A stretch of DNA of 64,000 bases. Origin: Mycobacterium sp. HUMS_12744610. Lineage in GTDB: Bacteria > Actinomycetota > Actinomycetes > Mycobacteriales > Mycobacteriaceae. The number at the start of each line of letters is the position of its first letter. The stretch's first letter is position 1. The DNA is taken from positions 81,954 to 145,953 of the forward strand of contig NZ_JBGEDP010000003.1 in the NCBI RefSeq assembly GCF_041206865.1, given 5' to 3'. Below are positions 1-64,000 of the stretch, piece by piece. The notes beneath the pieces are model-generated. The model made no database searches. It saw only the letters and a list, made by a program, of their open reading frames with translations, and was not told where the DNA came from. The position numbers and the translations under genes were made by a program.

Positions 1-1
1 T

Positions 2-163
2 GCCTACGCCGACCGTCTGCGCGCTCTATGGCATCAGCTCGAAATCGATCCCCTCGACGAGGCGAAGTCGGCCGCTTTCGTCGCGCACATCCTCAACAAC
101 CGCGCGGCGGCGGCACGGTCGATGCAGGCGCTGCAAGACCGGCGGGTGGGACTGCCATGCTGA
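2..163 (+). CDS. C-terminal end of an upstream conjugation-region gene (partial)
   Basis: An open frame runs in from the left edge and stops at TGA 161-163. It gives 53 residues, mostly helical and charged (ending LQDRRVGLPC). The stop overlaps the ATG of the next gene at 157, the tight overlap expected inside an operon, so this is probably the tail of the preceding gene of the transfer operon. The fragment is too short to name. The competing frame that would lengthen the next gene back to position 28 is the shadow here. Confidence 0.5.
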   Translation, partial: AYADRLRALWHQLEIDPLDEAKSAAFVAHILNNRAAAARSMQALQDRRVGLPC

Positions 164-1167
164 CCCACTCTTTGCAGCGACTCATCGACTCGGTGCTGTT
201 GAAGTTCAGCGGCGATGACGCGATCCGCGCTGACGCGATGCGCTCCCGGATTCTGGCGGTCCTGATGAGCCTCATCGTGGTCACCTACATCCCGCTCATG
301 CTGGTGGTGATTTACCTCTTTACACACCACAGTGGGCAGTCCTCGGCGGCGCAGAATGACGACCAAGAGACCGCCGTCAAAGCGTATGCCGTGCGCTACC
401 TCAACGCGTACCTGAACAACCCCGCCAACAGCGACGCGATCAAGCACTTCTACAACGGAGAAGTTCCGCAGCGAAACGCTGGCTCCGCTCTGCCGCCAGG
501 CGGGCACGCAACGGGTGTGTCCTCGGCGCTGCCGGGGATGTTCACCGGTGAGGTTCAGACATGGTCGGTGGTCGTCGATTGCGAGCTTCCCAAAGAGGCG
601 CATTCGGCGTCGATGGTTTACGTGCCGCTGCAGGTCGATATCGCGGTAGACAAACGTGGATTATTCCGCGCGTTCACGCTGCCTCACACGCGCTCAGAGA
701 GGCCGGACGGTTCGGCCATTGAGCTTGCCACCGAAACGGCGGTCGTTCCGGGTTCTGACGTCTACAACACAGTCCGCGGATTCCTGAACGCATTGCTGAT
801 CGGGCACTCCGACATCACCCCGTTCATTGCTGCCGGGTCGCCCATGAGGGCTGCCGAGCATTCCGAATTCGCGTCCGTTGCCATTGAGCGGATCACCGCC
901 AACTCCGACCTTGCCGTCGCCCAGGTCGTGCCGCCCAAAGCCGACGGGATTGAGGTCACCGCATCGGTGTCGGTGTTGTCGGGCAACGGCGCCTCAATGC
1001 CGATGCAGTACCCGCTGCTGATGTCGGTGGCCGGTGGCCATTGGCAGGTCGACCGCATCAATGACGCTCCGAAAATCACCATCCCCGATCAGGGTTCAAC
1101 GCCGGCACCGACGCCGCCCAGCTCGACCACGAGTGACAAACCAAACGCTCTCCAGGAAGGGAGTTAA
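157..1167 (+). CDS. TcpC-like conjugation channel protein
   Basis: A 336-residue membrane-anchored protein. A basic N-terminus is followed by one membrane segment at about residues 31-54 (LIVVTYIPLMLVVIYLF) and then a long soluble domain with two related halves. This is the layout of the TcpC/conjugative-transposon family, whose paired NTF2-like domains resemble VirB8. In Gram-positive T4SS such proteins are bitopic scaffolds on the outer face of the membrane. ATG 157 is chosen over an in-frame start at 28 because it overlaps the upstream stop and directly precedes the hydrophobic anchor. The end is low-complexity Pro/Thr/Ser. Family call is from architecture and gene order. Confidence 0.65.
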   Translation: MLTHSLQRLIDSVLLKFSGDDAIRADAMRSRILAVLMSLIVVTYIPLMLVVIYLFTHHSGQSSAAQNDDQETAVKAYAVRYLNAYLNNPANSDAIKHFYNGEVPQRNAGSALPPGGHATGVSSALPGMFTGEVQTWSVVVDCELPKEAHSASMVYVPLQVDIAVDKRGLFRAFTLPHTRSERPDGSAIELATETAVVPGSDVYNTVRGFLNALLIGHSDITPFIAAGSPMRAAEHSEFASVAIERITANSDLAVAQVVPPKADGIEVTASVSVLSGNGASMPMQYPLLMSVAGGHWQVDRINDAPKITIPDQGSTPAPTPPSSTTSDKPNALQEGS

Positions 1168-1173
1168 TTTCCA

Positions 1174-1488
1174 ATGATCACCATGATCGCTACTGCGATG
1201 GGCGGTGGCGCACCGCTGGCCTCGGCGCATGTGACGACCCTTGCGGCCCCGCTGTGGGATATCGGCGCCAACCTGAAAACCCAGGGCATCAAGTTCGCTG
1301 AGTTCCTCTTGATGGGGGGTACCGCGCTGGTGTCCGCCTGCTACTTCTTCATCGGTCACGACAAGACCAAGGCGCTCAAGGCCGCGGCCATCGGCGTCGT
1401 GTTGATGGGAGTCGTGAGTTCCCTCCCGGCGCTGGGAATCGTGTCGACGCAGACCGTCAGCGGGCTGACCCAAGTCGGCTACAGATAA
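1174..1488 (+). CDS. Small two-helix membrane protein of the transfer operon
   Basis: 104 residues with a hydrophobic N-terminal stretch and two clear membrane helices (around 43-62 and 70-90) separated by a short basic loop (GHDKTKALK). GAAGGGAG sits 10 nt before the ATG. Its position between the TcpC-like and TcpE-like genes suggests a channel component. Size and topology recall VirB2/TrbC-type pilin precursors or small Tcp proteins, but no diagnostic motif is visible, so the role is inferred from context only. Confidence 0.6.
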   Translation: MITMIATAMGGGAPLASAHVTTLAAPLWDIGANLKTQGIKFAEFLLMGGTALVSACYFFIGHDKTKALKAAAIGVVLMGVVSSLPALGIVSTQTVSGLTQVGYR

Positions 1489-1506
1489 GCGGGCGGGTCA
1501 TTCATC

Positions 1507-2001
1507 GTGATCGTCAAGTGGTACACGCGGGCGTCGCGAGTCCGGATTGTCATCGCGAAATTCGACGGCCGGTGGCGGCTACCCGGGGGGCCCTACCCCA
1601 TCCCCGAACTGATCGCGGTGGTGGGAGGGATTCTGGGGACGCTGATGGCGTTGCCGCGCCTGGGTCACCCCATTGCCACCGGTGTCGTCGGGATCGCGGT
1701 GACGTCGGTAGGGGTGGCGGTGATGCGCCGGATGCCCTACTCGCCGGTGCGTTTTCAGACCCGGATACATCGGATTTGGCGGCTGTACACCGCGCCTCGC
1801 AGCCTGAGCATCGACGACCGCATCACTTCGGCGGCGACCACGTCGGTGGTGCGCCCAGAAATCGAGTTCTTAGACGCGCTCACTGACGACGCCGACGCGC
1901 CGGCGCAACTACGTTACGTTTCCTCTCCCCCGCCGCCGCAGGGCCGGTTGGCCGGAATGTTCGATCAGCAGCCCAGTCCCGTAGCCGATCTTTTCGGGTG
2001 A
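1507..2001 (+). CDS. TcpE-like membrane protein (VirB3-like role)
   Basis: 164 residues. A short cytosolic N-terminus (RLPGGPYPIPELIAVVGG) is followed by two adjacent membrane helices at about 37-75 and a basic cytosolic tail. The short N-terminus, helix pair and charged tail, lying directly upstream of a VirB4-type ATPase, match the TcpE family, which recruits the ATPase to the membrane as VirB3 does. The start is GTG; no better ATG lies upstream. The last 30 residues are Pro-rich and variable-looking. Confidence 0.65.
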   Translation: MIVKWYTRASRVRIVIAKFDGRWRLPGGPYPIPELIAVVGGILGTLMALPRLGHPIATGVVGIAVTSVGVAVMRRMPYSPVRFQTRIHRIWRLYTAPRSLSIDDRITSAATTSVVRPEIEFLDALTDDADAPAQLRYVSSPPPPQGRLAGMFDQQPSPVADLFG

Positions 2002-2018
2002 GTTAGGAGCACACCACG

Positions 2019-4520
2019 ATGGCAAGCAAGCTCGACGAAAACCTTCAACCGACCGTGTCGGTGATGGGGAATCTGCGGCGGATGCGGGACGGATCGATCT
2101 GGGCCTGCTATCGGCTCGCGGGTCTGCCGTACGGCTACACCGGCCTGACGCTGAAGAAAGCGGCCCTCAACCATCACCGAAACCTGTTCCGTACTGTGCC
2201 GAACAACACGGTCCTCGCCGGATTCGTCGCGGCCATGGATCCCGACGTGATCATGGCCAATGCGCTGGAAGGCACCGACGAGCGAAACCCGAGCTGGCGC
2301 GAAGAGTGCGAAGGCAAACTGGAGTACTTCACCAACGGGATACGCGCCACCGAACGCATCCTGACGCTGTCATTCCCGGTAGTTGAGCCCGACGTCGTCA
2401 CCGACTGGTCTGGTGCGTCGCGGCGGTCACGGGCGCGTGACCGTGCGGAGATGATCACAGCCGCCGAACGGGCGGCGGCGATCGTCTCCCGGATTCCTCC
2501 GGTGTTTGTTCCTGAGCCGTTGACCGCCGCCCAAATGGTGTGGCTGTGGAACCGGGCGCTGTCGCGTGGCGCGATGGCAGAGATCTTCCCGTCGCCGATC
2601 ACGTCGAATGTGGCTTCGCCGGCGGGGGCCTTCGCGGCCGCTGAATTTGATGAGGGTGAGCGGCGCGGCGAGGTCAGCAAGTGGCGTCCGAGTTCGTTCG
2701 CGCCGTTGGTGAAGATCACCCAGCCCGGGCGCCTCGGTGCGCCGACGTCCTGGCAGTCGCTGTTGGCGATCGAATCGCTTCCGCTAGAAGGTCTCGAGTT
2801 TCCCGGATCGGAGTTCTTCACTATTGCCGACCGGATTACGGGCTTCGACGTCGACTGGGCAGTGCGGATCAACCGGATCCCTCGGGAACGGGCCATCGCG
2901 CGCAACACCAAGAACTTGCGGCGGCTCTCCGAGCAGGTCGATGAACGCGACACCGAGATTTCCTTCGCCCAAGACACCCTCAGCGACCAAGTGCAGCTGC
3001 TCGGCGAATACAACGGTCTGCTGGAAACCAACGACGATGAAGTCGAGGTGTCGTTGTGCCCGATCTTCGCGGTCGGCGCAACCAGCAGATCGCAGTGTGA
3101 AAGCGGCGCGCTGGCGCTGGTCCGGGAGTTCGCCTCCAATCGGATCAAGGTTGTTGCCGCACTGGGCGGGCAGCGTGAGCTGTGGGCGGCGATGAACCCC
3201 GGCGGCAACGACTTACGGGTGGTCTCTGACTACTCGCATAACACCATCAGTGAATACGCGGCCAGCTGTGTGCCGTGCGCGGCGGACCATGTCGGCGATG
3301 CGACCGGCCCGGTCATTGCCTACAACCTCAGTGGAAAACGCAATCAGCCGGTGCACCTGGAGTGGTGGCGTGAGGCGGTCAAAGACGCCTCCCCGTCTGT
3401 GGCGGTCGCCGGCGAGCTCGGCGCCGGCAAGACCTGGCTGATCATGAGCCTGTTGTTCAACCTGGTCGACGCTGCCCGGGGCCAGTTCCTGGCGATCGAC
3501 CGCACCGACTCCGGTGAGTATGCGCGGCCGGCGGCGACGCTGCGCACCGCGCAGCTGGTCGATCTGATGCGGCCCGCATACACGCTGGACCCGCTGCGGA
3601 CATTCCCCGCGGACCTCGGCGTGGACGCCGCGGTGGAACTGCTCACCCCGTTGTTCGACTGCGAGGCCAACGATCCCATGGGAATGACGTTGGGTGAGTG
3701 CCTACATCCGACGTGGAATGTGACATCGCTGCCGGAGTTGCTGACCTTCTTGCAATGCGGAATCGATCGGCGGGCGATGCCGGACGGGCGTGGACTTCCG
3801 GCCGGGTGGGATGAACTGCACCGTCACCTGAGCTACTGGTCGGGCCGCAAATACGCCAGCGCCCTGTTTGACCCGAACCTGGATCCGCTGGATTTGACGG
3901 CCGAGGGGATCGTCATCCGCACTAATCGAGTCGAAGTTCCCACACAGGAGGAAGTCGCCGGCGGGGAGAAACTCGGGCCGAGCAAGTTGTTCGGGCGTGC
4001 GATCTACGGGTTGTCCATGGAGCTGGGGCGGCAGGCCTTTCAGCTCAACAAGTCGCGGCCGTCGGCGGTTGCACTGGATGAGGCTTACCACATCACCTCT
4101 ACGCCAACAGGGTTGGCCCGGACAGCGCGGATCGCACGCGATGGCCGCAAAGACAACATCGCGTTGCTGCTGGGATCGCACGACCCGGTCAATGACTACC
4201 ACTTCGGGTCCGGCACCGCCCTGGACTTGATTCCGGTGCGCATCGTGATGCGTCACCGTGACGAGTCGCTGGCGCGGCGCTCACTGGGCTGGCTGGGCAT
4301 CGACCCGGACAAAAACGAGCACATCCTGCGTGACCTGATGACCCGGACCTCGCCGAAGGGTCGCGACAACAGGGTCATCCCAGGCCGTGAGGGTGAGGGA
4401 TACCTCAAGGACGCCCACGGCGGAATTGGGCGCATCAAGGTCCTGGGTCCGTCCTCGCCGGAGCGGCGCGCGGCGATGACAACCACCCCGCCCGACTACG
4501 TCGACGCCGACGCGGCCTGA
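2019..4520 (+). CDS. VirB4-like transfer ATPase
   Basis: 833-residue cytosolic ATPase expected to power the type IV secretion channel. Walker A GELGAGKT is at residues 465-472 and Walker B VALDE at 684-688; between and after them lies the RecA-like core of the VirB4/TraC (AAA_10) group, while residues 1-440 form the family's long N-terminal region. AGGAG precedes the ATG by about 12 nt. It sits between the TcpE-like and VirB6-like genes, the conserved order of actinobacterial conjugation operons. Length is typical and no disruption is seen. Confidence 0.85.
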   Translation: MASKLDENLQPTVSVMGNLRRMRDGSIWACYRLAGLPYGYTGLTLKKAALNHHRNLFRTVPNNTVLAGFVAAMDPDVIMANALEGTDERNPSWREECEGKLEYFTNGIRATERILTLSFPVVEPDVVTDWSGASRRSRARDRAEMITAAERAAAIVSRIPPVFVPEPLTAAQMVWLWNRALSRGAMAEIFPSPITSNVASPAGAFAAAEFDEGERRGEVSKWRPSSFAPLVKITQPGRLGAPTSWQSLLAIESLPLEGLEFPGSEFFTIADRITGFDVDWAVRINRIPRERAIARNTKNLRRLSEQVDERDTEISFAQDTLSDQVQLLGEYNGLLETNDDEVEVSLCPIFAVGATSRSQCESGALALVREFASNRIKVVAALGGQRELWAAMNPGGNDLRVVSDYSHNTISEYAASCVPCAADHVGDATGPVIAYNLSGKRNQPVHLEWWREAVKDASPSVAVAGELGAGKTWLIMSLLFNLVDAARGQFLAIDRTDSGEYARPAATLRTAQLVDLMRPAYTLDPLRTFPADLGVDAAVELLTPLFDCEANDPMGMTLGECLHPTWNVTSLPELLTFLQCGIDRRAMPDGRGLPAGWDELHRHLSYWSGRKYASALFDPNLDPLDLTAEGIVIRTNRVEVPTQEEVAGGEKLGPSKLFGRAIYGLSMELGRQAFQLNKSRPSAVALDEAYHITSTPTGLARTARIARDGRKDNIALLLGSHDPVNDYHFGSGTALDLIPVRIVMRHRDESLARRSLGWLGIDPDKNEHILRDLMTRTSPKGRDNRVIPGREGEGYLKDAHGGIGRIKVLGPSSPERRAAMTTTPPDYVDADAA

Positions 4521-4541
4521 GCGGGAGCGGAGGAACAGCCG

Positions 4542-6383
4542 ATGCGAGTTCACCACATCGTCGCGACCCGGATTCGGTCATGGGTGCCCGCCGAGCGGCT
4601 CGATGCCGGCGAGGAGGAGCTGCGGCGCTACAGCCGATGGATACGAGCGTGGACGCCGTGGCTGCTGGTGGGCTGGGTGCGCCGGCACCGGCTGGTCAGT
4701 GCCGTAGGTGGATTCGTGCTGGCGGTCCTGTGGTGGGGAGTCGGTCGAGCGTGGGCCGATGACGGGACCGGGACAGCAGATTCCACCGGCGGCGGTGATC
4801 CGCTCATTTCGTGGATGGGCATCAAAGACTCCCACGGCGGTTCGGTCGCGAAGTACACGATCACCATCAACGAGGGCGGTATGGATCCCATCGCTAAAGC
4901 GTTCGCGTGGATCGACTACGTGATGTATGAGCAGTATCGGAACTGCGTGGCGACAGCGTTATGGCTGATCAAGTACACCCTCGAATTCCGCTGGCTGTCA
5001 TTGTTCACCGGCCCGTTCCAGCGGATCGGTGACGGGATCAACACTGCGATGAACCGATTCGGGTTGGCGCCCATGGCACTTGCGGTACTGGCGATCATCG
5101 CGGTCTGCGCCGTCTTGGCGGGCAAAGTCGCCAAAGCCAGCTCCAACATCGCGACCGGATTATTGATGATCGGCGTCGCGGCAACCATTTTCGCTCATCC
5201 CCTCAGCCAGCTCGTCGGTCCCGATGGGATGTTGGCCAAAGGCCGCGACACCGGCTTGCAGATCGCTGCCACGGTGTCTGACGGGGCCATGGGTGACCGG
5301 GGCGGCAGCGCCGACGTTGATGGCGTCGTCGCCCGCCTGGCGGATCGGTTCCTGCGCTCCCCCACTCAGATGATCAATTTCGGGCGGGTCGCCGACTCTA
5401 TCTCGCAAAAGTGCGAAAAGGCGTGGACCAACGGAATCAACAACGGTCACGGCGACGCGCTCAAAGACGACATGAAGGACTGCGATGACCAGAAAGGCGA
5501 CGGAATGCATCGCAAGGCGATGCGGTACCCGACCGCCATTCTGGGTGGCCTGCTCATGGTCAGCTTGCTCGGTTTGGGGCTGATCTTGTTCGCCTGCTAC
5601 TTCGTGTGGCACGTGGTGCGCTCGGCGGTGCAGGCCATGCTGTTCGCGGCGGTAGCTACACCGGCGTTTGCGGTCGGTGTGATCCCGGGCGGGCCGCAGA
5701 CCTTCGCGTGGAAAACCGTCCTGGACTGTGCGATGGCCTACCTCGCGATGATCATCTACACCGCGGGTTTCGGTGGCTACAACGTGGTGCTCGACGAGGT
5801 GTTCAAATCCACGGCCAACGCCTTCGAGGCGCTGTTTTTGACCGCGCTGGTGGTGGCGTTCGGGTTCGCGTTCTTTGGGCCGCTGCGGCGAATGTTTGAC
5901 CACCAGCGCGATAAGGCAGCCGCCAAACTCGGTGGCGGGCGGCTGAGTTCGGGCGGGCAGGGCTGGTTAAGCAAGGCCGCTGACCTGTCACAGGTCAGAA
6001 ATGCGTTACCCCATCGCAAAGGCCAAAGCGGCGGCGCTCAAGGGCGTGACCCGGTCCGCATCGATGCCGGAGCGTTGCAGCCCGACGCGGTGGTCAACAT
6101 CCAGCGAGACGGGGCGGTATCGGTCAGCGCCACTGACAGTGCTGACAGCAGCGCCGGCGGCAGCGGGAGCCAGCAGTCGGCCGGGTCGCCTTCTGGTGGG
6201 GGCTCGCCCAGCGGATCGACGTCGGCGCAGGCCGCGCCGCCGTCCTGGAGCCCGGGCGCCTCCGCGAAAATAAACGACCGCCTTTCTGAAGCGATCCGGA
6301 TCTCTCAGCGCCGCAGAAACGGTGGAGGCCCAGGCCCATCCGGGGACGGCGGCGGGCGGCATTCGATGTCTGAAGCTGCCTAA
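4542..6383 (+). CDS. VirB6/TcpH-like polytopic channel protein
   Basis: 613 residues. A first hydrophobic segment near 47-68 could be a signal or anchor (ending RAWADDG). A large middle part has at least five further membrane helices (around 175-225, 330-365, 390-460), and a hydrophilic Ser/Gly/Pro-rich cytosolic tail from about 480 ends the protein. This is the shape of VirB6/TraG-like or TcpH proteins that form the membrane pore of Gram-positive T4SS. GGAGG lies 9 nt before the ATG. Sequence motifs are not diagnostic; topology and neighbours carry the call. Confidence 0.65.
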   Translation: MRVHHIVATRIRSWVPAERLDAGEEELRRYSRWIRAWTPWLLVGWVRRHRLVSAVGGFVLAVLWWGVGRAWADDGTGTADSTGGGDPLISWMGIKDSHGGSVAKYTITINEGGMDPIAKAFAWIDYVMYEQYRNCVATALWLIKYTLEFRWLSLFTGPFQRIGDGINTAMNRFGLAPMALAVLAIIAVCAVLAGKVAKASSNIATGLLMIGVAATIFAHPLSQLVGPDGMLAKGRDTGLQIAATVSDGAMGDRGGSADVDGVVARLADRFLRSPTQMINFGRVADSISQKCEKAWTNGINNGHGDALKDDMKDCDDQKGDGMHRKAMRYPTAILGGLLMVSLLGLGLILFACYFVWHVVRSAVQAMLFAAVATPAFAVGVIPGGPQTFAWKTVLDCAMAYLAMIIYTAGFGGYNVVLDEVFKSTANAFEALFLTALVVAFGFAFFGPLRRMFDHQRDKAAAKLGGGRLSSGGQGWLSKAADLSQVRNALPHRKGQSGGAQGRDPVRIDAGALQPDAVVNIQRDGAVSVSATDSADSSAGGSGSQQSAGSPSGGGSPSGSTSAQAAPPSWSPGASAKINDRLSEAIRISQRRRNGGGPGPSGDGGGRHSMSEAA

Positions 6384-6396
6384 CGAGCGGCATCTG

Positions 6397-7557
6397 ATGG
6401 AACCGACGACATGGGTCGCTGCGGCCCGCAAGCTGTGGCAGCACCGGGGAAAGCTGTTCGCCGTCGCTGCAGCGCTGGCGCCGATCGCGTTCACTGCCGT
6501 GCTGGTGTTCGTCGTGGTCATTGCCGGCGGCGGGGCCCCGCAGGTCGATGCCATGGTCACACCGCAGTGCCAAAAGCAGCTGCAGTCGCAGGGAGTGAGC
6601 GCAGACCCCGGGGTGTCGTTCGGTGCGGGCCCGGTCAACAACGGCAAAGCGGTCATCGCCACCGGGATCCAAATGAAGATCCCGGAAAAAGGGATTGTCA
6701 TCGGTTTGGCGACCGCCCTGGAGGAATCCGGGCTCAACAACAAAGCCAATCCCCATGTGCCCGAATCGATGTCGATTCCCCACGAAGGTACCGGCCAGGA
6801 TCACCTATCTGTCGGCATCTTCCAGCAGCAGCCGTGGTGGGGGCCGATCAAAGACCTGATGACACCAGGGGTGGCCGCCCGGAAATTCTTCGAGAAGCTT
6901 CTGAAGGTCGGTGGGTGGCAAGCGATGGCACCCACCCAGGCCGCCCAAGCGGTGCAGGGCTCGGCGTTCCCGGACGCCTACGCCGCCTTCATCGCGCCCG
7001 CGACCGTGTTTTACCGCCAGCACGTCCACGAGGTCCTGGCCACCTCCGGGGGCAGCGCACCGCCGGAGGCCGCCCGTGACGACCACGGACGCGACGTGTG
7101 CGGGGTGCTGGTGGATCCCAATTCCGTGCAGACGCCTACCGCCGAACCGCGTGCTGGCACCGCAGCTGGGGTGGCTGCCGTCCGCTACGCCGAACATCAG
7201 ATCGGGTTGCCCTATGTGTGGGGCGGAGGGTCACTAGATGGGCCGACCGGCGGCGGGTTTGACTGCTCGGGACTGGTGCGATTCGCCATCTATCAGGCAT
7301 CCGGGCATCGGATCGTGCTACCGCGGGTCACCTGGGACATGGCCCACGCTGGGCGGCTGGTGCCCAGAAACGCTGTCCAGCCCGGTGATTTGGTGTTCTC
7401 CAACCCCGAAGCCAACCCCTCCACCGGGATTATCGGCCCAGGTCACGTCCAGATGGTGGTCAACCCGTCCACCGTGGTCGAAGCCCTCGATTTCGGGATC
7501 CCCGTCAAGCTGTCGCCGTTCCCCACGCATTACATGGCGATCAAACGAGTCCTGTAG
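6397..7557 (+). CDS. Two-domain peptidoglycan hydrolase (lysozyme-like + NlpC/P60)
   Basis: 386 residues, exported through an N-terminal membrane segment (about 20-44). Residues about 95-205 look like an actinobacterial lytic transglycosylase domain: ALEESGL with the likely catalytic Glu at 109, then VGIFQQQPWWG and ARKFFEKLL. Residues about 260-386 form an NlpC/P60 endopeptidase with Cys290 (FDCSG) and His350 (GPGHVQ). Such enzymes open the wall for conjugation channels (the VirB1/TcpG role). ATG 6397 is chosen because the longer frame, from 6322, would overlap the upstream gene by 60 bp and add a non-signal leader. Confidence 0.85.
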   Translation: MEPTTWVAAARKLWQHRGKLFAVAAALAPIAFTAVLVFVVVIAGGGAPQVDAMVTPQCQKQLQSQGVSADPGVSFGAGPVNNGKAVIATGIQMKIPEKGIVIGLATALEESGLNNKANPHVPESMSIPHEGTGQDHLSVGIFQQQPWWGPIKDLMTPGVAARKFFEKLLKVGGWQAMAPTQAAQAVQGSAFPDAYAAFIAPATVFYRQHVHEVLATSGGSAPPEAARDDHGRDVCGVLVDPNSVQTPTAEPRAGTAAGVAAVRYAEHQIGLPYVWGGGSLDGPTGGGFDCSGLVRFAIYQASGHRIVLPRVTWDMAHAGRLVPRNAVQPGDLVFSNPEANPSTGIIGPGHVQMVVNPSTVVEALDFGIPVKLSPFPTHYMAIKRVL

Positions 7558-7580
7558 CAACTGAAAGGAAGTGAGTCACG

Positions 7581-7949
7581 ATGTGGCACGTAACCGAGGT
7601 CATTCGGCCCTGGGCTGAGGTGACCGCGCAAACGCAGCTGTGGATCGGCGCGGTGCTCGGTGTCGCAGCGGTGTGCGTGTGGGCTGGACTGGGGACCACC
7701 ACGGCCCTGGTGCACCGGAGCGGGCCCGCGGGCGCGATGGCGGACGGCTGCCCTGCCTCGGCGCCGGTGGAGGTGCGGCCCGGACGGGTGACTGCCGCAT
7801 GGTGGGCGTTGTGTGCGCGGCAGCTCACGACGCTCGCGGTGATCGCCGCGCTCATGGGTGGCCTAACCTACACGGCGGTGGACACAGGCTTCTTCAAGAA
7901 CGGGATTTGTGTCTGCACGATCGGCGCCAGCCAAGGGTGGCAGCGATGA
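7581..7949 (+). CDS. Small membrane protein of the transfer operon
   Basis: 122 residues with two membrane helices (about 20-42 and 82-102) and a Pro/Ala-rich linker between them. GAAAGGAAGTG lies upstream of the ATG. Its TGA (7947-7949) overlaps the ATG of the next gene at 7946, so the two are probably translationally coupled. No family is recognised. Position between the wall hydrolase and the coupling ATPase suggests a part of the transfer channel. Confidence 0.6.
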   Translation: MWHVTEVIRPWAEVTAQTQLWIGAVLGVAAVCVWAGLGTTTALVHRSGPAGAMADGCPASAPVEVRPGRVTAAWWALCARQLTTLAVIAALMGGLTYTAVDTGFFKNGICVCTIGASQGWQR

Positions 7950-8614
7950 TGCGCCGGATACCGTTGCTGTGGTGGCGGATTCGCGGTCAGGTGCGGCGGG
8001 TACCGGCTCGCGCCCGGTGGGTGCTGGTGATCGGGGTGATCGCGCTGGGCGGGCTGGCGTGGCAACACCACGACCATGCCGGGGCAGGCCACGATGCCAG
8101 CTCGAGCAGCTCGACTCCGAGTAGCGCGGCGCCCAGCGGTGCGGCCCCGCCCGGCGGCGGCGACCAAGGCGGCGACCCTGGCGCGTTCGCCAACGAGCCA
8201 GGCCTGGGGCCAACCCCTGTGGTGGATTCCTCAGTGGAATCCGCCCGGGCGACCGCGCAGCGATTCGCCACCAACTTCGCCTCCCCCGGCGCCAGCGCGC
8301 AGGACTGGTATGCACGCCTGGCGCCGGATCTGTCGGCGCAACTGCAGGAGCAGTACCGGCTCACCGACCTTCGCAACGTCCCACAGGCGACGGTGCAGGC
8401 GGTGACCGGCCCGCTCAACCAAATGCCCGGAACGATGGCATTCGACATCACCTACAGCGACTCCACCCGTGTCGAGGTCCGCGTCGAGATGGGCACAGAG
8501 GGATGGAAAGTCATCAACGTCCTACCTCTCGACAGCGCGGGCGGATCCGCTGCTGGTGATCCGGCACTCGGCGGCACCGCCGGCAGCACGATCCCGGGCG
8601 TAGGTGCCCAATGA
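7946..8614 (+). CDS. Membrane-anchored conjugation accessory protein
   Basis: 222 residues. A short basic N-terminus and one membrane helix (about 28-45) are followed by a low-complexity Ser/Pro/Gly linker. A compact domain follows at about 90-200 (ARATAQRFATNFASPG... DWYARLAPDLSAQLQEQYR... WKVINVLPL). The domain has the helix-then-sheet feel of NTF2/TcpC-type periplasmic domains, a tentative resemblance. The start follows the ATGA overlap with the upstream gene, and its own stop overlaps the coupling ATPase start at 8611 in the same way. Confidence 0.6.
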   Translation: MMRRIPLLWWRIRGQVRRVPARARWVLVIGVIALGGLAWQHHDHAGAGHDASSSSSTPSSAAPSGAAPPGGGDQGGDPGAFANEPGLGPTPVVDSSVESARATAQRFATNFASPGASAQDWYARLAPDLSAQLQEQYRLTDLRNVPQATVQAVTGPLNQMPGTMAFDITYSDSTRVEVRVEMGTEGWKVINVLPLDSAGGSAAGDPALGGTAGSTIPGVGAQ

Positions 8615-10614
8615 TCGCCGCCAGCAAAACCAAGGGCGGCAAGGGTGAGAGCAAGCCGTCGTCAGCGGCGACAGCCGGCCGCGCGTATGCCACCCCGAAT
8701 GCCGAACTGACACGGCCCTACATTGCTGGTGAAAGCCCGGCTGAACAGAAGGAGGCCGCCCAGAGCTGGCAGTGGGTGATCCTGTCCGCGCTAGGTGTGG
8801 CGGTGCTGATCGGATACACGCGGGTGTGGCCGCTGGTCGGACAGCTGCTGTATCAGCCGTCGCCGCTACGCGACTATCTGCTGCCGCCCTCGGCGGACCC
8901 GGTGTATGTGATCGCCGGCGTGGGCGTCGGATGGGTGTGGATCCTGTTCGTGGCCGCGCCACTGGCGATCGCTGCTGCCGCAGGTCTGTGGTGGGGTGCG
9001 GCGGCGTGGGGAAACCACCGGGCCCGCGCCGGGCATCTGGGACACGTCAAGCCCGGGCAGGAATGGGTAGGGCAAACATATCCGGTCGGTCCGGTGATCT
9101 TGGCCGGGGCGGCGGTGGTTCTGGCCGCAGGTGGCGGGCTGTTGCGCTGGGTGGGGCCGGCGGCCAGCACCGCGGCCGGCGGGGCGGTGTTGTTGGCCGT
9201 CTTCGCGGTATTGGGTTGGGGCTGGGGGCAACTCGTCAGTTGGGCGAGGGCCCGCGGACAGATCAACCGGCAGATCAACCGGGTGACATTTCTGGCGTCG
9301 CCGGCCCTGGGGTGGACCGATGTGCGTGCGGGCCGGGTCCAAGCGGTGCGGTGCAGCTACCCGCCCAAAGCGGTGCCGTTCCCCAAAGTGGTGAAGCTGC
9401 TCTACGGGCAGCATCCCCGACACATGGGCGACGACGTACTGCGCGAGATCGCCGAGGTGCTCGAGCAGGTCACGGGCCGCAACTACGTGGTGGACCATCA
9501 GCCGTTGACCCGGATGCTGCTGGCCACGCAGGTCGAGGTCTGCGACCAAGACCCCGAACTTACCGCCCACGCGGTACTTGAACCGCTGGTGGCCAATTGG
9601 TTTGACGCCACCGCCAGCATCGTGTCCGTCACCGTCGATGAGCCCACGGTCATCATCGACGGTGACGGCAACATCGTCGACCGGGACGGCACCATCATCG
9701 ACGACGGCTCGCGCGACGCCGAGGAGCAGGACAAGGCGGCGTACACCGACAACGACAAACTCGCCGCCAGGATCCGTGAATTCACCGTTGCGTTCGCTTA
9801 CAGCCAGAAAGTCGGCACCAAATACCGGCAAGGGATGATCGAAGCGGCCGTCACCCAGGCGCTCAAAGGGTCCTGGGATGTGCAGTGGTCGATCCCCTCG
9901 CGGCGCGCACAGTTCAAACGCTGCCCCGGACTTCCCACGCTGGTCGATCCGCCGCTGGACTTCCCGGTCGTCACCAAAGCCACGCTGCGTGCCATCTATA
10001 AGACCGCGCGGATCCCGTTCGCGATCGACGCCTATGAGAACTACATCGAGTGGGATTTCAGGCAGTCGCCGCATCTGCTGGTCGCCGGGCCTACCTCGGT
10101 CGGCAAGACGTCGTTGCTGATGACCGTGGCCACCCAGTGCGCGGCCCGCGGTATCAATGTGGTGTGGATCGACCCGAAAGGTTTCGACTCCCCCGGAATG
10201 CGGAACTGGCCCAACACCTCGCTGGTGACCGCCGGCACCGACGAAGACGGCATGGTCGGGCACGCTGCGGCGCTGAGGTTCATCGCGGACACGATGCTCG
10301 AGCGGCTTTCGCAGGTGAAGATCAATCCGAACAAGGCCGACGATTTCGACCCGATCGTGGTCATCACCGACGAGTTCTCCAACTTGGTCGTGGCGCTGGC
10401 GGACTTCTTCAAGGAATTCGGCGGAAAGGGTGTGCCGCCCACCACCAGGGACGTCGGGATCATCCTGCGCACGGCGCGCGCGGTCGGTATCCACATGGCG
10501 ATCGGTATCCAGCGGCCGGACACGATGTTCATTGCTGGTGAGGCTCGTGACAACACCGCGTTGCGGGTGGCGTTGGGTCGGCTGCGGTCCAAAGACGCCG
10601 CGATCATGATGTGA
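8611..10614 (+). pseudogene. FtsK/TcpA-like coupling ATPase, 5' part (split by IS)
   Basis: First 667 residues of a DNA-pumping coupling ATPase that would dock the plasmid to the T4SS. Four membrane helices lie in residues 50-210. Walker A GPTSVGKT is at 493-500 and Walker B VVITDE at 583-588, followed by the FtsK/SpoIIIE region (GIQRPDTM...RVALGRLRSKDAAIMM). The TGA at 10612-10614 is the first codon of the inserted IS, not a native stop. Removing the IS and one GATG copy rejoins the frame at 12162, giving a 928-residue protein. The truncated product keeps the nucleotide site but loses the rest of the motor core. Confidence 0.9.
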
Positions 10615-10650
10615 GGTGTTTCTGACTTTGCGATAGACATTCGCGTTTGA

Positions 10651-11745
10651 TCAGACAACATCGTCGGGATCCTGTATGGGTTGAGTGTGCCTTTGCTGGC
10701 GGTGCCAGGCAAGTCGGCGGTTGCGGGCGGATTCGAGCCCGGCTTGGCGTGCTTTGCGGATGGCCTCCCCTCGTCCTTCGTGTTCGTCGTTGGGCGTGAC
10801 ATAGCCGATGCCGGCGTGCAACCGGACTCCGTTCCAGAATTGGCGGGTGACGGCAAGTTCGGCGCGCAGGGTGGCGGGGTCCTCGATCGCGAGCAGGTGC
10901 GGGAACTCGGCCTTGAGGTGCCCGTTGAAACTCTCGATCCAGGCTTGATCGGTCGGCGTTCCGGGGCGTCCGAAGTGCTGGGCGATCGCAGACATGGCCA
11001 TGAACTCCCGCGTCGAGCCCGACGTCATCTGGGGACCGTTATCGGACACCGCGAGCAGGATCGGCCGGGCCTGGTCGTCGATGCCGATATCGACCAGGCC
11101 GTCGGCGCGTCGCTCAACGGCCTGCAGGAGTCCCTCGATGTCGAGCGCGTCGGTGAACCCGATCTCGACCTGGGTGGAGGTTTCCTCAGCGGAGACGACC
11201 TCGGTGATCCACTTGCGCGAGACCAAATCCTGAATGATCAACACTGCCATCCCCGCCCTGGTGAAGTGCGTCGTATCGTAAATCCAGATCGAGTTCGGCT
11301 TGTAGTCCACCCAATCCGGGAAGGGCTTGCGTTGAGAACGTCCAGGCTTGGGAAGTGGTCGAAAGTGCTTGTCCGCCAAGAACAGGACCCGACGAACACT
11401 CGACGGTGACACCCATACCCGGCCCAGATAAGAGCCGCGGTGAGCAAGCTTGCGGTGCGAGCGGTCGGTCTCGCCCCACTGGTCGAACAACGCCAAGATC
11501 TCGCTGACTTCTTCGTCGAGCAGCCCATGCATGGGCGACCCACCAGGGATCTTGTCGACCAGCTGGCCGATCGCTCGGCGAGCGATCCAGCGATGTGCCC
11601 GCAGCTCGCCGAGCTCCAACGCATGGCATGCCTGGCGCAGTGTCCAACCTTCATCGACCGCCTGGTCGAGCAAGCCCAACAGCGCCGTCTTGGTGGCCAC
11701 GTCGACACGGTGTGGGACTCGGCCACTTAGCCCCAGCGCCCTTTT
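10651..11745 (-). CDS. IS3-family transposase OrfB (DDE integrase), intact
   Basis: The integrase domain shows WIYDTTHF (first Asp), SDNGPQM (second Asp) and WIESFNGHLKAEFP (catalytic Glu), followed by the usual C-terminal IRKARQ tail. It is preceded by an HTH_21-like segment (SVRRVLFLADKHFRPL). IS3 OrfB is normally made as an OrfAB fusion by -1 frameshifting; a candidate slippery AAAAGGG lies at 11739-11745 just before the OrfA stop, and OrfB lies in the -1 frame. The end given here is that slippery site, not a separate start. This copy keeps the integrase frame whole. Confidence 0.85.
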   Translation of the reverse strand, partial: KRALGLSGRVPHRVDVATKTALLGLLDQAVDEGWTLRQACHALELGELRAHRWIARRAIGQLVDKIPGGSPMHGLLDEEVSEILALFDQWGETDRSHRKLAHRGSYLGRVWVSPSSVRRVLFLADKHFRPLPKPGRSQRKPFPDWVDYKPNSIWIYDTTHFTRAGMAVLIIQDLVSRKWITEVVSAEETSTQVEIGFTDALDIEGLLQAVERRADGLVDIGIDDQARPILLAVSDNGPQMTSGSTREFMAMSAIAQHFGRPGTPTDQAWIESFNGHLKAEFPHLLAIEDPATLRAELAVTRQFWNGVRLHAGIGYVTPNDEHEGRGEAIRKARQAGLESARNRRLAWHRQQRHTQPIQDPDDVV

Positions 11746-12069
11746 CCCTCGACCAACGTCAGCCGCACGGCCATCTCCTTGAGTGCCTCGGACAGCCGCG
11801 CGTTCTCGGCCTTGGCGGCATCGAGTTCGTAGTCGCGTTGGCGGGCCGCCGCGCCTGGCTTGGCTGCCGCCAGCGCGGCCAGCGCACCTTCCTTGGCGAT
11901 CGTGCGGACGCGCATGATCGTCGTGCGATCCACCTGATGGTTGGCGGCGGCCTCGGCGATCGTCACCTCCTGGCGTACCAGCTGCAGCCATATCTCGTAC
12001 TTCTGCGACGGGCTCAAGAACCGTCGGGCGACGGTGCGAGCGGTCGCCACCAGAGTTTGCTTCGGACAT
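11727..12069 (-). pseudogene. IS3-family OrfA (HTH), frameshifted near its start
   Basis: The helix-turn-helix OrfA (EIWLQLVRQEVTIAEAAANHQVDRTT region) is disturbed. Relative to copy 2, two bases are missing near 12023, so translation from the SD-preceded ATG at 12069 runs out of frame directly into the OrfB frame and produces a chimeric 491-residue reading. The HTH frame can still be entered from an in-frame GTG at 12050, giving 107 residues. Whether that rescues function is unknown. Confidence 0.7.
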
Positions 12070-12158
12070 GATCAGATCCTCCAAGAGAGCTCGGAGAACC
12101 CGTCGGATGTCGTCTGATCGACACACCGATCTCTATCGCGAAGTCAGACGCAAAACAG

Positions 12159-12947
12159 ATGTTCAACGATCCGGTCGCTGGGACGCGGGTTCAGCCGGGT
12201 ATCAAGGGGCGCGGCACGGTGCAATTGCCGGATGGGACGTTTCGGGAGATACAGGCCTTCTACACGCCGAAGGTGCCGGCCACACCTGAGCAGCGCGCCG
12301 AGCTATCCGATCATGAGCGGGCCGTCCTGGACAGGTTGGGGCGGGTGGACAGTTTCTGGCCGCGGCGGGTTGTCGACAGTGCGCTGCGTAATTACGACCC
12401 CGAAGACCCGGATCAGAAAGCGGAGATGTCGTTTGCGGTGATCCGGAATTCGCCGATTGTGCTGGCGTCCAAACATCCTGAACTGGATTCACTCAGTGAC
12501 GACTATGTGCCGCCGTCCTCGGGGGTGCGCAGGCCCACCATGGACGACGACCACGACGAGACCGACCCCGGCGAAGTGGCTGCGGCATGGGCGCCGCTGG
12601 GGCTGAGCGGTGGTCCGCGAACCAGCGATGGACAGGCGGTGCCGCCAACGTTCGCCGGGCCGGTGGACGGGTTCGATGACGACTACATGCCCGACCCTGA
12701 GGAGGAATACGGGCCGGCGGTTCCGGTCGCTGCACACGACGTCGAATTCGGCGATTTAGTGGACGTTTCCGTTGACGGTGCTGGTGAGTGGCGATACGTT
12801 CACGCTGAGCCGTATCGCAGCGACGATGAAGACGGTGAAGACCGGCTGATCATCCCGTACCGGGATCTTGAGGACACGCAGGCTGCCAGCGACATCGAGG
12901 TCGATCCCTATGAGCAGATGCAGGTCCGCAAACTGCACATGAACTGA
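12159..12947 (+). pseudogene. FtsK/TcpA-like coupling ATPase, 3' part (after IS)
   Basis: Continuation of the gene starting at 8611: after the duplicated ATG the frame reads FNDPVAGTRVQPGIKGRGTVQLPDG, the expected end of the FtsK-type motor. An acidic tail follows (DDDHDETDP, DDDYMPDPEEEYG). The 262-residue frame has no SD before its ATG, since the sequence upstream is the IS end, so it is unlikely to be translated well. Acidic C-terminal tails are common in coupling proteins and may contact other transfer proteins; that is inference. Confidence 0.88.
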
Positions 12948-13129
12948 TCCAGTGATCGAGGGGAGGCGCGGCGATGGGGGGCGCGTTGGCCGGCTCTGTT
13001 GGCCGGCCGCACACAGCCGCCGAAGTCTGTGCTGAGCGCGGCCCCGGACTGTGCACGGTGGGTCAACTGTCCGCGCATCGTGCGATGGTTGTGGGGGATG
13101 TGTCGACCGACAATTACAGGAGGACTTGA

Positions 13130-13570
13130 ATGCCCAAGAAGCGATCCGGTCGTGCCGCTGCCGAACGGGCGTACGCGGACTTGATCCGCGACAAGACGCG
13201 GCTTGTCGGCGATGTCGGTGACACATTCGAGGCGTTGACGGCGGCGTTGACGGCGGCTGCTGCGCAGCGTGAGCGCTATGAGCAGGCTCGGGCGGCGGCG
13301 ATCAAGAACGGCGCGGCGACCAGTGAACAACTAGATCAACTGGGCTACCGCAAGACAACTAAGACGGTGACGCTGCCCGCATCCGAGGATTCAAGCGCCA
13401 AGGCAGGTCGAGGCGCCACGAGTGACGACGAGGGCGGCATCACAGATAGGGCCGGCGTTGATGCCGTGAGTGAACCCGAGCCTGCGGCGGACACTGGTGG
13501 AGATGGAGGCGACGCCAGGACGGACGTGTTGGCGGGGGTCGGCGCAGGTACAGATGGAGGGCAGCACTAA
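13130..13570 (+). CDS. Hypothetical protein, start of the ESX-P-linked operon
   Basis: 146 residues with a strong AGGAGG SD six bases before the ATG. The N-terminal half (to about 95) is helical and charged with a coiled-coil look (AAERAYADLIRDKTRLVGDVGDT). The C-terminal half is Asp/Gly/Glu-rich and disordered. No recognisable domain. Its stop codon shares a base with the next ATG at 13570, so the two are coupled. It lies between the transfer genes and the ESX genes and could serve either. Confidence 0.65.
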   Translation: MPKKRSGRAAAERAYADLIRDKTRLVGDVGDTFEALTAALTAAAAQRERYEQARAAAIKNGAATSEQLDQLGYRKTTKTVTLPASEDSSAKAGRGATSDDEGGITDRAGVDAVSEPEPAADTGGDGGDARTDVLAGVGAGTDGGQH

Positions 13571-14613
13571 TGGGCGGTGGTATTGACGACCTGATCATCG
13601 AATCCCAGGAACAGCACCGCCGCTATCACGGCTTGTTCGGGCATAACCCGGCCGGCGGCGACGGGCTGCGGGACTTGGGCACTTACAGCCGCTCGGTCGG
13701 CAAGCAGGCCACCAGCGTCCGTGACGGGGTGATGAGGCTGGACTTCTCCACGAATGTGATGGGCCCCTTCGCCCAGGAGACCGGGTGGGACCACCTTCCT
13801 TTGGATGGGTTCGGCGGCGCGGCCGGCCGTGGCGGCATCGCGGCCGATGGCAGCGCCCAAAACAACGTCGACGGCGGCAACGCTGTCGCCGGCAACGCCG
13901 ACGCCGAAGCCGCTGAGATCGCCGCCGTGCCCGACCCCAACAGCCCCGCCGGTAAGGCGTCGATCCTGGCGATCATCCAGAAATACCAATCACAGAGTTC
14001 AGGCACCGTGGCCGACACGTCGGCCAGCGAGCAAGCCAACGGGGCGCAGGCCGCGACCGGTGGTAGCGACAACGACAGCAGCGACGATGATGACGGCCAC
14101 CATCACCATCACCACGACGATGATGACGACTCCGGAGGCATGGGATCAGGTAGCGGGGGCGGCCTGATGGACATTCTTTCCTCGCTGCTCGGGGGTGGCG
14201 GAATGGGCGGACTGGGCAGCATGATGAGCCCCGAGGGCATGGGCGGCATGGGCGGCGGTATGAGCCCCTACGGGTCTGACCCTTACGCCATGACCGCTGG
14301 AGCAAACGGAGCCGCACCTGCTGCGGCTGACCCTTTCGCCAGCACACCCATCGGTGCCGCGGCCGGCAACACCACGGGGGCTTCAGCGGGCACCTCGGCC
14401 GACCCGTTCGCCTCTACCCCATCGACTGGTGCCAGCACTGTGGGCAACACCTCTGGTGAACCCGCAGGTAGCGGTGAGCCGGCCGCCGGCGGTGGTGCGC
14501 AGAACAACGGTGGAAACTCGGAGGCGAAAACCACCGGCGCCACCAGCACCGACCTGTCGGCCTTCGCCACCGGCGATAACACCTCGGTGCCCGCCGACCC
14601 GGCGGCAGGGTAA
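13570..14613 (+). CDS. Low-complexity hypothetical protein with His/Asp tract
   Basis: 347 residues. The first 130 or so look folded (IDDLIIESQEQHRRYHGLFGHNP...). The rest is Gly/Met/Ser/Ala-rich and disordered. A striking run of His then Asp residues (HHHHHH followed by DDDDD) lies near residue 180, and Gly-Met repeats follow (GGMGGLGSMMSPEGMGGMGG). The His-Asp tract could bind metal. No family recognised. Disordered Gly-rich tails of this kind occur in ESX-associated Esp proteins, and the gene lies directly upstream of Esp-like genes. Confidence 0.65.
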   Translation: MGGGIDDLIIESQEQHRRYHGLFGHNPAGGDGLRDLGTYSRSVGKQATSVRDGVMRLDFSTNVMGPFAQETGWDHLPLDGFGGAAGRGGIAADGSAQNNVDGGNAVAGNADAEAAEIAAVPDPNSPAGKASILAIIQKYQSQSSGTVADTSASEQANGAQAATGGSDNDSSDDDDGHHHHHHDDDDDSGGMGSGSGGGLMDILSSLLGGGGMGGLGSMMSPEGMGGMGGGMSPYGSDPYAMTAGANGAAPAAADPFASTPIGAAAGNTTGASAGTSADPFASTPSTGASTVGNTSGEPAGSGEPAAGGGAQNNGGNSEAKTTGATSTDLSAFATGDNTSVPADPAAG

Positions 14614-14630
14614 CGACCGAAACCACTGCC

Positions 14631-16526
14631 ATGGCTGTCATGTCCGCGCCGGTCGTCAACACCGCTGTCACCTCTTGGTGGTATGGGCAGGGACGCGCGG
14701 TCGAGGTCGCGCGGCGGTTGGAGACACTGCATGAGCTCACCCCGGCGCCGGGACCGGTTGGGGCGGTCACGGTGTCGCGTGGGCACTTGAGCGTGGCATT
14801 TCAAAAACCCCTTGCCTCGCCGCTGCCGACACCCTGGCAGCCCGCCGGCGGCGAGGCGCGTCTGGACTGGGGTGATGTCGATTCCGGCAGCCCGCCCGAT
14901 CCCCATCACCCGGTCTATCTGGTGGTGCTGGGAGTCCAAGAGGACACCGATGCGCTGGTCGTGCTCAACCTGGGGGCGTTCTCCCGCATCAGGATTTGCG
15001 GAGATCCCGACATCGCGCGCCGGTTGGTGACGCGATGGGTGTTCGAGCTGATCGCCACCCATCCCGCAACGACCGTGGGCATCACCGATGACATCTGGCC
15101 GGGTCCCACGACCCATTGGGTTCGGTCGGTGACCGCCGGCAAGGTCCCCGATGTCGATGTGCTGATCTGCGGGCCCGACGTCAGCTACGCCGACCGCGCG
15201 CAAATCGTGTCGTCGGCTTCCAGCCGTATCCTGATCGACCTGGGCGCCGACGCTGCCGTCACGACGACGTGGGTGGTGAACTGTGGGGCCGATCAGCGCG
15301 GCGAACTCAGCAACGGTCGCAGCACGGTCAGCGCCACGCTGATCATTCCCAACGGTGATGTCATCGACATGTGCCGCGAACTGCTGACAAAGCCCTCGCC
15401 GACGCCCGTCGCGGCGTTCACCAAGCCGACGCCTGTCGACGACGTCGACCTCGGCTACGACAAGGATGACGATCCCGTTGACACCGACGATCCCGTTGAC
15501 GGTGAGGCCGCCGACAACGGGCCGCCGCCGCAGTGGTCAGAGCTGGCATCGATGAGTCCACCGCCCTCTGATGACCTGCACATCGATACGCGATCCCTTG
15601 AGCCGCCCAGCGTGTTCACGGCTGAAGCAAGCGCCGTCGACGACACCGTCATAGAGGCAGGCGGCGAGGCGGCTGTCGACGATTCCGCCGTGGAAGCCGG
15701 GCCCGGTGATATCGATCGGGCGTCATCGGTGCCCGCCGCGCCAGACCTGCCGGCCGAGCAGCCTCCCGCAGCCTCAAACCCCGGCAGGTCAGCGGCGGGG
15801 AGTTCGCCACGGGTCGCGGTGATCTGGAACCGCATCCTGGGCCCGGTAACCCTGTGCCCCCCACACAGCCCCGGAGAACTGCCCCGCGAGGCGCGGCTAC
15901 GCGAGCTGACGGTGTATCTGCAAGATCAGGGCTCGGTGAAGATCGGCGACATCGTCGACGACGTCTGCGGTGGGGCCGCTGAAACAAGAACAGTCACCCA
16001 GCAACTGTCCATGCTGCGTCGGCGACTGGGGCCGATACATCCCGGCGGCAGCGACGCGTTCCCCCGCGCTGACCGCGAGGGCTACTACCATCTCCTTAAA
16101 GAGGTGCGCTCGGATTGGATGGAATTCGATCGGCTCGTCGACTTGATCCCCGCCCGGTCAGAAACCGAACATCTCGTCGCCGCAATGGAACTCGTCACCG
16201 GGCCGCCGTTAGGCGGGATCGGCGACCACGACTGGATCTGGGCTGCGTCACTACGTGACCAATTGCGGAGCAGAGTCCCCGAGGCGGCCGCTGAGCTGGC
16301 GCAACGTTTCTACCAAGCCCGGAACTACAGCGCGGCACTGGAAGTTGCCAGCAAAGGGCTGTGGTACGACGCCCTGCGTCAAGATCTGCTCGCCGTTGCG
16401 CTGCGGTCAGCCGGTGAGAGCGGCAACCACGTCAGGTTCCGTGAACTACGCGCGCACTACCTTGCCAAAGTGCCTGTCTGCGACCGTGATCCGGTCGTTC
16501 ATGAACTCATCGGAAGGGCGGAATAA
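14631..16526 (+). CDS. Protein with BTAD/SARP-like C-terminal domain
   Basis: 631 residues. The N-terminal 240 or so are mixed alpha/beta without a recognised family. About 260-390 is an acidic Pro-rich linker. The C-terminal 240 resemble the winged-helix plus bacterial transcriptional activator domain (BTAD) arrangement (ARLRELTVYLQDQGSVKIGDI...VTQQLSMLRRRLG... then a TPR-like segment LAQRFYQARNYSAALEVASKGLWYDALRQDLL). Similar BTAD proteins occur next to secretion and transfer genes in actinobacteria and need not be DNA-binding activators. ATG 14631 lacks a clear SD; ATG 14640 is an alternative. Confidence 0.6.
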   Translation: MAVMSAPVVNTAVTSWWYGQGRAVEVARRLETLHELTPAPGPVGAVTVSRGHLSVAFQKPLASPLPTPWQPAGGEARLDWGDVDSGSPPDPHHPVYLVVLGVQEDTDALVVLNLGAFSRIRICGDPDIARRLVTRWVFELIATHPATTVGITDDIWPGPTTHWVRSVTAGKVPDVDVLICGPDVSYADRAQIVSSASSRILIDLGADAAVTTTWVVNCGADQRGELSNGRSTVSATLIIPNGDVIDMCRELLTKPSPTPVAAFTKPTPVDDVDLGYDKDDDPVDTDDPVDGEAADNGPPPQWSELASMSPPPSDDLHIDTRSLEPPSVFTAEASAVDDTVIEAGGEAAVDDSAVEAGPGDIDRASSVPAAPDLPAEQPPAASNPGRSAAGSSPRVAVIWNRILGPVTLCPPHSPGELPREARLRELTVYLQDQGSVKIGDIVDDVCGGAAETRTVTQQLSMLRRRLGPIHPGGSDAFPRADREGYYHLLKEVRSDWMEFDRLVDLIPARSETEHLVAAMELVTGPPLGGIGDHDWIWAASLRDQLRSRVPEAAAELAQRFYQARNYSAALEVASKGLWYDALRQDLLAVALRSAGESGNHVRFRELRAHYLAKVPVCDRDPVVHELIGRAE

Positions 16527-16529
16527 GAC

Positions 16530-16763
16530 ATGCACCAAATCATCCTCAGCCAGTTTGTCGACGACGATGACGACGTGATCACCACTGCGAGCACCGATCC
16601 TGAGGCGCTGTCGGTGTCGGTGCTACGCACCGGGGAAATCGTCGACGTCGACGTCGATTCGCAGCGGATGCGTCCACTAGGTGTCGACGGCTTCAGTGAA
16701 TTATTTGTCGCCTGCGCCCAGGCGGCATTCGCCAGCCGCTACGACTCACTACCCCAAGCGTGA
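16530..16763 (+). CDS. Small hypothetical protein in the ESX-P operon
   Basis: 77 residues, strongly acidic near the start (FVDDDDDVITT), then a short beta-alpha pattern (ALSVSVLRTGEIVDVDVDSQRM... FSELFVACAQAAF). GGAAGGGCGG precedes the ATG and the gap to the upstream stop is 3 nt, so it belongs to this operon. No family recognised; it lies immediately before the EspC-like gene. Confidence 0.6.
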   Translation: MHQIILSQFVDDDDDVITTASTDPEALSVSVLRTGEIVDVDVDSQRMRPLGVDGFSELFVACAQAAFASRYDSLPQA

Positions 16764-16799
16764 CTGTCTCGGTCACACCGTCAAGAGAGCGAGGCCCCG

Positions 16800-17117
16800 A
16801 TGGCACATCTCAACGTTAATCCCGCCGATCTGGCAGGCGCCGCCGAGGAATACACCCAGCTGGCGGCAGCGGCTGCGGTGATCAGCCCCCGCGCTGCCGA
16901 GGAAATCAGCCGCATCATCGCCACCCACGGCGTGATGGGATATCCGGTGGCAGTGGGAATCCTCACCGGTTTGGCGCCGCGAGAAGCGAAAGTCAACGCC
17001 AAGGCCGCAGCGTTCACCAGCTATGCGCAACGATTCAGTGAACACGCGGCAAGCTACATCAGTGGAGACGCCGATGCCGCCGACGGCCTGCGTGGCATCG
17101 CTTTCGACACCGTGTAA
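16800..17117 (+). CDS. EspC-like type VII secretion substrate
   Basis: 105 residues with two long helices joined by a turn, ending in YISGD (Tyr86, Asp90), the YxxxD signal used by ESX substrates, at the place expected for a PE/EspC-type hairpin. The body (YPVAVGILTGLAPREAKVNAKAAAF) resembles the EspC/type-VII-target family. By analogy it would be co-secreted with a partner, most likely the large protein encoded directly downstream. ATG is preceded by GAGCGAGG. Short intergenic gap and same strand place it in the ESX operon. Confidence 0.75.
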   Translation: MAHLNVNPADLAGAAEEYTQLAAAAAVISPRAAEEISRIIATHGVMGYPVAVGILTGLAPREAKVNAKAAAFTSYAQRFSEHAASYISGDADAADGLRGIAFDTV

Positions 17118-17133
17118 TCGCAGGGGCTGACCG

Positions 17134-19161
17134 ATGCTCGACGTCAACCCCGACACTCTGCGGGGTGTCGCGGAGTCGGTGCGCGACGCTGCAACAGCGC
17201 TCATCGACACCACCCAGTCGGCAACCCCAGGCTGCGGCGGCGACGAAGTCTCGCAGACGATCATGGACAACCTCAACGCCCGCCGTAAATGGTTGGCTGA
17301 TCATGTGCGCACAGGGCACGAGCAGGCCTGGGGTGCTGCATCTGCGACCGATGACACCGCAACATCCTTCGAACACGGCGATGCGGCGATGGCCGACATA
17401 CTCGGCGGCGCTGCCGGCGGCGTGAGCAATGGCGGCAGTTCACGTCGCGGCGGACCGGGGCGGTCCAGCGCGACGCCCATGCCGTCGGTCAACCCCATTC
17501 CCGACATCAGTGGCCGCGACGGCGAATCGCTGGCCCGGCAATTGGAATCCGGCGCCGGAGCCGCCCCCGCGGTGAGCGCGGCGGCGCAATGCAGCGCCCT
17601 GGCCGGCAAAGCTGCTCAGGCAGCAGCCCATTTCGCTGGAGCGCAAGCACTGTTGACCGCGTCGGGCACCTCCGAAGCGCACGGGCCGATGCTGGCGCGT
17701 CTGGCCAGGGCGCAAGTGTGGGCGCAGGGAGTGGCCGGGCACGCGCAAGATCTCGCTGAGAGCTACACCGCGGCTGCCCAAAGCCACATCGCCGCATGTG
17801 GTGCGGTCAGGTCCTCCCAGGAATGGGAAATGACCAAAACTTCCTTCAACGAAGCGGTTGCCGAAAACCAAGCGACCGGCGGGATGATGCAAGAGCGCGT
17901 GGAGGCGCTCAAAACGTTGCTGGATTCGATGCAGCAGGAAGCCGTCGCCGCGATGGGTGGCTACCAGTCGGCCGGGGAACTGTTCAGCATCCCCACTGTG
18001 GGTCTGCTGGACCCCCACGTCAGTCCTGATGGCCCGGCTGCTGCGCCGGACCCCGGTCCAGCTGCTGCAGCAGATCCGGAGATCCTTTCCGCGCCGCCGC
18101 CGGCGGGCATGCCCGGAACCGGCACGACCAACCTGGGAGGCCTGATAAGTACTGCGACGGCGGGATCGGCCCGCTCCGCGGTTCAAGCGCTCAGTGGGTC
18201 ACTGAGCCCGGGCATCCCGGCAGCAGGCGGTTCCGGTTCATCCGGCAGCAGCGGGGCGGTTTTCCGCCCGGCTGGACTGCCTGGTGGCGCGTCGCCTACG
18301 GGCAGCCCAGGCGGTGCGGCGGCCTCGGGGCTCGGCGGTGGCATGGCGCCAGCGGGATCGCCTGCTGGCAGCCCTAACCCCAACTCCCCCAACGCAAGTA
18401 ACGGACCGAACCCTGGGGCCGGTGAGCCGGGAGGGGTAGATCCCGGCCAGGACCCGGAAGCCATCGATGGTAGTGATCCCGACGATGACGACCAGACAGG
18501 CAATGCGACATCGCATTCCGGCGGTGACGACGGCGACCAATCGGGGCCGAACAGTATGCAAAATCTCCTCGGCCCGCTCATGGGTGCGGCCGGACCGGCG
18601 ATGGGTGCATTAGGCAAAGGCGGTGGCGGTGGCGGTAATCCTCTGGAATCGCTGGGGCAAGTGGCGCAATCACTGGAACAGCAACTCGGGAAACAATTCG
18701 GCGGCCACAAGGGTCATCCGCTGACGCCGTTGACGCACGCCGCGCCGCACCATCCCGGATCCGGACACCTTGGAGGCGGTGCGGCAAAAGGCGGGGGCGG
18801 GCTCGGTCACGTCGGCGCCTCGGTGCATCCGGCGGCCGCCAAGAGCACGCCCGCGAGCCCGCCCCCGGGCGGTGCGTCGGGCAGCGGGCAGGGCGCCAGC
18901 ACCGCGGCCGGGTCAGGGATGGGAGGTGCGGGCATGATGCCGATGGGCGCCGGCAGCAAGGGAGCCAAGCCGTCCGTAAAACCAAACATCTACCCCGAGC
19001 CGATCCAGACGCAGCCCGCCGGTACCGGACGTGCCGGAATAGTCGGCCGCGACCCCGCGCAGGCTGACCGATCAGTGCTGGATCCAGCGCAGGACAAATC
19101 GCGTCGTGAGCGGGTGGCCCGGAGGAAGAAATCGAGCACCGACGACGCCCTGGATTTGTAG
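17134..19161 (+). CDS. Large EspA/EspB-like ESX substrate with disordered tail
   Basis: 675 residues. The N-terminal 300 or so are helical: MLDVNPDTLRGVAESVRDAA then a second helix with KWLADHVRTGHEQAWG and FEHGD, a possible aromatic-xxx-D export signal. A second helical bundle at about 130-300 is Ala/Gln-rich (AGAQALLTASG...SYTAAAQSHIAACGA). From about 310 the chain is Gly/Pro/Ser-rich and probably disordered. This matches the build of EspB/EspA-type ESX substrates that partner an EspC-like protein. Identity to a specific Esp family was not established by alignment. Confidence 0.65.
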   Translation: MLDVNPDTLRGVAESVRDAATALIDTTQSATPGCGGDEVSQTIMDNLNARRKWLADHVRTGHEQAWGAASATDDTATSFEHGDAAMADILGGAAGGVSNGGSSRRGGPGRSSATPMPSVNPIPDISGRDGESLARQLESGAGAAPAVSAAAQCSALAGKAAQAAAHFAGAQALLTASGTSEAHGPMLARLARAQVWAQGVAGHAQDLAESYTAAAQSHIAACGAVRSSQEWEMTKTSFNEAVAENQATGGMMQERVEALKTLLDSMQQEAVAAMGGYQSAGELFSIPTVGLLDPHVSPDGPAAAPDPGPAAAADPEILSAPPPAGMPGTGTTNLGGLISTATAGSARSAVQALSGSLSPGIPAAGGSGSSGSSGAVFRPAGLPGGASPTGSPGGAAASGLGGGMAPAGSPAGSPNPNSPNASNGPNPGAGEPGGVDPGQDPEAIDGSDPDDDDQTGNATSHSGGDDGDQSGPNSMQNLLGPLMGAAGPAMGALGKGGGGGGNPLESLGQVAQSLEQQLGKQFGGHKGHPLTPLTHAAPHHPGSGHLGGGAAKGGGGLGHVGASVHPAAAKSTPASPPPGGASGSGQGASTAAGSGMGGAGMMPMGAGSKGAKPSVKPNIYPEPIQTQPAGTGRAGIVGRDPAQADRSVLDPAQDKSRRERVARRKKSSTDDALDL

Positions 19162-19182
19162 GCCGATCTGCATGTTTCAGAA

Positions 19183-19527
19183 ATGTCCTACTTTCGTGTA
19201 ACCCTGTCGCCCATGGATATCCCCCTGCATCCGCTGGTGGTCGCCGAAATGGCTCGCGGCCGTGACTTTCTCGACCGGGTCACCGCGGCGCGGCGCGCGG
19301 TGGCCAAGACCGAGTGCACGGTCGTGTGCCCCGATGGCGATAACACGATCACCTTCGATGGGGATGGCATGGTGGTTGCCGCGGTGTTCGTCGAGGACAT
19401 CTTTGACCGTTATCCCGGTGATCAACTCGGCGAGCAGCTGACCACGATGTGCCAAGAGGGTTACACCGCAATTGATGAATCCGTTGACGCCGCGATCGCG
19501 CAAGCCCTGCGAGGATCGGCGACATGA
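19183..19527 (+). CDS. YbaB/EspL-like small protein
   Basis: 114 residues with a helix-strand-strand-helix pattern (helix MARGRDFLDRVTAARRAVAK, strands CTVVCPDGDNTITFDGDGMVVAAVFV, then a helix). This is the fold outline of YbaB/EbfC proteins and of EspL encoded in ESX-1-type loci. It ends with an ATGA overlap with eccA. The start is uncertain: ATG 19183 has no clear SD, and ATG 19213 is an alternative that would still keep the fold. A chaperone role for Esp substrates is inference. Confidence 0.6.
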   Translation: MSYFRVTLSPMDIPLHPLVVAEMARGRDFLDRVTAARRAVAKTECTVVCPDGDNTITFDGDGMVVAAVFVEDIFDRYPGDQLGEQLTTMCQEGYTAIDESVDAAIAQALRGSAT

Positions 19528-21374
19528 GTAGTAGCTTTGCCGCTGAACGTCTATTCACGTCCAGTTGCGCGGCGCTGGGATTGGAGGTGTTCGGTCGGCG
19601 GCAAGTCGTCGACCAGGGGGCAGCTCGCGCCGGATTCGCGCGGCTAACCGCTGAATTTCCGGCTCAATGCGACGGCTGGCGGGGATTAGCGGCTGCCGGT
19701 GAGGCCACCCGGGAAGTCATCGAGCAGGCGTACCGCACCCTGGACAGTTTCGGGAAGCTGCTATCGGAAACCGATGTCGCCGGCTACGGACTTGATTTCG
19801 CCTTCTCGACGGGCTTGTATGTGAATTTGCCGGCCGTCGGTCCCGACGGGATCCGGCTTGCCTATGCCGCAGAACTTGCGAAGGCACGTGAGTTCGACGC
19901 CGCCCACGCGCTCCTCGACGACCGTCTTCTGGCCGCCTCTCCCCTGCACGCGGGATGGGTTCTGGGTGTGGTCTTTTGGCTCTCGGGGCGCTGGCATGAT
20001 GTGCGGCGCGTACTGGGCCGGCTCTTAGCGCTGCCGCAGCGCGAATGGATGATCGGCAATACCGGCGAGGTGGATGCATATCTACGTCAGGCGGTGACGG
20101 TGGCGCACGGGATCGCCGCGGCCAACCTGGGAATGTGGGACCAAGCAGCAAATGAGCTGGCCGAGCAGGGGTCGGGTCCGATCGCCGAGGCCAGCGCCGA
20201 TGCCCTGTTGACGGCGGCGCTGAGTGCGCGGGCGCTGGATCGAACCGAGGTGGCAACCAGGCTGCTCAACGATGCCTACTCGGTGCCTGATGTCAGCCAG
20301 CAGACCCGCTCACGGATTGCCGATGCGTTGTCCAATCCCGATTTCGGGATCGAGCCGACAACGGCGACCCGAATCGAGGCGCGCACGGATTACTGGGATC
20401 AGGCCAGTGAGCCGGGGGAACGCGAATATCAGTGGCAGCTCGGCGCGGACCGGCGCGCCGAGCTGCGAGCCGAAGCGGCGCAGGAGCTGGCCGAGTTTGT
20501 CGGCATGGAAGACGTCAAAAACCAAGTGGCGCGGCTGGAATCGAGTGTGCGGGCGGCGAAGGCGCGTGAAGCGCGTGGGATGCCGACACGGAGCAAACCG
20601 CTGCACCTGGTCCTCAAAGGGCCTCCCGGAGTAGGGAAAACAACCATCGCGCGAGTGATCGGCAAGCTGCTGTGCGCCGCGGAGGTGCTGCCCAGCGCGA
20701 CATTCATTGAGGTCGGGCGTGGAGATCTTGTCGACAACAAGATCGGCGGAAGTGAAAACAAGGTTGCGGCTGTCGTGAAGCGCCTGCTCGACTCCGGTGG
20801 CGGAATTCTGTTCATCGACGAGGCCTACGCGCTGACCGACTCGGGATCGAAGAACGATTTCGGTCCGATCGTGATCACGGAGTTGATGCGCGTAATGGTC
20901 GACTACGCCGACAAAGTGATGGTGATCGTGGCGGGATACGCCGACAAGATGGACGCATTTTTGGATTCCAACGAAGGCCTGCGGTCCCGGATTGGCCGCG
21001 AAATCATTCTGCCCGCCTACACCGTTGACGAGCTCGTGGAGATCGCGGTGCGGGTCGCTGCCCGCGGGGCCAGCGTGTTCGAAGATCTTGAGCCTCTGGG
21101 TGAGGTGTTCACCCGGCTGGCAGGCTCTGTACTGCTGGACACCCAGGGGGTGCTCCGCTCGGCGCTTGATGTCGTCGGCAACGGGCGATTCGTCAACATG
21201 CTGGTCGGGCTCGCTGAAGAAGAACGTGAATTCCGCCTCGACCAGGCTGGGCTGCTCGACACCGGCAGCGAAGAGGACTTGGAAACGCTGACCGGAGCTG
21301 ACGTGCGTGCGGCGGCCGAGCGGCTACTTCAGGGCCACACCCTCATCCCGGTCGACGAAGGAGAGGGCCGATGA
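19524..21374 (+). CDS. eccA: EccA, AAA+ ATPase of the ESX system
   Basis: 616-residue cytosolic AAA+ ATPase of the CbxX/CfxQ group. A helical TPR-like N-terminal domain (1-300) is followed by Walker A GPPGVGKTT at 366-374 and Walker B LFIDEAYAL with Asp432/Glu433. Conserved SRIGREIILPAYT and the AAA+ lid follow. EccA is the soluble ATPase that acts on Esp/PE-PPE substrates in ESX systems. It starts within an ATGA overlap and its stop overlaps eccB in the same way (21371). Length is typical. Confidence 0.9.
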   Translation: MSSSFAAERLFTSSCAALGLEVFGRRQVVDQGAARAGFARLTAEFPAQCDGWRGLAAAGEATREVIEQAYRTLDSFGKLLSETDVAGYGLDFAFSTGLYVNLPAVGPDGIRLAYAAELAKAREFDAAHALLDDRLLAASPLHAGWVLGVVFWLSGRWHDVRRVLGRLLALPQREWMIGNTGEVDAYLRQAVTVAHGIAAANLGMWDQAANELAEQGSGPIAEASADALLTAALSARALDRTEVATRLLNDAYSVPDVSQQTRSRIADALSNPDFGIEPTTATRIEARTDYWDQASEPGEREYQWQLGADRRAELRAEAAQELAEFVGMEDVKNQVARLESSVRAAKAREARGMPTRSKPLHLVLKGPPGVGKTTIARVIGKLLCAAEVLPSATFIEVGRGDLVDNKIGGSENKVAAVVKRLLDSGGGILFIDEAYALTDSGSKNDFGPIVITELMRVMVDYADKVMVIVAGYADKMDAFLDSNEGLRSRIGREIILPAYTVDELVEIAVRVAARGASVFEDLEPLGEVFTRLAGSVLLDTQGVLRSALDVVGNGRFVNMLVGLAEEEREFRLDQAGLLDTGSEEDLETLTGADVRAAAERLLQGHTLIPVDEGEGR

Positions 21375-22882
21375 CGACCAAGGTTCCGCCGGGATATGAG
21401 CGGCAGGGATTCAAATCACGCAGCGCGATCCAGCGTCCCGCCGCGGTGCGCAGCCGCCCGTGGGGGTTTGTCACCAAGCACCAGATCTCGGGGTGGCGGT
21501 TCCTGATCCGCAGAATCAGCAACGGGGTGGCACTGCAGGACACCGGGATGATCACCGATCCGCTGCGTAGGCAGGGCCGGGCGCTGAGTATCGGAGGCTT
21601 GGTGGGGGTCGTGGTGTTGTGCGGTGGGGCTCTGCTGCTTCACATCCTCAAGCCGGCCGGGGTGAGCGGAACCCATCCGATCTTGGCGGAACGCTCGTCC
21701 AATGCGCTGTATGTGGTGGTCAATAACGAACTGCACCCGGTACTCAACCTCACCAGCGCCCGGTTGATTGTCGGCAAGCCGGACGACCCCACCGGGGTCA
21801 AGTCCAACGAGATCGACAAGTTCCCGCTGGGAAACACTCTGGGTATACCGGGGGCCCCGTCCCGTATGGTGCAAAGCCCGGTACGTGACGCCCGCTGGGT
21901 GGCCTGCGATTCGGTAGCGGGCGCTGCACCGGGCGTGACGATGATCGTGGGCGATCCGGTGCCTGGGGCCGGGCACGCGTCGCCGCTGGGAGACTCCTCA
22001 GCGGTGCTGGCCAGTCGTGGTGATGGAACCACTTGGCTGATCTGGGGTAACAAGCGCAGCCAAATCGATCTGACCAACGCCGCGGTGAGCGCGGCGCTGG
22101 GTATCAATACCGATACTCCGCCGCCGCGGCCTATCAACCGCCAGGTGTTGAACATGATTCCTGAGTCACCGCCGCTGACGGTGCCGTTTATCGCCAACGC
22201 GGGTGATCCCCCGCAGTTCGTGTGGCCTGCGCCCGGCGCGGCGCCGGTGATCGGCGCGGTCGTCGTCGACCACGAAGGTGATCAGGTGCGCCACTACGCG
22301 GTCACAATCCAAGGGCTGCAACCGATTTCGCCGGTCATCGCCGCTATCCTGCGCGCCGACAACGCCCATGGCTTGGTCGATCCCCCAGTGTTGACGCCCG
22401 ATCAGGTCGCCAAAGCCCCGTCGGTGCACCCCATCCCGGTCGAGGACTACCCCGCGCAGCCTTTGACGGTGCTCGATCCGGGAATTGACCCGGTCATCTG
22501 CGGGCAATGGGTGAAATTGGATGGCGCCCCGACCTCGACGTTGACGTTGCTGGTCGGGCAGTCGCTGCCTGTGGCTGCCGATGCTGCGCCGGTGTCACTT
22601 GCCGGTGGCGGGCCGGGGGCAGCGGCGCGAGTGGTGATGCCCAAAGGGCGGGGATATTTCGTGCAAGTCACCGGTCAGCAACCGAAATCCATGACCAAGG
22701 AATCATTGTTCTGGTTGTCAGACCTGGGGGTGCGCTACGGGCTGGAGTCGACACCCAACGAAACCGCCGCGCCCGCCAAAGCGCTGGGATTGGCCAACCC
22801 GCTGCCGGTGCCCTGGTCGGTGCTGAGCCTGTTTGCGGCCGGACCCCCACTGTCGAAAGCTGATGCGCTGATCGCGCACTAG
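21371..22882 (+). CDS. eccB: EccB, core ESX membrane component
   Basis: 503 residues. A cytosolic N-terminus typical of EccB (RSRPWGFVTKHQISGWRFLIRRISNGVALQDT) precedes one membrane helix (about 75-96) and a large outer domain. Conserved features are visible: RSSNALYVVVNNELHPVLNLTSARLI, VACDSVAG and PVICGQWVK (the cysteine pair), and a C-terminal PWSVLSLFAAGPPLSKADAL. EccB joins EccC, EccD and EccE in the inner-membrane complex. Starts in an ATGA overlap with eccA. Confidence 0.95.
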   Translation: MTTKVPPGYERQGFKSRSAIQRPAAVRSRPWGFVTKHQISGWRFLIRRISNGVALQDTGMITDPLRRQGRALSIGGLVGVVVLCGGALLLHILKPAGVSGTHPILAERSSNALYVVVNNELHPVLNLTSARLIVGKPDDPTGVKSNEIDKFPLGNTLGIPGAPSRMVQSPVRDARWVACDSVAGAAPGVTMIVGDPVPGAGHASPLGDSSAVLASRGDGTTWLIWGNKRSQIDLTNAAVSAALGINTDTPPPRPINRQVLNMIPESPPLTVPFIANAGDPPQFVWPAPGAAPVIGAVVVDHEGDQVRHYAVTIQGLQPISPVIAAILRADNAHGLVDPPVLTPDQVAKAPSVHPIPVEDYPAQPLTVLDPGIDPVICGQWVKLDGAPTSTLTLLVGQSLPVAADAAPVSLAGGGPGAAARVVMPKGRGYFVQVTGQQPKSMTKESLFWLSDLGVRYGLESTPNETAAPAKALGLANPLPVPWSVLSLFAAGPPLSKADALIAH

Positions 22883-22901
22883 AGAACCGGAGAACCAGAC
22901 G

Positions 22902-25112
22902 ATGCGTGAACCGTTCGAGCGTGGCCGGCGCCGTGAAATCCCGCCATACAAACCCGACAAATTTGTGTTCGTTCCTCCCGCTGAGTTGCCACGGATCATC
23001 GAACAACGGTGGTGGAAAAAGGCGCTGCCATGGGCCATTGGTGGTGGGGTGCTCGTGCTGATCGTCATCATGTTCGCGACCGGACTGCGCCAACAGAATC
23101 CCATGTATTTCCTGTTTTATTTCAGCATGATCGCCGCTGCGCTGGGCGGTCAGTTAGGAGGGGGCGGGCAAGGGGATATCTCACCCGACGAGGTCGACGC
23201 TGAAAGGGCCGACTATCTGCGGTACCTGTCGGAAAGCTCGGTCCTCATCCGTGAACAGTTAGAAGCGTTGCGCGCCAATCGGGAATGGTCTCATCCCGAT
23301 CCAGAGATTCTGGACGCGTTCGTGGGGTCACACCGCATGTGGGAGCGAGGACCTACCGATCCTGATTATCTGATGATCCGGGCGGGGCTCGACGAAGTTG
23401 CGCTTGACCCCAAACTCAGCGTGAAACCTGTCGAATCCCAGCTGGACCGCGAACCGGTCGCTCGCACAGCGCTGCACAACCTGTTGACATCAGGGCAGTC
23501 GATTCACCACTGCCCCAAGGCGATTGACTTCCCTAATTTCGGGCGGATCGCGTTTTACGGTGATCGGGAGCAATTCAGGGCGGCGATGCGTGCATGGATC
23601 GGCCAGCTGGCGTGCTGGCACACGCCTGTCGACGTATGCCTTGCGGTGGTATCCCCCGAGCTCGAGTCGCGGTGGGACTGGGTGAAGTGGTTGCCGCACA
23701 CCGAACGCGCTGATGCTGTCGACGCAGTCGGTGCCGTGCGGTGCTTAGCGCCCTCGCTTGCCGAGGTCACCGGGGTATTGGCCCCGCTACTGGAGAAACG
23801 TTCTTCGCTGGTCAAAATCGAGCAGGGACGCGAGATCGTTGAGGAGTCCCGCTCCAGCGTCAAACAGCGGCACCTGGTCATCGTCGTCGATGACCCCGGC
23901 GTCGACTTTGCTGAGCTACGCAGAATTTCCGCGCTCGATGCGGTGACGCTGATCTGCTACCGCGACGGCGCCGGCCCGGGCCGCGACTACATACCGCATG
24001 AGCGGGAGTTGGTGCTGGAGCTGGACCGCGCGGATTCCGGTGGCGCGTTGGTGATGCGCCGCTGGGAAAACTTCGACTGGGCGATGTTTTGCGCGGAGCC
24101 TGACGCCATGGCGGCGCCGGCGGCCCGCCACCTGGCGCAACGAATGTCGCGGTGGGATTTCCTGGCAGGGGGCGGCGGCCAAGACCGCCAGTCCACGGCG
24201 ACGCAGACGCTGCTGGAGCTTCTGGGTATATCCAATGCCGCTGCACTGGACATGGACGAGCTGTGGGGCAAGCCCCGATCCCCTGACGACAGGCTGCGTG
24301 TGCCATTGGGTCTGCAACCTGACGGATCACCGGTGTGGTTGGACTTCAAAGATGAGGCTGAAGGGGGTATGGGTCCGCACGGACTGATGGTCGGTATGAC
24401 CGGCTCGGGGAAGTCCACAACGCTGTGCTCGCTGGTGTTATCGCTGCTGCTGACCCACTCCCCCGACGAGCTGCTGGTGATCCTGGGTGACTTCAAAGGT
24501 GAAGCAGAGATGGACCAGTTCGTCAACTTCCCGCAGGTCTTGGCGGTGCTGTCGAACATGCAGGAGAAGGTGTCCCTAGTCGAGCGTTTCGCAGACACCA
24601 TGCTGGGCCTGCTGGACCGCCGCGAGACCTTGCTGCGTGAGGCGGGCCGCGAATACCAGGGCGCCGCGTTCAAATCGGTGGCCGCATACAACGAGGCCCG
24701 CTCCACCGCGAAAGGCAGGCATTTCCCGCCGCTGCCCACCCTGCTGATCATCGCCGACGAATTCACGCTGATGATCAATGCGCGCCCCGCCATCGTCGGT
24801 GTCTTCGACACGGTGTGCCGCAAAGGCCGAACCCTGGGCGTCCACGTCCTTTTCGCCAGCCAAACCCTCGATATCGGCAAGATCAAAGACATCGACAAAA
24901 ACATCGCCTACAAGATCTGCCTGAAAGTGGCCAGTGCCCCCATCTCGCGGCAAATCATCGGGACTGAGGACGCCTACAGCGCGATCATGGCTGGCGAAAA
25001 GTACAAGGGCACAGGGTTTTCGTTCGGTCTCCCGGCGCTACCCCGCAGCAGTTCAGAGGATTTCTGCTGCCGGCGCGCTACGACCCGCCCAAGGTCATCA
25101 CCGAAGAGGTGA
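22902..25112 (+). CDS. eccCa: EccC N-terminal half (EccCa), ends after a frame change
   Basis: 736 residues: an N-terminal basic region, two membrane helices (about 42-75), then an FtsK/SpoIIIE ATPase domain with Walker A GMTGSGKST at 498-506 and Walker B LLIIADEF at 614-621. From residue 706 (after GEKYKGTGF) the reading becomes unlike the family. The expected continuation (VRSPGATPQQFRGFLLPARYDPPKV) lies in the -1 frame starting just after TTTT at 25017-25020. That frame joins the next gene. The stop TGA overlaps the GTG start of the second half (GTGA at 25109). Either a natural split or a 1-nt deletion. Confidence 0.88.
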   Translation: MREPFERGRRREIPPYKPDKFVFVPPAELPRIIEQRWWKKALPWAIGGGVLVLIVIMFATGLRQQNPMYFLFYFSMIAAALGGQLGGGGQGDISPDEVDAERADYLRYLSESSVLIREQLEALRANREWSHPDPEILDAFVGSHRMWERGPTDPDYLMIRAGLDEVALDPKLSVKPVESQLDREPVARTALHNLLTSGQSIHHCPKAIDFPNFGRIAFYGDREQFRAAMRAWIGQLACWHTPVDVCLAVVSPELESRWDWVKWLPHTERADAVDAVGAVRCLAPSLAEVTGVLAPLLEKRSSLVKIEQGREIVEESRSSVKQRHLVIVVDDPGVDFAELRRISALDAVTLICYRDGAGPGRDYIPHERELVLELDRADSGGALVMRRWENFDWAMFCAEPDAMAAPAARHLAQRMSRWDFLAGGGGQDRQSTATQTLLELLGISNAAALDMDELWGKPRSPDDRLRVPLGLQPDGSPVWLDFKDEAEGGMGPHGLMVGMTGSGKSTTLCSLVLSLLLTHSPDELLVILGDFKGEAEMDQFVNFPQVLAVLSNMQEKVSLVERFADTMLGLLDRRETLLREAGREYQGAAFKSVAAYNEARSTAKGRHFPPLPTLLIIADEFTLMINARPAIVGVFDTVCRKGRTLGVHVLFASQTLDIGKIKDIDKNIAYKICLKVASAPISRQIIGTEDAYSAIMAGEKYKGTGFSFGLPALPRSSSEDFCCRRATTRPRSSPKR

Positions 25113-27067
25113 TCAACGCCAAGCCGCGGACGCGGCTGTTCACCGCGGGACGTGTCGAACCCGACCCAGGCACCGTCAAAAGACAAATCACGACAGCGCC
25201 GTCGAAAATTGAAGGGCCGCCCCGGTCCTTGGTGATGACCGTCGGCCCGCAACTCCGCGCGCACTGGGGCGATAAACGGGACACGGTGTGGTCTGAGCCC
25301 CTAGATGAGCCGATTGCGCTTGGCGCGGTGTTGAAGGCCGCCCACAGCAACGGTCATACAGACGGTGCACCGTGGTGGCCGCTGGGAAAGGTCGACCGGC
25401 CCCGCACCCTGTACCACGGATTGCTGACCTACAACATCGACCAAGGCAACGCACTGATTCTGGGCGCTGAGAAGTCGGGACGTTCGACGGCGGCGCAGAC
25501 CTTCGTGCTGGCCGCGGCGGCGCGTTACGCCCCAAGCGAGGTGGGATTCTATTGCCTGGCCTACGGGGGCCCTGCCAGTTACGTGCTGCGCGAGCTTCCG
25601 CATGTCGGCGCAGTCGGCGGCAAAGACCATCCCGAACTCAACGAGCGGATCCTGCACGACCTGACCGCCATGGTGGCCGGGCGCCGACGGATGTATACCC
25701 AGGTCGGGATCGGGTCTACAGGTGAGTTCCGGCGGCTACGCCGGGCCGGCGACCCGCGCGTGCACGACGCGTACCCCACTGATGTGTTCCTGGTGATCGA
25801 CGGCTGGGAAGGATTCATCGGAGACAACCTCTCAGAGATGACGCGCAAGAACCCGCTGAAAGACGAAGTCGACAGGCTGATTAAGGGCGGTAGTGGGTAC
25901 GGGGTGCACGTACTGGTCACCGCGGCAGACTGGATCGAGGTGAACAGTTTGAAGCTGACGTGCCGGTGGGAGCTCAAACTCGAGCCGATGGCCCAGTCGA
26001 TGGTGAAACCCTCATCCGACGACAACTGGCAGCGTCGACCGCAAGACTCCATCCCGGTCGGCCAGCCAGGGCGCGGCATCACCGCCAGCGGCGAAAGACC
26101 TGGCGACACATTGCGTTTCGCGGTGGGTCGCCTCGACGACGTCGACAGTGTCGAGGGTCTCGACGACAAGCTGCGCGAGGCCGTCGCTCAGATCGCGGCC
26201 CGGCACACCGATACGATGCCGGCGCCGATGCTGTTGCCCTCCACCCTGGCCCTCGACGAGATCACCCAAGACGGATTGAGCGGTGAACACTATGCGTTCG
26301 GGAAGCGCGGCGACACCTTAGACCCGGCCGTCATTAACTTCGCGGCCGCTCCGCTTCTGGCGGTCTACGGTGACAAAGGCGGCAAGACGAACCTGGTGCG
26401 TGTGCTGTCGCGGGCCGTCACGGATCGGCGCGGCGACGGGGACGATCCGATGGTGGTCGTCTTCGACATCAACCGTCGGCTGCGTGACGAGACGAACCGA
26501 ATGCGCAAAGAGGTCGACATTTATGAAACCAGCCCGGCGCGCATGGCGATGCGCATCCTGCAGCTAGCCCATCAACTCGAGAAGCGCCGGGCACCTGATG
26601 ACTGGGAAAGTGCGCGGACGTGGTCATACGAAGGCCCCAAGATCTACCTGTTTGTCGACGACGTCAACGTGATTCCCAAGACCGTTGACATCACCGACGA
26701 GGACATGATCCGCGCGGGAGTCCTAGCCCCGGGCCAAACTGCACAACAGCGGTCCTTGACGGTGTTCGCGCCCCTGCTGCCCTATCTGGGGCAAGCCGAC
26801 GAGGTCGGGCTGCGGGTGATCCTGACCCATGGCGCTGTGAACGCCATGATGAGTGCCATGGCGACGAATACCTTGACGGGCCAGATGGCGGCTCAACCAG
26901 CACTGCTCAACCGGATTCTTCTCAGGTCGAGCGCCACGAAAGAAAATGTGGCAGGCCACAAATTCGAAGAACTGCCTCCGGGGCGCGGTCGATGGTTGCC
27001 CGCCGGCGGCGGTGGTGGATTGCTTGTACAAATCGCCGAAGCCGACACATTGTTACCAACACGTTAA
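25109..27067 (+). CDS. eccCb: EccC C-terminal half (EccCb) with second and third ATPase domains
   Basis: 652 residues continuing EccC. The second domain has a degenerate P-loop GAEKSGRST at 119-127 (Arg in place of the catalytic Lys) and VFLVIDGWEGF. The third has GDKGGKT at 421-427 and IYLFVDDVNVI. Weakly conserved second and third sites are normal in EccC; the third binds substrate signals in known systems. The GTG start overlaps the upstream stop, but the conserved frame extends about 90 bp further upstream, so the native product may be a single EccC of about 1390 residues. Ends before a 145-bp gap. Confidence 0.88.
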   Translation: MINAKPRTRLFTAGRVEPDPGTVKRQITTAPSKIEGPPRSLVMTVGPQLRAHWGDKRDTVWSEPLDEPIALGAVLKAAHSNGHTDGAPWWPLGKVDRPRTLYHGLLTYNIDQGNALILGAEKSGRSTAAQTFVLAAAARYAPSEVGFYCLAYGGPASYVLRELPHVGAVGGKDHPELNERILHDLTAMVAGRRRMYTQVGIGSTGEFRRLRRAGDPRVHDAYPTDVFLVIDGWEGFIGDNLSEMTRKNPLKDEVDRLIKGGSGYGVHVLVTAADWIEVNSLKLTCRWELKLEPMAQSMVKPSSDDNWQRRPQDSIPVGQPGRGITASGERPGDTLRFAVGRLDDVDSVEGLDDKLREAVAQIAARHTDTMPAPMLLPSTLALDEITQDGLSGEHYAFGKRGDTLDPAVINFAAAPLLAVYGDKGGKTNLVRVLSRAVTDRRGDGDDPMVVVFDINRRLRDETNRMRKEVDIYETSPARMAMRILQLAHQLEKRRAPDDWESARTWSYEGPKIYLFVDDVNVIPKTVDITDEDMIRAGVLAPGQTAQQRSLTVFAPLLPYLGQADEVGLRVILTHGAVNAMMSAMATNTLTGQMAAQPALLNRILLRSSATKENVAGHKFEELPPGRGRWLPAGGGGGLLVQIAEADTLLPTR

Positions 27068-27212
27068 AAGAATTGGGGTGCATTATTGACACGTGTAACT
27101 GGGCTGGTTTCACTGGAAACGACTGTTTACCAGCGCTAGCGTGAATTATCCCGGGCATTGCGGCCCGGATGACAGCCACATCAGCACAAGTAGCTAACGG
27201 GAGGGGTTTACC
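27068..27212 (+). promoter_or_regulatory. Intergenic region before PE, possible promoter
   Basis: The only sizeable gap inside the ESX-P operon. TTGACA at 27086-27091 could be a -35 box; a -10 at the ideal distance is poor (TTCACT), and TAGCGT at 27137 is an alternative. GGAGGGG sits 8 bases before the GTG start of PE. The gap may give the substrate genes (PE, PPE, esx pair) a separate promoter, as expected for products needed in bulk. Confidence 0.3.
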
Positions 27213-27521
27213 GTGGAATTGGATGTGATACCCGAAGGCCTGTTGGCCGCATCCGCACAGGTTGCAGCGTTGACGGGGCAGCTGTCGGCCGCAGGTGCCG
27301 CGCATGCAGCTGCGTGCGCCGCGATCCTGCCACCGGGATCGGACAAGCCGTCGCTGGAGGTGGCAGCAGCACTGCACGGCCACCACGCCCAACACCAGGC
27401 GATGGCCATGATGGGCAACGAGGAGCTAGGCCGTTCCGGCGCTGGCGTCGCAGAATCCGGGGTCAGCTACCTGACCGGGGATGCGCTCAGCGCAGCCGCC
27501 TTGGGTGCCGCGGCGGTCTAA
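27213..27521 (+). CDS. PE family protein
   Basis: 102 residues, just the PE domain: Pro7-Glu8 near the start, two Ala-rich helices, and the export motif YLTGD (Tyr86-Asp90) after the second helix. PE proteins pair with PPE proteins and leave through ESX channels with the help of EspG, which is also encoded in this locus. GTG start preceded by GGGAGGGG. Directly followed by PPE, the usual order. Confidence 0.92.
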   Translation: MELDVIPEGLLAASAQVAALTGQLSAAGAAHAAACAAILPPGSDKPSLEVAAALHGHHAQHQAMAMMGNEELGRSGAGVAESGVSYLTGDALSAAALGAAAV

Positions 27522-27530
27522 ACACCCCCC

Positions 27531-28844
27531 ATGCTGCCTACCCCCATCTACCATGCCGCTCCGCCCGAGGTGCATTCCACCCTGCTCAACTACGGTGGCA
27601 CCTCAGCGGGTATTGCTGCAGCGGGGGCGTCGTGGACCGCTCTGGCCGGTCAATATCAGGCCGGCGTTGCCGAACTCAGCGCCATTCTCGGCCAGGTCTC
27701 CGGCGTCTACTCCGGTCCGTCAGCCGAACAATTCCTGCGTGCTCACACGCCGATGCTGGCCTGGCTGGAGGTTGTGGCGGGTAAATCAGCGGCCGCGGCG
27801 TTGGCGCATGAAACGGTGGTGATGGCCTACGAGACGGCGGTCGCCACGATGCCTACGCTGGCTGAGCTGATGACCAACCATGTCGTTCACGGCGTATTGG
27901 TCGGCACCAATTTCTTGGGCTGTAACACGATCCCGATCGGGCTCAACGAGGCTGACTACGCGCGGATGTGGATCCAAGCCGGTGACGTGATGTTGGGCTG
28001 GGATTCGGCGTCGAGCGCCGCGTCCGATTCGATCCCCATGACCCCCACCTCACCGTTCATCATCGCGCCCGGTGTCGGCGAGGGCGGTAGTGCCGCGGCC
28101 GATGCTGCTGGCGCTCAGACCGTCGGCGAAGGGCAACTCGCTGGCTCCGGGTTGACCGCGGCCGATCTGATGTCGACCAAACTGATGGTCGGCAAGGCTG
28201 CCACCGGCCCGTCATCACTGGCTGACGGAGCGTCGGCGTCGCCGGGTGACGGCGCCGAGAACACCGCCACCGACGTCGAAGGCACAGCACAACTGTTGGG
28301 ATCCTCAGACGGCTTCAGCAGCGCCCTGAGCCCCCTCATGTCGGTCGGCTCATCAGCGGGGCAAGCCGTTACGTCGACGACTCAGGCCCCTGCCCAACTC
28401 CTCTCCTCAGTGCCGTCCCTGCTGTCCTCAGCCCCTCAAACGTTGAGCGGAATGTTGAGCGGAATCAGCGGTGCGAACCCCAGCGCCGCCGCGACGCCGC
28501 TCGGGTTCGCCGGCACCACCGCGATGCGCGGGATCAACCCTGCCGGGTTGACCACGCTGGCCGGCGGCGCGTTTGGGTCAGGCCCAGGTAGGCCGTTGAC
28601 TCCCTCAACCTGGGGTGCCACCCCGGCAGAAGACGTGGCGAGCACACGCAGCCCGGCGCCGGTCGGCGGCGCGCTGCCCGGCGGCGCGACACCCGGCGGA
28701 GCAGGAGCCGGTGGGGCCATGATGGGGCCTGGCGCCCGCAAGCGACGCACCAGCGAACGCGCCAGCCACGCCAGCGGTTACCCCGAAGACGCCGTTGTCG
28801 ATGAGAGCGACGACGAGGCGGTCGGCGTGAGGGGACCGCTATGA
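27531..28844 (+). CDS. PPE family protein
   Basis: 437 residues. The N-terminal PPE domain (about 180 residues) has Pro11-Pro12-Glu13 and the WTALAGQY signature, with the hydrophobic EspG-binding tip region near 120-130 (NHVVHGVLVGTNFLG). The remainder is Ser/Ala/Gly/Pro-rich and disordered, ending in a basic then acidic tail (KRRTSERASHASG...DESDDEAVG). It is expected to form a heterodimer with the upstream PE. No good SD; translation is probably coupled to PE, 9 nt upstream. Confidence 0.92.
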   Translation: MLPTPIYHAAPPEVHSTLLNYGGTSAGIAAAGASWTALAGQYQAGVAELSAILGQVSGVYSGPSAEQFLRAHTPMLAWLEVVAGKSAAAALAHETVVMAYETAVATMPTLAELMTNHVVHGVLVGTNFLGCNTIPIGLNEADYARMWIQAGDVMLGWDSASSAASDSIPMTPTSPFIIAPGVGEGGSAAADAAGAQTVGEGQLAGSGLTAADLMSTKLMVGKAATGPSSLADGASASPGDGAENTATDVEGTAQLLGSSDGFSSALSPLMSVGSSAGQAVTSTTQAPAQLLSSVPSLLSSAPQTLSGMLSGISGANPSAAATPLGFAGTTAMRGINPAGLTTLAGGAFGSGPGRPLTPSTWGATPAEDVASTRSPAPVGGALPGGATPGGAGAGGAMMGPGARKRRTSERASHASGYPEDAVVDESDDEAVGVRGPL

Positions 28845-28909
28845 CCCTGTGAACAAAACGACAGCCAATGACCAACGGTTAGACCGCAATACAACAAAAG
28901 GAGCAAATC

Positions 28910-29215
28910 ATGACACACCTAGACGTGACGATCCCTACCCTCGCGGCAAGTCAGGCCGGAGTGGGTGACGCGTCAGCACAGATGCGAGGGGCGATCGCCA
29001 GCGCCGAATCTGATGCGACTGCCGCGCAGGGCTTCCACATGGGCGAGTCGTCGACGGCGTTTCAAGCCGGACACGCGCGGTTCGTCAATGCCGCCCAGCA
29101 GATCAATCAGCTGCTCGACATCGCTCAGGCCAACATGGGCGATTCCGCCAGCACCTACACCGCCGCAGATGCGGAAATGTCGGAAAACATTGGGCAAACC
29201 GGCGGAGCGTTCTAG
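28910..29215 (+). CDS. EsxG-like WXG100 protein
   Basis: 101 residues, two helices with the GESSTAFQAGHARFV segment seen in EsxG-type members, which lack the tryptophan of WXG. A C-terminal export motif YTAAD is at Tyr83-Asp87. The sequence pattern (LDVTIPTLAASQAG... INQLLDIAQANMGD) is closer to EsxG of ESX-3 than to CFP-10. It should form a heterodimer with the next gene's product. AAAAGGAG SD. First of the pair after PE/PPE. Confidence 0.9.
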   Translation: MTHLDVTIPTLAASQAGVGDASAQMRGAIASAESDATAAQGFHMGESSTAFQAGHARFVNAAQQINQLLDIAQANMGDSASTYTAADAEMSENIGQTGGAF

Positions 29216-29255
29216 CCTCCACCCCACGGCGGCAAACTACTGAAAGGACTTTCTC

Positions 29256-29546
29256 ATGTCGCAGATCATGTTCACCTACCCGGCGATGCTCGCGCTCGCC
29301 GAGTCCATGGACGCACACAACGGCACATTGGCCGCGGCATCGGCCGCAGTCGCCTCCGAGCAAGCCGCGCTGGCCGGCGGCTGGCAAGGTGACACCGGGA
29401 TGAGCTACCAGCAATGGCAGCAGCAGTGGAACTCAGCCTCAGAGAACATGCGGATGGGCTACCGGGCGATGACCGATGCCTACCGCAACGGCACCATCCA
29501 GATGGCGGCCCGCGACCAGGCCGAGGGCGCGAAGTGGGCGGGCTAA
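29256..29546 (+). CDS. EsxH-like WXG100 protein
   Basis: 96 residues with the WxG turn at Trp43-Gln-Gly45 (GGWQGDTGMSYQQW) and an EsxH/TB10.4-like frame (MSQIM..YPAML at the start, MAARDQAEGAKWAG at the end). Partner of the EsxG-like protein 40 bp upstream. GAAAGGAC precedes the ATG. Last gene of the + strand ESX-P operon; a strong terminator follows. Confidence 0.92.
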   Translation: MSQIMFTYPAMLALAESMDAHNGTLAAASAAVASEQAALAGGWQGDTGMSYQQWQQQWNSASENMRMGYRAMTDAYRNGTIQMAARDQAEGAKWAG

Positions 29547-29558
29547 CCAAACGCGGTT

Positions 29559-29608
29559 GAAGACGTGTGGGGCGGTCACCGATTCCGGTGGCCGCCCCAC
29601 ACGCATCT
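29559..29608. terminator. Bidirectional terminator between converging ESX-P operons
   Basis: A 17-bp stem at 29564-29580 and 29587-29603 (CGTGTGGGGCGGTCACC paired with GGTGGCCGCCCCACACG, one G-U pair) has a 6-nt loop. It is extended by GAAGA/TCTTC outside. It lies between the esxH-like stop and the converging eccE stop, so it can end transcription from both sides. Confidence 0.85.
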
Positions 29609-29689
29609 TCGCAGCAGTTAGAAGACCCTTTCAGGCCTAAATCGACAAGCGCGAAAGCCGGGCGACCATGCACTGCACGTGTGGCGCGA

Positions 29690-31450
29690 TCAGAACCCGG
29701 TTGTCGGCAATCGGGTATTGAGCCACACGCTGCTGGCCTGGATGGCCAGCGTTCTGCGCTGTGCGGCGTCGGGGTCACGGTCGTACTTGGCGCGGAAGTC
29801 ATTGACAAGCTCGCCCAGACGGGGCGAGGAGCGCTCACGAAGGCGCGGCGTGCTGACAGTGAACCAGTCTGGTTGGCGCGGGTGCTGAGTGATCATGATC
29901 GGGGTCGATGTCGCGTAAGTGGGCGTGCTGGGCCGCAGGATGACTGCGATCGCCGCCGGCGGTATCGCCGCACCGTCGGCGCCGATGGCGATCGCATCAG
30001 GCGGCAGCTCGGAAGGGTTCAGCGAGACTTGGTGGGGGGCAGCGAGATTGGCGAGGGACACCCACGGTCGCGCGTTGGGCGCATAGATGCCTGTCGGGCG
30101 CCCCAGCAGCACCAAACGGCTGCATATTCCCCACTGAAACTCCGGGGTACCGGTGATGGTGATGCGTGTCGGTTCTGGAGAGTCGAGAGTCAAATAGAAG
30201 GGGTCGCCGTGCTGGTCGGATCCCAGAGGGACGCCGGCAGAGCTGGTGCGCCACAACACGGCGCGCAGGTCGTCCATGACGACCGGTGTCCGCGGCAGAT
30301 TCACGCCTGCCAGTCCGGTGACGGTGAACCTCTCGGCGCTCTGGGCATGAAGGCCGTGCATACCATGCATCCCCGCCGCGACACGTCGTGATGGGCGTGC
30401 CGTGGTCAGCAAGGCAGCGGCAGCCTCGATGGTGGGCGGCTGGAAGCCGTGCTGGCGCACCGTCACTGAGACCCACGAGGATTTGGTGTGTAGACGAGTG
30501 ATGGCGTCAAGAGCTGTGCCCAGGGCGTGCGGTTCGATCTGGTAAACGGCGCGGAAGCCGTCGGCGTACTCGGCTCCGGTCCAGCACTCGCGGCGCACAG
30601 ACAGTGTGGCGTCGGCGAACCGTGGCAGTTGGGTCTTGGTGACGTCGCTGGCCAACCATCCTTGCTCGCTGAGCTCGGCGACGAGGCGGCGTGCGGTGAT
30701 CGCGGCGAGTTCGGTTATTGCGGTGCGGGGCGAGTCGGTGTCGTCGTCAGAAGTTTGCGGATCAGTTTGCGGATCGCTCGAGGAGCGGCGAGCGATCCGC
30801 TGAACACGTCCAGCCGAGATGGCCGCGAGGTTGGCGTCGGCGCCCAGTGTGTAGCTGATCCACGTGTGGCGGTTCTGTGGTGTGGCTGCGCTGAGTAGCG
30901 AGGAGTGGTCGCTGCGCAAGCTGCTGGCGGGCGGGGTGGTGTTCACTGAGGTCACAGTGAGGGCGTTGGCGCGGATCCCGTAGCGGTCGAGCCAGCTGAT
31001 GACCAACTCCCACGGCAGTTGATCACTGGTGTCATTGGGGCCGGAGAGTTCATAGGGGTGCGGTTGGAGATGGATAACGATCGTCGCTTCGTCATCACCG
31101 CTGGATTGTTCTGCTGTCTGGGTATCAGATGTGCGTGGGAGGCCGCGGTTGCGATGAGCCGCTGACGATGGCGGCCGCCGCCGACGCTGGCGGTTACGCA
31201 GCGCCATCGGAACCGATCGCCGCGCGATCGTCGACAATGACTGGCCGTGCCAGGAGCCAAGGAACGCGGCGGTGATGGCCAGTGCCAGCGCCAGGTGCCA
31301 CCACTGGGCCCGATGTCCTGGCGGCACCAGCAGTGCCCATCCGATCAGCAGTACTGAGGTGAGCAGCGACAGCCTGACCCAGCCAGGCCGGGCCGGCTCC
31401 CATCGAGGTTGCCTGTTGTTAGGGGTTGCTGCGGTCACGGCGCATTCCAA
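29690..31450 (-). CDS. eccE: EccE, ESX membrane complex component
   Basis: 586 residues with two membrane helices close to the N-terminus (about 27-70), a basic Arg-rich stretch, then a soluble domain with YELSGPNDTSDQLPWELVISWLDRYGIRANALTV, the EccE hallmark region. Length is at the upper end for EccE because of polar insertions. Lies last in the - strand ESX operon and overlaps the mycP stop by 32 bp from ATG 31450; GTG 31438 would shorten the overlap. EccE sits at the outer rim of the ESX membrane complex. Confidence 0.8.
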   Translation of the reverse strand: MECAVTAATPNNRQPRWEPARPGWVRLSLLTSVLLIGWALLVPPGHRAQWWHLALALAITAAFLGSWHGQSLSTIARRSVPMALRNRQRRRRPPSSAAHRNRGLPRTSDTQTAEQSSGDDEATIVIHLQPHPYELSGPNDTSDQLPWELVISWLDRYGIRANALTVTSVNTTPPASSLRSDHSSLLSAATPQNRHTWISYTLGADANLAAISAGRVQRIARRSSSDPQTDPQTSDDDTDSPRTAITELAAITARRLVAELSEQGWLASDVTKTQLPRFADATLSVRRECWTGAEYADGFRAVYQIEPHALGTALDAITRLHTKSSWVSVTVRQHGFQPPTIEAAAALLTTARPSRRVAAGMHGMHGLHAQSAERFTVTGLAGVNLPRTPVVMDDLRAVLWRTSSAGVPLGSDQHGDPFYLTLDSPEPTRITITGTPEFQWGICSRLVLLGRPTGIYAPNARPWVSLANLAAPHQVSLNPSELPPDAIAIGADGAAIPPAAIAVILRPSTPTYATSTPIMITQHPRQPDWFTVSTPRLRERSSPRLGELVNDFRAKYDRDPDAAQRRTLAIQASSVWLNTRLPTTGF

Positions 31451-32801
31451 TCAGAGTCACTGCGCCCAACGCGAGTGCGGGAAGGGCGATGGCCAGGCCC
31501 AGCGCGATGCGGCGCGGCCAGGCAATGTCGCGCGGTGGCGGCGCCGGTGCGGGGATGCGGATGATGGGCATCCGGTCTGGCAGCCGGTCCCCGTCAGGGA
31601 TGTCCCATGTCAGGGCGGCGACAGGGTCGAAAACCCCGGCGCCGACTGTGTTGGAAGGTGCGCGTGCCGCGTTATGTGCTGAGGCCACGATGCGGTTGAT
31701 GACCTGGTGTGAGGATAAGTCGGGGAACTTCGAGCGGACCAGGGCTGCGACGCCGGAGACATAGGCAGCAGCAAAGCTGGTGCCGTTGATTGGGGCCAGG
31801 GGTTTCTGTCCGTCGGGTTGGCCGTTGACCAAACCGCCTCCCGAATTGCCCAAGCTGACGATCTGTTCGCCGGGGGCGGCGATACCCACCCAGGGTCCGG
31901 TCATGGTGAAGTTCGACGGCTGCCCGGTGGGGTTCAGCGACGCCACAGAGAGCACGTAGGGCTGCCACCAGCTCGGGGTGGAGATTGTGGTTGCGCCGGC
32001 CCAATTTCGCGGATCGCTGGGCAGCTCGGTGTTGGTCAACGGGTTGTTGTCGCAATTGTTTTCGCCGGTATTGCCGGCGGCCGCCACGACGACGACGTCT
32101 TTGTCGACGGCGGCGTAGCGCAGCGCGGCACCCAGCGCGGCCTGATCGACGTCCTTATAGCTTGGGATGCAGTCGACGGTCGAGATGTTGATGACCCGGA
32201 CGCCGGGCAGGTCTGCGGCGTGACGGACAGCCAATGCCAGCGTGGTGACGTCACCGGCGGTCTTAACCTGCTGAGGATCACCACCGGGCGGGGTTCGCGG
32301 CGCCCACTGCAAAGAGCTTTGCCGAATGGAGACCAGCCGGGCTTCTGGGGCGACTCCAGCAAACCCGTCGGGTCCAGGAGCCCCCGCTATCAAGCCAGCG
32401 ACGGTCGTACCGTGTCCGTCGCAATCGGTAAGCCCATCGGCCCGTGGGTCGATGTAGTCCCCTGCCCCGCTGAGGTTGGGCAGCCGCGGCTGGGGCGTCA
32501 CCCCGGAGTCAATCACCGCGACCGTCACACCGGCACCGCGTGATGATTTCCATGCCTCGGGAAGATTGAGCATCGCCTGGCTGGGCGGCGTCGGTGCAGG
32601 GTCGAAGCCCGGCATGGCGCCATACAGTGAGCAGCCACCGTTTTGGTGCATCTCGACTACCGGGGCTGGTGGCTTGTCGGGCGGCAGCGCAGCGAGGTCG
32701 ACGACAGGGAAGGTCAGCGCCGCGGCCCACGGCGAGGGACCAAACGCAACAAGCAGCATTGCCGCGGCAAAGACGGCGCAGAATCGGCGGATTCGGGACA
32801 T
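31419..32801 (-). CDS. mycP: MycP, mycosin subtilisin-like protease
   Basis: 460 residues. Signal sequence at 1-28, then a subtilase domain with Asp98 (VAVIDSG), His130 (CDGHGT), oxyanion Asn244 (AAGNTG) and Ser342 (NGTSFAAA), then a C-terminal membrane helix (IALGLAIALPALALGAVTLI) and a short basic tail. Mycosins are required for ESX secretion. ATG 32801-32799 overlaps the eccD stop (TGATG). The open frame runs on upstream without a stop only because eccD is frameshifted; the signal peptide shows that this ATG is the true start. Confidence 0.92.
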   Translation of the reverse strand: MSRIRRFCAVFAAAMLLVAFGPSPWAAALTFPVVDLAALPPDKPPAPVVEMHQNGGCSLYGAMPGFDPAPTPPSQAMLNLPEAWKSSRGAGVTVAVIDSGVTPQPRLPNLSGAGDYIDPRADGLTDCDGHGTTVAGLIAGAPGPDGFAGVAPEARLVSIRQSSLQWAPRTPPGGDPQQVKTAGDVTTLALAVRHAADLPGVRVINISTVDCIPSYKDVDQAALGAALRYAAVDKDVVVVAAAGNTGENNCDNNPLTNTELPSDPRNWAGATTISTPSWWQPYVLSVASLNPTGQPSNFTMTGPWVGIAAPGEQIVSLGNSGGGLVNGQPDGQKPLAPINGTSFAAAYVSGVAALVRSKFPDLSSHQVINRIVASAHNAARAPSNTVGAGVFDPVAALTWDIPDGDRLPDRMPIIRIPAPAPPPRDIAWPRRIALGLAIALPALALGAVTLIGMRRDRSNP

Positions 32802-34229
32802 CAGATACTCCCCCAGTTCCTGATCAGGCTCACGATTCCGGACAGCCAGAGCATCGCCGGCAAAATCGTGAACAACAGAACGTTTTCGAACAGATCGAGG
32901 TAGCGCAGCTGTGGGGTCGACGGCGCGCGGGGCCTGACGACAGCGATCACAACGAGCGCCGCGGCGAGTGCCATGACGGTTCCGCTGGCGGCCCAGCTGG
33001 CGGCCAGGTAGCTGGTGGCGGAACGATACCGCCAGCGCGGCCGTGGTCAGCAGCGGTGACGCGACGAACCACATCGCGGCCGCAGCCGACTCCCAGATCC
33101 GCGCACGCAAGACAGTCACGATCACCGTCGCCGCGACGAGCCACCAGCACAGCGGCCCGGGCCGGTCCGGTAGCCAGAGCACCATCACAGAGCCCGCCGC
33201 GGCCAGCAGCACCGATGCTGCGATCAACCCGCTTTGGTGGGCATGACTGCGGGCGACCTTGGCGGGCAACGACTCCAGGGCCTGCAATGACGGCGGAGCG
33301 GGAGGATCCACGCCGGGCGGGGGCACGTTGGGCATCGGGAAACGAGCCCACACCGCGGCGGCGATCGGCGCATGGTGCGCTGCATACAGCGACACCGCCA
33401 GCACGATGCATCCCAACGTCAGGTACGGCAGATGCCAGAAGGTGCGGGCGCCGGCCGCAACCACCGTGGCTGCACTGATGGCGATGATCGTGGTGTGCGT
33501 GGCGACCCACTGGCTGGTAAGCAGCGAAACATACAGCGACCAGGCCAGCGTTGCTCCAGCCCCGGCCAGCACCTGCGGGGCCACCGAGCCCGCGGCCCCG
33601 GATATGTGCTGAAGCAAAGCCACCGACAGCCCCAATGTCAGCGCCAGAGGTACCGGTGTGGCCAGCGTTAAACGCCCCGATGCCGTGGTCGCGCCGCGGC
33701 GTGCGGTCAGCGCGGTGGCAGCGATGAAGACCAGTGCGCATGCACCCAGCACTGCCACCGGCCACCAGGTATGCACGCGGTACCAGCTGTAGGTGGCCAG
33801 GGCGGTGATCAACGCCCCCACGGCGATGAACGCGACCTGGGCGGCCGGGCCGAGCAGGGCGTGGCTGAAGGTGGCGAACTGTCGGGCCGAGTGAATAGCG
33901 GCCGCGTCGGCGAGGTCCTCAACTACGGGCGGCGCAGCAGGGCCGGGCGGCAGCATGCGCAGCAGCAGCGGCTCACCATCAGGGATGCCCAGAGCGCCCA
34001 AGGTGGCATCGAGGCTAAACGGTGTACCGGCCAGCGGAGCCAGAGAATACGGTCGGATCGGTTCGTCCTGACCGTCGGTGTCGCTGTCCTCCCGGCCGGT
34101 AGCCAACGTCGCGCGGATCTGCGGTATCAGCGCGCGGATCGGAGTCGTTGTTGGCAACGCGATGTCTGCGGCGCCGTCGTCGCTGATGACGGCGATACGA
34201 ATCATGCCGGTAGCGGTTGCGGGATCCAC
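32801..34229 (-). pseudogene. eccD: EccD, apparent 1-nt frameshift near its 3' end
   Basis: An N-terminal ubiquitin-like domain (IRIAVISDDGAADIALP..) is followed by many membrane helices, as expected of the ESX pore subunit. The 5' frame is EccD-like up to LAVSF near 33025. The correct ending (SYLAASWAASG...LRYLDLFENV...WLSGIVSLIRNWG, stop 32803-32801) lies in the next frame. The span is 1429 nt, one more than a multiple of three, so a single inserted base at about 33020-33026 (likely an extra C on the coding strand) explains it. Without it the protein would be 475 residues. Could be a sequencing error or real inactivation. Confidence 0.85.
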
Positions 34230-34231
34230 GA

Positions 34232-35584
34232 TCAGAATCTCCCCTGGTCGGCGGAACGGTGGCGGGCCGGGTGACGGGCCGGAAAATGTTCGGCGATCGC
34301 GGCGGCGGCTTCAGTCAATTTGGCGCGGGTGGGCTTCGCCAGAGACTTGAGTTCGATTGCCGCGCCGTCGTTTAACGCTCTGTCGTAAGGAATGCGCACC
34401 ACTTTGGCCACCCGTTCCCGGAAGTAGACCTCTTCGTCGTCGAGATTGATGTTGGGTTTGCCGGGCCGGGTGGCGTTGGTCAAGACCACAGTGCGGGACA
34501 ACAGGCGGTCGAAACCATGTGCATGCAGCCAATGCAAGGTTTGTCGCGCGCCGCGGATGCCGCGCGCATCTTGGGCGGCTACGACCACCAGGCCGGTTGC
34601 TTCGGCGGCGATCTTAGCGAACAGCGGAGTGGAGATACCCGTGCCGCAGTCGAGCAGGATCACGTTGTAATGCAGTTCGAGAATCCGGATCGCCGCGAGG
34701 TAATCCGTGGCGTTGAGGATGTAGGAGGAGCGCGGATCATTTTGGGCGCCAAGGGCTTCGAGCCGGTCGATGTTTTGCACCGTGTGGAAGCGGATGTTGG
34801 AGTAGCGGCCCGCATCGGTCAATGCAGCGAGGCGTTCGATGTTGGCGTCGGCTCCCCCGGCCTGGCTGAAGCTCACGTCGAGATCCCCGAGGTCAGGGTC
34901 GACGTCGACGGCGATGACGCGATCGCCTCGAGCGCTGGCGATGGTGTTGCCGATCCCAACTGTGGCGGTCGTTTTACCCACGCCCCCTTTGAGGCTGATG
35001 ACCGCGACTTTGGCGACTCCGGCCAGTGGCGCGCGGATCGCGTCAAGCTCGAGTTCTTCGCGTTCATGTTTCGCGCTGGGGCCGGGATTGATCAGTCCTT
35101 TCGTCGCGGCCGCGGCCGAGCGGCGCCACCCGCGAGGGGCGCGAGGCCGGCGGTGGCGGGCTGGCGTCTGGCTGTCGTCGTCGTAGCTGCGGCCGCCGGC
35201 CGGTGTGAAGGGCGCCTGGTCGGCTGGCGGGACCCGCTGTGGCACCCACCCAGGCGGCGGAGCGGCCCGGCGGGGGCCCGAGTCGGGCGGGCCGGGATTA
35301 CGAACCGTTCTGCGTTGCGGGGGCGCCTGCGGCGGCTCGTCAGGAATCGGCGGCAGCGGCCCGGTCGGAGCAGCATCGTCGACGACGTCGTGAGCCGTGG
35401 ATTCGTGGGGCCAGTCCGGCGGCGGGACACGTTGTGCCGGTGGCTCGTTGGGGGCAACCGCGTGCCGCGGAGGGGCGCTCCACAGGGGGCGCTCAGTGCT
35501 CTGCTCGCCGGTGTATGGGTCGGCAGGGTCGGACGCCTCGGCGCGCGGAGTCGGGTCGTTGGTCTCTTCTGGCAGATTCGTCAT
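34232..35584 (-). CDS. EspI-like MinD/ParA-type ATPase with Pro-rich N-terminus
   Basis: 450 residues. The first 180 are Pro/Ala/Arg-rich and disordered. The ATPase domain starts at VAVISLKGGVGKTTA (Walker A Lys199-Thr205, with the deviant signature Lys) and continues with VIAVDVDPDLGDLD and NVILLDCGTGIS. This is the layout of EspI, which modulates ESX secretion. ATG 35584 is chosen because GAAAGAA precedes it and the longer frame overlaps espG. Ends 2 nt before the eccD start. Confidence 0.8.
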   Translation of the reverse strand: MTNLPEETNDPTPRAEASDPADPYTGEQSTERPLWSAPPRHAVAPNEPPAQRVPPPDWPHESTAHDVVDDAAPTGPLPPIPDEPPQAPPQRRTVRNPGPPDSGPRRAAPPPGWVPQRVPPADQAPFTPAGGRSYDDDSQTPARHRRPRAPRGWRRSAAAATKGLINPGPSAKHEREELELDAIRAPLAGVAKVAVISLKGGVGKTTATVGIGNTIASARGDRVIAVDVDPDLGDLDVSFSQAGGADANIERLAALTDAGRYSNIRFHTVQNIDRLEALGAQNDPRSSYILNATDYLAAIRILELHYNVILLDCGTGISTPLFAKIAAEATGLVVVAAQDARGIRGARQTLHWLHAHGFDRLLSRTVVLTNATRPGKPNINLDDEEVYFRERVAKVVRIPYDRALNDGAAIELKSLAKPTRAKLTEAAAAIAEHFPARHPARHRSADQGRF

Positions 35585-35609
35585 CGTCGTGTTCTTTCGG
35601 TTCGTGGGA

Positions 35610-36443
35610 TCAGTCGGCGAAATGGTCGTCGGGAAACCAGGGTCCATGGGGCAGCCGGGCCGTGAGGTCGCGCACCGCGACTGCAATGGAGAACGGGTCG
35701 CCGGGGGCGAACACTGATTCGCCGCCAGCTCGAGGTTCATCTGCGGGCGGCGACACCAGAATCCGGCCGACTGCGGTATTGAAAATGTTGACCGACACGT
35801 CGGTGTTGTGGCGTGCCCCATTGACTGCCTCGTGGGCGGTCAACTCGACGGTGATGCGATCTCCGGTCCGCGCGAGCTCCATGATCTCGGCATCGGATTC
35901 AGCGACACCCAGACGAGTGAGCATCTCAACCATGTCTGCGCCGCCGGCGACAAGGCTGTCGATGCTTTTCCCCGAGTCCATCGGCAGGCTGAATTCGTCG
36001 AACTGTGCTGGCGGTTGGTCGGGCAGCCCGACAGTGATAATGGGAACGATAGCCTCGGTGTAGGCAACGTCCATCGGTGTGATCGTCACCATTTGCGCGT
36101 TGCGAAGTGCGACAACGGTATCCGGGACCTTCGGGCCGCGCGCCAGCACGCCGCGCATGATTTGCTGCTCATCGATGATAGTCAGCCATTCGAGCCATTG
36201 ATGGCTGCGGCACAGCGTGCGGATCGCAGCAGCGAGGCCCGGATGGATTTGGCCGTGGTCGTCGATAACGCGTTGGGTGACGAGCTCGGCGCGGCAACGC
36301 TGGTTGAAGTCGTCGCGATCGGCCAACTCGTAATACCCGGGTGTGATCGCCAGCTTCCACGGGTAGGTGCCAGCCTCGAGTTCTTCAGCGAGATACCACG
36401 CTTGTTCGGCGGTGAGTTCGGCGGCTTCAAACCGATTAGGCAT
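35610..36443 (-). CDS. espG: EspG chaperone for PE/PPE proteins
   Basis: 277 residues beginning MPNRFEAAELTAEQAWYLAEELEAG, with the EspG-type body (YPWKLAITPGYYELADRDDF... LAAAIRTLCRSHQWLEWLTII). EspG binds the tip of PPE proteins in the cytosol and keeps PE-PPE pairs soluble for their own ESX channel. ATG 36443 has AGAAGGGG upstream; a longer frame to 36668 only shadows the upstream regulator gene. The start overlaps that gene's end by 8 bp. Confidence 0.85.
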   Translation of the reverse strand: MPNRFEAAELTAEQAWYLAEELEAGTYPWKLAITPGYYELADRDDFNQRCRAELVTQRVIDDHGQIHPGLAAAIRTLCRSHQWLEWLTIIDEQQIMRGVLARGPKVPDTVVALRNAQMVTITPMDVAYTEAIVPIITVGLPDQPPAQFDEFSLPMDSGKSIDSLVAGGADMVEMLTRLGVAESDAEIMELARTGDRITVELTAHEAVNGARHNTDVSVNIFNTAVGRILVSPPADEPRAGGESVFAPGDPFSIAVAVRDLTARLPHGPWFPDDHFAD

Positions 36444-36696
36444 CAGCGTTATCCCCTTCTGCGACAGCATGATTGCTCGGCGGTGCCTGTTCGCCTGGCA
36501 GTGCGGTCGCCTCAAGCTCGTCAAGGACGGGCACCAGAGCGCCCTCGATGATTTCTGACATGCTTGCCCCCCACCGCTGATGTTGGGCGTCAAGTCGATC
36601 GAACGTGCGCCCCGTGAGCCGGATCGTCGTCGACACCTTCTTTGATGAGCGTTCGTTGGCGCGAGCAATCAGTTGGCTGACCAGGTGTGAGGCCAT
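36436..36696 (-). CDS. Ribbon-helix-helix regulator at the head of the ESX-P - strand operon
   Basis: 86 residues. KVSTTIRLTGRTFDRLDAQ then GASMSEIIEGALVPVLDEL is the strand-helix-helix pattern of CopG/Arc-type DNA-binding proteins; the tail is disordered. GAAAGGGAC lies 7 nt before the ATG. First gene of the operon rhh-espG-espI-eccD-mycP-eccE and divergent from parB, so it is well placed to control either promoter in the 540-bp region between them. Confidence 0.7.
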   Translation of the reverse strand: MASHLVSQLIARANERSSKKVSTTIRLTGRTFDRLDAQHQRWGASMSEIIEGALVPVLDELEATALPGEQAPPSNHAVAEGDNADA

Positions 36697-37034
36697 GGTG
36701 TGTCCCTTTCAGGCTGGGGTCGCTACCCGCGCGCCAGCAGTAGAGCACACAAGTAGGACAGTTAATTGCGGCCAGTAATCCCTGACGGCAACAGCGCAGG
36801 TAGTAGGCCATGACGCGGTGCTGACACATGCACTAAGCGATACGGCAAGAACAGCAAGGGCAATAGGCGGCGCATACGACAACACATAACACGGTAGGCG
36901 ATACGCGCATAAGTAACTATCGTGTTGTGTGAATGCTCACGCGCGACGTGATCATTGCGGCCTTCTTCCGGGCGACATGTCAGAGCCGTTTGGCGCTGGT
37001 TACGTCACAGTGACGGAACGGAGGTCAGCCCGCG

Positions 37035-37084
37035 CTCCCCCACAGCCTGCTCTCCCCCACAGCCTGCTCTCCCCCACTCCTGCT
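37035..37084 (+). repeat. Three tandem 17-bp repeats (iteron-like)
   Basis: CTCCCCCACAGCCTGCT occurs at 37035-37051 and again directly at 37052-37068, followed by a 16-nt degenerate third copy at 37069-37084. Head-to-tail repeats of this size beside partition genes are typical of iterons or centromere repeats bound by Rep or Par proteins. Confidence 0.8.
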
Positions 37085-37127
37085 GACTCGTGGGACCCGA
37101 TGGGCGAATTCACGGAAACGACGGAAG

Positions 37128-37144
37128 CGATGCACGGTGCATCG
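37128..37144. promoter_or_regulatory. Candidate ParB site 1 (upstream of parB)
   Basis: Perfect palindrome CGATGCAC-G-GTGCATCG. Its core GATGCA-nnn-TGCATC is repeated at two further places around parB and parA and was not noticed elsewhere in the window. Likely a parS centromere or an autoregulatory operator for ParB. Confidence 0.6.
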
Positions 37145-37202
37145 TTACCGCGACACGAGCGGGAACGCTTGCATGAGCCAGCCTCGGCCCGTAGCCTCCA
37201 AA

Positions 37203-37219
37203 TACAGTTAATAACTGTA
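37203..37219. promoter_or_regulatory. 17-bp palindrome in the parB leader (operator candidate)
   Basis: TACAGTTA-A-TAACTGTA, a perfect inverted repeat ending 18 bp before the parB start. It is AT-rich and probably overlaps the promoter or transcript start. It differs from the GATGCA sites, so it may bind a different regulator, for example the ribbon-helix-helix protein. Confidence 0.55.
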
Positions 37220-37237
37220 AAAAATCGAGGAGGCCAC

Positions 37238-38926
37238 GTGCCACAGGCAACCACCGCCAAAGCGGGCCAGCGTACGGCCCGCAAATCAGGCATCCGAAAG
37301 AAGACCGCAAACCGCTTCGCCGAACTCGCCGGCGGCGACGACCTCGACATCGACGAACCCGCGGTGAGAGCGGGTGATGCGTCCGTTGATGACGACGGGC
37401 TCATCGTCGCGCTGTCATCGTCGGTACCGCTGGGCGACGCGGCGACAAGGGTGGTGCACATTCCAGTCGCCGATCTCGCTCCCCATCCATTCAACGACCC
37501 AGGGCGCAGTCAACCGCAACCCGGCGACGCCAAGTGGGACGAATTACTGAATGGCGTGCGCGCCAACGGAGTTCGCCTACCCGTGCTGGTCGTCCCTAGA
37601 AAGGCCTTCGCCGCGGCGCGTCCCGCCGCAACCACGCAGATCCCGGGCGACGCGAAATACATCCTCGTCTACGGGCATCGTCGACGGATCGCGGCGATTG
37701 AGGCCGGCCGGGAGACTATTCCGGCCGTCGTCGACGAAGACATCATGACCGACGACGGCGACCTCGACGCCATGGCCGCGGAAAACCTTGGGCGCCAGGA
37801 CTTGTCGGAGTTGGCGGAGGCCAACCTGTTCGCGCGATACTCCGAACTAGGCCTGACCCAGCGCCAGATCGCCACGCGGTTGGGCATCAACCAGGCCACC
37901 GTGTCGCGCCGCTTGGCCTTGCTGCTGATGGCGCCGCAAGTCCGCCAGGCTGTCGAAGACGGGAAGGTGCGGGCAGCCGACGCGGCCGCGCTCGCTGGAG
38001 CGCTGCCCTACGGTCCGCACCGACGCTGGCAGTGGCAGGCCAACGAGGATCCCGACCAAGACACCGAACAACGCCGCCGCGAGCAAGAGTTGGCGCTACG
38101 ACTGATGCTGGCCCGCGATATGGTCGCCACCCGCGCCGCCGAATGGGTAATCGCCGAGAGGCAGGCACGGGCACAAGCCGACGAATGGGGGGTTCGTCTC
38201 GTCGACGATCCTCGGTCTGAATTGGGGGAGCGGTTCTACGAATACCGCGTCACGGACTACGCCGGCCAGGACGGTCTGATCGGGGCTATCGACCCCGCGC
38301 AGGGAACCTTGGTTCTGTACGCACGGCCCACCCGAGATGCGACCACCCAGGCCGACGACGCCGAAATCGGCACCGAAGCGGAGACATCAGGAGGACGCCA
38401 GAGCAGCCCGGAGCAGGCGGCAGACGCCGCGGCTGACAGCTCCCGCACCCCCGACCCGCACGGCGATACCGCAGCGGGGGAGCAGGCCTCCAACGGCCAA
38501 GAAGCGTCGGCGGCCGACGACGCGATCGCCGAAGGGCGCCGGGCCGATGCGAAAGCCGCCGCGGCGGCGCAGGCGCATCGCCGGCAGGCATGCGCCGCGT
38601 TGATCGCCGAACCGGTGGCCAAGCTGGAGTTGCTGAAGATCCTGATCAATCAGTACCTGTCGGGCGTTGCGGCGCGGGCCGGGACCTCGGCAGTGACGGC
38701 GCTACTGCAGGACTGGGACGCTCACGTCGAAGGCAACAATGAGAAGGCGCGGCTCACCCGCACATGGCACCGGGCGGTCGCTGCCGCAGAACTGCATACC
38801 AGCGAACTCAAAGACAAGGCCTGGGACGACGATGCGGTCGACCACGTCAGACTCCTCGTCGACCGCGTCGGCTATCAACCCACCGCCTGGGAACAGGCAC
38901 AACTAGACCTTGCTGAGGCTAATTGA
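37238..38926 (+). CDS. parB: ParB partition protein
   Basis: 562 residues. A ParB/Spo0J nuclease-like domain contains HPFNDPGR and the arginine-rich YGHRRRIAAIEAGRETIPAVV. It is followed by LGLTQRQIATRLGINQATVSRRLALL, a clear helix-turn-helix for parS binding. A long acidic linker and a helical C-terminus come after. GTG 37238 is chosen because GAGGAGG lies just before it; the longer frame to 36929 crosses the repeats. Candidate binding palindromes lie before and after the gene. Gene order parB-parA is reversed relative to most loci. Confidence 0.85.
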   Translation: MPQATTAKAGQRTARKSGIRKKTANRFAELAGGDDLDIDEPAVRAGDASVDDDGLIVALSSSVPLGDAATRVVHIPVADLAPHPFNDPGRSQPQPGDAKWDELLNGVRANGVRLPVLVVPRKAFAAARPAATTQIPGDAKYILVYGHRRRIAAIEAGRETIPAVVDEDIMTDDGDLDAMAAENLGRQDLSELAEANLFARYSELGLTQRQIATRLGINQATVSRRLALLLMAPQVRQAVEDGKVRAADAAALAGALPYGPHRRWQWQANEDPDQDTEQRRREQELALRLMLARDMVATRAAEWVIAERQARAQADEWGVRLVDDPRSELGERFYEYRVTDYAGQDGLIGAIDPAQGTLVLYARPTRDATTQADDAEIGTEAETSGGRQSSPEQAADAAADSSRTPDPHGDTAAGEQASNGQEASAADDAIAEGRRADAKAAAAAQAHRRQACAALIAEPVAKLELLKILINQYLSGVAARAGTSAVTALLQDWDAHVEGNNEKARLTRTWHRAVAAAELHTSELKDKAWDDDAVDHVRLLVDRVGYQPTAWEQAQLDLAEAN

Positions 38927-38939
38927 TGCACGATGCATC
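38925..38939. promoter_or_regulatory. Candidate ParB site 2 (parB-parA gap)
   Basis: GATGCA-CGA-TGCATC, overlapping the parB stop codon. Same core as sites 1 and 3. With site 3 it fills the 101-bp gap before parA, the place expected for centromere or autoregulatory sites. Confidence 0.6.
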
Positions 38940-38970
38940 GATTGACCCACGGGCAACACGCGACCGTTTA

Positions 38971-38985
38971 GATGCACCATGCATC
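38971..38985. promoter_or_regulatory. Candidate ParB site 3 (parB-parA gap)
   Basis: GATGCA-CCA-TGCATC, 46 bp from site 2, on the opposite side of a GC-rich spacer. The arms of all three sites are identical while the central triplet varies (CGG, CGA, CCA), the behaviour expected of a protein-binding dyad. Confidence 0.6.
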
Positions 38986-39027
38986 AAATGCAACACCAGT
39001 TAACTTCATCGAAGGGGAAAGATCTCT

Positions 39028-39951
39028 ATGCCCACCTCGCCTGCCTCCACCGCCTCGCCACGTCCCAACCAGACCATCTACGCGGTTGCCAACGTGGCCG
39101 GCAGCTGCGGTAAAACAACCACCGCTGTCAACCTCGCCATCGCCCTCGCAGCCCAGGGAGTGCGGGTACGCATCATCGACCTGGATCCGCAGGCCAACGG
39201 CAGCACACAACTGGGATATCCCGGGCGAACCGCGGACGTCACGATCGCCGACGTCCTGCGCGAGCAAGTCAGTATCGACGACGCTGAACGGCCCGCCCGG
39301 GTGCGAGTCGAAATCGACTACAACACCGGCAAACCGATCTACAGCGACGACCCTGCCAGCCTGATTGCCAACCTGACGATCGTGCCGGCGGTCCGGTCAA
39401 CACTCGACCAAGTCACCATTGAACTCAACAGCGCGGGCTTGGAAGGCATCATGCGCCTGCGTGACGCGTTGGAAAACGCCACCCCGGCCGATGTCACGTT
39501 GATCGACTCGCCCGGCACGATGAGCGTGCTAGTCACCAACGCGCTCATCGCGACCACCATCGAGCAAAAACCCCCACCGGGTTCCTGGGGCGTGATCACC
39601 TGCACCAAACCGGCCGGCAAGGAAGCCGAAGGGATCCAAGAACTCGTCAAGCAGCTGTCGATCCTCAAAAGGCGCGTCCAGCTTGATGTTCCGCTGCTGG
39701 CCATCGTGCCGTGCGCAGTTCCTGAGCGCGGGCTGGTGTACCAGGATCAGCTGGGATACCTCAAAGACGGCTTCGGCGAACTCGTCACCCCCATCGTTCG
39801 CCGCAGCGCCATCGTCGACGAGGCGTACTCCGATTATCTGCCAGTTTCACTGGTTGGGTACCGAGCCAAACCAATCATCAGCGACTATAGCGAGGTGCTC
39901 GCACATCTCCAGAAACAAGGCCTGTTCCGCCCCACGGCCGTCAATGCCTAG
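39028..39951 (+). CDS. parA: ParA partition ATPase with altered P-loop
   Basis: 307 residues. The P-loop NVAGSCGKTTT (24-32) aligns with KGGxGKTT but has Ala24 and Ser26 where ParA proteins carry the signature Lys and a Gly. Other ParA marks are intact: VRIIDLDPQANGS (Walker A') and VTLIDSPGT (Walker B). It would drive plasmid positioning with ParB. GAAGGGGAAAG precedes the ATG. The missing signature Lys normally contributes to the ATP sandwich dimer, so the mechanism may differ or another residue may replace it. Confidence 0.85.
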   Translation: MPTSPASTASPRPNQTIYAVANVAGSCGKTTTAVNLAIALAAQGVRVRIIDLDPQANGSTQLGYPGRTADVTIADVLREQVSIDDAERPARVRVEIDYNTGKPIYSDDPASLIANLTIVPAVRSTLDQVTIELNSAGLEGIMRLRDALENATPADVTLIDSPGTMSVLVTNALIATTIEQKPPPGSWGVITCTKPAGKEAEGIQELVKQLSILKRRVQLDVPLLAIVPCAVPERGLVYQDQLGYLKDGFGELVTPIVRRSAIVDEAYSDYLPVSLVGYRAKPIISDYSEVLAHLQKQGLFRPTAVNA

Positions 39952-40192
39952 CAGCAATGACGACCACTTGCAGCCAGGGTCGTCCTTCAGCACCGTCAGC
40001 ATCCCGACCGTGCTGCACCAGCGGGCCCGCGCCGCGGTACGCATCGTCCGACGAGCCACCGGCCGACGGTACACAATCGCGCAGTTCTACCGCGAAGCTA
40101 TCCGGGCGCAGCTCACCGTCATCTCGCACGATTATCACCAAGGACGCGAAATTGAGCCCGACGCAGAACCTCTCGACCGCGGTCGGCCGTAG
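39944..40192 (+). CDS. Small ribbon-helix-helix-like partition accessory protein
   Basis: 82 residues starting inside the parA end (ATG 39944, parA stop 39951). FSTVSIPTVLHQRARAAVRIVRRATGRRYTIAQFYREAIRAQL gives strand, helix, turn, helix: a ribbon-helix-helix pattern as in ParG-type centromere-binding proteins. The overlap implies coupled expression with ParA. A hairpin that could end the operon follows at 40229. Confidence 0.65.
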   Translation: MPSSNDDHLQPGSSFSTVSIPTVLHQRARAAVRIVRRATGRRYTIAQFYREAIRAQLTVISHDYHQGREIEPDAEPLDRGRP

Positions 40193-40228
40193 TTCCGACA
40201 CATGCGCCGCTGCTTAGGGGAGCAGCCG

Positions 40229-40253
40229 GGACGGAAAACGTAACTGTCCGTCC
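40229..40253 (+). terminator. Hairpin after the par operon
   Basis: GGACGG (40229-40234) pairs with CCGTCC (40248-40253) around a 13-nt A-rich loop. Short for a terminator, and no T-run follows. It lies in the 112-bp gap between the par operon and the next gene and is the only structure seen there. Confidence 0.35.
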
Positions 40254-40304
40254 TCACGGTGATACTGACAGCCACCGCGCCGACGATCGCCCAGAGGAGA
40301 CCCT

Positions 40305-41597
40305 ATGTCCGCGCAATGGCCCGAATGGTCCCCAGTGCCAACCACCCTTGGAGACGGCACACCTGCCGTTCGCGAGGCCGGGATGGACGACCTGCTGCTC
40401 GATCCGGCCGACGAGCTGCCCGACCACAACCCCGCACCGTCCCGGCTGGTTATTGCGCCCGACATTCGTGCCCCACTCGAGCATCCCTACAGCGGCGCTG
40501 ACGTCATTCTGGCGCTGCCGAGATCCGACGCCATCGACCCCACCGCGGTGCCGGCCGATCTGGCCGCCAAAGCCGCGGCTTACGGTGACGACCTGCACTG
40601 CGTGAGTGAATCCAGCGAACGCCGTCGCCCACAGAAGGGCCTACGCGGCATTGTGACCCGGCTCGCTGTGCCCGTACGCGATCGGTTCATCGTGGGAGCA
40701 ACTGCGGCCACCGGCGCTGTAGGTGCCCCGATCGCGGCGACCTACACCAGCTCGCCGCTCTACGCACTGGGCGCAGCAATCGTGGTCGCTGGCTTCTTGC
40801 TCACTTGGCAGTCAGTCAGCAGAGACATCTCTAGACTGTGGGGGCGTCCGCGCCCGCTGTACAGCGACACCGAGGTGGAAGCGCTGCAAAACGCCTCAAC
40901 CGAATGGCCAGTGATACCCGACGACCTCGATCGGTATCCCAACCACACTGTGCTACGCCAAGAATGGAACAGCCACTGGCCCTGGAATAGCTACCCGCCA
41001 CTGCATCTTCGCGGTGCCGCGATAGTGTGGCGCGAACCGCATTTGGTAGCCATCGCCAATTTGATCGGCCGTGACATCGCAGCCAGTGCAGCGTGGCGCA
41101 GCGAACTGTTTGACCTCCACCGGGTCCGCATCGACCTCGATCAGACCCTGACCGATATCAACCTGCGTGCCCACCGCATCTGGCGAGCTCGGGCCAACCT
41201 CGTTCCACCCCCATCGGACAGTCCCGAGGACCCGGTCGCTCGGCGCAACAACGAAATCCTCGACGCCGCCGAAAAAGCTTGGGACGCCTTGGTGGAACTG
41301 GTCCGCCAACTGATCGAATACCAAAAACAGCTAGCACCGATCAACGCCATGGTTGCAGAAATCGCAGCCCTAGAACTGAGCGCAACCAAAGTCACCGACG
41401 ACGCCGTGCGCCAACTGGCCATCGACGCCGCCTCAACCGCATACAAGACCGACACCATCACAGCCGCCACCGCCGAACTCACTGAACTCAAGGCCAATCT
41501 GACTGCCAGACTGGAATTTCTACGCCAGGCCCTTACCGAGCCCGACAACATTCTTCCGATCACCGCGCGCGGTCCCCACCCCGCAGCAGGCCGATGA
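40305..41597 (+). CDS. Hypothetical membrane protein with helical C-terminus
   Basis: 430 residues. A soluble N-terminal third (Pro/Asp-rich), then two adjacent membrane helices at about 125-165 (RFIVGATAATGAVGAPIAATYTS... ALGAAIVVAGFLLTW), then a long helical and partly coiled region rich in Leu/Ala/Glu to the end. GAGGAGA precedes the ATG by 4 nt. No family recognised. Lies between the par and tap-like loci; a membrane-bound maintenance or exclusion role is speculation. Confidence 0.65.
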   Translation: MSAQWPEWSPVPTTLGDGTPAVREAGMDDLLLDPADELPDHNPAPSRLVIAPDIRAPLEHPYSGADVILALPRSDAIDPTAVPADLAAKAAAYGDDLHCVSESSERRRPQKGLRGIVTRLAVPVRDRFIVGATAATGAVGAPIAATYTSSPLYALGAAIVVAGFLLTWQSVSRDISRLWGRPRPLYSDTEVEALQNASTEWPVIPDDLDRYPNHTVLRQEWNSHWPWNSYPPLHLRGAAIVWREPHLVAIANLIGRDIAASAAWRSELFDLHRVRIDLDQTLTDINLRAHRIWRARANLVPPPSDSPEDPVARRNNEILDAAEKAWDALVELVRQLIEYQKQLAPINAMVAEIAALELSATKVTDDAVRQLAIDAASTAYKTDTITAATAELTELKANLTARLEFLRQALTEPDNILPITARGPHPAAGR

Positions 41598-41605
41598 AGC
41601 GGCGT

Positions 41606-41983
41606 TCACAGTGGCGTGACGGCCCGGGCCGAGCACCACTGGCGGATCGCGAGCTTGCCGGCGCGGTTCCCGGTCGGGACGTCACACGTGACCAACGCCA
41701 GCCAGCCGCCTCGTGTGGACTGCGCCCAAGCGTGAAGAAGCCCGGGCACCTGGGCGTTAAAGCAGAGACCCTCGGCCTTGATACGCATCGCCACCGCATC
41801 GCGTCGAAACCGATCATCAGGGTTGGCGATGAGGCGGCTCAAGTCCACCAAAATCGGCCGAGGAGGAGTCACCACACGCCGAGGTGCCGGCGGCATGGTC
41901 ACAGGCCAGTCTTCGAACATCGGCGCCATCTCCAGCTGCATACAGGGGTTGTCACCGAACTGTAGTCGAACGTATGTGCGCAT
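41606..41983 (-). CDS. Hypothetical protein
   Basis: 125 residues on the - strand: VRLQFGDNPCMQLEMAPMFEDWP, a Pro-rich linker, then IKAEGLCFNAQVPGLLHAWAQSTRGGWLALVTCDVPTGN. The second half reads like a compact folded domain; the + strand alternative here is Arg/His/Pro-rich and shadow-like, which is why the - strand is preferred. It is the only - strand gene between parB and csf3. Family unknown. Confidence 0.5.
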   Translation of the reverse strand: MRTYVRLQFGDNPCMQLEMAPMFEDWPVTMPPAPRRVVTPPRPILVDLSRLIANPDDRFRRDAVAMRIKAEGLCFNAQVPGLLHAWAQSTRGGWLALVTCDVPTGNRAGKLAIRQWCSARAVTPL

Positions 41984-42052
41984 TACCGCTGCAATTATTC
42001 CGGCCTACGGCGTGGACGCCCCGCGACGGGCGGGGTTTCACAAGGAAAGGTT

Positions 42053-42142
42053 GTGGGCACGCACAAGCACTGCTTGTACCTGTCCGTGGTGCTCGATAAC
42101 ATCGGCGGCATGTCAGAGCTGCGGCCCGACGAGGTGAACTGA
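42053..42142 (+). CDS. Possible 29-residue small ORF coupled to the tap operon
   Basis: GTG 42053 is preceded by AAGGAAAGG and reads VGTHKHCLYLSVVLDNIGG... to TGA 42140-42142, which overlaps the next gene's ATG (TGATG). Good SD and a coupling overlap suggest translation, perhaps as a leader peptide. A GC-rich hairpin (CCCCGC-GACGG-GCGGGG) lies just upstream. No family. Confidence 0.4.
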   Translation: MGTHKHCLYLSVVLDNIGGMSELRPDEVN

Positions 42143-42534
42143 TGACGACTGGTGATCCGACCGTCGCGCTCATTCAAGCTGCGGCACAACGAGATGCCGA
42201 ATCATTTGCCGCCAAGATGGCTAATTCTTCGTTGGACGCTGCGGTAGATGTCTGGCTGCGTCGCGTCGCTAGGCGCAAAGTCACCCCTGCCCAGCGTGCG
42301 CGGCTGGTGAAGGGTGTCGAACGTGGGGACGCGGCAGAGACCAAGGTCGTGCAACTCACCCGTGCGGCGTTGTTACGGGCGGCGGGGCTCGATGATCGGC
42401 CGGCGGCCGCGGCGGCGCTGGCCGCAGGGGCCACCTACACCGAAGTGGGTGCTGTGCTCGGGATGACGCAGCAGGGTGCCAGCGCCCGGATGCGTCCCTA
42501 CCGTGACACCGCGCAGGTGGGTGGGACGCCATGA
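42142..42534 (+). CDS. Small HTH-like protein, first main gene of the tap-tpg operon
   Basis: 130 residues, helical throughout. The C-terminal part (AAAALAAGATYTEVGAVLGMTQQGASARMRPY) has a clear sigma-like or winged helix-turn-helix, so DNA binding is likely. Its stop overlaps the tap-like start (ATGA at 42531), placing it in the telomere-maintenance operon. Could be a regulator of the operon or a DNA-binding partner of the telomere complex. Confidence 0.65.
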   Translation: MTTGDPTVALIQAAAQRDAESFAAKMANSSLDAAVDVWLRRVARRKVTPAQRARLVKGVERGDAAETKVVQLTRAALLRAAGLDDRPAAAAALAAGATYTEVGAVLGMTQQGASARMRPYRDTAQVGGTP

Positions 42535-45500
42535 GCGCAGCCGCCGACATCGGGCGCCACGTCTTGATCATCACCGCGACAGGGTCATTCACCGTGGCGG
42601 GCCGATCGGTGCACAGCGCCCCGGTCGACACGGCCGACAAGCTTGGCAAGCTGATCTTGTGGGTGCGCGGACGCGGTGGCCTTCGGCCGATACCGGGCCA
42701 TAGCGACGAGCCTGGGCACGGGCGGGTATGGGTGGTCGGTGGAGCGGTAGCGCTGCTGACTGGCGCGCAGGACGGCCACTCCGGCGATCCGGCAGAGCAC
42801 CTCGGGCGTGCGTTGGGTCCGCTTGTCGACGACGGGTGGGAGCTGCGCGGCGGACCGGGCAAGACGCTGGTGCTGGCGCATGGCCGTGGTCCCCAGCGGG
42901 TGGCCGTGGAGGTACTGGCCGAGCAGCAGCCGTGGCTGGCTCTCGGCGATGAGTCGATCGCCAATGATGCCAGCGAACTCGGCCGCCGGCTGGGCCGCTG
43001 GTATGCCACCTTCGGTGTGCTGCCGGGACCCAACGGCGCCGTCTCGGGGTCCGTGCTCGCCGATGTCGTGATGGCCGGCCGGACTGAGCGAGGCCGCGGG
43101 GCGGTGGTCTCAGGGCCCGGATTACTGCCGTCCTGGGCCGCACCAGAGTTACGGATCCAACCCGCGTGGGCTGCTACCGCCGAGCAGGTAGAGCGCGAGT
43201 TTCAGCACTGTGACGAATTGGTGTGCCTCACCCAAGAAAGCCCGACGCTGGCGTCGGCAGGCATGCTCACGTTCGGGTACGGGACACCGGAGCCCCTCGA
43301 TGCAAGTGCCGCGGTCGCTGCCGCGCCAGCGACCAAAAAGCCATTCGGCTTATGGCTGGTGGAGCTACCGGCGGCAGAGGAGTTGAACCTGCCGAAATCG
43401 CTGCCGCTGCCGCACCCACAAATGGCCGCCGACCATCGCGTTCAGGCCTGGGTGACCACCGAGGATCTTGATGGACTGACCAAGCCCACCCGCGACGGCG
43501 GCGCTGGCCTGACCGTCGAGCAGCTCGGCATCAGCGAAGCGATCGTGTGGCCGCATAAAGCTCGGATCCTGGAAGCCTGGGCCAAACGAATAAGAGAGGC
43601 CCGAGAGGCCTTCACCGGCGATGAACCGATGCTGGCATTGGTCGACGCTGCAGCGAGCGACTACCTGGCAGCACTCGCCGACCCCGGCATGTGGACCGGT
43701 GACGACATGGGCCACCACTTCCAACCGGTGTGGGCCGCGGCGATCGCCACCCACATCCGGTACCGGGGACGCCGGGCCGCAATGCGGATCTCGCGTGAAT
43801 ACCACACCTGGCCGCTCTACATTGACGGCCCCTCGATGGTGTACGGCCCCGCCCGCCCAGAAGAAGGAAGTACGCCAGTTGACCTGTCCGACACGCACAC
43901 TCGGCTTGGACGCCTAGTCACCATTGCGCGCGCCGATCTGACTGAGAACGCGATTCTGGCCATGCTGATGGCCGAATCGACCGCAGACGTTTCTGCGGCG
44001 CTCTCCGCGGCACTCGGTGTGCCACTCGCGACTCGTGGACACGTCGAATCCGTCATCGTCGAGCGCCCGCGTGGCACAACACCTGTCGCTGATGACGCGA
44101 CCGGTGATAGTGCCGAACCACAGCCTGATAACGGGCGGGGCGTCGACAGCGTTACCGACCCAGTGGGTTCCGCGGAGAGTGAGCCCGCGCCCGCAGGCAA
44201 GCTCCCTTCGGCCGCTGCCGCACCACCGCGGCGCCGTGGCGCGGACAGCTCCGACGTCTCACTGGGCGGGGACCCGGCCGCGGTCTTGCACATCGACGGG
44301 CTGTGGATGCCTGATCGGACCAAACATGAAGTAGTCAACGGCAATGCGCATATCGGCCAGGTCGCCGAACTGGTCTACACAAACGATCTCGGGTATCAAC
44401 TGACACGGGAATCCGATGAGCCAGGGCAGATTTGGCTGACTGAAGAGATGTGCCGGGCTTTCGGTATCGACGTCGACGCAGTTTTGGAGAAAAAACCCAA
44501 GGACCGCGACGCAGTTATTCGGGAGGTCACCGAGGGCCTTCCCTTTGTCACTGAAGCGATATCGCAGGGGTGGCGGCTCGGCGGCGCCGGTCCCGATGCC
44601 ACCGCCACCCGACTGGGGGTCTGGACCAGGGTGTATCACGAAGGCCACCACCGAAAAGGTGTCTGGGTTGTGCTGATTCCTGGGATGGCCAGCGACGGTG
44701 ACTCACTGCAGGACGTTCGCAACGTACCGGTATTGGTGGGCGCGCACACCGAAGACGGGATCGAAGTACCACCGCCAGACCAGATCGCTCGTCGGCTGAA
44801 GCTGTTCGCCGATGCGATGCGTTTCCCGTGGAAGGTCAACCCAGGCGTGACCGCCATCGACCTCATGGTGGCGACCCGGCCGAAAGGCACCAAGCGCAAA
44901 GACTGGTGCAACGGGCCGCTCGCGCCATCGACGTTCGAAATCCCGTTCAACGTCAACGACGTTGAACGGGATTTCAACTGGACCCGGCAACCCACGGCCG
45001 ATGAGCGCAAATGCCGCTACGTCCACGCTTATGACCGCGGTGGCTCGTATCCTGCGGCGATCGCCGGATTGGAACTGCCGATCGGCGACCCCGTCCATCA
45101 CCCCGACGGATCGGCCTTCCAGGATCCGGCGGCGTTGGAGGAACTCCTCGCCGCGCCGGGACTGGTGACAATCATCGTCCCCGAACCGGCGGATTGGCGG
45201 GTGCCATTCCTGTTGAACCCGGCCGGTTTACAGTTCACAACCCCGAAGCCAGTCACCACTGCCCGCCTGCAGCAAGCAGTGAAACTCGGCTACACCCCGA
45301 CCATCGTGGAGGCATATAGCTGGCCCAACCACGGTCGGATCCTGCGAGGCTTCTACGAGCGGGTGCGAGATGCTTCCACTGTGCTAGACACCGATGACTC
45401 CGACGCCCAGGCCGCCCGTGATCAATCCAAGATGGTGCGCAGCGTCGGGATCGGACTCATGGGTTCAGACGAGCATATGAAGGGCAAAACCGGCTATGAC

Positions 45501-45845
45501 CCGATGAAGCGACTGTGCATCATCGGAAAGGCCACAGGTAACATCGCCTACCGTTTCGATCAGATCGGACGAAAGACCCGTCGCTGGCCGGTGGCCGCAG
45601 AAAAAGACACCGTTCTCTACGTCTCAGACAATCCCGACCCGCAGACGGCGTGGCCCGGTGGACCCAAAACGTGGGGTCGCGGCTTCGGACAGTACAAACA
45701 CGAAGGATCGGCTCTAATGGCCGAGCACGTCGAGTACCTCAACGGCGGTGCCTACAAGGGTAAGCCAGCACTGCTGGACCCGGATGAGTGGGCCGAACTG
45801 ATGCCGACGTTCACCAAACCTGCCGACGCCAAGGCGGGACGCTGA
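42531..45845 (+). CDS. tap: Tap-like telomere-associated protein
   Basis: 1104 residues. The C-terminal half (from about 585) follows the order of segments I know from Streptomyces Tap proteins: LHIDGLWM; LGVWTRVYHEGHHRKGVWVVLIPG; VTAIDLMVATRPKG; a YVHAYDRGGSYPAA core; VTTARLQQAVKLGYTPTIVEAYSWPNHGRILRGFYERVRDA; and GFGQYKHEGSALMAEHVEYLNGG near the end. Tap binds telomere 3' overhangs and recruits the terminal protein Tpg. The N-terminal 500 residues are extra relative to the classical protein and unassigned. Its stop overlaps a tpg-like gene, the conserved order. Call rests on remembered motif order. Confidence 0.65.
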   Translation: MSAAADIGRHVLIITATGSFTVAGRSVHSAPVDTADKLGKLILWVRGRGGLRPIPGHSDEPGHGRVWVVGGAVALLTGAQDGHSGDPAEHLGRALGPLVDDGWELRGGPGKTLVLAHGRGPQRVAVEVLAEQQPWLALGDESIANDASELGRRLGRWYATFGVLPGPNGAVSGSVLADVVMAGRTERGRGAVVSGPGLLPSWAAPELRIQPAWAATAEQVEREFQHCDELVCLTQESPTLASAGMLTFGYGTPEPLDASAAVAAAPATKKPFGLWLVELPAAEELNLPKSLPLPHPQMAADHRVQAWVTTEDLDGLTKPTRDGGAGLTVEQLGISEAIVWPHKARILEAWAKRIREAREAFTGDEPMLALVDAAASDYLAALADPGMWTGDDMGHHFQPVWAAAIATHIRYRGRRAAMRISREYHTWPLYIDGPSMVYGPARPEEGSTPVDLSDTHTRLGRLVTIARADLTENAILAMLMAESTADVSAALSAALGVPLATRGHVESVIVERPRGTTPVADDATGDSAEPQPDNGRGVDSVTDPVGSAESEPAPAGKLPSAAAAPPRRRGADSSDVSLGGDPAAVLHIDGLWMPDRTKHEVVNGNAHIGQVAELVYTNDLGYQLTRESDEPGQIWLTEEMCRAFGIDVDAVLEKKPKDRDAVIREVTEGLPFVTEAISQGWRLGGAGPDATATRLGVWTRVYHEGHHRKGVWVVLIPGMASDGDSLQDVRNVPVLVGAHTEDGIEVPPPDQIARRLKLFADAMRFPWKVNPGVTAIDLMVATRPKGTKRKDWCNGPLAPSTFEIPFNVNDVERDFNWTRQPTADERKCRYVHAYDRGGSYPAAIAGLELPIGDPVHHPDGSAFQDPAALEELLAAPGLVTIIVPEPADWRVPFLLNPAGLQFTTPKPVTTARLQQAVKLGYTPTIVEAYSWPNHGRILRGFYERVRDASTVLDTDDSDAQAARDQSKMVRSVGIGLMGSDEHMKGKTGYDPMKRLCIIGKATGNIAYRFDQIGRKTRRWPVAAEKDTVLYVSDNPDPQTAWPGGPKTWGRGFGQYKHEGSALMAEHVEYLNGGAYKGKPALLDPDEWAELMPTFTKPADAKAGR
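44937..44975. repeat. Perfect 18-bp inverted repeat inside the tap-like gene
   Basis: GAAATCCCGTTCAACGTC (44937-44954), loop AAC, then its exact reverse complement (44958-44975). It encodes EIPFNVNDVERDF, so the palindrome is in coding DNA. Far longer than chance allows. It could be a protein-binding or replication site, or the scar of a local inverted duplication. Confidence 0.95.
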
Positions 45846-46564
45846 TGGCCCGGCCGCGCCGCCGGCGCAACCTCACCGGTGACGACCTCGGCAAGTACGG
45901 ATCCGTTGCCGCGGGAAACGTCGACGTCGATCGAGCCGCAGCGGGACTGAAGGTTCCGAAAAGTCAGGTGCGCGATGCGGTCAAACAGGCCCGTGACACA
46001 CACCGGCAAGTGTACTTCCGTGCGATATCCGGGCGCCGCGAAGCCGATGTGACCGACCAGTCCAACGCCAAGGGGATGCTGTTGGCGGCCTTTGGCCGCG
46101 GAGTGCGCGGCGCCGCAGTCAACGCCAAGGCCGCTGCCGACAAACTTGGTGTGGCTGTCTCGACCGTCCGTCGATGGGCTGCCGGAAAACAAAGGCCCTC
46201 CCCAGATCATCTCGATGCTCTGCAGTCAGAGTCCAAAAAGGCGGCGACAACGAAGGCCGGCCGCACAGCGGCCACCGATGACTTCCGTTCCAGCCCGCAT
46301 GGCCGTACTGCGCTGACACATGGAGGGTCGTTGCGGATCAGCGGTAACCAAGGTCCTGGCGGCAACGTCTCAGACGCCTACACCCGGGACCGCAGCGTCA
46401 CCTTCACTGTCGGGGTCGACGACGTCCAAGCCATGCTGCGTGCATACGAAGAGGATGGCGATAAAGGGCTGCACGCCTGGCTGACTGAAGTCGCGGACAA
46501 GAACTACCTCGGCGACTGGGGATTCATCACCATCGAGGACTTCGGATTCGGCCCCGCGCGATGA
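45845..46564 (+). CDS. tpg: Tpg-like telomere terminal protein
   Basis: 239 residues. The middle carries AADKLGVAVSTVRRWAAGKQRPSPDHLDALQ, the helix-turn-helix of Tpg proteins. The C-terminus ends with a short acidic/aromatic strand (YLGDWGFITIEDFGFGPAR), resembling the Tpg ending (VEFTDIDYIDI type). The basic N-terminus (MARPRRRRNLTG) suits DNA contact. Tpg attaches covalently to telomere 5' ends and primes end patching. The start overlaps the tap-like stop (TGATG), as in known tap-tpg operons. Longer than typical Tpg (about 185). Confidence 0.6.
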   Translation: MARPRRRRNLTGDDLGKYGSVAAGNVDVDRAAAGLKVPKSQVRDAVKQARDTHRQVYFRAISGRREADVTDQSNAKGMLLAAFGRGVRGAAVNAKAAADKLGVAVSTVRRWAAGKQRPSPDHLDALQSESKKAATTKAGRTAATDDFRSSPHGRTALTHGGSLRISGNQGPGGNVSDAYTRDRSVTFTVGVDDVQAMLRAYEEDGDKGLHAWLTEVADKNYLGDWGFITIEDFGFGPAR

Positions 46565-47202
46565 ATACTGTTGTTCCAGGCCCGCGCTGGACCCGAGGCC
46601 GTCTCGCCGACATGCTTCTGCATTGCTACGGCCCTAACGACAACGGCGGCGTCGACGTCGATGCCGTCGCCGAGTACGTGGGTGTTACTGCGGCCACGGT
46701 GCGCCGATGGATCAGCGGAGGCAAGCGGAATAGGCGCCGCGCAACGTCATGTCCGGCTAAGCGTATTGCGCAGCTGCAGCGTGGTCCCGACATCGTCGAG
46801 CGCCGCAATCAGCAGCAGTACGAGCGGTCCGTGGCCGCCATCGACAGCATCCGCGCCGGCGGTCAAATTCAGCCCGAGTGGGAGAAACAGCATTGGCTTG
46901 ATACGCACGTTGTCGCGATCGGCGAAATCTACGGAAAGCCTTGGCATCAAGTGGTGGTCACGAACGGCAGTTACAGGTCGATGACCGAACTTGGCCGCCG
47001 GGTCGCGGTGATCACCTCGATCGAGGTTCCGACGTGGTTCCACGGTCAAGTCCTTGCCCATGCCGTGATGACGCGCCAACGAGAGTGGCGAGTACATCCC
47101 GCCAAAACCGAGCTGAGCACCGGGCGCACTCAAGTATGGATGAACGACGCTCCACCAGTCGATCTCACATCCGCGCTTCGCGCCTACGGCATCCGACAAT
47201 GA
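46561..47202 (+). CDS. HTH protein of the tap-tpg operon
   Basis: 213 residues. NGGVDVDAVAEYVGVTAATVRRWISGGKRNRR is a helix-turn-helix similar in form to the one in the upstream Tpg-like protein; a mixed alpha/beta domain follows (HVVAIGEIYGKPWHQVVVTNG...WFHGQVLAHAVMTRQREWRVHP). ATGA overlap with the tpg-like gene. Possibly a second telomere- or origin-binding protein. No family recognised. Confidence 0.65.
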   Translation: MNTVVPGPRWTRGRLADMLLHCYGPNDNGGVDVDAVAEYVGVTAATVRRWISGGKRNRRRATSCPAKRIAQLQRGPDIVERRNQQQYERSVAAIDSIRAGGQIQPEWEKQHWLDTHVVAIGEIYGKPWHQVVVTNGSYRSMTELGRRVAVITSIEVPTWFHGQVLAHAVMTRQREWRVHPAKTELSTGRTQVWMNDAPPVDLTSALRAYGIRQ

Positions 47203-47295
47203 CCCACAGCGTCGTACGCAAAATCTTGTCAGGCCGACAACCAGGGGCTGGCGTCAGAGCTGATGCGACAAGTCCGGTAATCGGTAGACGCGCTA

Positions 47296-47310
47296 CCCGT
47301 CCTTGACGGG
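47296..47310. terminator. Short hairpin between converging tap-tpg and csf operons
   Basis: CCCGTC-CTT-GACGGG in the 197-bp gap between two converging operons. A short GC stem without a T-run; a plausible bidirectional terminator but weak. Nothing else is seen in the gap. Confidence 0.4.
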
Positions 47311-47399
47311 GTTCGCGATGTTGGGCGTGTGTTGGACGGACCGTCAACGGTTCATCTGGCTCAGAGCAACAGAGCGTCGATTCCTTCAGAGATGCCGCA

Positions 47400-48125
47400 T
47401 TAACGTGCGGGATGGTATGCGGCAGTGCGTGTTTCGGGGTGTAGGTAGGGCGGTCGAATTGGCGCGGTGGCGAGTGGGCCGGTCTGTACGGCGGGTTGCC
47501 GGGTGAGGCAGCGTAGCGGCGTTGTCCGGCCGAGTATGCCGGGTTCGTGTTCATGTCCGGCGGCCCATTCGTCGATTTCTGAGGTTTCGGTGATGTGCCA
47601 GTGGGTGACGAGTCCTTCACCGACGCCGCGGTGTTTGCCGATCAAGGGCAGGTCGTCGAGGAGGTCGGCGATGGTGTCCGGATCGCCGACTGCGCGCCAG
47701 GTGAGGAGGGTGGCTGGGTGTGCGATGACGGGGATGATGCGGTTCTGGTAGCGGCCTTTGCGGTCGGAGACGACGCGTCGGCCGATGGTAGGGGCGAGTT
47801 GTTGGAGCCGGTTGTGGTCGGTATGGGCGGTGCGCCAACGGATGTCGGGGTCAATGGTGTCGTGGGAGTGAGGGTGTAGGTCGGCGAAAGTGGCCATCCA
47901 GTGCCAGTCGCTGTCATGGGTGGGGTCACCGCAGCGGGCCAGGGGAAGATCGATGGTTTCCGGGGTGGCATGGTGTTGGTAGGTGAGATGGTGGCCGGCA
48001 GCGCGCGCGGCCCATTTGCGGCGATGCCAGAGCACCGAGGCGAGCAGGCCATCGAGAGCGATGCCCCATGGTTGGGATAGCACGATGCCGTGCGGGGTGT
48101 GCGCGGTGATCTGCAAGGCAATCAT
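47400..48125 (-). CDS. csf3: Csf3 (Cas5-like), type IV-B CRISPR effector subunit
   Basis: 241 residues. The N-terminal strand then IVLSQPWGIALDGLLASVLWHRRKWA (14-39) matches the Csf3/Cas5-type RAMP start with its PxxLDxLLA helix. The rest contains a Gly-rich KHRGVGEGLVTHWHI segment and a Pro-rich tail. In type IV effectors Csf3 caps the 5' end of the guide RNA. Last gene of csf1-cas11-csf2-csf3, 8 nt after csf2. Call rests on motif plus the full operon context. Confidence 0.8.
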   Translation of the reverse strand: MIALQITAHTPHGIVLSQPWGIALDGLLASVLWHRRKWAARAAGHHLTYQHHATPETIDLPLARCGDPTHDSDWHWMATFADLHPHSHDTIDPDIRWRTAHTDHNRLQQLAPTIGRRVVSDRKGRYQNRIIPVIAHPATLLTWRAVGDPDTIADLLDDLPLIGKHRGVGEGLVTHWHITETSEIDEWAAGHEHEPGILGRTTPLRCLTRQPAVQTGPLATAPIRPPYLHPETRTAAYHPAR

Positions 48126-48133
48126 CGGTGTGC

Positions 48134-49009
48134 TTAGGTGAGTTTGGAGAGGGCGGCGATCGCGTCGTCGCGGTGTGCCCTGAGTTCGGCTTCCCAGTCG
48201 ACCGTTTTGTCGGGGAGCTGGCCACGCTCCGCCTCAATCTCGCTGAAGTTGGCGGTGATGTTGCCGTGGCCGGCGGCACGTCGGCCGCCGAGGTGGCCGC
48301 GGCGGCCGAAGGCGCTCAGGACGTCGTGCAGGAACGCGACTTGGTGGCTGGTGGCGTAGGTGATCCGTACCCAGGTCTGCAGGAGGGTTCCGGCGGGGAG
48401 GGTTTCGATGTCAAATCGTCCTAGTGGACTGGTGTTTTCGTCGCGGTCGGTTCGGGGGGATTGGTCGGCGCGGGGGCGGTGGTCGTCCAGGTGTGTGAAC
48501 GATTCCTCGGCGAAGGTGTATACCGCGTCGGGTAGAGGCGTGGTTCGTGGTGGGCGAGGCAGGATGTGGGCCAGTTCGGTGACTTCGGGCAGGACTTTGC
48601 CGACGGTGAGCAGACCGGACATGAGCCTGCCGCTTGCAGCGCCTCCGAACACGGCGATCTGGGGGAGTAGTGCTTTGAGGTGGCGTTCTTCTTCGTCGGT
48701 GAGCGGAGTTGCTGATTTGCCGAGTCGGCCGCCGTTGGTAAGTAAATGGGCGGCGGGAACCGGTAACGCGATGTCCTCGTAGTCCAGGACTGCGGCGGTG
48801 AGCTCCTCTCCGATGCGGCGTAGGACGCCGCGGAAACTGCTGCCCGACAGGATCGGAACATCCAGCAGCTCGCCGTCGGCGGTGATGATCTTTTCGGTGC
48901 GGAACATGGCGGTGGTGTCGGTGCCGGCCGCATCGTTGTCGGAGCCGCGGTGCACGATGGATGACAGGGCCACGATGTCGATGTCCCACCGAATGGTGTT
49001 GAGGGTCAT
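48134..49009 (-). CDS. csf2: Csf2 (Cas7-like), backbone of the type IV-B effector
   Basis: 291 residues of a RAMP protein: DIVALSSIVHRGSDND, then LSGSSFRGVLRRIGEEL (54-70), the helix after the first strand typical of Cas7/Csm3-like proteins, and AFGRRGHLGGRRAAGHGNI near the end as the Gly-rich loop. Several copies would line the guide RNA. ATG 49009 overlaps the cas11 stop by 4 nt. The open frame extends upstream, but only as a shadow of cas11. Confidence 0.85.
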   Translation of the reverse strand: MTLNTIRWDIDIVALSSIVHRGSDNDAAGTDTTAMFRTEKIITADGELLDVPILSGSSFRGVLRRIGEELTAAVLDYEDIALPVPAAHLLTNGGRLGKSATPLTDEEERHLKALLPQIAVFGGAASGRLMSGLLTVGKVLPEVTELAHILPRPPRTTPLPDAVYTFAEESFTHLDDHRPRADQSPRTDRDENTSPLGRFDIETLPAGTLLQTWVRITYATSHQVAFLHDVLSAFGRRGHLGGRRAAGHGNITANFSEIEAERGQLPDKTVDWEAELRAHRDDAIAALSKLT

Positions 49010-49527
49010 GCGTGTTTGGACTTTCGGTCGGCGTCGACGGCCTCTTTGATGATGCGGACTCGTAACAGGAGGGCAGGTAGGCTGCGTTGGAATGCGCGCA
49101 GGACCGGTTTGGGCGGCTCGCGGAGCAGTTCGGCTAGTTCGCGCCTGCGGTCCGGGTAGCGGGGGGCTTGGAGACCTAGGCGTGTGAGCGCGGGTGAGGA
49201 CCACCACTCGTCGAGTGTGACTGACCGGCGGGAGGCGCGGAACACCCGGCCGGGAAGGATTTTGTCCCAATAGTTTTTGAGGTATTTCGGGTCGGTGATC
49301 CAGCTGTTTTCCCAGTCGATGCTGTAGTGCACCAGCAGCAGCAGCCGTTCTGCGGTGTCTTCGGCGCGCCGCAGCGCCGCCTCGGTCTTGTTGAGCTCGT
49401 CGGTGGGGGTCAGGGCATGCAGGTCCGGGACTAGCGCTTGCCAGGCCCGAGTTGGGGTGAGTTCGGTGTCTGCCTCCTGTGGTGGGGGCAGGTCGCGGGA
49501 GTCTCGCTTGCGCGGGCGCGGCGCCAT
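49006..49527 (-). CDS. cas11: Cas11-like small subunit, type IV-B
   Basis: 173 residues, all-helical and charged (NKTEAALRRAEDTAERLLLLVHYSIDWENSW; LRAFQRSLPALLLRVRIIKEAVDADRKSKHA). Small helical subunits lie between csf1 and csf2 in type IV-B operons and line the effector belly. The family has little sequence conservation, so the call depends on fold pattern and position: 10 nt after csf1 and overlapping csf2. Confidence 0.72.
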   Translation of the reverse strand: MAPRPRKRDSRDLPPPQEADTELTPTRAWQALVPDLHALTPTDELNKTEAALRRAEDTAERLLLLVHYSIDWENSWITDPKYLKNYWDKILPGRVFRASRRSVTLDEWWSSPALTRLGLQAPRYPDRRRELAELLREPPKPVLRAFQRSLPALLLRVRIIKEAVDADRKSKHA

Positions 49528-49537
49528 GGCGCAAACC

Positions 49538-50272
49538 CTAGTGGCAGCTCGTGTCGTCCTGGTATGGGCTGGAGTTGTGGTGTGTCGTCGCGTGGGTGAG
49601 GGTGTGAGCGGCGTTCCAGAGTGGGGGGACGGTGCGCCAGGGCTGCACCGCGTTCCAGGCTGCCAGAAATCGTGGCCAGCTCGGTCGTGGTTGACTGGCC
49701 AACAGCGGGAATGGCGGGGCGGGTCGATGCAGGACCGCGGTGGTTGTGCTGGCCAACTGTGGGGGCGGTAGCGGTGTGGTGGCGCGGGACTGAACCCACG
49801 CGGTGACGTTGGGGCGCAAGGTCATGAGATCGGCCAGCCTAGATGCCGCCGTCGCATTCCAGGCGATGACGAGCCCCTCGGTGGCGAGGTGGCCCCATCG
49901 GGCGGTCGGCAGAATGTGTCGGCGGCGCAGGGTCGGTACGACCGCCGCCTGGGTGGCTGGCAGGGGACCGGCGGCCAGTATGGCGGCCAGTGCGGCCGGG
50001 TGCCGGTATTCAGTGACGGTGGTGGCTTCGATCAACATGGCTGGGACGGCCCGGGGCGCGCGGCTGTACACCCACGCGCAGGGCACGCAAAGTCTGCGGG
50101 ATCCGAACGGCCAGGTGTCGAAGCCGGTGAATGCTTCGGAGATGATGCGCGAACTGGGCACCGTGGGGCCGTCGGTTCCGCAGCGCCCGCAGCGGCCCGG
50201 GATCGGCGCGCCGGCGTCGACGTCGGGGCTGCCGGCGAGGACCCAGGCAGCTGCGGCGGGATCAGAGAACAT
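49538..50272 (-). CDS. csf1: Csf1 (Cas8-like, zinc-finger) of type IV-B CRISPR
   Basis: 244 residues with a split CxxC...CxxC site (Cys28, Cys31, Cys62, Cys65: CGRCG and CVPCAW), the zinc-ribbon that defines Csf1, followed by an Ala/Pro-rich helical body with RRRHILPTARWGHLATEGLVIAWN. It is the signature large subunit of type IV systems. First gene of the operon. No CRISPR array, cas1/cas2 or DinG helicase was seen nearby, as expected for type IV-B. ATG 50272 is probably the first base of the transcript. Confidence 0.8.
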   Translation of the reverse strand: MFSDPAAAAWVLAGSPDVDAGAPIPGRCGRCGTDGPTVPSSRIISEAFTGFDTWPFGSRRLCVPCAWVYSRAPRAVPAMLIEATTVTEYRHPAALAAILAAGPLPATQAAVVPTLRRRHILPTARWGHLATEGLVIAWNATAASRLADLMTLRPNVTAWVQSRATTPLPPPQLASTTTAVLHRPAPPFPLLASQPRPSWPRFLAAWNAVQPWRTVPPLWNAAHTLTHATTHHNSSPYQDDTSCH

Positions 50273-50278
50273 GTCGGC

Positions 50279-50284
50279 ACACTA
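50279..50284 (-). promoter_or_regulatory. -10 box of a leaderless csf1 promoter
   Basis: On the - strand TAGTGT is followed by six bases (GCCGAC) and then the csf1 ATG. With a TAnnnT -10, transcription should start on the A of ATG, giving a leaderless mRNA, common in mycobacteria. No SD is present upstream of csf1. Confidence 0.5.
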
Positions 50285-50462
50285 ACGGGTGTATCCGGCG
50301 GCTGGTGGTTGGTAGCGTGGCGGGCACGAAATGCATACAGGGGTTGGGTGAAGGTGTCACCTGAGGCGGCCCTGGGCGCGGCTGACAGCAGCCGACTCCT
50401 GGGGCCGCCTTCCCACTTTGCGGGGCTGGGCGCGGCGCCCCGGAACTATCTGGAGTGGCTCG

Positions 50463-50468
50463 TAGACT
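50463..50468 (+). promoter_or_regulatory. -10 box of a leaderless promoter for the gene at 50475
   Basis: TAGACT, six bases, then ATG 50475: the same geometry as csf1, pointing the other way. No SD is visible. The 200-bp region between 50273 and 50474 thus carries two divergent leaderless promoters; nothing else is seen in it. Confidence 0.5.
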
Positions 50469-50474
50469 CGCCCG

Positions 50475-51359
50475 ATGGGCGCCAAAACCGCCAGACCGAA
50501 CCGGGAACCGGTGGTGGTTGACATCGAGGGTGGGCTGGTCACATCGCGTGATGTGAAGGCAGCGCGTGAGGTCGTCGAGTCGGCGATGAGTGACCGCGAC
50601 TTCATCCGGTTGGCCAACCGGATAATCGACGAGGCCCGCGACACCGACACCTCTGCGACGCGGGCGGCTCGTGATCGTGACCGGGCCACTCCCCGCGACG
50701 TCAGCCGCGTCGACTCCGATCGGCTACGCCAGGAGTTGCCCGCACCTGAGGAATTCCGGCCGGCTTTGAGCGCGCGGCAGCGAAAGCTGCGCTCGGCCAC
50801 CAAAAATCGCGTGATTGCTGCGGCGCCTGCTACGCAGCGGCGCGCGTTGCAGACCATGCTGGGCGACGAGGACCTGGGTCGGTGGCGGCGGGTGAACTTT
50901 GCGTTGCACCGCGCGGCCGGTGATGTTCAGCAGCTCGACGTCGCGGATCGGACCGAAGTGCAGCGCCTGGACCGCATGATCCAGTCTTATGAGGACATCA
51001 ACGACCGCCGCCACCGGGTCTATGTGGCCGTCGCCTTGCCTGACACCCACCCGGATGTGAGCAGTATTGAGAATCTGCCGGGCAATCTCGTGGCGGGGTC
51101 TGTGGTGTCGTTCGACCAGTTCACTGTGACCCGGCACAACCTGCACGAAACACCCGGGCACGACAGTCACCGCCATGTCGTGTTCGAGCTGGTTACCGGC
51201 CGCGGCATGTATCTGGGGCGCTCGGACACGGTGGAAGACACCACCCATCTGCTTCCCCGCGGTATGCGATGCCGAGTGGTGTCTGCCGAATACGCGCCGT
51301 ATGCAACAGGTTCCGGTGGCTTCGGTGAACGGTTGGTCCTACAACTCGAGGAAGTGTGA
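50475..51359 (+). CDS. Unknown protein with possible ADP-ribosyltransferase-like C-terminus
   Basis: 294 residues. The N-terminal 180 are helical and charged. The C-terminal 115 show VYVAVALPDTHPDV... GNLVAGSVVSFDQFTVTRHNL... VVFELVTGRGMYLGR... THLLPRGMRCRVVSAEY. That order (start strand, 'G..v....f.sts', strand plus Gly-rich turn, 'llPrG..f.V') resembles the ART/exoenzyme fold; the catalytic R-S-E set is not clearly complete, so this is tentative. First gene of the unit divergent from csf1 and leading to the CysH-like gene. Confidence 0.6.
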   Translation: MGAKTARPNREPVVVDIEGGLVTSRDVKAAREVVESAMSDRDFIRLANRIIDEARDTDTSATRAARDRDRATPRDVSRVDSDRLRQELPAPEEFRPALSARQRKLRSATKNRVIAAAPATQRRALQTMLGDEDLGRWRRVNFALHRAAGDVQQLDVADRTEVQRLDRMIQSYEDINDRRHRVYVAVALPDTHPDVSSIENLPGNLVAGSVVSFDQFTVTRHNLHETPGHDSHRHVVFELVTGRGMYLGRSDTVEDTTHLLPRGMRCRVVSAEYAPYATGSGGFGERLVLQLEEV

Positions 51360-51366
51360 TGCGGCG

Positions 51367-51804
51367 ATGAGCGCTGAATTCGTGGTGCACCCGAACCGGT
51401 CGCAGATCGGGCCCGATACGGCGGGCCAAAATGGGCATTTCCGCTCGGTGAGCCGGCCGCGGCGTCCGGTGGCGGTATCGGTGTGTCTGGCCCGCGTGCA
51501 GTTGCCGACCGCGCTTGCCGAACATGGCGACCCTGACGGGTCGTTAACGTTCGGAGGCATGAATTGGCGGTTCGTCGTCGGTGCGGCCCGCACGTTCGCC
51601 CGCGCCCACACCGACCTCGAGGTGGTGCCGCCCCCGTTTGGGTTCAAACGCGACGGTCTGTGGTGGTGGTGGGATGACACCACCAGCGAGGAGTCCATTC
51701 TGGAGGGCGCCGAGGCCGCTGGCTACGTCACTGAATACCTAGAGCTGTTGTTTCCGGGGATGCCGATCACGGTCACCGACAACCGCCATCCGGTTAGCCG
51801 GTAA
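51367..51804 (+). CDS. Hypothetical protein of the CysH-like unit
   Basis: 145 residues: a short N-terminus, then LARVQLPTALAEHGDPDGSLTFGGMNWRFVVGAARTFARAHTDLEVVPPP and a Trp-rich turn (DGLWWWWDDTT). Compact alpha/beta pattern, no family recognised. ATG 51367 follows the previous stop by 7 nt and the stop lies 4 nt before the CysH-like start, so the three + strand genes form one unit. Confidence 0.6.
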   Translation: MSAEFVVHPNRSQIGPDTAGQNGHFRSVSRPRRPVAVSVCLARVQLPTALAEHGDPDGSLTFGGMNWRFVVGAARTFARAHTDLEVVPPPFGFKRDGLWWWWDDTTSEESILEGAEAAGYVTEYLELLFPGMPITVTDNRHPVSR

Positions 51805-51808
51805 CCGG
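51790..51808 (+). promoter_or_regulatory. Hairpin abutting the CysH-like start codon
   Basis: CCGGTTA-GCCGG-TAACCGG: a perfect 7-bp stem covering the upstream stop codon and ending one base before ATG 51809. It occupies the place where a SD should be, so it may limit initiation or make it depend on ribosomes arriving from the upstream gene. Confidence 0.45.
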
Positions 51809-52642
51809 ATGAGTGGATCGGTGGGCATGGATATGACCGCGTTGCGGGCGATCGCGGCGCGCCGACGCGGCGGCGGGTATCGGCCGTTGCTGGATCGGAT
51901 CGCGGCCCATCTCGAGCTCCATGACGGGTTCGTGTCCTGGTCGGGAGGCAAAGACTCCACCGTCGTGGTGGATCTGGCTCGTCAGGTGGACCCGAACGTG
52001 CCGGTCGTGTTCTTCGATTCGGGGCTACAATTCCCGGAAACCGTGCGGTATTTGGAAGACATGGCTCACGCGTGGCGGCTGAACTTCACCGTGGTACCCG
52101 CCGAGCCGGACCTGTTGACCGTGATGGTCGCGCTAGGGGGATTCGATCACTACGCCCCGGACCGCTCACTGGGTGTCGAGTTGTCTGAGTTGATGATCAC
52201 CGGCCCGGCCGCCACAGCCCACCGCCGCCACGGCCCGGGATCACTGTGGGGGGTGCGCAGCCAAGAATCCCACGGCCGGGCGATGCTCTACCGGCACCAT
52301 CTGGCCACCCATACCCGTGCACACCAGCACAATTCACGCGACGCGGTGCGCGCCGAGCACGGCGGCACAGTGCACCGGGTTGACGGCACCGTGAGTTACG
52401 GGCCGATTTGGGACTGGCAGCCTAGGCAGGTATTCGAATACCTGGCCGGCCGCGGGATCGAACCCAACCCGCTGTACCGCAAACTCGCAAAGCTTGGAGT
52501 GCCAGCCGGCCACATCCGTGTCGACTCCATGATCGACGCCTCCAAACTATCGAACGGGCACCTGGCGTTTCTGCGCAAAGGATGGCCGACGCTGTTCTCG
52601 CAATTGGAGATCGCGCTGCCGCGGCTAACCGAGTGGGCCTAA
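51809..52642 (+). CDS. CysH-like PP-loop ATPase without cysteines (type IV-B associated)
   Basis: 277 residues of the PAPS-reductase/N-type ATP pyrophosphatase fold: VSWSGGKDSTV with the PP-loop Ser45-Ser50, then PVVFFDSGLQFPETVRYL, WGVRSQESHGRAML and YGPIWDWQPRQVFEYLAGRGIEPNPLY. The protein contains no cysteine, so it cannot be a sulfate reductase (no catalytic Cys, no Fe-S ligands) and more likely adenylates another substrate. CysH-like genes recur beside type IV-B csf operons, here 1.5 kb from csf1. Start could be Met7 or Met9 instead. Confidence 0.85.
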   Translation: MSGSVGMDMTALRAIAARRRGGGYRPLLDRIAAHLELHDGFVSWSGGKDSTVVVDLARQVDPNVPVVFFDSGLQFPETVRYLEDMAHAWRLNFTVVPAEPDLLTVMVALGGFDHYAPDRSLGVELSELMITGPAATAHRRHGPGSLWGVRSQESHGRAMLYRHHLATHTRAHQHNSRDAVRAEHGGTVHRVDGTVSYGPIWDWQPRQVFEYLAGRGIEPNPLYRKLAKLGVPAGHIRVDSMIDASKLSNGHLAFLRKGWPTLFSQLEIALPRLTEWA

Positions 52643-52722
52643 CCTGCGGCCTCCGCCGTGGATATCCCCCGACACCCAGCAGCAGACCTGTTCGGTGCCA
52701 ACCTGTTTCGCGGAATGCTCCG

Positions 52723-53505
52723 TCAGTCGTCGACCGCGATGAGTACTGGTTGGCCCGTGGTGGCCTGCAGGGTGTGTGCACGGCGGGCGGCGGCGATGCG
52801 GAGGGTCCAGATCGGATAGGCGTTATTGTGCGGGCGTTGAACCCGTGCCTGTGGATACTGGTTTTCGAATTCCTGCTGGTCGTCGATGATCCAGATGGTG
52901 TGAACGCCACCCTGGGCGCTCACCTTGAGGCTGGCGGCGGTGTCGACGATGAAGTCATCGACAGCCTGTAGGTCGGTCAGCGCGGCACGCGGGGGTTTGA
53001 GTCCGCGTTCGGTATCGGCATATGAGCTGACGTTGAGCCCCAACAGTTGCGCTGTTTCGGTCCTGCCCAGTCCGACCGCCAGCCGGGCGGCCATCAGCTC
53101 GAAGGCGCGATCGCCGCGATGCACCGCGACGTCACGTCCTCGGCGGCGAAGCTCAGCGGCGGCACGTCCCACCGCAACGTGCTGTAACGACACCGGATAC
53201 GGGTTGCGGTCACGGCGGGTGTGTGCCGCTGGGTATCGCACGGTGAAGGTGTCCTGGTCGGGGACGGCCTGCAGCACCACGGTGCCCTGAGCGCACGCCG
53301 CAGCAACCAGCCGTTCGGTCTCCCCGGCGACGAATGCTTCCATCCGGATCAATTCGCCGACGAGGTATGCGCCGATGTAGCCGTGACCGCCTGCTTCGAT
53401 GGCTTTGTACCTGCTCGTGCTGAGCTCGAGCAGCGGGGCGATGTCTTGCGGCCACAGGCTTAGCGCGCTGCGCCGCGCTTTGAGATCCGACCGGGAGTAC
53501 CTCAC
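52723..53505 (-). CDS. Regulator made of two tandem HTH units
   Basis: 260 residues formed by an internal duplication. Each half has a Cro/XRE-type helix-turn-helix (ALSLWPQDIAPLLELSTSRYKAIEAG near 14-39; LAVGLGRTETAQLLGLNVSSYADTERG near 140-167) followed by a strand-rich part with a matching ending (YPAAHTRRDRNPYPVSLQHVAVGRAAA and YPQARVQRPHNNAYPIWTLRIAAARRA). A covalent dimer of a DNA-binding unit is implied. GTG start with GAGAAG upstream. Converges on the CysH-like gene; target unknown. Confidence 0.7.
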   Translation of the reverse strand: MRYSRSDLKARRSALSLWPQDIAPLLELSTSRYKAIEAGGHGYIGAYLVGELIRMEAFVAGETERLVAAACAQGTVVLQAVPDQDTFTVRYPAAHTRRDRNPYPVSLQHVAVGRAAAELRRRGRDVAVHRGDRAFELMAARLAVGLGRTETAQLLGLNVSSYADTERGLKPPRAALTDLQAVDDFIVDTAASLKVSAQGGVHTIWIIDDQQEFENQYPQARVQRPHNNAYPIWTLRIAAARRAHTLQATTGQPVLIAVDD

Positions 53506-53752
53506 GACCGGCTTCTCGCGGCGCCCCCCTCATTGACCGCTGCAGGCCTCACAGCTGGCATTGCGGCACTCGTCACGATCGTTCCTCTCCCTCTACCGGA
53601 GAACCGCGGCCCGCCGTGTTGGCATGCCGCGCGTGCGATCCATGTTAGCAGCGGCCACGCGCGAGTCGGGTGTGGATGTGGCGGTCTGGGGGCTTTCTTC
53701 ACCGCTTCGGAGGGCGGCCCGATGGAGTCGGGCCGGCTCGGCGCGCCGCCGA
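53506..53752. other. Non-coding gap before the phage-like accessory region
   Basis: About 250 bp between the duplicated-HTH regulator and the terminator at 53753. It should contain the regulator's promoter on the - strand. No convincing gene; a 93-codon + strand frame crosses the terminator and is rejected. No other structure noticed. Confidence 0.4.
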
Positions 53753-53791
53753 CCTCCACCCCACCCCGTCCATTACGGGGTGGGGTGGAGG
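53753..53791. terminator. Perfect 16-bp stem terminator with TCCATTA loop
   Basis: CCTCCACCCCACCCCG (53753-53768), loop TCCATTA, and its exact complement (53776-53791). Strong enough to stop transcription in both directions. It insulates the first copy of the shared promoter-leader cassette from upstream. The CCCCGTCCATTACGGGG core recurs at 59213-59229. Confidence 0.85.
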
Positions 53792-53831
53792 AGACGTTAA
53801 ACCCTTGTGACTAGGGACTTTTCGGGACAAT

Positions 53832-53916
53832 TTGTCGGTCCACTTGACTAGAATTGTGAATTGGAAGGCTTACCACTCCGGTGAGCCTCACTACCCGGTG
53901 AGGGGTGCTATCTGTT
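53832..53916 (+). promoter_or_regulatory. Shared promoter-leader cassette, copy A (amidoligase)
   Basis: TTGTCGG at 53832-53838 and TAGAAT at 53849-53854 (11 nt between TTGTCG and TAnnnT). A stem-loop GGCTTACC-ACTCC-GGTGAGCC follows at 53867-53887. Then CCCGGTGAGGGG carries the SD in a small hairpin, followed by the gene start at 53917. The same parts at the same spacing stand before three other genes (55852, 59397, 60346). Confidence 0.75.
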
Positions 53917-54786
53917 ATGCCGTCATCTGTTTATTGCGAAAGCTGCGATTGCGAAGTCGATCCCGACTACGACGATTATTGCGGATCGTGCTGTGAATGG
54001 CGTTGCCAGGACTGCGGCCCGTGTCGGGGGTGCCGCCGAGACAGCCGGGTTCATTCCTACGAGTACCGACCCGCAAGTTATCGGCCCAAAGGCGATTATC
54101 AGACTCAGACGCTTCTCGGCGTCGAGCTGGAAGTCTGTGGTGCACAGTCGACTATCGCAGACGTTGTGAGCGGTCTGGACGGCGTCGAACACCACTTGTA
54201 CATGAAGCTCGATGGCTCGATTAACGGCGTCGAGATCGTCACCCATCCCATGACGTTGGCATGGGCACGTAGCTACCCGTTCGCGGCGCTGCTGGGCGAT
54301 CTGCGTGGTGCCGGATGCAGCGTCGACGACGGCTACGGACTGCATGTTCATGTGTCGCGCAACGCATTTCGACGAGAAGGAAAGCAATCGGCGGCACATC
54401 AAATGATGTGGCTGTTATTCCTGTATCGCAACTGCGCCGAGTTAGAGGTGCTGGCCCGCCGCCGCTCGGATGAATACGCGGCATTTCATAAGCCGGTACC
54501 CGGCGAGTTGGCCGGTAAAGCGAAAGCGATCCAGCGCGGCGACCGCTACGTGGCGGTCAATTGCAATAACGACAAGACATTCGAGTTGCGATTTTTCAAG
54601 TCGACGCTCGACGAGCGAGAGTTTTACGCCGCTGTCGAGTTCGCCGACGCCAGTGTGCGCTACACGCGGTCGATCACATTGCAGGACGTATTACGCGGTA
54701 AGGCGATCGGATGGCGGCATTTCAGTGCATGGGTCAAGCGCCATAACTACCGGCATCTGTCATCGGAAATCGCTGTCTGCGCGTAG
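53917..54786 (+). CDS. Amidoligase-family enzyme with N-terminal Cys-rich domain
   Basis: 289 residues. Ten or more cysteines in residues 7-39 (CESCDCE, CGSCC, CQDCGPCRGC) suggest zinc binding. From about 66 the chain shows GVELEV (68-73), SINGVEIVTHPMT, GYGLHVHVSR and NCNNDKTFELRFFKSTL, the markers of the putative amidoligase (COOH-NH2 ligase, glutamine-synthetase-like) family of phages and plasmids, thought to join amino groups to carboxylates of peptides or wall material. ATG 53917 follows the GAGGGG SD; GTG 53905 is less likely. A class II glutamine amidotransferase follows. Confidence 0.8.
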   Translation: MPSSVYCESCDCEVDPDYDDYCGSCCEWRCQDCGPCRGCRRDSRVHSYEYRPASYRPKGDYQTQTLLGVELEVCGAQSTIADVVSGLDGVEHHLYMKLDGSINGVEIVTHPMTLAWARSYPFAALLGDLRGAGCSVDDGYGLHVHVSRNAFRREGKQSAAHQMMWLLFLYRNCAELEVLARRRSDEYAAFHKPVPGELAGKAKAIQRGDRYVAVNCNNDKTFELRFFKSTLDEREFYAAVEFADASVRYTRSITLQDVLRGKAIGWRHFSAWVKRHNYRHLSSEIAVCA

Positions 54787-54827
54787 CCGTCCGTTTTATC
54801 TCACAGATTTTGAAGGGTTCACGCATC

Positions 54828-55616
54828 ATGTGCATTTTGAGTTATTTACCGCCGGGCACACCGGCCGATGTTCACGGTCTATTCAACGGCGGCGCGAACA
54901 ATCCGGACGGTCACGGCTGGGCGATTGTCGCAGGCGAGGAAATCGTGTCGGCCAAGTCACTAGAGCTGGTCGACGCCCTCGATGAGTTTGTGGAGGCCCG
55001 CGAACGCTATCCGGACGGCCCCGCGCTGTTTCACAGCCGCTGGGCCACACACGGCAGTGTGCGTGTCGACAACGTGCACCCGTTCCTGGTGGGCGGGTCG
55101 CGGCGAACGGTGGTCGCGCACAATGGCATCTTGCCCAAGGGGGCGCACCCGCTGGCCGGGGACGACCGGTCGGACACCCGTAAATTTGCCGAGGAAATCT
55201 TGCCGCGCCAGTACCGCAGGTTGGATCGGGCCGGGGTGCAGCGAGCGTTGTCGCGGTGGTGCGGGCTGGGCAACAAACTGGTCATCCTGACGGTGGACCC
55301 GCGCTACCGGAATCATGCCTACATCGTCAACGAGGACGCCGGTCAATGGGACGCCGCGACCGGGATTTGGCACAGCAACGACGATTACGTCCATTACCCG
55401 AATTGGTCGCAGCTGGGTACATCGCCGGCAAGGGCCGATAGTCCCGGTCGGTGTGGTGACGTGTGCGCGGTCTGTGGCTACGGCCTGGCCGACGCGCACG
55501 GGTACTGCGACTCGTGCCGGTCGTGCCAGGACTGCTGGGAGGACGTCGGGACATGTATGTGCTGGAATCGCAGAGCCATGCCGTCGGACGACTATCGGCA
55601 GTCGATCCGGCCCTGA
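54828..55616 (+). CDS. Class II glutamine amidotransferase with C-terminal Cys-rich domain
   Basis: 262 residues starting Met-Cys2, the N-terminal nucleophile of Ntn-type glutamine amidotransferases. It has GANNPDGHGWAIV, LFHSRWATHGSVRVDNVHPFLV and VVAHNGILPKG as in that family. The last 60 residues are Cys-rich (CGDVCAVCGYG, CDSCRSCQDC, CMCW), echoing the Cys-rich domain of the amidoligase upstream, so the two may dock through related zinc modules. It would supply ammonia to the amidoligase. Start is placed so that Cys becomes residue 2; 41 nt separate the two genes. Confidence 0.82.
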   Translation: MCILSYLPPGTPADVHGLFNGGANNPDGHGWAIVAGEEIVSAKSLELVDALDEFVEARERYPDGPALFHSRWATHGSVRVDNVHPFLVGGSRRTVVAHNGILPKGAHPLAGDDRSDTRKFAEEILPRQYRRLDRAGVQRALSRWCGLGNKLVILTVDPRYRNHAYIVNEDAGQWDAATGIWHSNDDYVHYPNWSQLGTSPARADSPGRCGDVCAVCGYGLADAHGYCDSCRSCQDCWEDVGTCMCWNRRAMPSDDYRQSIRP

Positions 55617-55679
55617 CATAGCCGCTGTGCTGCCGGGGAGGCCGGGACGTTTGCGCCCGGCCTCCCCGGGCTAGCCGGC

Positions 55680-55739
55680 AGACGACCCCACCACCACCCA
55701 CCCCGCCCATTACAGGGGTGGGTGGTGGTGGGGTCGTCT
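55680..55739. terminator. 25-bp perfect-stem terminator
   Basis: Arms 55680-55704 and 55715-55739 are exact complements (GACGACCCCACC... against ...GGTGGGGTCGTC) with loop GCCCATTACA, ending in TT. It closes the amidoligase-amidotransferase unit and shares the CCATTA loop word with the terminators at 53753 and 59213. One of the strongest hairpins in the window. Confidence 0.9.
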
Positions 55740-55769
55740 TGAACTAAGGTATCTGCCTGCTGCATCGTT

Positions 55770-55851
55770 TTGTCGGTGGTGCTGGGTAGAATTGTTGTTG
55801 TCGGGCATGCCAATTCGGCGAGCCCCTGATCCCGGTGAGGGGAATGTAGTT
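55770..55851 (+). promoter_or_regulatory. Shared promoter-leader cassette, copy B (rIIA-like)
   Basis: TTGTCGG 55770-55776; TAGAAT 55787-55792 (11-nt spacing); stem GGGCATGCC-AATTC-GGCGAGCCC at 55803-55825 with one A-A mismatch and one wobble; ATCCCGGTGAGGGG at 55829-55842; ATG 55852. Closest to copy A around the -10 (TAGAATTGT in both). Confidence 0.75.
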
Positions 55852-57906
55852 ATGCGTATTGCTGAAGCGAGTTCGACGTTGGTCGGCGCTGGTGTGGGGT
55901 TGCCGACGATGACGAGTCGGGTAGACCCGCAGGGTGCGCGCCGCATGATGGAGATGTTGGTCAATCTGTATGCCGACCGGCGTCTGGCGGTGGTGCGTGA
56001 GTATGTGGCCAACGCGGTCGATGCCACGCGGGCGGCAGGCAGTGATGAGCCGGTGGCGGTGACGACGCCGAGTCTGGTGGAGCCAAATTTTGTGGTCAGC
56101 GACCGGGGTACCGGGATGTCGTGCGCGGAAGTCGAGGCAACGTTTCTGGCGTTCGCAGCGTCGAGTAAGCGGGACAGCAACGAGTTGGTCGGTGGTTTGG
56201 GTGTCGGCGCGAAATCGGCGTGGACGCTGGCGGAGTCGTTTCTGGTGGACACGGTCAAAGGCGGATGCCGCACGACGGTGCGAGCGGCCCGCAATTTGGA
56301 GCACCAGGTGTTGTTGGCCGACGCGCCAACCGATCTGGCGGATGGGACCACGATCATCGTTCCGGTTGAGGTGGCCGGGCACGTGGAGGCGTGGCATCGG
56401 GTAGTTCGCGAGGTCGCCGCTGCCCACGACGCGGGCGCGGTGCTGGTGGACGGTGAGCCGGTGGATAGCTTGGCCGGTGGGCCGAACTGGGTTGGGCCGG
56501 TGTGTTTCCGCCGTGTTGAGCGCCCGGATCGCGGTGTGGTCGTGGTGCGCAGCGGCGGGACGCTGTTCTCGTCGGTACCCGAGGTTACGTCGCGGGTGAT
56601 CGACGGTATTGGCAGGGTGTCGGGGTGCGTGATCGAGCTGCCGATCGGGTCGTTCGATCACACTCCGAGCCGCGAATCGGTGATCGCCACCGAGCGGACT
56701 CTGGCCGCCGTGGATGCCGCACTAGGGCGTTACCGGATTGCGTATGAGGCGCTAGCGCAACGGATCACGGAGCTGGCGGACCGCGATGTCGCAGGCGCGG
56801 TGGCGTTGCGCGCCGACACGTTGGCAGGGGTGGGCGAGGCATCGATGCTGCCGATCCCGCTGCGGGTGCGTGTCCCCGGTGGGACCGAGGAGTGGGTCGT
56901 GCGCCACGGGCGCGGCGGCCGTGCCCGCTGGGAGCGGGTCACCGATGTGCGTGACGATCTGTTTGATGCGGTGTCGGTGCCTGCTGAGATGAGCCGCACA
57001 CTGGTGGTTAGCGGTGTTCCGGCGGGCCGGGTGTTGTCGCGGTTTGCCACGTTCGTCGCCCAAGAGCATCCCACCGTGGCGCGGGTGGTGGCGTTGCCGG
57101 AAGGCCGCAGTGCGCTGGCGCTGGATGTGGTGCGGCCCGGAGATCAGGCGAGTGGGCAGACCTGGCAGATCAGCATGGGCTCCGAAGGGTTGGGGGGCCG
57201 CTACAGCTACGAGCAGTGGCGGGCCGCGCTGGCCGCTGGACGTAGCGTGCGCGGGCCGGTCACGGGCTATGACTGCGACGTCTGCCACCGCGACGGGGCG
57301 GGGCGGTGCTCGGCAACGCTGAGTGGGCCGCAGATCGCCGCGCTGGGTCTTCCGGTCATCTATGTCGAGGACAAGCGCCCGTATCGGTCGTCGAGCGGGC
57401 AACTCGCGATCGCGTCGGTGACGGTGTATTTGGGCAAACGCAAAAGCGGGCCGCTGCTGGCGGCGGTGCCGCAGGCGATGACCAGCAGTGCGTGGCTACA
57501 GCGGCGATTCGCTACCGAGACTGCCGGATGGTCGCAGACCGAACTGCTGGCTGCGGCCTACACGTGCGCGTCTGAGTCGATCTGCAAGGCCGCGTTCGAG
57601 ATCGCGGCCTCAGCTGCCGCCTTGAGCGCGCCGGGGCATCCGCATCGGGCACTGCTGACACGGATCGGCGCGCTGGTGCGCTCGGCTGAGACCGTAACCG
57701 AGGCCCAGAGTGCGACCATGCGGGCGCTCAGCGGCTGCCCAACCGCGCAAGAACAGTTTGCCGAGATCAGGACGATGAGCGGCGAGCTGCGCCAGGCTTA
57801 CCCGCTGCTTGCTCATGTGCGGCGATGGGACAACGCGGCAATTCGGGAGCACTACGTGGCGTATGTGGCACACACGCCGCCGCAGACGGCACGCACGGCG
57901 GCCTGA
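55852..57906 (+). CDS. T4 rIIA-like GHKL ATPase
   Basis: 684 residues. A Bergerat (GHKL) ATPase domain occupies the first 230: N-box REYVANAVDA with Glu50 and Asn54, DRGTGM (Asp84, Gly86, Gly88) and GGLGVGAKSAW (114-124). Later parts include an S5-like domain with FDHTPSRESV and a Cys pair region (CDVCHRDGAGRC). This is the organisation of phage rIIA-type proteins, and an rIIB-like gene follows. In T4 the rII pair affects lysis inhibition and exclusion; the role in a plasmid is unknown. ATG 55852 is set by the leader's SD. Confidence 0.82.
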   Translation: MRIAEASSTLVGAGVGLPTMTSRVDPQGARRMMEMLVNLYADRRLAVVREYVANAVDATRAAGSDEPVAVTTPSLVEPNFVVSDRGTGMSCAEVEATFLAFAASSKRDSNELVGGLGVGAKSAWTLAESFLVDTVKGGCRTTVRAARNLEHQVLLADAPTDLADGTTIIVPVEVAGHVEAWHRVVREVAAAHDAGAVLVDGEPVDSLAGGPNWVGPVCFRRVERPDRGVVVVRSGGTLFSSVPEVTSRVIDGIGRVSGCVIELPIGSFDHTPSRESVIATERTLAAVDAALGRYRIAYEALAQRITELADRDVAGAVALRADTLAGVGEASMLPIPLRVRVPGGTEEWVVRHGRGGRARWERVTDVRDDLFDAVSVPAEMSRTLVVSGVPAGRVLSRFATFVAQEHPTVARVVALPEGRSALALDVVRPGDQASGQTWQISMGSEGLGGRYSYEQWRAALAAGRSVRGPVTGYDCDVCHRDGAGRCSATLSGPQIAALGLPVIYVEDKRPYRSSSGQLAIASVTVYLGKRKSGPLLAAVPQAMTSSAWLQRRFATETAGWSQTELLAAAYTCASESICKAAFEIAASAAALSAPGHPHRALLTRIGALVRSAETVTEAQSATMRALSGCPTAQEQFAEIRTMSGELRQAYPLLAHVRRWDNAAIREHYVAYVAHTPPQTARTAA

Positions 57907-57968
57907 GCCGAAGCGCATTTAGCACAGAACATCGAAAAACCAACGACAAGAACAGGATTCACACAACC

Positions 57969-58904
57969 ATGTATGCACTCATTGATGACCAGTCGATCAT
58001 TGTGTTCGAGGGCGCGGCCAGCGTGCTGATCGGCGCTGCCGATCCCACCTACAGGCCGGTGCGCCGCTACTTGCTCGATGAGCATGGAGAGGATTTCACC
58101 GCCGTGCAAGATCTGCTTGAGCAGTTCCGTACAGGCGTGAAAGCCGCTGCGGCCCAGGCGGTATCAGTGGTAGACGGTGACACCGACACGCGCGGCTGTG
58201 AGCCGTACCGGATCGTCCACGGTGACCCGGTCGAGGAGGTTGTGCTCGCGGCGGCGATCCGGCTGACCAACAGCAACGCCGACCTGGCTCCGCTGGGAGC
58301 ATTTCTGCGGCGGCTGGAACGCAACCCATCGCAGGCGTCCCGCTCGCAGCTGTTCGGGTGGCTCAAGGCAGGTGGGTTCACCCTGACGACCGATGGCTAC
58401 ATCGTCGGCTACAAGTCGGTGCGCGGCGATGGCCGCTCGGCGCATGCGGGGCGTGAGCCGGTCACGGTGGTCCATCAGGACGGATCGGTGGAAACAGTCA
58501 CTGGCCGTGTGCCCTACCCGGTCGGGGCCACGGTGTCGATGGACCGCGACCTGGTCGACGATGACCGGGATTCGGCCTGCTCGGTTGGGATTCATGTGGG
58601 CACCTTCGGGTACGCGATGACGTTCTGTGACGACATGCTGGTGGTGTTGGTCGATCCCGCCGATGTGGTGTCGGTGCCCACCGACTGCCGGGCGCAGAAG
58701 ATGCGAGTATGTCGGCTGTTCGTGGCGGCCCGCCACGACGGCGACCAGATCACCGACGCGGTGATTGAGCACATCCGTACCGTCCCTGATTTCGACGCCA
58801 CCGAGGACTACGCCCGCCGCCCGGAAAACACCCCGGCGCGTGCGTTTGGGGTTGCGGTCGGCCTGGGCGGCCCGGATGTCGATGTCGCCAGTGACGCGGC
58901 GTGA
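57969..58904 (+). CDS. T4 rIIB-like protein
   Basis: 311 residues. The hallmark RSQLFGWLKAGGFTLTTDGYIVGYKSV (about 125-151) and CSVGIHVGTFGYAMTFCDDMLVVLVDPADVVSVPTDCRAQKMRVCRLFV are characteristic of RIIB-family proteins. It begins 62 nt after the rIIA-like gene and has no promoter cassette of its own, so the pair is co-transcribed. ATG 57969 is chosen; the longer frame would run back into rIIA. Function outside T4 is not defined. Confidence 0.82.
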   Translation: MYALIDDQSIIVFEGAASVLIGAADPTYRPVRRYLLDEHGEDFTAVQDLLEQFRTGVKAAAAQAVSVVDGDTDTRGCEPYRIVHGDPVEEVVLAAAIRLTNSNADLAPLGAFLRRLERNPSQASRSQLFGWLKAGGFTLTTDGYIVGYKSVRGDGRSAHAGREPVTVVHQDGSVETVTGRVPYPVGATVSMDRDLVDDDRDSACSVGIHVGTFGYAMTFCDDMLVVLVDPADVVSVPTDCRAQKMRVCRLFVAARHDGDQITDAVIEHIRTVPDFDATEDYARRPENTPARAFGVAVGLGGPDVDVASDAA

Positions 58905-58945
58905 GGGGGATTAGGCGATGACATCGTTGACGAGTCTGAAGGGTT

Positions 58946-59137
58946 GTGCTTGACGGCTTTCGGGAAGCATTGGGGAGGCGTGTACCTGCGGTGAGGTGGA
59001 AGCGTGACGACGCGTCGGCCCAGTGTTGGATTCAGAAGCACTCGCTCGAGGATGACTGCGGCGATCTGCACTGCCGATGTGTGCAGTGCTATCCGCACGT
59101 GCACAGCGATAGGCGGGAGCTGACCGCCCAAGGGTGA
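58946..59137 (+). CDS. Possible small Cys-rich protein
   Basis: 63 residues from GTG 58946, with a C-terminal zinc-site-like pattern (CWIQKHSLEDDCGDLHCRCVQC). No clear SD (GAAGGG is 5 nt away) and no family. It lies between rIIB-like and a terminator, where a third gene of the unit could sit. May be spurious. Confidence 0.3.
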   Translation: MLDGFREALGRRVPAVRWKRDDASAQCWIQKHSLEDDCGDLHCRCVQCYPHVHSDRRELTAQG

Positions 59138-59173
59138 GCGTCGATTCCCGCGACGGGGGATCGGTGATCCGGT

Positions 59174-59236
59174 GCGGGGTGGTGTTCGTAATGGACGGGC
59201 ACCACCCCGCCTCCCCGTCCATTACGGGGTGGGGTG
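59174..59236. terminator. Double hairpin terminator after the rIIAB-like unit
   Basis: The first stem GCGGGGTGGTG/CACCACCCCGC (59174-59184 with 59200-59210) encloses the word CGTAATGGACGGG, the complement of the usual loop. The second stem CCCCG-TCCATTA-CGGGG (59213-59229) repeats the core of the terminator at 53753 exactly. The two together look like an inverted pair of the same element. Confidence 0.75.
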
Positions 59237-59314
59237 AAAGTGCTCCACGTGGTGGGCGATTTTAGGCGCTCCTCCTCCTCGTGTCCGATTGGTTGCGGCC
59301 CTTGGAAGTGGGTG

Positions 59315-59396
59315 TTGTCGGTGTCTGCGCCTATCATTGGTGTTGTGAGGCTTGCCATTTCGGCGGGCCCGTGATCCCGGTGAGGGGAGATGGAAG
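59315..59396 (+). promoter_or_regulatory. Shared promoter-leader cassette, copy C
   Basis: TTGTCGG 59315-59321; TATCAT 59332-59337 (11-nt spacing); stem GGCTTGCC-ATTTC-GGCGGGCC at 59349-59369, pairing kept by two G-U pairs; ATCCCGGTGAGGGGA at 59374-59388; ATG 59397. Confidence 0.75.
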
Positions 59397-60056
59397 ATGG
59401 GTCAGTATTACGCGCCGGTCATTATCGGCGGCGATGGAAGTTCTGGGCCGCGGGCGCGGTGGTGGTTTTCTGCGCACATGTACGGCAATGGCCTGAAGTT
59501 GATGGAGCATTCCTATGTCGGGAATGATTTCGTTCGGGCGGTGGAGACGTTTTTGCGTCTCGACGGCGGTATGCGGCTGGTGTGGGCTGGCGACTACGCC
59601 GATCCTGAGCCTGACGGCCGGAATCTGTGGCGGCACACCATGACCGAGACTGGTGATGATCACGACTACTCGCGCTGCGTGGCGATCTCCTCGGCGTTAG
59701 AGCCGCTATATCCGGGCTATGAGTCCACGCTAGAACGGCTGGCGGCGATGAGCCATCGGGTCGAGGTGGAGTTGGCCAGCGATGCCGAATGCCGCTACGT
59801 GGTCAATCTCGACACCGAGCAGTACGTCGATACGGAGTCGGCGCCGCAGGCCGAGCCGTGTTGGGAGGCACGGATTCATCCGCTGCCGTTGTTGACCTGT
59901 GAGGGCAACGGTCGTGGCGGTGGGGACTATCACGGCACACCTGCGGTGATCGGGGCCTGGGCGCGGGCTCGCGTAACGGTGAGCGCTCGGGCGCCGCAGG
60001 GATTCGCCGAGCTCGATTTCGCCGCCGCGCTGGCGGGTGCGGAGGTGCGACAGTGA
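59397..60056 (+). CDS. Phage-type hypothetical protein (MGQYYAPV... family)
   Basis: 219 residues. The start MGQYYAPVIIG and the segment YGNGLKLMEHSYVGNDFVRAVE recall a small conserved group of phage and plasmid proteins of unknown function. An alpha/beta domain of about 140 residues is followed by a strand-rich tail (SHRVEVELASDAECRYVVNLDTEQYV; GAWARARVTVSARAPQG). GAGGGGAG lies 8 nt before the ATG at the end of cassette C. Confidence 0.65.
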   Translation: MGQYYAPVIIGGDGSSGPRARWWFSAHMYGNGLKLMEHSYVGNDFVRAVETFLRLDGGMRLVWAGDYADPEPDGRNLWRHTMTETGDDHDYSRCVAISSALEPLYPGYESTLERLAAMSHRVEVELASDAECRYVVNLDTEQYVDTESAPQAEPCWEARIHPLPLLTCEGNGRGGGDYHGTPAVIGAWARARVTVSARAPQGFAELDFAAALAGAEVRQ

Positions 60057-60160
60057 CGGCGGGGCCGGGTGTGGGCGCCTATGTGGTGCTCGGCTCCGGC
60101 GTCACCGGCGCCGAGGGGTTGGAGGATGCCCGTCGACGGCGGAGGTGCGCGATATTCGAC

Positions 60161-60189
60161 GGGGCTGGCCGACCGAGCCGGCCAGCCCC
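60161..60189. terminator. 10-bp perfect hairpin terminator
   Basis: GGGGCTGGCC (60161-60170), loop GACCGAGCC, GGCCAGCCCC (60180-60189). It ends the preceding unit before cassette D. A further imperfect CGCACCC/GGGTGCG pairing follows at about 60194-60239, with an inner AGCAA/TTGCT stem. Confidence 0.7.
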
Positions 60190-60264
60190 CACGCGCACCC
60201 CTCATTAAGCAAACATGATGGTTGCTCACGAAGGGTGCGGATGAGCTTATGGGGCTCCCGACGT

Positions 60265-60345
60265 TTGTCGGAGGGGTGGAGTAGCTTTTGTGGTGTGGGG
60301 CAAGCCATCCCGGCAGGCCCGTAATCCCGGCGAGGGGAGATATTC
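60265..60345 (+). promoter_or_regulatory. Shared promoter-leader cassette, copy D
   Basis: TTGTCGG 60265-60271; TAGCTT 60282-60287 (11-nt spacing); stem GGGCAAGCC-ATCCC-GGCAGGCCC at 60298-60320 with two internal mismatches; ATCCCGGCGAGGGGA at 60324-60338; GTG start 60346. The most diverged copy, yet all parts and spacings are kept. Confidence 0.72.
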
Positions 60346-60930
60346 GTGGTTAGCAAAGTTGGGTCTCCGGTGGTGGATCGGATGCGCATTCCTGCCGGGG
60401 TGGTGACGCGGTCGCTGATCGTTGTACGTCCAGTTGAGGGACACGTGTCGGTGCACGACGCGCGCACTGAGCTGGCGGTAGTGGCGATGCAGTGGGGCGA
60501 TATCTTGATGCGGTTCACCTCGGCGGCCCAGGTATGGGAAGTGCTGGCGGCGTTCGTCGCGGTGCGCGAGGCGCTGCGCGGCGTCGAGGGGACAGTGCCC
60601 GCGGATCATGGCGGTAGTGATGAGTGGCCGTGGTTGTCGGTGTTGTCGGTGACCTGGACGCGGCCCCCGGAGTGGTCGGTGGTGCCTCAGGAGCGTTTCG
60701 ATGCTCGGCAGCGGCGCACGGTGCACTGGGTGGATGTGCATATGGGGCCGGTGCTGTGGCGGGTCGTTGATTGGGCGGGTTATGAGGCGGCACTGGTGTT
60801 GCTGCGTAACGTGCACCGGACAGCTGTAGCGGTCTTCGCCGATGGAGGCAAGTTCCGTACCGATCCCTCGAAGCTGGATGCGTTCAGCGAAGCGCCGTGC
60901 AACGGCCAGAGGCTACGCACCGGAGCGTAG
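60346..60930 (+). CDS. Hypothetical protein under cassette D
   Basis: 194 residues from GTG 60346: strand-rich start (RSLIVVRPVEGHVSVHD), a helix-containing middle (AAQVWEVLAAFVAVREALRG), then WPWLSVLSVTWTRPPEWSVVP and RRTVHWVDVHMGPVLWRVVDWAGYEAALVLLRNVHRTAVAVFADGGKF. No family recognised. Start set by GAGGGGA in the cassette. Confidence 0.6.
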   Translation: MVSKVGSPVVDRMRIPAGVVTRSLIVVRPVEGHVSVHDARTELAVVAMQWGDILMRFTSAAQVWEVLAAFVAVREALRGVEGTVPADHGGSDEWPWLSVLSVTWTRPPEWSVVPQERFDARQRRTVHWVDVHMGPVLWRVVDWAGYEAALVLLRNVHRTAVAVFADGGKFRTDPSKLDAFSEAPCNGQRLRTGA

Positions 60931-61008
60931 CCCGCCGTCGCAGTCTTACGCCGGGTTGGTTTTCACTTCTGCAAGGTGTTCGTCCTGGGTGTGCGGGCTG
61001 AGCATTTA

Positions 61009-61014
61009 TATAAT
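61009..61014 (+). promoter_or_regulatory. -10 box of a leaderless promoter for the DUF4326-like gene
   Basis: TATAAT, six bases (TCACTG), then ATG 61021: a consensus -10 placing the transcript start on the start codon. No SD is present. Same geometry as the csf1 and 50475 promoters. Confidence 0.6.
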
Positions 61015-61020
61015 TCACTG

Positions 61021-61782
<762 letters not shown>

Positions 61783-61796
61783 ACATTCGCGTTTGA

Positions 61797-62889
61797 TCAG
61801 ACAACATCGTCGGGATCCTGTATGGGTTGAGTGTGCCTTTGCTGGCGGTGCCAGGCAAGTCGGCGGTTGCGGGCGGATTCGAGCCCGGCTTGGCGTGCTT
61901 TGCGGATGGCCTCCCCTCGTCCTTCGTGTTCGTCGTTGGGCGTGACATAGCCGATGCCGGCGTGCAACCGGACTCCGTTCCAGAATTGGCGGGTGACGGC
62001 AAGTTCGGCGCGCAGGGTGGCGGGGTCCTCGATCGCGAGCAGGTGCGGGAACTCGGCCTTGAGGTGCCCGTTGAAACTCTCGATCCAGGCTTGATCGGTC
62101 GGCGTTCCGGGGCGTCCGAAGTGCTGGGCGATCGCAGACATGGCCATGAACTCCCGCGTCGAGCCCGACGTCATCTGGGGACCGTTATCGGACACCGCGA
62201 GCAGGATCGGCCGGGCCTGGTCGTCGATGCCGATATCGACCAGGCCGTCGGCGCGTCGCTCAACGGCCTGCAGGAGTCCCTCGATGTCGAGCGCGTCGGT
62301 GAACCCGATCTCGACCTGGGTGGAGGTTTCCTCAGCGGAGACGACCTCGGTGATCCACTTGCGCGAGACCAAATCCTGAATGATCAACACTGCCATCCCC
62401 GCCCTGGTGAAGTGCGTCGTATCGTAAATCCAGATCGAGTTCGGCTTGTAGTCCACCCAATCCGGGAAGGGCTTGCGTTGAGAACGTCCAGGCTTGGGAA
62501 GTGGTCGAAAGTGCGTCCGCCAAGAACAGGACCCGACGAACACTCGACGGTGACACCCATACCCGGCCCAGATAAGAGCCGCGGTGAGCAAGCTTGCGGT
62601 GCGAGCGGTCGGTCTCGCCCCACTGGTCGAACAACGCCAAGATCTCGCTGACTTCTTCGTCGAGCAGCCCATGCATGGGCGACCCACCAGGGATCTTGTC
62701 GACCAGCTGGCCGATCGCTCGGCGAGCGATCCAGCGATGTGCCCGCAGCTCGCCGAGCTCCAACGCATGGCATGCCTGGCGCAGTGTCCAACCTTCATCG
62801 ACCGCCTGGTCGAGCAAGCCCAACAGCGCCGTCTTGGTGGCCACGTCGACACGGTGTGGGACTCGGCCACTTAGCCCCAGCGCCCTTTT
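61797..62889 (-). pseudogene. IS3-family transposase OrfB, frameshifted in copy 2
   Basis: The DDE integrase region (IYDTTHF, SDNGPQM, WIESFNGHL) is intact from about 62512 downward. The upstream part continues in another frame because two bases (TT in copy 1) are missing at about 62514. A full OrfAB product cannot be made from this copy. The slippery AAAAGGG is kept at 62883-62889. Confidence 0.82.
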
Positions 62890-63215
62890 CCCTCGACCAA
62901 CGTCAGCCGCACGGCCATCTCCTTGAGTGCCTCGGACAGCCGCGCGTTCTCGGCCTTGGCGGCATCGAGTTCGTAGTCGCGTTGGCGGGCCGCCGCGCCT
63001 GGCTTGGCTGCCGCCAGCGCGGCCAGCGCACCTTCCTTGGCGATCGTGCGGATGCGCATGATCGTCGTGCGATCCACCTGATGGTTGGCGGCGGCCTCGG
63101 CGATCGTCACCTCCTGGCGTACCAGCTGCAGCCATATCTCGTACTTCTGCGACGGGCTCAAGAACCGCTTCGGGCGACGGTGCGAGCGGTCGCCACCAGA
63201 GTTTGCTTCGGACAT
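62871..63215 (-). CDS. IS3-family OrfA (HTH), intact in copy 2
   Basis: 114 residues from ATG 63215, preceded by GGAGG 8 nt upstream. KRFLSPSQKYEIWLQLVRQE then TIAEAAANHQVDRTTIMRI is the helix-turn-helix, and DYELDAAKAENARLSEALKEMAVRL the leucine-zipper-like end of IS3 OrfA. The frame stops at TAA just after the slippery site, as in the family. This is the part damaged in copy 1. Confidence 0.82.
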   Translation of the reverse strand: MSEANSGGDRSHRRPKRFLSPSQKYEIWLQLVRQEVTIAEAAANHQVDRTTIMRIRTIAKEGALAALAAAKPGAAARQRDYELDAAKAENARLSEALKEMAVRLTLVEGKGRWG

Positions 63216-63320
63216 GATCAGATCCTCCAAGAGAGCTCGGAGAACCCGTCGGATGTCGTCTGATCGACACACCGATCTCTATCGCGAAGTCAGACGCAAA
63301 ACAGGTTGGTGACGGGGTAG

Positions 63321-63640
63321 TGGGCTTGGTGTGGGCTGGGTCGGGGGTGGGTTAAGCGACCTGGGGTGGTTCGGGGGCCGAGGGGTCTCTGGTGGGCTGT
63401 GTGGCCTGTGGGGTGCGGTGGCGTGTGATGGGGTGGCTGGCTGGTGGTGCTGTAGCGGGTGTGGGGTGCTGCGGTAAGCGTGGTGGGGTGTGGCCTGCCG
63501 GTGGCTGGGTGAGGTTGTCGGGGTGGGCTCGGTGCCGCGGTGTGGCCGGCGCGTGAGCGTCGGCAGGGGGTCGGGTGTTTGATGCGATGCCGGGGCGGGC
63601 CGCGACGAAGGATCAGCGGAGAGCGCGTCGGGATGTCCCC
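63321..63640. other. G/T-skewed non-coding block
   Basis: About 320 bp whose + strand is dominated by G and T (runs such as GGGTGTGGGGTG, GGGGTGGGTT), with few A or C. No credible gene on either strand; an occasional AT-rich patch begins after 63640. Many G-runs could form quadruplexes on the + strand. Its place between the last gene and the palindrome array suggests subtelomeric DNA. Confidence 0.5.
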
Positions 63641-63651
63641 GGTGATAAACC

Positions 63652-63998
63652 GATTATATAATCAATAATTGGGACGCTGTTTCTGTTAAAACGGCTGTGG
63701 GATAACCATAGTTATGGTATGGTAAGTGAAAGCTATTGTATAGCAACGAAATAGGAGTAACTATCGTGAGTATGGCAAGAGGCAGCCGTCGCGGAGCGCG
63801 GCGTATCGTGTCACTCATTGAATCGCGAAAGCGATTCAGCCACAACGATAAAGGAGCTGTCAGCAGCGCCGCGTCAGCGGCGCATAACCAAAAATGTTGC
63901 GGCACAATAAAATACGAGTCAACCGCGAAAGCGGTTGGCGAACAGCACATCTCGCGGGCGGGCTTGCCCGCCCGGTAGGAGGAGCCGGCGCAGCCGGC
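63652..63998. repeat. Array of palindromes resembling an actinomycete telomere
   Basis: Nine inverted repeats in 350 bp. AT-rich: GATTATATAATC 63652-63663; CCATA/TATGG 63706-63717; GCTAT/ATAGC 63732-63744. GC-rich: imperfect GCCG-T-CGC-GGA-GCG-CGGC 63785-63802; TGAATCGC-GAAA-GCGATTCA 63819-63838; GCGCCGC-GTCA-GCGGCGC 63866-63883; CAACCGC-GAAA-GCGGTTG 63920-63937; CGGGCGGGC-TT-GCCCGCCCG 63955-63974; GCCGGC-GCA-GCCGGC 63984-63998. Read from the right end, two contain GCTnCGC (GCTGCGC, GCTCCGC), a motif of telomeres of linear actinobacterial plasmids. A small frame here (from about 63766) is not credible. Confidence 0.65.
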
Positions 63999-64000
63999 GA

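Follow-up and report, generated by a model that had tools for sequence, protein, structure and literature searches.

What controls the phage-like genes at the right end of a mycobacterial plasmid, and does that control act through RNA? We analyzed a 64,000-nucleotide stretch of Mycobacterium sp. HUMS_12744610 (the window), which takes a linear plasmid of 145,953 bp to its right end. A sequence-only reading had proposed that four copies of one promoter-leader cassette, each followed by a separate gene unit, make up a regulon under a single regulator. We asked how far this cassette extends, whether its stem is maintained as RNA, and which protein might read it.

Cassettes of the window and the genes behind them

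All four copies were recovered where they had been placed. Scored with a model trained on 21 copies, the window's four among them (model R1), they reached 80.3 (55768), 75.8 (60263), 66.8 (59313), and 58.6 bits (53830), compared with 13.5 bits for the next-best window match covering the whole model. Four proved too low a count, since a fifth, partial copy (24.8 bits) lies on the minus strand ahead of a helix-turn-helix (HTH) gene. The control elements are as follows.

53832..53908, plus strand: cassette 1, with TTGTCGG at 53832-53838, TAGAAT at 53849-53854, and stem arms at 53866-53874 and 53880-53888; precedes the amidoligase-like gene at 53917
53894..53905, plus strand: SD motif of cassette 1, CCCGGTGAGGGG
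55770..55845, plus strand: cassette 2, with TTGTCGG at 55770-55776, TAGAAT at 55787-55792, and stem arms at 55803-55811 and 55817-55825; precedes the RIIA-like gene at 55852
59315..59390, plus strand: cassette 3, with TTGTCGG, 10 nt, TATCAT, and stem arms at 59348-59356 and 59362-59370; precedes the gene at 59397
60265..60340, plus strand: cassette 4, with TTGTCGG, 10 nt, TAGCTT, and stem arms at 60298-60306 and 60312-60320; precedes the gene at 60346
53632..53587, minus strand: partial fifth copy, comprising the hairpin and SD part, with a -10-like box (TAACAT) upstream and without TTGTCGG; precedes the HTH gene

Several details of the cassette required correction. The gap between TTGTCGG and TAnnnT, given as 11 nt, is 10 nt in all four copies; by eye, the promoter box also holds a direct repeat, CGGT, 10 bp apart. 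The recurring SD-containing motif ATCCCGGYGAGGGG is exact in three copies, but copy 1 reads TACCCGGTGAGGGG. The described stem of 8 to 9 bp holds for copy 1 (all nine positions paired, one of them U-G) and copy 3 (eight of nine, the outermost position setting A against C), whereas the nine positions are interrupted by one internal mismatch in copy 2 and by two in copy 4. Even so, the minimum-energy structure predicted for each of the four leaders contains the stem. The small hairpin said to hold the SD appears in the minimum-energy folds of copies 2 and 3 but not in those of copies 1 and 4, and the folding energies of the four single leaders are unexceptional (z of -1.93, -0.79, -0.54, and +0.31). 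Within the window, the promoter pattern as originally drawn (11-nt gap, 2 mismatches) matched 35 times against 24.1 expected, and the ATCCCGGYGAGGGG motif alone (3 mismatches allowed) matched 28 times against 25.7, not above chance. The pattern exceeds chance because the cassette recurs in other sources.

The genes behind the four cassettes are the following.

53917..54786, plus strand: Amidoligase_2-like protein (phrog_22302)
54828..55616, plus strand: GATase_4-like partner (phrog_25883; Pfam match below its cut-off)
55852..57906, plus strand: RIIA-like GHKL ATPase (phrog_612, E 2e-49)
57969..58904, plus strand: RIIB-like protein (phrog_609, E 1e-36)
59397..60056, plus strand: protein of unknown function (phrog_3156)
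60346..60930, plus strand: protein of unknown function with no Pfam, NCBIfam, or PHROG match

A homologue of the 59397 gene on a second plasmid of the same genome is likewise preceded by a cassette, and homologues of the 60346 gene are present on other mycobacterial plasmids. Family names found behind cassettes include RIIA/RIIB, amidoligase, DpdA, a methyltransferase-helicase, and several DUFs. Going by family names, the cassette-driven genes may serve host takeover or anti-defence.

A widespread cassette whose stem is selected as RNA

The cassette family comprised 162 model matches in 57 chosen sources, a number that takes in near-identical plasmids (L007 and L077) and some plasmids counted twice; the best 150 of these were aligned and reduced to 139 distinct copies. 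From 175 cassettes (the 150 aligned plus 25 others, 9 of them without an ORF by the rule applied), we obtained 35 downstream protein clusters, 21 with two or more members and 14 singletons, some of which are perhaps not real genes. Copy numbers per genome are lower bounds, with at most 12 candidates scored in each. The recurring control unit and the regulon were thus borne out, with one control sequence heading several operons as in plasmid establishment regulons, but the regulon is far larger than four units.

Most copies lie near contig ends. Among 67 copies on nine long contigs, a count covering matches in the stretches examined and not always entire contigs, 63 face the nearer contig end and 60 are no more than 30 kb away from that end; four of the seven farther copies face inward. 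Of five plasmids checked for terminal repeats, three had clear ones, G281 had weak ones, and G087 had none; several relatives are on record as circular.

Modeling the leaders, as proposed, returned many plasmid copies. In phages, two cassette queries found nothing, and 13 viral contigs picked by pattern (12 + 1 loci) gave no match to the cassette model at E<=0.1. A looser pattern over genome contigs, among whose listed matches unrelated bacteria predominated, entered no count. In Rfam 15, no match in window positions 53600-61000 reached its gathering score, the lowest E-value belonging to a microRNA model on the GC hairpin preceding cassette 2. Among the papers listed by our literature searches, none dealt with the cassette or with the type IV-B small RNA considered below. 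The cassette had been likened to the start-associated sequence (SAS) of cluster K mycobacteriophages, a repeat adjoining the start codon of many unrelated genes (PMC3203893). Placement beside the starts of many unrelated genes is indeed common to both, but the comparison is not supported beyond analogy: the 13-bp SAS GGGATAGGAGCCC is absent from the leaders, and allowing 2 mismatches gave a single, chance-level match, at 33337 (1.52 expected in the window). For the ESAS repeats, that study reported scant evidence of RNA pairing (PMC3203893), whereas the stem studied here covaries.

Covariation, proposed as the check on a selected RNA structure, was present when homologous leaders were aligned. 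Over seven stem pairs in the 139 distinct copies, we counted 897 Watson-Crick, 62 G-U, and 3 A-C pairs, together with compensatory changes. Sense-strand G-U exceeded A-C in three separate counts, one of which left out the divergent cassette 1. Of the 139 copies, 124 retain an A-G mismatch whose A is on the 5' arm, and in 138 the loop opens with A or G. The stem is under selection as RNA, as this pairing pattern indicates. It is quite unlikely, then, that the hairpin is a DNA dyad serving as an operator immediately past the point where transcription begins. Aca1 and Aca2 do bind inverted repeats in DNA overlapping their promoters (PMC8434428), but an excess of G-U over A-C is unexpected for a DNA duplex, and the mismatch is asymmetric.

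The same positions bear on a plainer account, which we consider improbable. In it, the box serves as promoter and as DNA operator, and all that the 5'-terminal hairpin does is stabilize the mRNA and leave the ribosome-binding site accessible. By eye, the box (TTGTCGG, 10 nt, TAnnnT) is kept with different hairpins on Gordonia and other mycobacterial plasmids, and a figure legend in the pLS20-family paper interprets two short inverted repeats of p576 as, most probably, elements that set half-life (PMC8708921). Yet the near-fixed loop base and A-G mismatch count against it, because a stabilizer needs only pairing. We give almost no credence to the elements being single-stranded-DNA promoters active during plasmid entry (Frpo-like). 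Such promoters do head early leading-region genes of F-like plasmids. The cassette hairpin, however, does not itself carry -35 and -10 elements, since the -10-like box lies outside it. Its G-U pairing is on the sense strand, whereas an Frpo hairpin forms in the template strand.

Hairpins of another kind stand upstream. Those of the window, taken from the sequence, are the following.

53754..53790, plus strand: terminator-like GC hairpin upstream of cassette 1
55681..55738, plus strand: terminator-like GC hairpin upstream of cassette 2
59203..59236, plus strand: terminator-like GC hairpin upstream of cassette 3
60161..60189, plus strand: GC hairpin upstream of cassette 4

Hairpins of -25 kcal/mol or better occur in 96 of 136 regions upstream of cassettes versus 22 of 139 random regions. 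Sites such as put and nut direct processive antitermination, and a similar site in the leader could let polymerase pass terminators; the 5'-terminal position of the leader and the strong upstream hairpins would fit. We regard this as very unlikely. The window units comprise one or two genes, each unit with its own promoter, and read-through would therefore be redundant there.

Cassettes also accompany type IV-B CRISPR loci, with a match at E<=0.01 in 17 of 19 csf3 genomes versus 22 of 377 without csf3. That the neighboring type IV-B ribonucleoprotein takes the leader RNA as its ligand nonetheless seems highly improbable. Strong cassettes occur in G254, G355, G087, and G263, all without a csf3 match, although csf3 could have been overlooked, three of these assemblies being in more than 200 contigs. 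Another small RNA goes with exactly the csf3 genomes (19 of 19), and its 5' part showed no complementarity to cassettes beyond that of shuffled versions (six plasmids).

This small RNA, at 50305-50425 in the window, was detected in exactly the 19 of 396 genomes with type IV-B csf3.

A tandem HTH protein as candidate regulator

The partial fifth copy points to a neighboring gene.

52726..53505, minus strand: candidate regulator body, 260 aa, a tandem duplication with tandem HTH; N-terminal half with predicted Aca2 fold

In the window, the ORF after the leader (GTG at 53576) stops after 24 codons and the regulator body lies in another frame; aligned relatives are uninterrupted where the window copy breaks near its start. 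The N-terminal half is predicted to take the Aca2 fold, combining an HTH with the Aca2 C-terminal domain. With Foldseek alone, nothing matched at E<=0.001, the best value being 3.6e-3. Solved structures searched by profile showed no significant sequence match to Aca2 (best, HTH only, E 0.13).

The candidate is present in 15 of 18 strong-cassette genomes versus 1 of 378 others; G087, G263, and G289 lack it, as do 20 of the 21 genomes whose cassette matches are weaker. By the model, the cassette hairpin precedes its gene at 14 of 17 loci; by eye, these leaders mostly lack the full box, which is degraded. The gene thus carries its own weaker version of the control element, as regulators of establishment regulons do, and its keeping of the hairpin, mostly without the full box, further disfavors a purely stabilizing role. 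In other records, the regulator homologue was not preceded by the hairpin of its own group. Given the co-occurrence and the hairpin in its own leader, it is plausible that this one protein regulates the cassettes.

Divergence was compared across 15 of 21 plasmid groups, one with just 48 residues of CysH. Hairpin divergence correlated with that of the regulator (r 0.35) and equally with that of the neighboring CysH (r 0.36; partial r 0.08), so specific hairpin-regulator co-evolution is unsupported; box divergence correlated with the regulator at r 0.34.

Proposed control and its parallels

The reading we favor, held tentatively at just under even, is an establishment-type regulon in which the hairpin is an RNA operator read by the tandem HTH protein that the plasmid encodes, with its predicted Aca2 fold. 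Each cassette is a full control unit of promoter (TTGTCGG, 10 nt, TAnnnT), stem-loop, and ribosome-binding site. Judging from spacing, transcripts would start a few nucleotides before the nine-position stem-loop, and the ribosome-binding site, often inside a small hairpin, would follow it. Cassettes would drive phage-like genes, probably for host takeover or anti-defence, mostly near mycobacterial plasmid ends. The tandem HTH protein would bind the stem-loop and, in established cells, presumably hold down translation, perhaps also transcription via the box, while controlling its own gene through the same hairpin behind the degraded box. Transfer to a regulator-free cell might then release a burst of expression until regulator accumulates. 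Several results weigh against this reading: the Foldseek and profile outcomes, hairpin divergence that tracks CysH as well as the regulator, regulator homologues in other records lacking their group's hairpin, cassette genomes without the regulator, copies far from contig ends, weak or absent terminal repeats and circular relatives, the interrupted frame in the window, and the unexceptional leader energies.

Parts of this scheme have precedents. In the establishment regulon of Bacillus plasmid p576 (EGeRS2, Reg_p576) and the pLS20 family, a common control sequence stands upstream of several operons whose genes are probably anti-defence, and the regulator is stricter with its targets than with its own gene (PMC8708921). 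The cassettes are similar in their common upstream sequence and in the candidate's weaker version of it. They differ in that an RNA stem-loop is part of the conserved element, the candidate is a tandem HTH and not a ribbon-helix-helix protein, and the window plasmid is linear, with most copies near contig ends. Archaeal viruses have a conserved early promoter before anti-defence genes (PMC11065993); there too a single regulatory sequence is common to early genes that counter defence and to an Aca, but that promoter is archaeal, and the passages describing it do not mention an RNA leader.

The anti-CRISPR repressor Aca2 resembles the candidate in the fold of the N-terminal half and in an HTH regulator gene that carries the control element (PMC8434428). 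Unlike Aca2, the candidate fuses two copies in one chain, and the cassettes head tens of gene families as opposed to one acr-aca operon; the phage collection held no homologue of the candidate. Aca2 binds both promoter DNA and a 5'-UTR RNA stem-loop, which the stem-loop leader of the candidate resembles.

The selected RNA structure, recurring control unit, and regulon of the sequence-only reading therefore stand, and its cluster K link and four-unit size give way to a linear plasmid and a larger regulon. More doubtful is that a fused double-Aca2 protein reads one RNA hairpin before tens of unrelated genes near linear plasmid ends. Each plasmid group would then join the common promoter to a hairpin and a regulator of its own, which could allow separate control of plasmids sharing a cell. 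The cassette provides a simple search handle: a gene behind it is a candidate host-takeover or anti-defence gene on mycobacterial plasmids. For genes with unknown roles on these plasmids, a candidate regulator can now be tested. If the proposal is true, the RNA-binding mode of Aca2 control would extend from single phage operons to plasmid regulons.

Four cassettes and selection on the stem

Each of the four cassettes carries the same box (TTGTCGG, 10 nt, TAnnnT), followed, as the sequence-only reading had noted, by a stem-loop and then a ribosome-binding site able to form a small hairpin. The observation itself is firm.

53832..53908, +, cassette 1
55770..55845, +, cassette 2
59315..59390, +, cassette 3
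60265..60340, +, cassette 4

R1, a covariance model of the cassette trained on 21 copies including these four, gave them scores between 58.6 and 80.3 bits, against 13.5 bits for the next-best model-spanning match in the window. Because the four were training members, independent weight comes from copies elsewhere.

Across 139 distinct copies, the seven stem pairs comprised 897 Watson-Crick, 62 G-U, 3 A-C and 9 other combinations and 2 gaps, and 59 cells were changed on both sides (26.3 ± 4.0 in shuffles), counts that lean on a structure-fitted alignment. Pair 44/69 was GC in 122 copies, AU in 10, GU in 5, CG in 1 and UA in 1, with 0 mismatches. Slid structures gave at most 8 cells changed on both sides, and two counts without bias for G-U over A-C gave ratios of 68:17 and 40:9. 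An A-G mismatch at the fifth stem position was retained in 124 of the 139 copies. The minimum-energy fold contained the stem in 127/139 leaders, and the post-stem stretch folded better than the shuffle mean in 126/139. Against RNA selection, the folding of three window leaders out of four differs from that of their shuffles by no more than one standard deviation. The pair counts and compensatory changes bear out the earlier claim of a selected RNA structure; selection of the stem as RNA is well supported.

Candidate regulator and its proposed target

52726-53505, -, tandem HTH protein with a predicted Aca2 fold in its N-terminal half
53505-53576, -, ORF following the regulator leader

Assignment of the tandem HTH protein as putative regulator is a good hypothesis. 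The hairpin is the element common to the regulon and the candidate regulator's gene, and in a few plasmid groups a divergent regulator accompanies a different hairpin with the box unchanged. Comparison across these few groups favors a scheme in which the regulator acts on the hairpin, with the box being part of the promoter. A Mantel test gave no support for hairpin-regulator coevolution beyond plasmid ancestry. Aca2 repression reportedly acts via both promoter DNA and 5'-UTR stem-loops. The ORF following the regulator leader stops after 24 codons, and the 260-aa regulator body lies in a different frame, overlapping it at GTGA; in relatives, the frame is continuous at the corresponding place.

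The same box stands at gene starts with other hairpins, compared by eye, in plasmids of Gordonia (L182; four weak hits), Mycobacterium chimaera AH16 (L179; four) and M. paragordonae (L177 and L178; three). Rhodococcus jostii pRHL3 (L183) has a single weak site. A csf3-like match occurs in all four records.

Some boxes lack a hairpin. Box-like promoters of this kind at 17596 (+) of plasmid record L077 and 7832 (+) of L108 each lie beside an opposite-strand cassette. A group-specific hairpin without TTGTCGG lies 5' of a small annotated ORF at 2606 (-) of L179, and is possibly the regulator-leader counterpart in that plasmid group.

A type IV-B locus and a candidate small RNA

47403-52639, type IV-B CRISPR-like locus, adjoining the candidate regulator
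50305-50425, +, conserved small RNA candidate, between both halves of the csf/cysH locus

Csf3-like and Csf2-like matches in the locus fell below NCBIfam cutoffs, a RAMP match exceeded Pfam's, and a CysH-like gene is also present. Genes like csf3 occur in 68 plasmid records, of which Rhodococcus accounts for 49. Features of the small RNA candidate are a -10-like box of its own, a strong 3' hairpin and, close to where the 5' end is expected, the sequence ACGAAAC (ACGAAAT in the window copy). We take ACGAAAC to resemble the 5' handle of type III crRNA. R2, a small-RNA model built from nine sequences (five scan-positive genomes and three plasmid records), matched in 19/19 csf3 genomes versus 0/377 others among 396 genomes, an identical set; in G189 and G293, the RNA and csf3 lie on separate contigs. 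It was also found in plasmid records L177, L179, L184 and L186, was not clearly found by R2 in Gordonia L182 or Rhodococcus L183, and had no match in Rfam. Published work describes the type IV-B complex as one whose natural RNA is unknown, so the small RNA is a candidate for that role.

Spread, plasmid position and downstream genes

At an E value of ≤0.01, R1 matched in 39/396 genomes of the genus, 18 of them at ≤1e-6. The 162 matches at ≤0.01 in 57 sources and 35 clusters of downstream products (21 with at least two members) uphold the proposal of a regulon, which is well supported. A set rule gave an ORF after 166 of the 175 cassettes taken; in 163 of these, the distance between the end of the model and the start codon ranged from -5 to +9 nt. 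Cluster representatives matched DUF4192, MoxR-type ATPase, DUF4262, methyltransferase-helicase, DUF3560, zeta-like kinase, DNA ligase and DpdA, with DUF3846 and a beta-clamp domain below the curated cutoff. RIIA, RIIB and amidoligase are also among the products; 9 of 19 representatives scanned had no Pfam match at an E value of ≤0.01.

Contig C3 (145,953 bp), whose end coincides with that of the window (G000:C3:81954-145953), bears inverted repeats at its termini (697 bp at 99.9%; 1,543 bp at 99.7%) and is therefore a linear plasmid. Among the four other contigs tested, such repeats were found in C2, which is 250,868 bp long and belongs to the same genome (about 715 bp at 92.7%), and in G277:C3 (393 bp at 83%); G281:C2 gave weak matches only, and none was found in G087:C5. 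Telomere-like palindromes at the C3 ends (G000:C3:1 and 145953) include GGGCGGGCAAGCCCGCCC, similar to the leader stem arm GGGCAAGCC, possibly by chance.

This genome holds 4 complete R1 copies on C3 and 10 on C2, and its chromosome gave no match better than an E value of 0.1. In a consensus scan of four whole plasmids, which the divergent cassette 1 escaped, 31/31 copies pointed to the nearer end, at most 30 kb away. On nine contigs of >100 kb, 63/67 R1 copies pointed toward the nearer end and 60/67 lay within 30 kb of it. The inward-facing exceptions are three copies at 180 to 182 kb of G164:C2 and one at 196 kb of G245:C5; three outward-facing copies sit on G034:C2, about 51 kb from its end. 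A 6.4-Mb contig of G341 holds a weak cassette match and the candidate regulator. Copies away from contig ends move slight weight from the hairpin as RNA operator, the preferred reading, to a hairpin that stabilizes the mRNA.

In its proposed regulatory logic, the cassette regulon is akin to the p576 establishment regulon, where the repressor's self-control is less strict than its control of targets (PMC8708921). From gene names and position, we infer a role for the cassette regulon in plasmid establishment.
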